Assembly: GCA_002104905.1 (NCBI GenBank)
Contig: MCFE01000923.1
Span: forward strand, 1 to 25,828
Length of the DNA: 25,828 nucleotides
Source of the DNA: Basidiobolus meristosporus CBS 931.73
Taxonomy: Eukaryota; Basidiobolomycota; Basidiobolomycetes; Basidiobolales; Basidiobolaceae
Direction of reading: 5' to 3'
The notes below the pieces were generated by a model. The model did no database searches. It was given only the letters and a program-made list of their open reading frames with translations, and was not told the origin of the DNA. Of the stretch, positions 1 through 25,828 are shown piece after piece (position 1 is the first letter of the stretch; each line of letters starts with the position of its first letter). Made by a program: the position numbers and the translations under genes.

Positions 1-150
1 CCTTTGGTATGCATGATTTAGCAAGGAGCTATCAGATTCATATCCACCATTCCCAAATAGTCGAATTCATCTCATTTAAAATTATTTGACAGGGAAAATT
101 TCTACTCCAACACAGCTTAAGAGGTTAAGCCACTTAGGTATACTTCAACC

Positions 151-1866
151 ATGTCCAAAAGCAATGCGTTCATGCGCAACCTGATAGAGCTATGTAAGCG
201 CAGGGGTTTCCTTTTTCAGTCAGCCGAGATTCACGGCGGTCTTCGTGGGGCCTACGATTACGGACCGCTTGGTGTAGAGCTCAAACGGAACCTCTCGGAA
301 GCTTGGTGGTCCGACATGGTATACAAAAAAGATAATGTAGTTGGCGTGGACACCTCTATCATCACCCCACCTGGGGTTTTCAAAGCCTCCGGACATTTGG
401 AATCCTTCACGGATGCTTTGGTGGACTGTAAATTGACCAAGGAGAGATTTCGCGCCGACAAGGCCCCGCCGCTTACAGTCATCGAAAAAAACGGCAGAAA
501 AGTGCTCCCTATTGCTGCACCCGATAAGGCTGTTGCCAAAGATTGGGAGCAGATGATCCAGCAGCTTTTACCTGGTATTTCGATTTCTCGGCATGGCAAG
601 GAGTTGGTGCTACCCATAGTCGACTTCCAGAAGCCTGCCTCGGTGGAAACTGCCGAGACCAACCCTGGAAAAATCATCTTCGAAGGGAAGGAAGCCGCTG
701 TCGAGTTGGCGTACCGCGGCTATGTGGAGCCAAATAGCAATTCCCCATTTTTGACTGACAGCCGACCATTTAATCTAATGTTCAAAACGTTCCTGGATCC
801 CATCGATCCTATAGAGAGAGTCATGACCACTACGTTGGCAGGTTCCCAAGAGACCGATGACATCAAAAAGCTTCGCCAGTCCGTGGACTCGGTGTTGGCT
901 GGATCCACAGTTTTCCTCCGACCAGAGACCGCGCAGGGAGTCTTCGTCAACTTCCTTGCTTGCCAGCGCACCCAGAAGCTTCGTCCACCCTTCGGCATCG
1001 CTCAGATCGGCAAATCATTCCGTAACGAGATTCGCCTCGAGCATGCAATCTTTCGTACGCCAGAGTTCGAACAGATGGAGTTGGAGTATTTTGTCCCTCC
1101 AGAAGACGATTCTAAATGGCTTTCATATTGGACTGAAGAGCGCTTCAAGTGGTGGAAACGGTATGCCAACCATCCAGAGAATTTCCGCCAACGTCCCCAC
1201 GAAGAGCATGAGCTTGCTCACTACGCTAAAGGCTGCGTAGATGTTGAATACAAGTTCCCTTGGGGCTGGGGTGAAGTGGAGGGAGTAGCCAACAGAGGGG
1301 ATTACGACCTAAAACAGCATTCCGAGCATTCCGGCGTAAGACTAGACTACAGCGAAGATTCCAAGGATTTGATCACCGAGAGCGGTGAACAAAGGACCGA
1401 AAAACGATCATACGTCCCCTATGTGATCGAATCCTCCTGCGGATTGAACCGCGCTCTTCTTGCTTATCTCGTCGACGCGTACAGCGAGGACAGCGTTATC
1501 GACCCCACTACCGGCAAGAGCGCGAAGAGACCATTGCTACGTCTTCACCCACAATTGGCACCCATCAAGGTTGCGGTCATGCCACTGATGCCTAAGCCGG
1601 AGCTGATGCCTCTCACCAAGCAATTGGTTAAAGCGTTCCGACGGGAAAGAATCAATGTCCGCTTGGAAGATCAGAATCTCAAGATCGGGAAGCGGTACTA
1701 TAGACACGACGAGATCGGTACCCCTTGGTGTGTCACAGTGGATTATCAATCTTTGGAGGACAACATGATCACAATTCGTGACAGAGATACAATGGAGCAA
1801 AAGCGTGTTGACATTGAGGGCGTTGTAAAGATGGTCAAAGAAAAGCTGACTGATGTAGACGAGTAA
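151..1866 (+). CDS. Glycyl-tRNA synthetase, bacterial-type alpha2 class II enzyme
   Basis: This 571-residue protein attaches glycine to tRNA-Gly. Class II landmarks are clear: the N-terminal YDYGPLGVELK stretch (36-46), RPETAQG (257-263), motif 2 FRNEI (290-294) followed by FRTPEFEQMELEYF (301-314), motif 3 ESSCGLNRALLAYL (427-440), and an anticodon-binding domain (about 467-566) ending in EIGTPWCVTVDYQ...RDRDTMEQ. The EFEQMELEYF form of motif 2 is typical of bacterial alpha2 GlyRS. Eukaryotic GRS1-type enzymes have a different sequence here and large insertions. The region that usually carries a four-cysteine zinc knuckle keeps only Cys93; residues 105-195 are a cysteine-free insert. The start aligns with the usual GlyRS N-terminus, so no mitochondrial presequence is visible, although an upstream exon cannot be excluded. 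It is the only GlyRS in view. No symbol is given because it does not look orthologous to fungal GRS1. Confidence 0.96.
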   Translation: MSKSNAFMRNLIELCKRRGFLFQSAEIHGGLRGAYDYGPLGVELKRNLSEAWWSDMVYKKDNVVGVDTSIITPPGVFKASGHLESFTDALVDCKLTKERFRADKAPPLTVIEKNGRKVLPIAAPDKAVAKDWEQMIQQLLPGISISRHGKELVLPIVDFQKPASVETAETNPGKIIFEGKEAAVELAYRGYVEPNSNSPFLTDSRPFNLMFKTFLDPIDPIERVMTTTLAGSQETDDIKKLRQSVDSVLAGSTVFLRPETAQGVFVNFLACQRTQKLRPPFGIAQIGKSFRNEIRLEHAIFRTPEFEQMELEYFVPPEDDSKWLSYWTEERFKWWKRYANHPENFRQRPHEEHELAHYAKGCVDVEYKFPWGWGEVEGVANRGDYDLKQHSEHSGVRLDYSEDSKDLITESGEQRTEKRSYVPYVIESSCGLNRALLAYLVDAYSEDSVIDPTTGKSAKRPLLRLHPQLAPIKVAVMPLMPKPELMPLTKQLVKAFRRERINVRLEDQNLKIGKRYYRHDEIGTPWCVTVDYQSLEDNMITIRDRDTMEQKRVDIEGVVKMVKEKLTDVDE

Positions 1867-2887
1867 GCCCGGTTTGCCTAATCCCGAGGCGAGGCAATCT
1901 CTTGCCAAGTAGCGGATACCATGCATAAGTTTCTCATTTCGTTACACCACGTTGCATCATCATTCAAATCAGCCAAGCTGCGAATTAAATTCTTTTGGGA
2001 GAACATCTCCAGTGTCAATAAAAAGCGATTCTCATTCAATCGAGTGATTCGATTCTATTGGTAAATATTCGTGGCGGGAGTGCCAACCTCTGGATGCCAG
2101 ATATCCTTTGATAGTTGGAGGATGCTAATTGTAATCCAAGAGGTGTGATGTCGACCCTTCCTTGCGTCAGGCCCAGTCATGGTTGATTACTCCATGCTAT
2201 TGCGATGTTGTGAGCAGATAGCGAGGACACAGGGGGTGGTGGCAAAACCATCATCACGGTGGTATTCGATACGCGATATGGATTGGCTCTTCGCGAGATG
2301 CTAATTCGAATCCAGGATTTCCACTGCTAGTCTCTGCAGGCGGTAGAGCAGCCTGATCTATCCGAATCCGCTAGCATGGTCCACCATCGAGATCTAGCTA
2401 GTGTACATCTTTCGTTTCTACAACTCAATCTTGCAGCATAAACCTCGATCTGTGGGGGCATGGGTCTACCTCCAATGCCTTGCTGAATCATGTTCTAATT
2501 GATCCTTTAGATTGATAACTCTCTCCAATCAAATGTTGACTACCTGATTCTGTGACGAATTCGTTATTTCTTTATGATGTCTATTGAGCAGAATGATTGG
2601 AGAACGTCCGCCTAATTCTAATAAAGGAGCTCATTGCGAATATAGGAGTTGAATTCAATGGACTTCAAATAGGAGTTAATCTGACCCAACTGCATAAACC
2701 ATCATTTGTTTACCAATTCTTGAATAACGATTTAGCCACACCTTTGGACTCTTTCTTTCCAGTTCTCGCGCTTCAGTTAGACGCTACGTAACCGCCATCT
2801 ACTTTGAGCCATATCTCCCATACCATTGATTAATATCTGGTTTACTGCCTCTGCCGCTGTGCCACTTCCACCACCATAAGCAAGATA
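1867..2887. other. Intergenic spacer between GlyRS and the Sec14-like gene
   Basis: About 1 kb of unique-looking sequence with no convincing ORF, tRNA or repeat. It should hold the GlyRS 3' UTR and the promoter and 5' UTR of the downstream gene. Short open stretches near 2597-2791 lack any recognisable protein feature. Confidence 0.5.
2017..2022 (+). promoter_or_regulatory. Polyadenylation signal AATAAA of the GlyRS gene
   Basis: A canonical AATAAA hexamer lies about 150 bp after the GlyRS stop codon, a reasonable distance for a fungal 3' UTR. It is assigned by position only. Confidence 0.45.
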
Positions 2888-4226
2888 ATGCCTAAAGAGC
2901 CAAAGAAGCGCACTGGCTTCCTTAATTCACTAGAGCCGGAGCAGAAAGTTGCTCTGGACGAACTATGGAAGGTGCTCATTGAGAAATTCGAAACGAACGA
3001 GGTAGAGGAAACAGAATCGCCCACAGAGAACACCCATGAAAACAATAGAAAATCCGGCTTTGGTAAATTCTTCAATAGAAACAAAACGGAAAAAGAGGAG
3101 CCAAAACAAACGAAAGCCACTCCGGAGCCAGAGACCCCCGCCAATCAGCAAACCCTAAGAGAGAGTTTCTGGAGGTTTGTATTGGGCGACCATCCTGATT
3201 CGATCCTCCTACGTTACTTGAGGGCCCGTAAATTCAACGTGAGCAAGGCTTCGAAGATGTTGCTTGGCACTTTGAAGTGGCGTATCCAAAACGATGTATC
3301 GGGCATTATTGAGAAGGGAGAGAAGATCGTCAGCACCCATGTTCTTCAAATTGGGAAGGGTTATCTGTATGGAGTCGATAAAGAAGGAAGGCCTGTTAGG
3401 TAAGTGCTTCAATACAGCTTGTAGTAGTGCATGGCTGGCTATGCCGGGGTGAAGCCAAGTTAAAACCGAATCCTAACCGGCGTATTCGAAATAGCTTTTG
3501 TCATGTTCGACTTCACAACAAGGACGATGAACCTATTGAAGAACTCGAGAAATTCACCATTTGGTTGATGGAGACCGCGCGTTTATTCCTGATCCCGCCT
3601 GCGGATTGTGTCTCTGTTGTCTTCGACATGAAAGACTTCTCGCTGAGTAACATGGACTATCCATTTGTTTCATTCATGAACAAGGTTTTGGAGAGTCACT
3701 ACCCCGAAAGTTTGGGGGTGGCATTGATATTGGGAGCACCTTGGGTATTCTCTGGTACTATTCATATTTCAACCTTGTCTGACGAAGCAAGTACTCATGT
3801 TTCATCTCAGGTGTTTGGAAAGTGGTCTCCCCTCTACTCGATCCAGTTGTTGCCAGTAAGGTGCAGTTCCTTGACAAATATGAGGATCTACAGAAGTTCA
3901 TTGAGCCAAGTATGCTGTTAAAGCAGTTTGGTGGCCAGAACCCTTATGAGTTCAAGTTTGTCCCACCACAGCCTGGTGAAAATGACATAATGAATGATAC
4001 CGAGGCCAAGAATCTAGCTTACGAGCAATGGTGGAAATCAGTTGACCAGTTCGAGAAAATCACTGCCACTCGACTTGCTTCCCCAAGCCCAGAGGTGGAG
4101 CAACAGCGGGAGGCTGCTGCCAAACAGTTACGAGCGGACTATTTCAAATTGGATCCATACATCCGTGCTAGAACAGTCTATCACCGAGTTGGGATACTTC
4201 ACAATGATGGCTCAGTGCACTGGTAA
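2888..4226 (+). CDS. CRAL-TRIO (Sec14-like) lipid-transfer protein, CSR1-like, three exons
   Basis: Spliced as 2888-3399, 3495-3754 and 3811-4226, giving 395 residues. Intron 1 (95 nt) has donor GTAAGT, a CTAAC branch site and acceptor ATAG. Intron 2 (56 nt) has donor GTACTA and acceptor CTCAG. Both joins keep the frame and restore expected family sequence (GRPV to CHVRLH; FSG to VWKVVSPLLDP). A charged linker (about 35-85) precedes the CRAL-TRIO N-terminal helices (about 88-136, with LLRYLRARKFNVSKA), followed by the lipid-binding fold. The C-terminus PYIRARTVYHR resembles yeast Csr1/Sfh2-type phosphatidylinositol transfer proteins. Such proteins are cytosolic or lipid-droplet associated and move or present phospholipids. 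It is complete and looks functional. The CSR1 assignment is by family resemblance; other Sec14 homologues are possible. Confidence 0.9.
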
Positions 4227-4350
4227 ACTCTCACTCCAACGAATTGAGCCTCGTTAGCGTGTTGCTAGTTACATGAAGTTGGTATTTAGTATGATGACTT
4301 GGCTTGACCTTTGTTCTAATTCCACTCGTTCGAAGTGAACCATATTTGGA

Positions 4351-4356
4351 AATAAA
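4351..4356 (+). promoter_or_regulatory. Polyadenylation signal AATAAA of the Sec14-like gene
   Basis: AATAAA about 125 bp after the stop codon of the CRAL-TRIO gene. Assigned by position. Confidence 0.45.
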
Positions 4357-4755
4357 CTTAATTTGTCAGTACCGGTGATATGCTGACTGCTTCAATAGTT
4401 CATTTGTTACGGGTCCAGTTTAATATCATCGGATAGTCATCAATGCAACACGTAACCCTTCTGAGCCATCATGATTCCGTAGCACAGAAATCTTGGGTTG
4501 TCGATTTGCTTTTGCCATGAATTTATGCCTTCATGATAGCAGATTGGTTTGGGCTTAGCCAACGTATGTAAAACGCACTTAAGCTAGCAGTTCATTTCGT
4601 TGCTTAAGGTTGAGTGGAGAGCGATGGAGATAATCCCTTCAATGACGTCAACTGTGTCATATTATAAATGGAAATCGCCAGCCCATGAGTATATACGGGG
4701 CAGTAACGGAAATGGTAACAAATTTGTGCACCAATTCATACTTTCACAGCAATAG

Positions 4756-5130
4756 TTAGCAAATCTCCCAGATATGCACACAACTCTCCGCGTTATCATC
4801 TGTGGATTGTTGTAGGGAATAAGCCAGGAAGCATAGACCGACTACTCCTAGCAAATACCCGCGTACGAATGGAAACATTGGAGTATAAGATACTTCCAAG
4901 AACAATAAAATACAGGTCTTCATATAAATATAACAGGTATCCAAAGACGGAGAGGGGCTAAATCCAAAATCAGTGTTCCAACTATTAAGAATTAGGCGGT
5001 TTGACCACAAGATCAATAGTATTTGAGTGTTGGTGCCCTGATGAAACTCCGGATTATCAATGATGGTGCCTGTATATAAAGGAGTTCTTGTAGATATATG
5101 ATGAGATGGTATAAGATCTACCGCAATCAT
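4756..5130 (-). CDS. Hypothetical 124-residue ORF, one possible membrane segment
   Basis: The frame is open for 124 codons. Near its C-terminus is a hydrophobic stretch (YLLGVVGLCFLAYSL) flanked by charged residues, as in a single-pass membrane protein. No family is recognised. AT-rich sequence can hold such ORFs by chance, so it may be spurious or an exon of something larger. Confidence 0.15.
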   Translation of the reverse strand: MIAVDLIPSHHISTRTPLYTGTIIDNPEFHQGTNTQILLILWSNRLILNSWNTDFGFSPSPSLDTCYIYMKTCILLFLEVSYTPMFPFVRGYLLGVVGLCFLAYSLQQSTDDNAESCVHIWEIC

Positions 5131-5367
5131 TCATCGACAAAGACGGAGATTAAAGCAAAGGTATAAGAGATGCTATATTTAAATTGACCCCAAAGCATGT
5201 ACACTTGAATACATATAGAGGCTAATCTCGAAGCTTTCTTGTGCCTTACTCAATACAACCGACTGTTGGCTTTACAAGAACTCTGACGATCGAATTAATA
5301 TACTCCGCTCATCCTGATAATTCCTAACCTCATAAACTCATTATACAGGAAATGCACTACATTAGAG

Positions 5368-5886
5368 TCATGATGCCACTAAGTCATTCCTGCTACGCTG
5401 AAACATACTCATGTTCTTGCTCGCCATTTCTTGAAACGTACATAGAACCAATATTGCCAAAATGTAGAGATTGATGTAAGCTGATATCCTTATATATGAA
5501 CTAATTATTCATGATCAAAAACCATTGCTGGCACAGAATTAATCAAATAGAGGACTAAGATGTGAGGTAGGAACACATATCATGTAAAAGGCCTAATGGG
5601 TTTTTGGGAAGGTATTGCAAATCTGTTACTTTCAGGTGTATACAGCAATTGTATGTGATGATTTCTATATATGTAAGCAAGGAAAAGCATTTAACAACAA
5701 TACCTATATAGTGGACATCTCCCACAAGCGGACTTAAAAGAACTGCTAGGACTGGCAAGTAATATGCACATATTAGCTGTGAATAAAACAGATATATCTA
5801 CCAAGCTATAGGTGCATAGTGGAGTACTTTCTATATATTTTCACTTCCAATGCCTCAACCATTCTTTGGCACCCTAAACCAGGCAT
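5368..5886 (-). CDS. Possible small spliced gene, two hydrophobic segments
   Basis: Three phase-compatible exons can be drawn on the minus strand: 5886-5845 (14 codons from ATG), 5776-5704 and 5480-5368, ending in TGA. The acceptors are TTCACAG and ATCAG; the donors GTGAAA and GTATTG are weak. The product would be about 76 residues with two hydrophobic stretches, LICAYYLPVLAVLLSPLVG and YINLYILAILVLCTF, then a polar tail. No family is recognised. The start lies 16 bp from the copia LTR at 5902, so the promoter would be inside or disrupted by that element. Confidence 0.2.
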
Positions 5887-5901
5887 ATAATACGCTCATT
5901 C

Positions 5902-6250
5902 TGTTGTAAAAATTCGGAATTCCACCTAAATATTCACCTGACTTGATCATTTTGATCATGACCTTCAAATCCTGGAGAATACTGACCACATTCCTTGTCA
6001 GGATTTACTTAGAATATCTTCACCAGAATACCAGGTACCCAGAACATGAAAATTAGATAAGTTGTCCAAACAGCCCCAAACTTTGCAAAAATGTTCCTGG
6101 GACCTTCCTTAACCTATTCTATGGGCTTGTTATGCCAAGACCATGTAAGAGTATAAATACTACTCTTACATTCAGTAAATCATTAAGTGAAAACCACTTA
6201 ATCTACTTGTCCTCCCAATCACTTCCAATATCTCCAAGACTCTTACAGCA
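5902..6250 (+). repeat. Ty1/copia 5' LTR, copy 1 (349 bp)
   Basis: Begins TGTTGTAAAA and ends TTACAGCA, immediately followed by the primer-binding site. It contains a TATA-type box (GTATAAATAC, about 6151) that would start the element's RNA. Other full or partial copies are at 9612-9740, 9741-10088 and 10539-10729, with an inverted piece at 11174-11211. Boundaries are set by the copies and by the TG...CA ends. Confidence 0.85.
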
Positions 6251-6262
6251 GGCTATGAGCCC
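6251..6262 (+). other. Copia primer-binding site, tRNA-iMet anticodon-loop type
   Basis: GGCTATGAGCCC here, and GGTTATGAGCCC in copy 2 (10089-10100), complement the anticodon stem-loop GGGCUCAUAACC of initiator tRNA-Met. Priming from a half-tRNA cut in the anticodon loop is the known Copia mode. The gag start ATG (6255) lies inside this site. Confidence 0.75.
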
Positions 6263-7406
6263 CAAGCTGTCACTCTCTGCAATGTCTACTACTGCTATTA
6301 CTGGAATATTTCCCTCTGCTGAAAAGTTGGATGGATCTAACTACCAAGTGTGGAAGGTGACAATGAAGATGCTGCTATAAGAAAGAGGCCTTTGGGATAT
6401 TGTCATGGGAGAAGAATGCCCTCCTAAAAACATGGGAGAGGAAGCCTTAAAGTACCAGAAAAAAGAACAAAGTGCCTTTAACTGCATTTGCCTTAATGTC
6501 AAGGACAAATTGCTAATTCAACGCTCAAGAGCAAAAACAGCAAAGAATGCCTGGAAGGCATTAGAAGACACCTACCAGTCATGTTCAGCAGCTAAGAAGA
6601 TGTATCTGAGACAAAAGTTCTTTACCATGAAGATGCAGCCAGTAGAAGAAATGAAAAATTTAATTGACAGAATTACCCTGCTGGTAGATGAGATGGAATC
6701 TGTGGGCGTACCAACTACTGATGAGGATGTGATAGTTACCATCCTGAATAGCCTGACAGACAAGTTCCAGGGCCTTGTATCAGCCCTAGAGTCCAGAACT
6801 GAAGATTTGACCTTAAATTACGTATATGGAAGGCTCCTGGATGAAGAATTAAGAAAATCAATTGCCAATAAGAGGGAAGAAGAAAATGCTTCAATAAGCA
6901 ATGATAACCAACAAAGACAATACTCAAGACCTTTTAAATGCAATAGCAATCTCTTTTGCAACTACTGCAAAAGGACAGGACACATATCAGACCAGTGCTT
7001 CACAAAGAGAGATAGACAACAGTAAAAGCCTAAATATGGAAATGCTGCAACAACTGAAGATAGACTATTCATATCTGCACTAAATATGACCACAAACAAG
7101 GATTCTCAGATGTGATATATTGACTCTGGAGCATCTCAACACTTTACACACCAAAAAGAACTTTTTACCCAATATCAAGATATTCCAATTAAGAAGGTTT
7201 TCATGGGTGAAAATAGAACACTTGATGCAGTGGGAGAAGGAACCATCCAATTAAACCTTAGAAGCAGTGAAGTAAGCCATATACTGACCTTCAAAGAAGT
7301 ACTCTATGTACCAGAAATAGCCAAGCACCTACTATCAGTAAGTAAGGCCACAGCAGAAGAATTTGGTTTCAGCTTTGACAATTCTGGGTGCAGGATCACT
7401 GATTAA
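6255..7406 (+). pseudogene. gag-pol: Ty1/copia Gag and protease fragment, copy 1
   Basis: The Gag domain (UBN2/copia type: AEKLDGSNYQVWKV...) ends with a CCHC zinc knuckle CNYCKRTGHISDQC. An aspartic protease core follows, YIDSGASQHFTH, continuing to the LLSVSKA region. The whole 1.15 kb reads in one frame with three internal stops: TAA at 6378 (CAA in copy 3), TAA at 7023 after a Gln pair, and TGA at about 7113 where the family has Trp before Tyr-Ile-Asp-Ser-Gly. There are no frameshifts. The similarity stops abruptly at 7406; integrase, RT and the 3' LTR are missing, so the copy is truncated and dead. Confidence 0.85.
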
Positions 7407-7457
7407 TAGGTGCTCAAACTGTTTTGAGCACTCTACTGAAGGAGTGGCTGAAATTTC

Positions 7458-7760
7458 CTAAATGTCTGACAAAACTTCTTCACTAGCATCAGTAGTAGGA
7501 TTATCTTGAGTAGCAGCAACAGCCTCAAGCTCACAAGGACCAGTTGAAGTAAAACATCTTGCAGGTGGGACTATCTCAAGAGGCTTGGGTGGGACTTTTG
7601 CTTCAAATTGTGAGGTGCTAGTATCAAGAATTGGGACTGGGACTGAAGCTATGGTGTCTATTTCAGCAGCAGTTGCTGTAGAGCTACTGGGGCTCTGACT
7701 GGCAGGTTTTTTGATCTTTGCCTTCACTCCTGCTACCAACTGGTCAAGACCACAAATCTT
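7458..7760 (-). pseudogene. Ser/Thr/Pro-rich ORF of unknown function
   Basis: An open minus-strand frame of about 100 codons ends at 7458. It is rich in Ser, Thr, Pro, Ala and Glu, with a short Lys run near the start (AGVKAKIKKPASQSPSSS). It lies directly downstream of the remnant at 7733-8687 in another frame, so it is probably the frameshifted C-terminal part of the same gene. No domain is recognised; such low-complexity segments are common as linkers in transposon-encoded proteins. Confidence 0.3.
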
Positions 7761-8687
7761 TGATTATCCTTATTATTGCCTTCACAATGTGGTAGGGTAA
7801 ATATACCTCCCACAAACAAGTTTATTCATATAGCCATTATGATACACTTATCCATATTTTATCTTATCAGTATTATCCCCCATATGATGTTTACCTTGAT
7901 TACATATTAGCATTAGTTATCCCAGATGTTATTCAGCTTTGTGATCATTATATGCATCTACATAAGGCAGGTACCCATGTCAGTACCTGTGACACATGAC
8001 CTAGGTCTGTGTTATCATACCTACCATTTCAATACCATATATGGTATTTCTATGTTACACAGGACTCAGACTACTGATCCCTGATTGGTTGGATGTGCTG
8101 TGCCTTTTAGAGCCTTCCAGGACATATTTGGCATATTTTTAGCACATAGTGATGTCATCAAGAATTCCACTGATGCCTAGAATCTTCTAGAACCTTGTCA
8201 TTAGTAATCACTTGGCAATCAGAAAAAGTATTTGAGGGAAAGCAATCCCTCATCAATAAATCACCCCTTCTATCAGTAACATCTCTCCCTTATTGATTAG
8301 CAGTTGATCACTGCACCTGCCTTCAACAGTACATTTCAGACCTGCCCTCAAGGAGCTTTTCAGGGTAGTGCACACAACACACAGAGGCCTTTGGAGACAC
8401 TTGGAGCACCTAGGAAGCTAGAGAAGCAGGAGCTTTTACCATAGTGACATATTGACAAAGACACCAGCAGTTTAGACACAGAGGTTATTGCACCCATCAG
8501 ACACCTCACACACCTTGAGTTGTGTAGCTTCTCCCAGGAGTACCTCTACACCACCACAACAACCATTGAGCTTCCATTTGCCTCTAACACCGCAAAGAGT
8601 GCAGTCAAGTTTTGAATACCATCTTCTGAAGAGAGTCAGATCCTCTTTTTCCTCACTGGTAAGAATCGCCTTACTCTGTGGAGGCAT
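7733..8687 (-). pseudogene. Unknown cysteine-containing ORF interrupted by a solo LTR
   Basis: The frame opens at ATG 8687 and runs to 8559, where the gypsy solo LTR begins. Taking out the LTR and one copy of the 4-bp duplication lets the same frame continue 16 more codons to TAG at 7733. The part before the LTR has a short Cys-rich patch (CTLCGVRGKWKLNGC). A T-rich AG acceptor-like sequence lies just upstream of the ATG, so an earlier exon may exist. The family is not recognised. It is probably an old transposon or subtelomeric multicopy gene. Confidence 0.35.
7788..8558 (+). repeat. Solo Ty3/gypsy-type LTR (771 bp)
   Basis: Starts TGTGGTAGGG and ends CTCTACACCACCACA. It shares the order of motifs with the gypsy LTR at 13230-14310 read on the minus strand: a TTAG-A/C-ACA block, a purine box with ATCCCT then ATAAATCA near the promoter, AGAGGTTATTGCACCCA near the end, and the terminal ACACCACCACA. 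ACAA flanks it on both sides (7784-7787 and 8559-8562), a likely 4-bp target-site duplication. No primer site follows, so it is a solo LTR left by recombination. It belongs to a related but distinct family. Confidence 0.75.
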
Positions 8688-9116
8688 ATTTCCAAATCAC
8701 TAAAAAAAAACACCAAAAGTGAGTGGAGGAATCTTTGAGTTGTTGGATGTTAGTCTCTATATAAGAGGGAAGGGGTACTTATATGCCAAGTGACTTAAAT
8801 TAGCTAGATCAGGCAGAGTACAGATATAAATGTAAGAGTATATCTAGTGAATTCCCAATTTCAGAAACCCCCTTTGGATTAGTGTCCATAGCAATTGTTT
8901 CTTCAATTTGAACAATATTGGTGGTGATTGGTTAATTATTTATTGCAGAAGTAATCATATGGTCTTAAATGTGTAGGATATGGTTACAAATGGCATAAAA
9001 GAGGTTGGTAATCAAGGATGAATTTCTCTGCTGGGTTTTCTGATTAAAAAAAGGAGATAAATCTAGTATTCCTTGTACAATCACCAATGTTTATTGATGG
9101 TGATGGTGAGTTTGGT
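8688..9116. other. AT-rich spacer without recognised features
   Basis: No ORF, repeat unit or RNA gene can be supported here. It lies between the interrupted ORF and the minisatellite. Confidence 0.4.
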
Positions 9117-9279
9117 GATTTGGATGATTGGTATAGCAATGGCAATGATGGGTGACTTGATAGCAACAGTGGGCTCAGAGATTTGGATGATGGGTGATGG
9201 TGATGGTAGGTGATTTGATAGCAACAGTGGGTTCAGTGATTTGGATGATGGGTGATGGTGATGGTGGGTGATTTGATAG
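9117..9279. repeat. GAT/GGT-rich minisatellite, 2.7 units of 58-63 bp
   Basis: Three tandem units begin GATTTGGATGAT at 9117, 9180 and 9238. Units 2 and 3 are nearly identical; unit 1 is 5 bp longer and more diverged. Internal GATGGT triplets vary. The array ends 10 bp before the LINE fragment. The open frame across it reflects low-complexity repeat sequence, not a gene. Confidence 0.8.
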
Positions 9280-9288
9280 TGACACTTA

Positions 9289-9607
9289 GGGGGGGAGACA
9301 GTCACCAACAGGCAAAATCTTTATTTCAGTTGAAACAAAGAAGCCAGCGCTACTATAGTAGCTTTGATACAAGAGTGTGTAGCTGAGGAGAGTTTGTAGG
9401 TCAGTTAATAAGAAGTGATGATAGTTCTTTAGTGCCCAAGACACTGTTCAGTAGGAAGGGGGGTAGCAATAGAGGTAAGAATGACTTGTGAACAACATTA
9501 ATGAGGAGAATGTGATAAGGATTGATATTCATCATAAAGGGAGTGTGCTGCTGCAGATATTGCTGCCAAAGGTCTGTCTAGTACTTCAGGTAGGCCAGCT
9601 TGGGTTG
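9289..9607 (-). mobile_element. LINE 3'-end fragment (copy a), oldest and most internal
   Basis: About 319 bp matching the 3' end of the LINE at 21960-25680: the C-run, hairpin, GAAGCC module and the last roughly 85 codons of ORF2. It is more diverged than the distal copies, including a broken hairpin stem (GGCAA for GGTGA). The centromere-proximal junction reads CACTTAGGGGGGG, so TTAGGG meets the element end here too. Its 5' side ends 4-5 bp before a partial copia LTR. Confidence 0.85.
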
Positions 9608-9611
9608 TTCT

Positions 9612-9740
9612 TGTTGTAAAAGCTCATATTTCCCCCTAAATATTCACCTAACTTAGTCACTTAGATCATTACCTTCATATCCTAGAGAATACTGACCAAA
9701 TTCCTTGTTGGGATTTACTAAGAATATTTTCACCAAGTAC
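9612..9740 (+). repeat. Partial copia LTR (first about 129 bp)
   Basis: Starts TTGTAAAAGC after TG and matches the left part of the copia LTR up to TTTTCACCAAGTAC. A complete LTR begins at the next base. A deletion, nested insertion or template switch could explain the abutting pair. Confidence 0.75.
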
Positions 9741-10088
9741 TGTTGTAAAGTTTGTATTTCCACCTAAATATTCACCTAACTTTGTCACTTAGATCATTAC
9801 CTTCAAATCCTAGAGCATACTGACCAAATTCCTTGTTGGGATTTACTTAGAATATCTTCACCAAAATACCAGGTACCCAGATCATGAAAATTTGATAAGT
9901 TGTCCAAACAGCCTCAAACTTTGCACATATGTTCTTGCAACCTTCCTTGACCTATTCTACGTGTTTGTTATGCCAAGACCATGTAAAAGTATAAATACTA
10001 CTTTTACATTCAATAAATCATTAAGTGAAAACCACACAATCTACTTGTCCTCCCAATCACTTCCAATACCTCCAAGACTCTTACAACA
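9741..10088 (+). repeat. Ty1/copia LTR, copy 2 (348 bp)
   Basis: Full-length LTR from TGTTGTAAAG to TTACAACA, followed directly by the primer site GGTTATGAGCCC, which here matches the tRNA-iMet complement perfectly. The TATA-type box GTATAAATAC is retained. Confidence 0.85.
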
Positions 10089-10092
10089 GGTT

Positions 10093-10538
10093 ATGAGCCC
10101 TGAGCTGTCACTCTCTGCAATGTCTACTACTGCTATTACTGGAGTTTTTCCCTCTGCTGAAAAGTTGGATTGATCTAACTACCAAGTGTGCAAAGTGAAA
10201 ATGAAGACACAGCTATAAGAAAGAGACCTATGTGATGCTGTAATAGGACAAGAATGCTCTCCTAAAATTGCCAGAGAGGGAGCCTTAAAGTAGCAGAAGA
10301 AACAACAAAGTGCTTTTGACTGCATTGGCCTTACTATTGAGATAAATTGCATATTCCATGCTCCACAGATATCAGCAAGTATTGCCTTGAGGATATTAGA
10401 AGACACCTACCAGTCATGTTAAGTGGCTAAGAAAATGTATCTTAAACAAAAATTGGTGACTGCAAAGATGCTTCCAGCAGAAGAAATGAAGAGTTTTATC
10501 AACTAAATTACCTTTTTGGTTGATCAGATGGAAGTTGT
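10093..10538 (+). pseudogene. gag: Decayed copia gag, copy 2
   Basis: Begins with ATG inside the primer site and reads MSPELSLSAMSTTAITG..., aligning with copy 1. It has many substitutions, stop codons (for example TGA in place of GGA at the conserved LDGSNYQ) and small indels, so it is clearly older than copies 1 and 3. It is cut at about 10538 by the next partial LTR. Confidence 0.75.
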
Positions 10539-10729
10539 AGTTGTCCAAACAGCCTCAAACTTTGCACACATGTTCTTGGGACCTTCCTTAATCTATTCTA
10601 CGTGTTTGTTATGCCAAGACCATGTAAAAGTATAAATACTACTTTTACATTCAATAAATCATTAAGTGAAAACCACATAATCTACTTGTCCTCCCAATCA
10701 CTTCCAATATCTCCAAGACTCTTACAGCA
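10539..10729 (+). repeat. Partial copia LTR (right part), copy 3
   Basis: Matches the LTR from GTTGTCCAAACAGCC to TTACAGCA, so its left about 155 bp are missing. The TATA-type box and the primer site at 10730-10741 are retained. Confidence 0.8.
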
Positions 10730-10733
10730 GGCT

Positions 10734-11173
10734 ATGAGCCCCAAGCTGTCACTCTCTGCAATTTCTACTACTGCTATTACTGGAATTTTTCCCTCTGCTG
10801 AAAAGTTGGATGGCTCTAACTACCAAGTGTGGAAGGTGAAGATGAAGATACTGCTACAAGAAAGAGGCCTTTGGGATATTGTCATGAGAGAAGAATGCCC
10901 TACTAAAAACATGGGAGAGGAAGCCTCAAAGTACCAGAAGAAAGAACAAAGTGCCTTTAACTGCATTTGCCTTAATGTCAAGGACAAATTGCTAATTCAA
11001 TGCTCAAGAGCAAAAACGGCAAAGAATGCCTGGAAAGCATTAGAAGACACCTACCAGTCATGTTCAGCTGCCAAGAAAATGTATCTGAGATGAAAATTCT
11101 TTACTACAAAGATGCTGCCAGGAGAAGAAATGAAAAATCTAATTAACAGAATTACATTACTGGTAGATGAAAT
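10734..11173 (+). pseudogene. gag: Copia gag fragment, copy 3
   Basis: Reads MSPKLSLSAISTTAITG... and stays open for about 119 codons, including Gln (CAA) where copy 1 has TAA. A TGA at about 11091 ends it where copy 1 has Gln. The match continues to the VDEM region and stops at 11173 against an inverted LTR piece. It is the best-preserved Gag N-terminus in the window. Confidence 0.8.
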
Positions 11174-11211
11174 GGGTGAATATTTAGGTGGAAATACAAA
11201 TTTTTACAATA
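11174..11211 (-). repeat. Inverted 38-bp tip of a copia LTR
   Basis: The reverse complement of the first 38 bp of the copia LTR (TATTGTAAAAATTTG...CACC) abuts the gag fragment of copy 3 in the opposite orientation. It marks a rearrangement joint rather than a normal element end. Confidence 0.7.
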
Positions 11212-11537
11212 GTTGGTTCCAAGATATTCCTAGACAATATGCTCAAAATCAATATTACCATCAATAGCTTGCTCTTTGATCACTAAACCACTAGCCCAAT
11301 ATGCGGTGGCCTTGGTTTTGTCTAGCTGTTGAGTAATGAAACCAGAGTACAGCCACAAGAGAGGCAAAAGTGAAATGTGATGAAGTAAGTGTATATGAAA
11401 GTAATATAAATCTACAGGACACAAGAGAACCACTAGTAGTTAAACAGCACTCACTGACACTCCACCAAGTAGAGCACCAACACAGACAATAAACAAGCCA
11501 TGAGGGGAAAGCTTAATGACCACTACTTGGGGATTAA
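11212..11537. other. Unassigned sequence with a short minus-strand ORF
   Basis: A 67-codon minus-strand frame (11230-11433) contains DKTKATAYWASGLVIKEQ, which looks protein-like but matches no family I can name. A T-rich AG just before its conserved-looking part could be a splice acceptor. Nothing else is supported. Confidence 0.25.
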
Positions 11538-11957
11538 GACCAACAAGAAAGCTGCCTCTACCATAGCAGTCCTTGCACTCCAAAGGAAGACCAAGAGTCT
11601 ACTATAGACAGATTGCGGCAAGAAGAGAAGTACAATTATCAGTTCTGGTAGTGGTACCTTTGCAAGTCCGGGATTCCTGGAACAACTTGGAAAAAATTGG
11701 CAGATGACTCAGTTGTCCTGAGGAGATAACAAACCAATGCAATTGAGCAGTCCCAATACAAACTTCAGCTTAGTTCTTCTTTACCTCACTATCAAGTACT
11801 ACAAGTGGCTTATTTGGATTATAAGCGTTTGAAGGAGAATCAGGCAGAGACTGATAAATTAAGTGATAGTCAATTGCATCACTTCTTAGATCAGGTAGAG
11901 AAACAGTTGCACAGCCAAGAGACAGAACAAGAATTGATGATTACAGAAACCAAATAA
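11538..11957 (+). pseudogene. Decayed ORF with Gln/Glu-rich helical C-terminus
   Basis: One frame of 140 codons runs from 11538 to TAA 11957. It is broken only by TAG at 11649 (next to Trp codons) and TAA at 11727. The C-terminal 60 residues (YKRLKENQAETDKLSDSQ and following) are polar, with coiled-coil character. AATAAA at 11988-11993 follows, fitting a real 3' end. No family is recognised. The ORF at 12190-12974 follows on the same strand with its own poly(A) signal, suggesting two genes of one element or a subtelomeric pair. Confidence 0.35.
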
Positions 11958-12189
11958 TTTTGCCAATGTAGTTTTGCATTTTAATTAAATAAAAGGGTGT
12001 CAATAAGAACAGAATAAAGTTAACTTATGTGTACATCAAATGATTCAAATACTGGCTAGATGGATGTTACATAGGAGCAAGAAGCTCAGTAACCTCAAAG
12101 GAAAGATATGATGAATGGGCCACCAACATCATCCAAATGAGTATAAAAGTGGAGAAAGTAGACATAATCCTTCATAAAAAACAAGAAGC

Positions 12190-12974
12190 ATGGAAGCAGG
12201 CAGTAGCCAGGTAGATGCCAGGAGTGAAGGTAGAGTACAAAGAGAGCAAGGAAGGGGACAAGGACATGGAAGTGGATGTGAAACTGGGTGTGGAAGAGGA
12301 AGAGGGCAAGGAAGTGGCCAAATCCAAGAGGAGCGTGAAGGAGGTGTTGCAGCAAATGTGAATAATGCTGAGCAAGTTGCTGTAGTCACTACCAGGTGGC
12401 CAGTCAACCAAGTTTCCCAAGCATTGTCAGAGGTTTGACAAGAGCTTCCAGAATATAAGACAACATTGCACCATGAGATATTGCAACATATGTGCCAGGA
12501 GATTAAACAGAGGAGGGGTGACATTGTAAACCTAAATTGGAATATTGCTGGACTTCAAGCCCAGATTGATTTCAGTTTCCACCATTCTACTGAGGCATTA
12601 GTGCCACAAATGGTAAAATATTTTGCCCACATCAGGGCAAGCAGTGAGCAGGGTGCATCTTCAGACCCATGTGTACTTGCAAGCAACAGTATTGGAGGGG
12701 ATACTACTTCCTCCCTGTAACCTACCACAAGCCAAGAGACAAGAGCAGAATCCTCCACAACAATGAGAATGGCCCCACGCAGGTTGATATGGAGGTGTGC
12801 AAAGAAGACATGGAGAAGCAGAGTGGGGATACTATAGGCCAACCAGAAGCTGTAATGGAGGTGGAGAGACCAAGCCATATTGTCATCTTAAAAATACCAC
12901 AGGTTAATTCATTGCTATCACTTCCCCCATCATCACTATCTGTGTCCCCATCACCACCACCACCCTCTGGCTAA
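12190..12974 (+). pseudogene. Decayed ORF: Arg/Gly-rich N-terminus, Ser/Pro-rich C-terminus
   Basis: The frame begins at ATG 12190 and has a Gly/Arg/Gln repeat-like region (RGQGHGSGCETGCGRGRGQ). A TGA at 12436 interrupts it, then the same frame continues to 12720 with helical sequence (HHEILQHMCQEIKQRRGDI). Coding character then shifts frame near 12700 and runs to a Ser/Pro-rich end at 12974. AATAAA follows at 12983-12988. An RG-rich N-terminus suggests nucleic-acid binding, as in some Gag-like or transposon accessory proteins, but no family is recognised. Confidence 0.4.
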
Positions 12975-13229
12975 CTTGAGTAAATAAAGAATTTCCACCA
13001 TCCCAAACCAATGAATTGGCAAGTAATAAGTTGAACTGATAGGATTAACAATTTACAGACTAATATATGTAAAGTATGTAGTACTTAAGAGCTTTCAAGT
13101 TGTGGTGTATTATCAAGTATTTGCTGTCACATAAATCACGCAGCAGTTGTTGTATCCCTATCCCAATGGCATTAGAAGCCAGCAGTTACAAGCAGCATTG
13201 GAAAAATTTTGGCATTTACCTGGCAATGG
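12975..13229. other. Short spacer left of the gypsy 3' LTR
   Basis: Contains the poly(A) signal of the preceding ORF and nothing else that can be supported. Short ORFs starting here run into the LTR and are not considered real. Confidence 0.4.
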
Positions 13230-14310
13230 TGTGGTGGTGTACAAGTCCAAAGGGAAAAAATGCAGCCAACACTTTTCAAGTGTGAATGTGTGTGGGGTGT
13301 TCACTGGGTGCAATAACCTCTGGCAAAACTTGCTAGGAATACTGGGTCTTCTGTCTAATCAAATGTGATGGGGGATAAAGCCTCAAGCTTGTCAAGGGAA
13401 AACTATTGAACTACAATCCCCAACTTAGTTGGCGTCTTAACATAAGTTTATAATGGCTTTGACGTCCTTTGAGATGACAATGTACTAAAGCTTCCAAAGT
13501 CAAAACAACTATAAACTCCACCAACAGAGACTTGATAAGAATGCAGCTTTGACCAATAGTTACAAAAACTGAAAAGTATCTTTGCCTGTAGAAGAACAAA
13601 CTTGGGAAAACAATCAAATATAATAAAATATACCTACTGTGAGTATTCCTCACAAGTAGTGCCTCCAAGGTCAGTTGGCTGTCAGCATGGTTTCCTGGGA
13701 GTATTGTCAGGTCTGAGTCAGAAAATAGTGGTAATAGGTAGCGGTGATCTCACTGATCAATAAGTTGGAATATTGGAAGAAGGATGATTTATTTTAAGGG
13801 ATAGCCTCCCTTATATACTTTTTTGCTGCTCAAATTCTTGCTAGAAAATACTTTCCGGAAGTTTCCAGAAGGTAGTAGACAGCCAATCATATCATTGTGT
13901 ACTAAAAATAGCGCAAATTCTTGGCAGATTGTTCTATGAGACATAGTAGCACCTAGCCAATCAGGTAGTGGTAATATGAAACCCCAGTATCATGTGGTTG
14001 CCTCTTATGGTAGTAGGATAGGAGGGTTATGAAACCAAGATGGTCACATGAAATGGGCACTGTTGGGAGTACTTGCCTTATATGGTAACTATCTTATCTT
14101 GGCATCTTGGAAAGGAATAGGAATAGCTTGTGCAATGGGTTAATAGTGACAAATAGTTTGTCAGGTTGCATAGTAATAATCACATAGACAGAATAGAAAA
14201 TATTGCAATTTGGGATGATACTAATATAGGGGGGGGGTAATCCTTTTTAGGGAAGTGAACGTATGAAAATGAGTACATCTGCCTGTGGGTGTCACTGTGA
14301 CCTCACTACA
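13230..14310 (-). repeat. Gypsy 3' LTR (1,081 bp)
   Basis: On the minus strand it starts TGTAGTGAGG just after the polypurine tract and ends TACACCACCACA. The end matches the 14-bp remnant at 19344-19357 and the end of the solo LTR at 8558. A TATA-type box (GTATATAAGG on the minus strand, about 13806-13818) would drive the element's RNA. The long part after the promoter is R-U5. Confidence 0.82.
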
Positions 14311-14324
14311 TCCACCCCCCTCTC
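14311..14324 (-). other. Gypsy polypurine tract
   Basis: On the minus strand GAGAGGGGGGTGGA immediately precedes the 3' LTR start TGTAGTG. This is the expected place and composition for the plus-strand DNA primer. Confidence 0.75.
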
Positions 14325-14349
14325 AGCTTTAAACTCAGGTCAAAGCAAA

Positions 14350-15645
14350 CTAAATGTGATGTGCAAAATTCCGGTGCTTGAATAGCTTAAGTCTGTTTCC
14401 TGCCACAGGTGCTCTTAGCGGTGTTTCATCAAGTTCAGACAAGTAGTAGCTTCCATTTCCAATCACCTTAGAGAAAATAAATGGGCCAGACCACTTATTG
14501 TCAAATTTGCGACTCCACTGCTTATCTGAAGTGGAATCATAGAGCAGTATTGGATCTCCTTGCAGCAATGGCTTTGGTCTAAGGCTATGTGACTTGTCAA
14601 ATGGTTCCTTGTTCTGAAGTCTTGTCTCTTTAAGTTTAGCAGCTGCTTGGGTAATATCAAGTTCATGGTGATCAAGCTGCTTGAAGCGTGTAGTCAGTAG
14701 TTCTTCTGTACTCATTGTAGTTCTCCACTCTAGCATGTTCCAGGATGTTGAGTCAAGCTCTATGGGAAGAACGCAATTGTGTCCATAAAGCAATTTGAGT
14801 GGAGATAGGCCTGTACTGCGTTTTGTAGTGATTCTATCTGCCCAGAGTGCTAGATGAAGTTGTCTAGGCCACTGTAGTGTCATGTTGTTGCAGCTCTTGA
14901 CCAGGGAGCTAACCAACGGGCCAGGGCCCCTTTCAACCATTCCATTGGCCTGTGGGTGATAAGCGGTGGTGAAAGCAATATGAATCTTGTATTGTGAGCA
15001 GAGTTCCTGGATCAAATTTGAAGTCATTTCTCCTTGGTCAGCAACAAACTGGCTGATGCAGCCAAATCTGCACATTATATCTTCAAGAATAAATCTCTAT
15101 ATTGTGTGGCTTTTGTTATTGGATAGAGCTCAAGCTTCTACCCACCCACTCAGATCATCTCTGGCAACAACTAGGTACTTCTTGTTTCCAGCAGCTGGCA
15201 TGTGGACCAGGTCAATTCCAACCTTCTACCATAGGCAAGGTGTGTAGGTTGGATGGAGCAGCTCCTTATATCTCTTGGTTGACCTTCTTTGGCAAATGTC
15301 ACAAGATTCAACAAAGTGTTGGACATCATGATACATATGCTCCCAGTAATACCTACTGGAAACAACATTGTAAGTGGCATCTCTGCCTCTATGACCACCA
15401 GGTCTTCCTTCATGAAGGCTTGACATAATAGTCAGTTGTTCCTGGGGCTCAACTATATCTCTCCTTGGTGTCTGTCCAGGCTTTACTTGTTTGAAGAGGA
15501 GGCCATCCTTTATGTAGAAATGATGGGCCTTCTTCCTGAGCTTTCTGAAATCATGTGGGCTCATTCCTGGCGGCTTCTCTAAGGTTCTCAGATAGTCTTG
15601 AATGGTGTTCCACGTAGAGTTGCTGGGCTTCTTCACATGTAGTTG
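14350..15645 (-). pseudogene. pol: Gypsy integrase region
   Basis: The segment starts with the HHCC zinc-binding domain (LHEGRPGGHRG ... CDICQRRS) in 15636-15226. The catalytic core follows: first Asp in VGIDLVHMP, second Asp in FVADQGEMTSN, and Glu in HPQANGMVERG, the last two about 35 residues apart as in DDE integrases. A GPY/F-like module (WSGPFIFSKVIGNGSYYL) lies near the end, and TAG at 14350 ends the frame. In-frame stops lie at 15646 (TGA), 15226 (TAG), 15130 (TGA) and 15097 (TAG). There are no frameshifts. No chromodomain is seen. Confidence 0.9.
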
Positions 15646-16365
15646 TCAAATTTCTGCATCAATTATGTCATCAAAGTCAGGGTCCATATCTTCAGACAAC
15701 TCTAGTCCCTTCCTGGAGAGTGCATTGGCCACAACATTTGTCTTGCCAGGGATATGTCTGACCTCAAAGTCAAACATTTTCAGCCATGCCATCCACCAAT
15801 TTGTGGCATCATCAGGTAGATCAGGCTTGTTGATCATTCCTATAAGTGACTTAGCATCTGTCTCCAGGATAAAATGTGTCATGTAGAGTTGTGACTTCAG
15901 CTTTCTCAGCATCTTCATAACTCCTAGTAGCTCTCTCTTAATCTGTGAATATCTTTGTTCTCTAGGAGAGAAGAGGCAGCTCTCATATCTGCAGGCATAG
16001 CGGTTGCCATCTTCATCATCTTGGCCAAGTAGTGCTCCAGCTCCTATAGGGCTTGCATCCACTGTCAAGATAGGTGGGCATTCAGTGTTCTGATAGTCAA
16101 GAGATCTCAGAGCTGGTGGAGATACTAAGGCCACTTTTAGTAATTGCATGGCTTCTTCTTGCTCTTCTCCCCAGTGAATTGGGGCATTTTTTCTCTGTAG
16201 TCAGTAGATTGGTTCTGCTATCTCAGAATATCTTGGGATCCAGATCCTAAAGAACCCACAAGCTGCCACAAACCCACAAGCTTGTGTTAGATTTGTGGGG
16301 GTAGGCCAGTTGCATATTTTTTGTGTCTTGGAGTCACCAGGTGAACGGACAAAGGTGTTGCATCT
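15646..16365 (-). pseudogene. pol: Gypsy RNase H region
   Basis: Follows the RT in the same frame. It starts with the connection segment (CNWPTPTNLTQACGFVAACG) and continues with the RNase H fold: DASPIGAGALLGQ, ESCLFSPREQRYSQIKREL and ILETDAKSLIGM, ending with HIPGKTNVVANALSR typical of Ty3/gypsy elements. A TGA at 16201 interrupts it. The region ends at TGA 15646. Confidence 0.88.
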
Positions 16366-17463
16366 TTATCCTACAATGGATATCTCTGATACACCAAAGC
16401 TGCTTTTCTCTCCACTGATGGTGAGTCCAGCTTCTTCAATGGCTCCTAATATAGCATCATTGTCTGAAATATGGTCATAGACAAATTTTCTTACTCCAGG
16501 CATAACTTCACTTGTGTCCCGGAGTTTTGGTCCTTTGATGCCTATGTCATCAACAAAGACAGCAAGTTTCTCAGGTATATACTGGTAGAGCACATTTACC
16601 ATGCATATCTGGAACTGAGCCACAGAGTTTGTTGCTCCTTGGCTGAGTCTTGTCATTCTTAACAGTCCAAATGGTGTCTGGAGTGCAAACATATCTCTTG
16701 ATGTCTCATCTAGGGGGATCTGGTCATACCCTGAGTAGAAATCATATGTTGAGTAGATGGAGTGACCTCTAAAGCTCTCTGCAAAGTCATCAATATATGG
16801 AGCTATTGCAGCATCTCTAATAGTGACAGCATTGGTAGGTTGCATGTCTTGGATGAATTGGAGCTTCCCATTCTTCTTCTTGGTCACAAACCATCTGTTA
16901 GCGTAAGGTCCATGGCAAGGTTCTAGGATACCAGCTTCAATCTTCTTCTTAAGTAGGTCATTCACATCAGCTTGGAGTCCTCTTGGCAGTGGGTAAGGCT
17001 TAAATGACCAGGGTGTGTGGGGCACTGTATGAATCTTGATAGGGTTTTCAACCAATGTCTTTAAGAGTCCCATCTCCTTGTCATTATATGAGAAAACCTT
17101 ATCATGTCATTTCAGGGTTTCTTCAAATAATAAGATCTCCTCCAGTGTTAGGTTTCCATCACCAATGATAAGTTGCTTAAGTCTCTCAGGTGTAAGTTGT
17201 ATATCTTCTGGTGTTCCTTCTGATGGTCTGATGTAATCAGCAGGTTGAGATCCATCACTTAAAGGTGTAAGGGATGGTCTAATCTTCTGTTCTACTGTCT
17301 TGTATTTTGTGCAAACCATAGCTGTCTGCTCCTGTATACCTAATGAGCAGCTCCAACTGTTGGGGTGTATATTGTCAGGCTCCTCCTCTTCTTTTATAAC
17401 AAGATGTGTCTTCTGGCAAGCAGTATGTGTTCTCTTATTGTTGGGTGTTACCCCACAGAATGT
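16366..17463 (-). pseudogene. pol: Gypsy reverse transcriptase region
   Basis: After the Gag-PR stop (TAA 17464) the same frame continues through an acidic linker (about 17460-17110), a TGA at 17107, then the RT. RT motifs include the PYPLPRGLQADVNDLL start, WFVTKKKNGKLQFIQDMQPTN, motif A STYDFYSGYDQIPLDE and motif B LSQGATNSVAQFQ. The catalytic box is FVDD, where most Ty3 elements have YIDD or FLDD. TAA at 16366 ends the segment just after SFGVSEISIVG. Confidence 0.9.
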
Positions 17464-19203
17464 TTACTGTAGTCCTGGGTTTGATCCTTGTATAGTGTAC
17501 CACACTGACCCATCAGAATAGTTGGTAGTTGTAGCCTTAGTACTGGTCTCCCATGGTCTGCCTAACAGAAGGTCAAAGTTTGCCTTCTGGCAGATAAAGA
17601 GGGGATGCCAGACCTTGATTCCTTGTACCTCAATAGGGAACTTGTGCACTACACCATTGAGTGGGCTAGATCCTGAGTTTGGATCAGTCATGTTCCATCC
17701 AATATCTCTATCAACAGGCAGTAGCTCCTTGCTTCTAAGCGTGTTCCAGAAGTCTAGCGGCATAACACAAATCTCTGAACCACTGTCAATATGGCAGTCA
17801 ACAGGATCATCATAAATATACCCTTTCACCACAGCAGTTGCAACTGAGTAAAAAGTCTTATATTTGGTAGTGTTGTCATCCTTTTGGTGGTCTTCATGGT
17901 TTGTCTGGATTATATGGGTGTCTATATGTTCAACAGCTTGTCTTCTTGTTCTAAGCTGCTCATCAAAGGTCTTCCTAACAGACGGTGATACACTGATGAT
18001 TTCTCCAACCAACAAGGCAAGGTTCTGCTTGCGCAGCTTCTCAGTAATCAGTTGAGGGCTTGAGTAGCCTGCAATCTTTGAGGTAATCTGAAAGTGAGGC
18101 AATGGGTCTTGGGTGGGCAGTATTCCAGGCCTCTTGCCAATGATAACCTCAGGCTCTTCAAACCATGGTGTTCTAAGGATGGGCTTAACAGGTTCTTCAG
18201 GAAGGTGTCTCTTAGTAGCAAAGGCATCTACCTTATATTTTCTGTTGTCAGGGCTGCTTGGACCCACTGTATGAGTCTCAATAGGGGCATCAACAGTAAT
18301 CTTTCTAGTTGCTGAGTCAGACTTCTGGAAAAGGGCTCTCATTCCGCCTCTTCTGAAATTAGTGGGAATCCTTTTTCCTTCCCTGTCAGCTAGCATTCCA
18401 TCAGCATCAAACTGTACTGTTCCTTCTCTAAGTAGTTGACTAAGTTCTGAGCATTCTTGTCTGGCATGCTGGGTAGAGTCACACCAAATGCAGTGTCTGG
18501 GCAAAGGTCTTTGGCCCTCAGTAGCTACCTCAGCTGAGCCGTTAATCTTGAGGGCTAGCTTTTGTAGCTGTTCAGCAAGTTGGTCAATTCTGTCGGTAGT
18601 GTAGGTCTGATTGTCAGCAGCAGCACTCTTTAGCTCCTTGGTTGGCTGGTCTGGCAGATTAGATATCAGGAGTCTCATAAAGGTAGAAGTTTGCTTTGCC
18701 TCTAGGAGTACACGTTTCATCTCTGCAAAGCAAGGAATGCCAGACTTGTCATCCTTGGCTGCATCTAAGTCAACTTTCCTTGCCAATTCCTGGGGAAGCC
18801 CTTGTGCCAGGTAAAGTGTCATGGTAAACTCAGTTATAGCCTGGGACTCTAGGAGTGGCTTGGCCATATCTTCATACTGTTGAATGAACTCTTCAAGTGT
18901 TAGCTTGGAGAGTCCTGTCCTTCCAAAGTGCCTGAGGTCTTCAATTCCATAGTATATCTGGGGTCTACCATACTTGGTCTGTAGGTAGGTCTTCTTTAAG
19001 GTCCAGTTAGTCAGAATGTCTCCTTGTCTGAGAAGCTTAGTGGTAATATCATTGGTGCAGTAGTAGGGGAAGTCTTCAGCCATTTCTTGTTGAGATAGGC
19101 TGCACATCTTGCAGAGCTTCTCCCATTTGAATATGAAGCTTGCCATATTCTTTCCATCAGACTGTGGGGCTCCATGTGAGAGTGGTAACGGCATAGAGTT
19201 CAT
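17464..19203 (-). pseudogene. gag-pro: Gypsy Gag and aspartic protease (579 codons)
   Basis: ATG 19203 opens a 579-residue segment. Residues about 20-180 are capsid-like, predicted helical with EDLRHFGRTGLSKLTLEEF. A CCHC zinc knuckle CIWCDSTQHARQEC is at 238-251, and the retropepsin active site HIDSGSEICVMPL has its Asp near 473, followed by LLLGRPW. This part has no internal stop. It ends with CAG-TAA at 17464, after which the frame continues as pol, so the stop probably arose by mutation rather than being a programmed boundary. Confidence 0.9.
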
Positions 19204-19321
19204 TTTGGGTAGGTAGGTTGGTGCTATAGTCTTGATAATATTGGTAGTCTTGTTTCAATAAATGGGTAACAGCTCAAATCTTCAGGTAAGTCTTGTTGGG
19301 TCCTAGGGAGCTTGTATGAAC

Positions 19322-19340
19322 CCCCCACATTGGGTGCCAA
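19322..19340 (-). other. Gypsy primer-binding site
   Basis: On the minus strand TGGCACCCAATGTGGGG begins three to four bases after the 5' LTR end, complementary to a tRNA 3' end ending ...GGGUGCCA. The tRNA species cannot be named from this alone. Confidence 0.65.
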
Positions 19341-19343
19341 ATA

Positions 19344-19357
19344 TGTGGTGGTGTATA
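19344..19357 (-). repeat. 14-bp remnant of the gypsy 5' LTR
   Basis: TGTGGTGGTGTATA matches the first 14 bp of the 3' LTR (TGTGGTGGTGTACA at 13230) with one difference. After it the sequence changes to a G-run and LINE copy b, so more than 1 kb of LTR is missing. Confidence 0.75.
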
Positions 19358-19360
19358 GGT

Positions 19361-19630
19361 GGGGGGGAGACAGTCACCAACAGGTGAAATCTTTATTTCA
19401 GTAGAAACAAAGAAGCCAGCGCTTCTGTTGTAGCTTTGATACAAGAGTGTGTAGCTGAGGGGAATTTGTAGGTAAGTTGATAAGAAGTGATGATAGTAAT
19501 TCAGTGCTCAAGACACTGTTCAGTGGGAAGGGGGGTAGCAAGAGAGGCAAGAATGACTTGTGAACAACATTAATGAGGGGAATGTGATAAGGATTGATAT
19601 TCATCATAAAGGGAGTGTGCTGCTGCAGAT
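19361..19630 (-). mobile_element. LINE 3'-end fragment (copy b)
   Basis: About 270 bp matching the LINE 3' end: C-run, hairpin (19374-19387) and the last roughly 70 codons of ORF2. On the centromere side it is fused to the broken gypsy 5' LTR through TAGGTGGGGGGG. On the telomere side it is cut at CTGCAGAT and joined to copy c. The ORF2 frame remains open in this fragment. Confidence 0.88.
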
Positions 19631-19631
19631 A

Positions 19632-19813
19632 GGGGGGGAGACAGTCACCAACAGGTGAAATCTTTATTTCAGTTGAAACAAAGAAGCCAGTGCTACTGTT
19701 GTAGCTTTGATACAAGAGTGTGTAGCTGAGGGGAATTTGTAGGTAAGTTAATAAGAAGTGATGATAGTTCTTCAGTGCTCAAGACACTGTTCAGTGGGAA
19801 TGGGGGTAGCAAG
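19632..19813 (-). mobile_element. LINE 3'-end fragment (copy c)
   Basis: About 180 bp of LINE 3' end with hairpin at 19645-19658. It is joined to copy b by AGGGGGGG and cut on the distal side at GTAGCAAG, where GGTTAGGG and the next element follow. Confidence 0.88.
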
Positions 19814-19818
19814 GGTTA

Positions 19819-20247
19819 GGGGGGATGATCATCACCAAAGGGTGAAATCTTGATTTAAATAATAAATAAAGAAGCCAAGTTTGAATATGAATATCTGAGA
19901 TGCAGGAAGCCTATAAGATAAACTTTGACTTTGCTGTATCCCAAATATCCTCAATATCAAAGTCTAGAGGAGAGTGTAGCAAGACTGCTTGTTAACTGTA
20001 GTATTTCTTGAGGAAGTTTGTGACTTGAAGGGAAGGAGAGTTTTTCAACAAGCTAGTAAATCTTTTGAGGAGTTCTTTTTCAGAGAGAATGGCACAAAGA
20101 GTGGAATGTCCAAATGATGTCTGAATATATGTTCTGAGAGCTCCCAATCCAGCATATTTTTGACTTCTTCTGTAAAATCTTCAACAATATCTTTGTCAAG
20201 AATAACTTCCAAGAGATCCCTGGCAATGTACTGAATGTTAATAATTT
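19819..20247 (-). mobile_element. Related LINE remnant: ORF1 piece fused to a 3' tail (element d)
   Basis: The 3' tail has the shared design (AAAGAAGCCA, AAGATTTCACC, hairpin TCACC-CTTT-GGTGA, C-run next to CCCTAA) but a diverged sequence. Upstream, a minus-strand frame reads RDLLEVILDKDIVEDF and, further on, VTNFLKKYYS and IEDIWDTAKS. These align with ILEVILDQNIADPF, VAYFLKNHAIS and FEELWDSAGH of the neighbouring LINE ORF1, in the same order. Stops break the frame. The endonuclease and RT are absent, so this is an ORF1-only derivative of a second LINE family or the product of a large deletion or template switch. Confidence 0.7.
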
Positions 20248-20248
20248 A

Positions 20249-20336
20249 GGGGGGAGACAGTCACCAACAGGTGAAATCTTTATTTCAGTTGAAACAAAGA
20301 AGCCAGCACTACTGTTGTAGCTTTGATACAAGAGTG
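20249..20336 (-). mobile_element. LINE 3'-end fragment (copy e)
   Basis: Only about 88 bp: C-run, hairpin (20261-20274), 3' UTR and the last codons of ORF2. Joined to element d at ATAATTTAGGGGGG and cut distally at AGAGTG, where a telomere-like tract begins. Confidence 0.88.
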
Positions 20337-20366
20337 AGGTAGGGTTAGGGCTCAGGTTAGGGTTAG
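20337..20366 (+). repeat. Interstitial telomeric tract
   Basis: AGGTAGGGTTAGGG, then CTCA, then GGTTAGGGTTAGGG: about four TTAGGG-like units with a short interruption, between LINE copies e and f. It is the longest internal telomere tract in the window and the same strand as the terminal repeats. Confidence 0.85.
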
Positions 20367-20898
20367 GGGGGAGACAGTCACCAACAGGTGAAATCTTTAT
20401 TTCAGTTGAAACAAAGAAGCCAGCGCTACTGTTGTAGCTTTGATACAAGAGTGTGTAGCTGAGGGGAATTTGTAGGTAAGTTAATAAGAAGTGATGATAG
20501 TTCTTCAGTGCTCAAGACACTGTTCAGTGGGAAGGGGGGTAGCAAGAGAGGTAAGAATGACTTGTGAACAACATTAATGAGGGGAATGTGATAAGGATTG
20601 ATATTCATCATAAAGGGAGTGTGCTGCTGCAGATATTGCTGCCAAAGGTCTGTCAAGTACTTCAGGTAGGCCAGCTTGGGTTTTTCTGACTGCAGAATAT
20701 AGTGAGCAAACTTCTTGACTTCAGGATCTCCAAGTATAGTTCTCCAGCAGGAGCCAGGTGTTGTGTGGTGTGTTCTCTTCCAGGCCTTAATCAGTGGGTT
20801 GTTGCAGTGGTGAAGTCTGAGGTATAATCTGGTTCTAAGGTAGAGAAGTCTGATCTTATAGGGCATAAACCCAAAAGCACCAAGAATAGCATGTCTGT
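20367..20898 (-). mobile_element. LINE 3'-end fragment (copy f), about 530 bp
   Basis: Carries the 3' UTR, hairpin (20378-20391) and about the last 160 codons of ORF2 from FMPYKIRLLYLRTRLYL onward in an open frame, nearly identical to the LINE at 21960. It is cut distally at GCATGTCTG and followed by TTAGGG and the first SINE. Confidence 0.9.
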
Positions 20899-20900
20899 TA

Positions 20901-21424
20901 GGGGGAGGAAAGTCACCAAGTGGTGAAATCTTTATTTACTTATGACAAGTATCTAAAGAAGCCAAGTTAATCTGAAGTAATTCCTAGAAAGCTAGGTCTG
21001 AGAGATATCTTCCTGGTAAGCCAGGTCTGAGAGTTGAGAAGCTGAGTGGTACTATATTTCCTAGTTAGCTAGGTCTGAGAGAGGTTTCCTGGAAAGCCAG
21101 GCCTGAGAAGTGAGAATCTGAATATATCTGAGCTAAGTTTTACTGGTTTGCGGTAGCTGAATTGTGGCCGGAATGGCCAGTAGACTAGGGGAACTGAGAT
21201 GAATTTCTGGGCGATCACTGGCCAAATTTACTAGGCAAATCTGACCAATTAGCATTTCAAGGATTTCAGCCAATCAGAGCCTTTACTTTGCCCGATGGTT
21301 GATCAAGCCATCTCCCAATGAGCACACATCAATTTATTGATCAAATTTTGCTGGATCCAGGATTTGAACCCACAACCATGGGTATGGAAGGGTTAGGGAT
21401 AACCACAAGGCTAAGTGTTCTTGG
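20901..21424 (-). mobile_element. tRNA-headed SINE (copy g, 524 bp)
   Basis: On the minus strand the 5' end is tRNA-like: A box TAGCCTTGTGGTT (complement of 21401-21413) and B box GGTTCAAATCC (complement of 21360-21370), about 30 bp apart, as in RNA polymerase III promoters. The body has four hairpins and no ORF. The 3' end repeats the LINE tail design (GAAGCC, AAATAAAGATTTCACC, hairpin 20913-20926, C-run). It is flanked by TTAGGG on both sides. It would be mobilised by the LINE RT through the shared tail. Confidence 0.85.
20983..21101 (-). other. Four related hairpins in the SINE body
   Basis: Palindromes CCTAGAAAGCTAGG (20983-20996), CCTGGTAAGCCAGG (21012-21025), CCTAGTTAGCTAGG (21060-21073) and CCTGGAAAGCCAGG (21088-21101) are each followed by a TCTGAGA-like stretch. 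Stems alternate between CCTAG/CTAGG and CCTGG/CCAGG, so both arms change together. The same set occurs in copy h. This suggests a folded RNA. Confidence 0.7.
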
Positions 21425-21430
21425 TTAGGG
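21425..21430 (+). repeat. Single TTAGGG unit between the two SINEs
   Basis: The tRNA-like 5' end of copy g (TGTTCTTGG) meets TTAGGG, then the G-run of copy h. The identical arrangement occurs at 21954-21959 between copy h and the LINE. Confidence 0.85.
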
Positions 21431-21953
21431 GGGGGAGGAAAGTCACCAAGTGGTGAAATCTTTATTTACTTATGACAAGTATTAAAGAAGCCAAGTTAAT
21501 CTGAAGTAATTCCTAGAAAGCTAGGTCTGAGAGATATCTTCCTGGTAAGCCAGGTCTGAGGGTTGAGAAGCTGAGTGGTACTATATTTCCTAGTTAGCTA
21601 GGCCTGAGTGAGGTTTCCTGGAAAGCCAGGCCTGAGAGGTGAGAATCTGAATATATCTGAGCTAAGTTATACTGGTTTGCGGTAGCTGAATTGTGGCCGG
21701 AATGGCCAGTAGACTGGGGGAACTGAGATGAATTTCTGGGCGATCACTGGCCAAATTTACTAGGCAAATCTGACCAATTAGCATTTCAAGGATTTCAGCC
21801 AATCAGAGCCTTTACTTTGCCCGATGGTTGATCAAGCCATCTCCCAATGAGCACACATCAATTTATTGATCAAATTTTGCTGGATCCAGGATTTGAACCC
21901 ACAACCATGGGTATGGAAGGGTTAGGGATAACCACAAGGCTAAGTGTTCTTGG
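21431..21953 (-). mobile_element. tRNA-headed SINE (copy h, 523 bp)
   Basis: Nearly identical to copy g; I see about seven differences, including one short indel near the 3' tail. It has the same A and B boxes, hairpins and 3' module (hairpin 21443-21456). Both copies are complete at the tRNA end, unlike the LINE fragments. The element next to its 5' end is the long LINE. Confidence 0.85.
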
Positions 21954-21959
21954 TTAGGG

Positions 21960-22017
21960 GGGGAGACAGTCACCAACAGGTGAAATCTTTATTTCAGTTG
22001 AAACAAAGAAGCCAGCG
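21960..22017 (-). other. LINE 3' UTR and terminal hairpin
   Basis: Short 3' UTR after ORF2 stop TAG 22018: CGCTGGCTTCTTTG, then GAAATAAAGATT with a poly(A)-like AATAAA, hairpin TCACC-TGTT-GGTGA (21970-21983), CTGTCT, C-run. It is the part shared with the SINEs and element d, so it is the likely RT recognition site. Confidence 0.75.
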
Positions 22018-24110
22018 CTACTGTTGTAGCTTTGATACAAGAGTGTGTAGCTGAGGGGAATTTGTAGGTAAGTTAATAAGAAGTGATGATAGTTCTTCAG
22101 TGCTCAAGACACTGTTGAGTGGGAAGGGGGGTAGCAAGAGAGGTAAGAATGACTTGTGAACAACATTAATGAGGGGAATGTGATAAGGATTGATATTCAT
22201 CATAAAGGGAGTGTGCTGCTGCAGATATTGCTGCCAAAGGTCTGTCAAGTACTTCAGGTAGGCCAGCTTGGGTTTTTCTGACTGCAGAATAAATGCAGCA
22301 AACTTCTTGACTTCAGGATCTCCAAGTATAGTTCTCCAGCAGGAGCCAGGTGTTGTGTGGTGTGTTCTCTTCCAGGCCTTAATCAGTGGGTTATTGCAGT
22401 TGTGAAGTCTGAGGTATAATCTGGTTCTAAGGTAGAGAAGTCTGATCTTATAGGGCATAAACCCAAAAGCACCAAGAATAGCATGTCTGTAGGGGCATTC
22501 AGGCAAATGAGGCACCAAGGAGGTAATGCACCATACTGCAAACTTGTCAAGCTTAGTGCAGTCTCTAGAAGTAAGAGAGAGAAGTGGTAAGCCAAATTCC
22601 AGGACAGGGAAGACAAACTGCTTGAGTAGAAGGAGGCAGCTGGGAGCTGAAGTTGTAGGAGGAGTAACAGCCAGTAGCTTGTGGAGTGCCTGTCTTGCCA
22701 GGATAATTCTCTTCTTCAGGTGTGCTCCAGAGTCTAGTCCAGTAGGAAGGAAAGGAAAGCCAAGATATGTAGCAGAAACCTGAGCAGGTAGAGTGGAGTT
22801 CTCCAAGTTGATGGGAGAGCCCAAAGGTACTGTCTTTGCAATGGAAAGCTGGAGATTATTCTTCTGCAGATACTGGTGGATGGTCTGGGAGTCTTGTTGC
22901 ACATTGGAGGAGGATATTCTGATGTCATCAGCAAAGAGAGTAACCAGGCAGTCAGCTGAGAGTCTTGGGAAATCATTCAGGAAGATGGCAAACAGTATAG
23001 GACCAAGCACAGAGCCTTGAACCACTCCATTAGGAACTGAGAACACAGCTGATTGCTCACTTGGGTGCAGAATTCTTGCTTGTGGATCCACAAACAGAGA
23101 CCTGACAAGGAGGGTGAGAGAGGTACTGGAGAAGCATTGCAACTTGGACCAAAGCAGATTTCTGTCAACTGAATCAAAGGCCTTAGTAATATCAAACAGA
23201 ACAGAGGGATACTTGCACTGGAGAGAGTGATCTTGGCTAAGTATGACTGCATATTCCAAGGAGAGGCCAGGAACAAAGCCAAACTGTGCAGGATGAAACT
23301 TGAGGGAGTCAGAGTAGAGCTCCTGAGCAAGCAGAAGCTCAAACACCTTTCTGCAGGTGGGCAGCAGAGATATTGGCCTGTAGGAGCTAGGATCCAGGTG
23401 CTTTCCTTTACCCTTGTACAGTGGCAGAACATTTGCAAAGGACCATTCCTCAGGAGTAGAAAGCTGGGCTGAGCATTGCTGAAACAGTGGAAGCAGAAGT
23501 GCAGACATGGCCTTGGTACTAGTCTTCAGAAGCTCATAAGAGATTGTGTCCACACCTGGAGCAGTAGAGTTGGGAAGCCTCTTGAGCACATTATGGATTC
23601 TCCTTTGATCAAGTGCAAGTGGGATGGGCAGAGTCTTGAAGTCAGGATGAAAGCCAGGAGTTGAGTACTGCTTTGTAGAGAAGAAGATGTTAGCCAGCTG
23701 TTCTGTTGAAGGTAACTTCCTGGAAGAGGGCCTCATTGCCCTGTAGAGTCTTGATACTGTTCTTGTTATAGAGTTGGAAGATTGCAGAGGCAAGGAACTC
23801 ATAATATGATCCCAGAGCTGAGTATGCAGAGTGTGGTGAATTGCCTTGGAGTGGTGCATTGCTGTCAGGAGGAGTTTCTCTGTTTTTGGGTTAGGGAAAC
23901 TCAGGTAGCTTTGTTGCAGGGCTGAAACAATGGATTCCCATTTTCTTGAGGTAACAGCAGTAGTCTTGCATGGCAGTGAGAGGGAGGCAGACACCAGAAT
24001 CAGATGCTTCACAAAGAGCCAGGCATAGTTGAGATCATCTGGCAGAGAAAGTAGCAAACTGGCAAGCTTCAAGTAGTTCCCAAAGTCATTTCTTCTGATT
24101 CTTGGTAGCT
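22018..24110 (-). pseudogene. LINE ORF2, reverse transcriptase part
   Basis: An open stretch of about 697 codons, from near 24110, ends in TAG at 22018. Counting from the ATG at 24072, RT blocks are APGVDTISYE (171-180), SYRPISLLP (230-238), motif A LFDITKAFDSVDR (292-304), motif B PNGVVQGSVLGPILF (347-361) and catalytic FADD (380-383). The catalytic residues are intact. After the RT lies a leucine-rich C-terminal region of about 250 residues. No RNase H domain and no CCHC knuckle are visible. The upstream part lies in a different frame, so this copy is broken by frameshift, although the RT itself looks uncorrupted. Confidence 0.9.
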
Positions 24111-24789
24111 TTGTGGGTGAGCACAGTAAGTTTTGGCAGCTTCTTCTTCACAACTGGTTGCATAGAAAGGGACCAGGCTGGGATGGTCAGAGGCTCTCAA
24201 GGATCCTAGCTCAGCTCCAGAGAATTGCTTAACTTCATTCCACAAAGTAGAGGGCAGCAGCAGAAGGGCAGATCCAGTCAACACATCTTTTCTCAGATTG
24301 AGCACCTAGTGCTAGCAGATGGCTTTCTCTCAGGAAGTTCAGTAGGAATGTAGACCTTGGCTTCATTCTTGCAGTCAGAGTAGTCTTGTTCTCAGGATGG
24401 GGAATGTTGAGATCTCCAAGCAAGATAACAGGTGTTGATATAGATTGTTGGTATTGCTGAACCTTCTGGCATATAACTTGCACTTCCTGAAGGGCTAGAC
24501 TTGGAGGCAGATAGCAGAGCACCAGACTGATAGTTGGCAACTGGAGAGCAGCACAGTAAGGGGAGTAAAGAGGAACACAGAGCTGAGGAGTATTGATGGT
24601 AGAAGAGATGAAGCAGATAGAGGAGGTATTCTTTGTTCTAGGAGTAGAAAAGCAATATAGATTAGTCAAAAGTATAGAGGGTAGCTGGACATCAATCAAA
24701 CACAGGAGGGAAAATCTTGAAAGAAGTCTCTCTAGAGTTGGTCTTGATGGCTGTATGCTGTTGCAGTTAAGCAACAGAACTTCAGGTAG
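24110..24789 (-). pseudogene. LINE ORF2, AP-type endonuclease part, frameshifted
   Basis: Endonuclease/exonuclease/phosphatase fold of the LINE type: start LLLNCNSIQP, core strand LLCLIDVQLP where families usually show a QET motif, VILLGDLNIP (the GDFN motif), CVDWICP (the xDYI strand), then, after a frameshift near 24235, RASDHPSLVPF (the SDH motif). A second shift before 24110 leads back to the RT frame. The catalytic Glu of the QET motif seems replaced by Asp. This domain nicks target DNA, and its target choice would decide telomere specificity. This copy cannot make an intact enzyme. Confidence 0.78.
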
Positions 24790-25680
24790 TCAGGCAGAGG
24801 TTGTAGCTTCTTCAGAGGCAGCATTGATAATGTGACCTGCAGAGTCCCAGAGCTCTTCAAATGGTGCATCACTTAAGTCAGCAAGGAGGGAAATGGCATG
24901 ATTCTTGAGGAAGTATGCCACATCATAGGAGGGGGCTTGTCTCTTGATGGCAGCAAAGAAAGACAGAATGGCAACATGGGCTGGAGGCTTGTTGAACAGT
25001 AGAGAGTCAGAGGATTCAGATTCTTCAGGCACTATCTTGAAGTCAGTTTTCAGCCAGTTAAGGTTCTTCTCCACAAAGGTAACAAATGGGTCAGCAATGT
25101 TTTGGTCTAGGATAACCTCCAGAATCTTCCCTTTTCTCCAGGCCAGGTTGACAATTCTTGAGAGCTGAATATTGCATGCCTTGAGTGCTTTCCTGATGTT
25201 GGAAATGGGAGTCCAGGGAACTTGCTTCAAGTACACCACAGTCCAGGTAGAAGCTGGTGGTAGGTTTGCTGGGGGCTTGTAAGTCCTTCTGTGTTGCAAT
25301 GGAGCTGCAGTAGTCAGATTGGAGTCCACATTCTCAGTAGAAGGTTTTCTTGATGTGTCTTGCTGAATAGTACTGGAGCTGGATGTGCTGATAATTCTTG
25401 CTAGAACCTTGCCTGCATAAGTCTGAGGTATAGCTGAGGTGACTGTAGAGGTGGTGGCAGCTGGTGCAGGTGGAGAGGCAGAGACTAAAGCAGGAACTGA
25501 GGTCACCTGGGAGAAGGCAGTGGAAGCAGGTTTTCTGGGAGGAACAGAGTTCACTATCCAGTTGTTCTGTAAAACACTGGAGTAGCTTTTCTGTGGAACA
25601 GGATCTTGCTCTTGAACAGGAACAGAAGCAGGAGGCTGGGGCTGAGCAGTAGTGGTAAGGCAGTGGCTAGGCTTCAGGAT
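24790..25680 (-). pseudogene. LINE ORF1, 5'-truncated RNA-binding-like protein
   Basis: The frame is open from the telomere junction to TGA 24790 (about 297 codons). The N-terminal half is rich in Pro, Ser, Thr and Ala. The second half has an RRM-like beta-alpha-beta feel (TWTVVYLKQVPWTPISNIR ... ILEVILD). ORF1 proteins of LINEs bind their RNA. There is no start codon; the reading frame continues as Asn-Pro repeats into the telomere. The stop is TGA followed by CTA, in the same frame as the endonuclease. A diverged relative survives in element d. Confidence 0.75.
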
Positions 25681-25828
25681 AGGGTTAGGTTAGGGTTAGG
25701 GTTAGGGTTAGGGTTAGGGTTAGGGTTAGGGTTAGGGTTAGGGTTAGGGTTAGGGTTAGGGTTAGGGTTAGGGTTAGGGTTAGGGTTAGGGTTAGGGTTA
25801 GGGTTAGGGTTAGGGTTAGGGTTAGGTT
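25681..25828 (+). repeat. Terminal telomere repeats (TTAGGG)n
   Basis: About 148 bp of TTAGGG repeats to the window edge, perfect except for one short unit (TTAGG) near the base. The G-rich strand runs toward the right end, so this is a right-hand chromosome end. The uniform repeats imply working telomerase. Confidence 0.98.

Follow-up and report, generated by a model that had tools for sequence, protein, structure and literature searches.

Chromosome ends of the fungus Basidiobolus are probably (at roughly 60%) extended in turns, by retroelements copied onto ends almost devoid of telomere and by telomerase. The window, a 25,828-nucleotide stretch of B. meristosporus contig MCFE01000923.1, carries eight consecutive units at 19361-25667, all with the 5' end on the telomere side and followed by (TTAGGG)n. 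The original prediction of eight units in one orientation coexisting with a telomerase-type tract was thus correct. Five units are LINE-A copies (b, c, e, f and i), one belongs to family D (d) and two to family S1 (g and h); a single 3' tail is common to all eight. The features are as follows.

9290-9611, minus strand: copy a, an older fragment of LINE-A covering element positions 1-322, 5'-truncated (blastn, divergence 4.3%)
13265-19360, minus strand: Ty3/Gypsy LTR retroelement with RT and RNase H domains, left limit approximate
19361-19631, minus strand: unit b, LINE-A positions 1-270 (2.2% divergence)
19633-19813, minus strand: unit c, LINE-A positions 1-181 (1.1%)
19820-~20248, minus strand: unit d, family D (ORF1-only), 5'-truncated, frame broken (1.4%)
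20249-20336, minus strand: unit e, LINE-A positions 1-88 (1.1%)
20337-20365, no strand: degenerate short TTAGGG spacer between e and f (by sequence)
20366-~20900, minus strand: unit f, LINE-A positions 1-538 (0.2%)
20901-21428, minus strand: unit g, full-length S1 SINE-like element (0.8%)
21431-21957, minus strand: unit h, full-length S1 (1.1%)
21958-~25667, minus strand: unit i, 5'-truncated LINE-A with frame breaks, element positions 1-3708 (0.4%)
21958-22017, minus strand: LINE-A 60-base 3' tail with hairpin UCUUU..AAAGA, hairpin UCACC-UGUU-GGUGA and a C-run (RNA fold z=-3.5)
22018-24072, minus strand: reverse transcriptase frame (PF00078, E=1.6e-25)
24235-24774, minus strand: APE-type endonuclease frame (PF14529, E=1.3e-4, which falls short of the curated cut-off)
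24790-25554, minus strand: part of ORF1, homologous to the family D protein (29% over 155 aa)
25680-25826, plus strand: terminal (TTAGGG)n tract on the 5' end of unit i (by sequence)

Most units had been expected to have a truncated 5' end joined to a G-run or TTAGGG and then to the next 3' end. The truncation stands and extends to unit i, since fuller LINE-A copies measure ~4.66 kb; the TTAGGG joint fails at unit b, which adjoins the Gypsy LTR directly. The Gypsy element is cut within its 5' LTR at 19360, where b starts. In 38 of 40 other copies among the matches listed, homology reaches 19360, and an alignment with three copies supports the cut. A search for the lost LTR part found matching sequence at 13265-13446 and none distal to the cut. 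Unit c has only 2 telomere-register bases ahead of its G-run and b has none of the repeat at 19360/19361; the telomere tracts between units are therefore very short. Copy a is preceded by TTAGGGGGGG; its left flank has no close second copy to serve as an empty site.

Two families, A and E2, are RT-bearing LINEs. In LINE-A the endonuclease domain sits ahead of the RT and is of the APE type, apparently unlike that of MoTeR and FoTeR. The predicted model of a relative, P0003, is poor overall (mean pLDDT 50.5), and its one usable match is that of residues 1-211 to APE folds. A sequence search of the PDB with the endonuclease frame gave no match. None of 7 proteins matched the CCHC..RHD pattern from the literature or relaxed versions of it, although a diverged REL domain could escape such patterns. 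The ORF1 part has no Pfam match. The second tail hairpin is present in the other families too; the MAFFT alignment of the tails misplaced the upper helix.

Families D and E1 have one long frame each, a homologue of the LINE-A ORF1; in D its stop codon lies ~90 bases short of the tail. A full-length element was delimited for neither family. Unit d, first listed among the non-LTR units, holds as a unit and in its orientation, and belongs to this ORF1-only class. A count of four LINE families, D and E1 included, was ruled out by this ORF1 homologue without RT match. The frame is under purifying selection (dN/dS 0.14-0.49), and its protein matches fall 136 on the minus and 11 on the plus strand among the matches listed. 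In being ORF1-only and under selection, D and E1 resemble HeT-A of Drosophila.

Units g and h are not LINE fragments and belong to S1, a 527-bp family with no frame of 70 codons. An A box TAGCCTTGTGG and a B box GGTTCAAATCC lie close to the 5' end of unit h, and a predicted Pol III A/B box pair occurs in 21 of 22 S1 copies and 0 of 1000 shuffles. ARAGORN found no match to the S1 head and Rfam none of tRNA, 7SL or 5S RNA kind, leaving a tRNA origin without support from either. S1 is best described as SINE-like: it is short, lacks an ORF, has predicted internal Pol III boxes and shares its 3' tail with the partner LINE.

The genome-wide tail search originally suggested as the test found copies clustered near contig ends, in one orientation and beside TTAGGG. 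A degenerate pattern of the tail gave 1173 matches and its reversed control 0, placing the array beyond chance. The matches are 1090 forward and 83 reverse, similar to (TTAGGG)5 (6978 and 73). On long contigs, 23 of 25 LINE-A copies lie <=11 kb from the end they face. When 40 telomere starts were sampled by telomere sequence rather than by element, 28 lay directly on an element 5' end, all 28 in the same orientation. This location and orientation support attachment to ends; copies distant from ends or in opposed arrays (C558:97675, C726:58985) weaken it, as do the 12 of 40 starts that adjoin no element of the partial library used. The assembly consists of 1311 contigs, many of them short, so an artefact or the oddity of a single contig was considered; it is hardly credible with dozens of contigs showing the same structure with different truncations, and with a control pattern that matches nothing. 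TTAGGG tracts accompany a predicted TERT domain in this genome (PF12009, above cut-off in C880).

In the mechanism we propose, families A and E2, D and E1, and S1 would all retrotranspose onto chromosome ends. The shared RNA tail, hairpins and C-run, would be held by the LINE enzyme, which the other families may borrow, and the D and E1 protein might help in targeting. The C-run would pair with a GGG of the G-strand 3' end, and the end itself would prime the cDNA, setting the element 3' end on the centromere side and making the often truncated 5' end the new chromosome end. Telomerase would then begin TTAGGG on that 5' end. An end left with 0-2 repeats, or a broken one, could receive another element, and any other end would grow a long telomere.

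Repeated attachment to ends, as first proposed, is the better-supported mechanism through its joins to LTR retroelements, and the static sequence also allows insertion by an endonuclease at the telomere base. The junctions were gathered with a pattern requiring a G-run on the plus strand (the C-run), so that the 154 found represent copies with this ending. Eleven of them join LTR retroelements, split six to five between the two orientations. Fewer than 12 exact telomere-register bases (under two repeats) precede the G-run in 146 of the 154, whereas SART1 requires three or more (PMC7265360), which also favours attachment. Less favourable are the 122 junctions with at least three register bases, as expected from a cutter in TTAGGG, and the 24 with 10-31 telomere-like bases once small errors are allowed; of 19 junctions with 0-1 exact bases, some are near-telomeric with small errors. 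A further weakness is that the APE-type endonuclease is kept, though not strictly required. Drosophila TART and TAHRE likewise retain an APE endonuclease, yet their new copies seemingly do not require a nick (PMC5537684), which speaks for attachment.

We regard as rather unlikely a TPRT at the telomere base, in which the APE endonuclease would nick the G-strand where the telomere meets subtelomeric DNA, within its first or second TTAGGG repeat. Each new copy would be placed on the distal side of its predecessors and keep the former telomere at its 5' side, as with TRAS/SART and MoTeR. Such insertion would give the same orientation and age order, and it fits the APE-type endonuclease in relatives, the joining of elements at the first GGG in 88 and the second in 58 of the 154 junctions, and a new MoTeR1 insertion separated from the telomere junction by one repeat (PMC7367193). 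It sits poorly with the join lacking TTAGGG at 19360/19361, the other joins to LTR elements and the repeats needed by SART1. The base ahead of TT-phase starts is also against it: C in 54 of 100 among those listed at long tracts, and in 25 of 47 between elements (24% expected), suggesting that telomerase began both on bare 5' ends.

Attachment to ends is supported, too, by microhomology of 1.8 versus 0.76 bases over 40 junctions, a value reached in 0 of 5000 resamples. This comparison is limited by a null from LINE-A only and by leaving out, of 78 junctions that are not full-length, the 38 whose bases were changed or added. The idea of a telomeric RNA tail of fixed length looked strong on 114 junctions and was set aside as weaker with 154, where tracts reach 31 bases.

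Inner copies are older in LINE-A (43 versus 15 pairs, p=0.0016) and S1 (23 versus 10 pairs, p=0.038), which again argues for growth at the end. The idea that left-to-right order is a record of time is thus true on average, in 12 of 16 arrays, and not universally; the reversal in 4 of 16, and in the window the greater divergence of h than g, weaken the case. The arrays could instead have grown chiefly by recombination between ends through the telomere and element sequences they have in common, with few fresh retrotransposition events. Such recombination is documented in MoTeR arrays (PMC8381367, PMC7367193), and C22 and C25 share an E1 truncation point at the telomere. We nevertheless consider it improbable as the main route here: the 56 LINE-A copies having both ends show 55 distinct 5' ends, a diversity that favours end attachment, and the 3' end is kept in 135 of 144 copies.

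The endonucleases of SART and TRAS are of the APE type, as is that of Basidiobolus. These Bombyx mori elements (R1 clade) likewise use telomere repeats as an address; they differ in inserting within repeat tracts, SART1 depending on a poly(A) tail and on three or more repeats (PMC7265360), whereas 146 of 154 junctions here have less than two exact repeats upstream and a C-run in place of poly(A), in a sample whose pattern demanded the C-run. MoTeR1 and MoTeR2 of Magnaporthe oryzae are, like the present elements, fungal non-LTR elements at TTAGGG ends, head-to-tail with the 5' end distal, with truncated copies, a non-autonomous partner, and telomeres begun from an in-register seed or after C (PMC7367193, PMC8381367). 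FoTeR of Fusarium oxysporum shares the telomere-only location, the 5' end toward the terminus, the excess of truncated over full copies and the 5' tandem repeats (PMC12857005). The telomeric location and distal 5' end of both systems are found here in 23 of 25 and 28 of 28 cases. In these papers, the endonuclease of MoTeR1 is restriction-enzyme-like, MoTeR2 has an unrelated insert between two shared termini, unlike the ORF1-only and SINE-like partners here, and MoTeR tracts span half to >20 repeats where those of Basidiobolus are mostly <2 (PMC7367193, PMC8381367); FoTeR has a REL endonuclease and typically 3.0-7.0 telomere repeats at one side (PMC12857005).

The Drosophila elements HeT-A, TART and TAHRE are also arrayed head to tail, their 3' ends facing the centromere, and use broken ends; RT-bearing elements that keep an APE endonuclease stand beside gag/ORF1-only elements under negative selection (PMC5537684, PMC10088271, PMC4700185). 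The same sources describe a host without telomerase and poly(A)-tailed Jockey elements, in contrast to the predicted TERT domain, TTAGGG, C-run tails and SINE-like passenger of Basidiobolus. The predicted likeness to HeT-A/TART holds for working and division of labour; membership is less well supported, the junctions collected having a C-run in place of poly(A) and a TERT domain being apparently encoded. The Basidiobolus system would work like HeT-A/TART, a comparison drawn from arrangement and division of labour.

In the open-access literature, no telomere-bound SINE, Basidiobolus telomere element or ORF1-only telomere element outside flies appeared among the matches listed. As far as the surveyed papers go, retroelement-built ends with a gag-only partner are those of Drosophila, tied to telomerase loss, and the telomere elements of fungi belong to the REL (CRE) kind. 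In this early-diverging fungus, by contrast, APE-type LINEs, selected ORF1-only elements and a SINE-like element share the ends with telomere repeats. Tentatively, and with somewhat less than even confidence, this telomerase-bearing fungus may hold a complete, independently arisen end-building system in HeT-A/TART style: a LINE RT, a selected Gag-like ORF1 protein, perhaps for end targeting, and a SINE as a small template RNA known by its 3' hairpins and C-run would together heal near-bare ends, with telomerase adding the cap. Whether telomerase must be lost for such a system, what role the ORF1-only partner plays at ends, and in what way an uncapped end is divided between telomerase and the LINE enzymes can now be tested.

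The assembly comprises 89.0 Mb in 1311 contigs, one of which (C1228) is the entire window; 35% of the RT frame of unit i matches a B. meristosporus CBS 931.73 protein at 98% identity. From left to right, the window contains ordinary genes (with glycyl-tRNA synthetase-like and CRAL-TRIO domains), Copia and Gypsy retroelements, an array of elements, and (TTAGGG)n. All eight consecutive units of the original prediction, b to i, were found. Five are LINEs; the others belong to an ORF1-only and a SINE-like family:

19361-25667, units b to i, head to tail, 5' ends toward the telomere
b, c, e, f, i: LINE-A, a LINE family with RT
d: family D, ORF1-only
g, h: S1, a 527-base SINE-like family
9290-9611, minus strand: copy a, an older LINE-A fragment
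9151-9279: tandem repeat of a 58-base unit, 2.2 copies, immediately left of copy a

Fuller LINE-A copies are ~4.66 kb long; window copy i ends at 3.7 kb. The 5' region has two repeats of period 100, and at C96:7300-17732 (segments L070, L072) also an internal telomere-like stretch, CGCAACCCTAACCCTAA. ORF1 is an open frame of 523 codons; ORF2, which encodes an endonuclease and RT, is broken in all three copies inspected. APE endonucleases have a catalytic Glu where the frame at window 24235-24774 has the D of LCLIDV; this E to D change is common to relatives, being seen also in P0003 and P0006. The database protein P0002 (K493DRAFT_353650, 595 aa) looks like a gene model spanning head-to-tail fragments, since it is mostly three tandem copies of the LINE-A ORF2 C-terminus; its precomputed Pfam labels look spurious. 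Two further families, E1 (ORF1-only) and E2, are present at other chromosome ends. E2 is a LINE: the translation of its 3' part shares 65-66% identity with the C-terminal end of the RT protein P0007.

Folding of the LINE-A, S1, D and E1 tails predicted the same RNA 3' end: a UCUUU..AAAGA-type hairpin, a UCACC-loop-GGUGA hairpin, and a C-run. The z-scores were -3.5 for LINE-A, -3.1 and -3.6 for two S1 copies, -5.0 for E1 and -1.0 for the window copy of D. The second stem is kept across families while its loop varies: on the plus strand it is AACA in 66/78 LINE-A and AAGT in 43/48 S1 copies, whereas D and E have different loops, four to six bases long. An A/B box pair in S1 scores 21/22, a value reached by 0/1000 mononucleotide shuffles; none of the tRNA models searched recognises it.

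A tail pattern, which misses the longer loops of E1/E2, gave 1090 forward vs 83 reverse matches in the genome (control pattern, 0), and (TTAGGG)5 gave 6978 vs 73 (reverse control, 12). Because both share the forward excess, we infer that most contigs lie with the telomere at the right end. A 300-base LINE-A query gave 40 scored matches, 30 on contigs of known length, 25 of them on contigs of at least 40 kb; 23 of these 25 lie within 11 kb of the end faced by their 5' side, the exceptions being C558:97675 and C726:58985. Among 100 listed tail-pattern places, 29 fall on nine long contigs of known length, all within 18.3 kb of the faced end. Copies cluster near contig ends in one orientation, as anticipated. 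For contrast, 40 other Gypsy matches among those listed are 18 plus and 22 minus (manual count). A pattern for telomere-tract starts in one register matched 108 times on the forward and 3 times on the reverse strand, and 100 of these matches were listed. The sample was the first 40 listed starts after C or A; contig C22 and T-preceded starts, possible restarts within a tract, were left out. An element family adjoined 28/40, always with its 5' end toward the telomere (28/28); 12/40 had no match in the partial family library. At C726:57485-64882 (L006, L002), two opposed arrays lie close together with their 3' sides facing, by fold-back, fusion or misassembly. A LINE-A/E1/Copia array at C558:96175-99474 (L009) faces a contig end ~97 kb away and is perhaps an internalised former chromosome end.

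The predicted left-to-right time record is supported on average. The proximal copy was more diverged in 43 LINE-A pairs and less in 15 (permutation p=0.0016), and more in 23 vs 10 S1 pairs (p=0.038). Among arrays with at least four copies, 12/16 follow the trend and 4/16 are reversed. In the window, LINE-A divergence is 4.3 (a), 2.2 (b), 1.1 (c), 1.1 (e), 0.2 (f) and 0.4% (i); S1 units g (0.8%) and h (1.1%) run against the trend. The arrays are not mainly products of duplication, since 56 LINE-A copies with both ends in the segments have 55 different 5' ends and the 3' end is retained in 135/144 copies; of 49 S1 copies, 32 are full length. A same-family-flank test found no nesting of array elements among 189 copies, families outside the library being invisible to it. 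Copies of S1 and of LINE-A are interrupted by Copia LTRs, and a LINE-A copy at C77:14300-18197 (L081) is broken by a stretch of ~700 bases that may be a further mobile family.

Junctions were compared in 57 segments (240 kb), chosen mostly by element matches and yielding 154 unique 3' junctions. Exact telomere-register bases before the G-run numbered 0-9 in 144, fewer than 12 in 146 and at least 12 in 8; at least 3 were present in 122 and 0-1 in 19. With small errors allowed, 24/154 had 10 to 31. Terminal tracts are longer than those between elements, reaching 240 bases in the segments examined. The flank was a known LINE, SINE or ORF1-only element at 97/154 junctions and an LTR retroelement at 11/154 (six plus, five minus), with cut points judged from alignment ends alone. 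The clearest LTR join is 19360/19361: homology of 38/40 other listed Gypsy matches reaches 19360, and three copies run on past the equivalent position, where the window instead has the LINE-A G-run. The LTR part lost there is present at 13265-13446; distal to 19360 only 14-base matches to it were found (E 0.49). At most joins the telomere bases are few, and 19360/19361 has no TTAGGG.

Joins without TTAGGG and the short upstream tracts favor synthesis of element cDNA from chromosome ends that are broken or have almost no telomere, the 3' end of the G-strand serving as primer, in alternation with telomerase (probability about 0.6). The main rival, endonuclease insertion at the base of the telomere, within its first repeats, would produce the same orientation and age order and is favored by the endonuclease that the LINE keeps; we consider it less likely. 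TART and TAHRE, though, also keep an endonuclease, although their transposition to ends apparently does not require nicking (PMC5537684).

The base before TT-phase starts was C in 54, T in 40 and A in 6 of 100 listed (counted by eye), and C in 25, T in 16 and A in 6 of 47 between elements (24% C expected). At MoTeR truncated ends, the accessible portion of PMC7367193 describes an in-register seed in 17/23 and C in five of six others. We read this as an indication that telomerase initiates tracts at the 5' ends of elements, and it probably also did so between elements; the preference for C might be explained by a G adjacent to the template of the telomerase RNA. Telomere-register overlap at non-full-length flanks averaged 1.8 bases vs 0.76 expected in 40/78, the other 38, with changed or extra bases, being left out.

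In D and in E1, a single long frame runs in the LINE sense (262 and 234 codons, respectively, in the sequence examined), and their proteins are 43% identical. Neither frame matched RT proteins. Compared with LINE-A ORF1, the D protein shows 29% identity across 155 residues (E=1e-18, a single pairwise comparison). It is a whole protein rather than the terminal part of a LINE polyprotein, because one of its two database matches, a Basidiobolus ranarum protein of 269 residues, covers 98% of its length at 62% identity; the stop codon is ~90 bases from the tail. A genome search with the D/E1 proteins gave at least 147 matches (136 minus, 11 plus, manual count), 21 with stops. dN/dS was 0.17-0.43 in three D pairs and 0.14-0.49 in 13 E1 pairs, below 1 in all 16, which are not independent.

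As far as the available parts of the published accounts go, none of the systems compared agrees with that of Basidiobolus in all tested features. In host kingdom and arrangement the nearest are MoTeR (PMC7367193, PMC8381367) and FoTeR (PMC12857005), and in endonuclease type TRAS/SART (PMC7265360). The Drosophila HeT-A/TART/TAHRE set is closest in working; in the sections of PMC5537684 at hand, HeT-A lacks pol, and its Gag, on which negative selection acts, guides the other elements to ends. The HeT-A/TART-like label is apt for the way of working, with D and E1 occupying the place of HeT-A in Basidiobolus, by analogy and not by descent.
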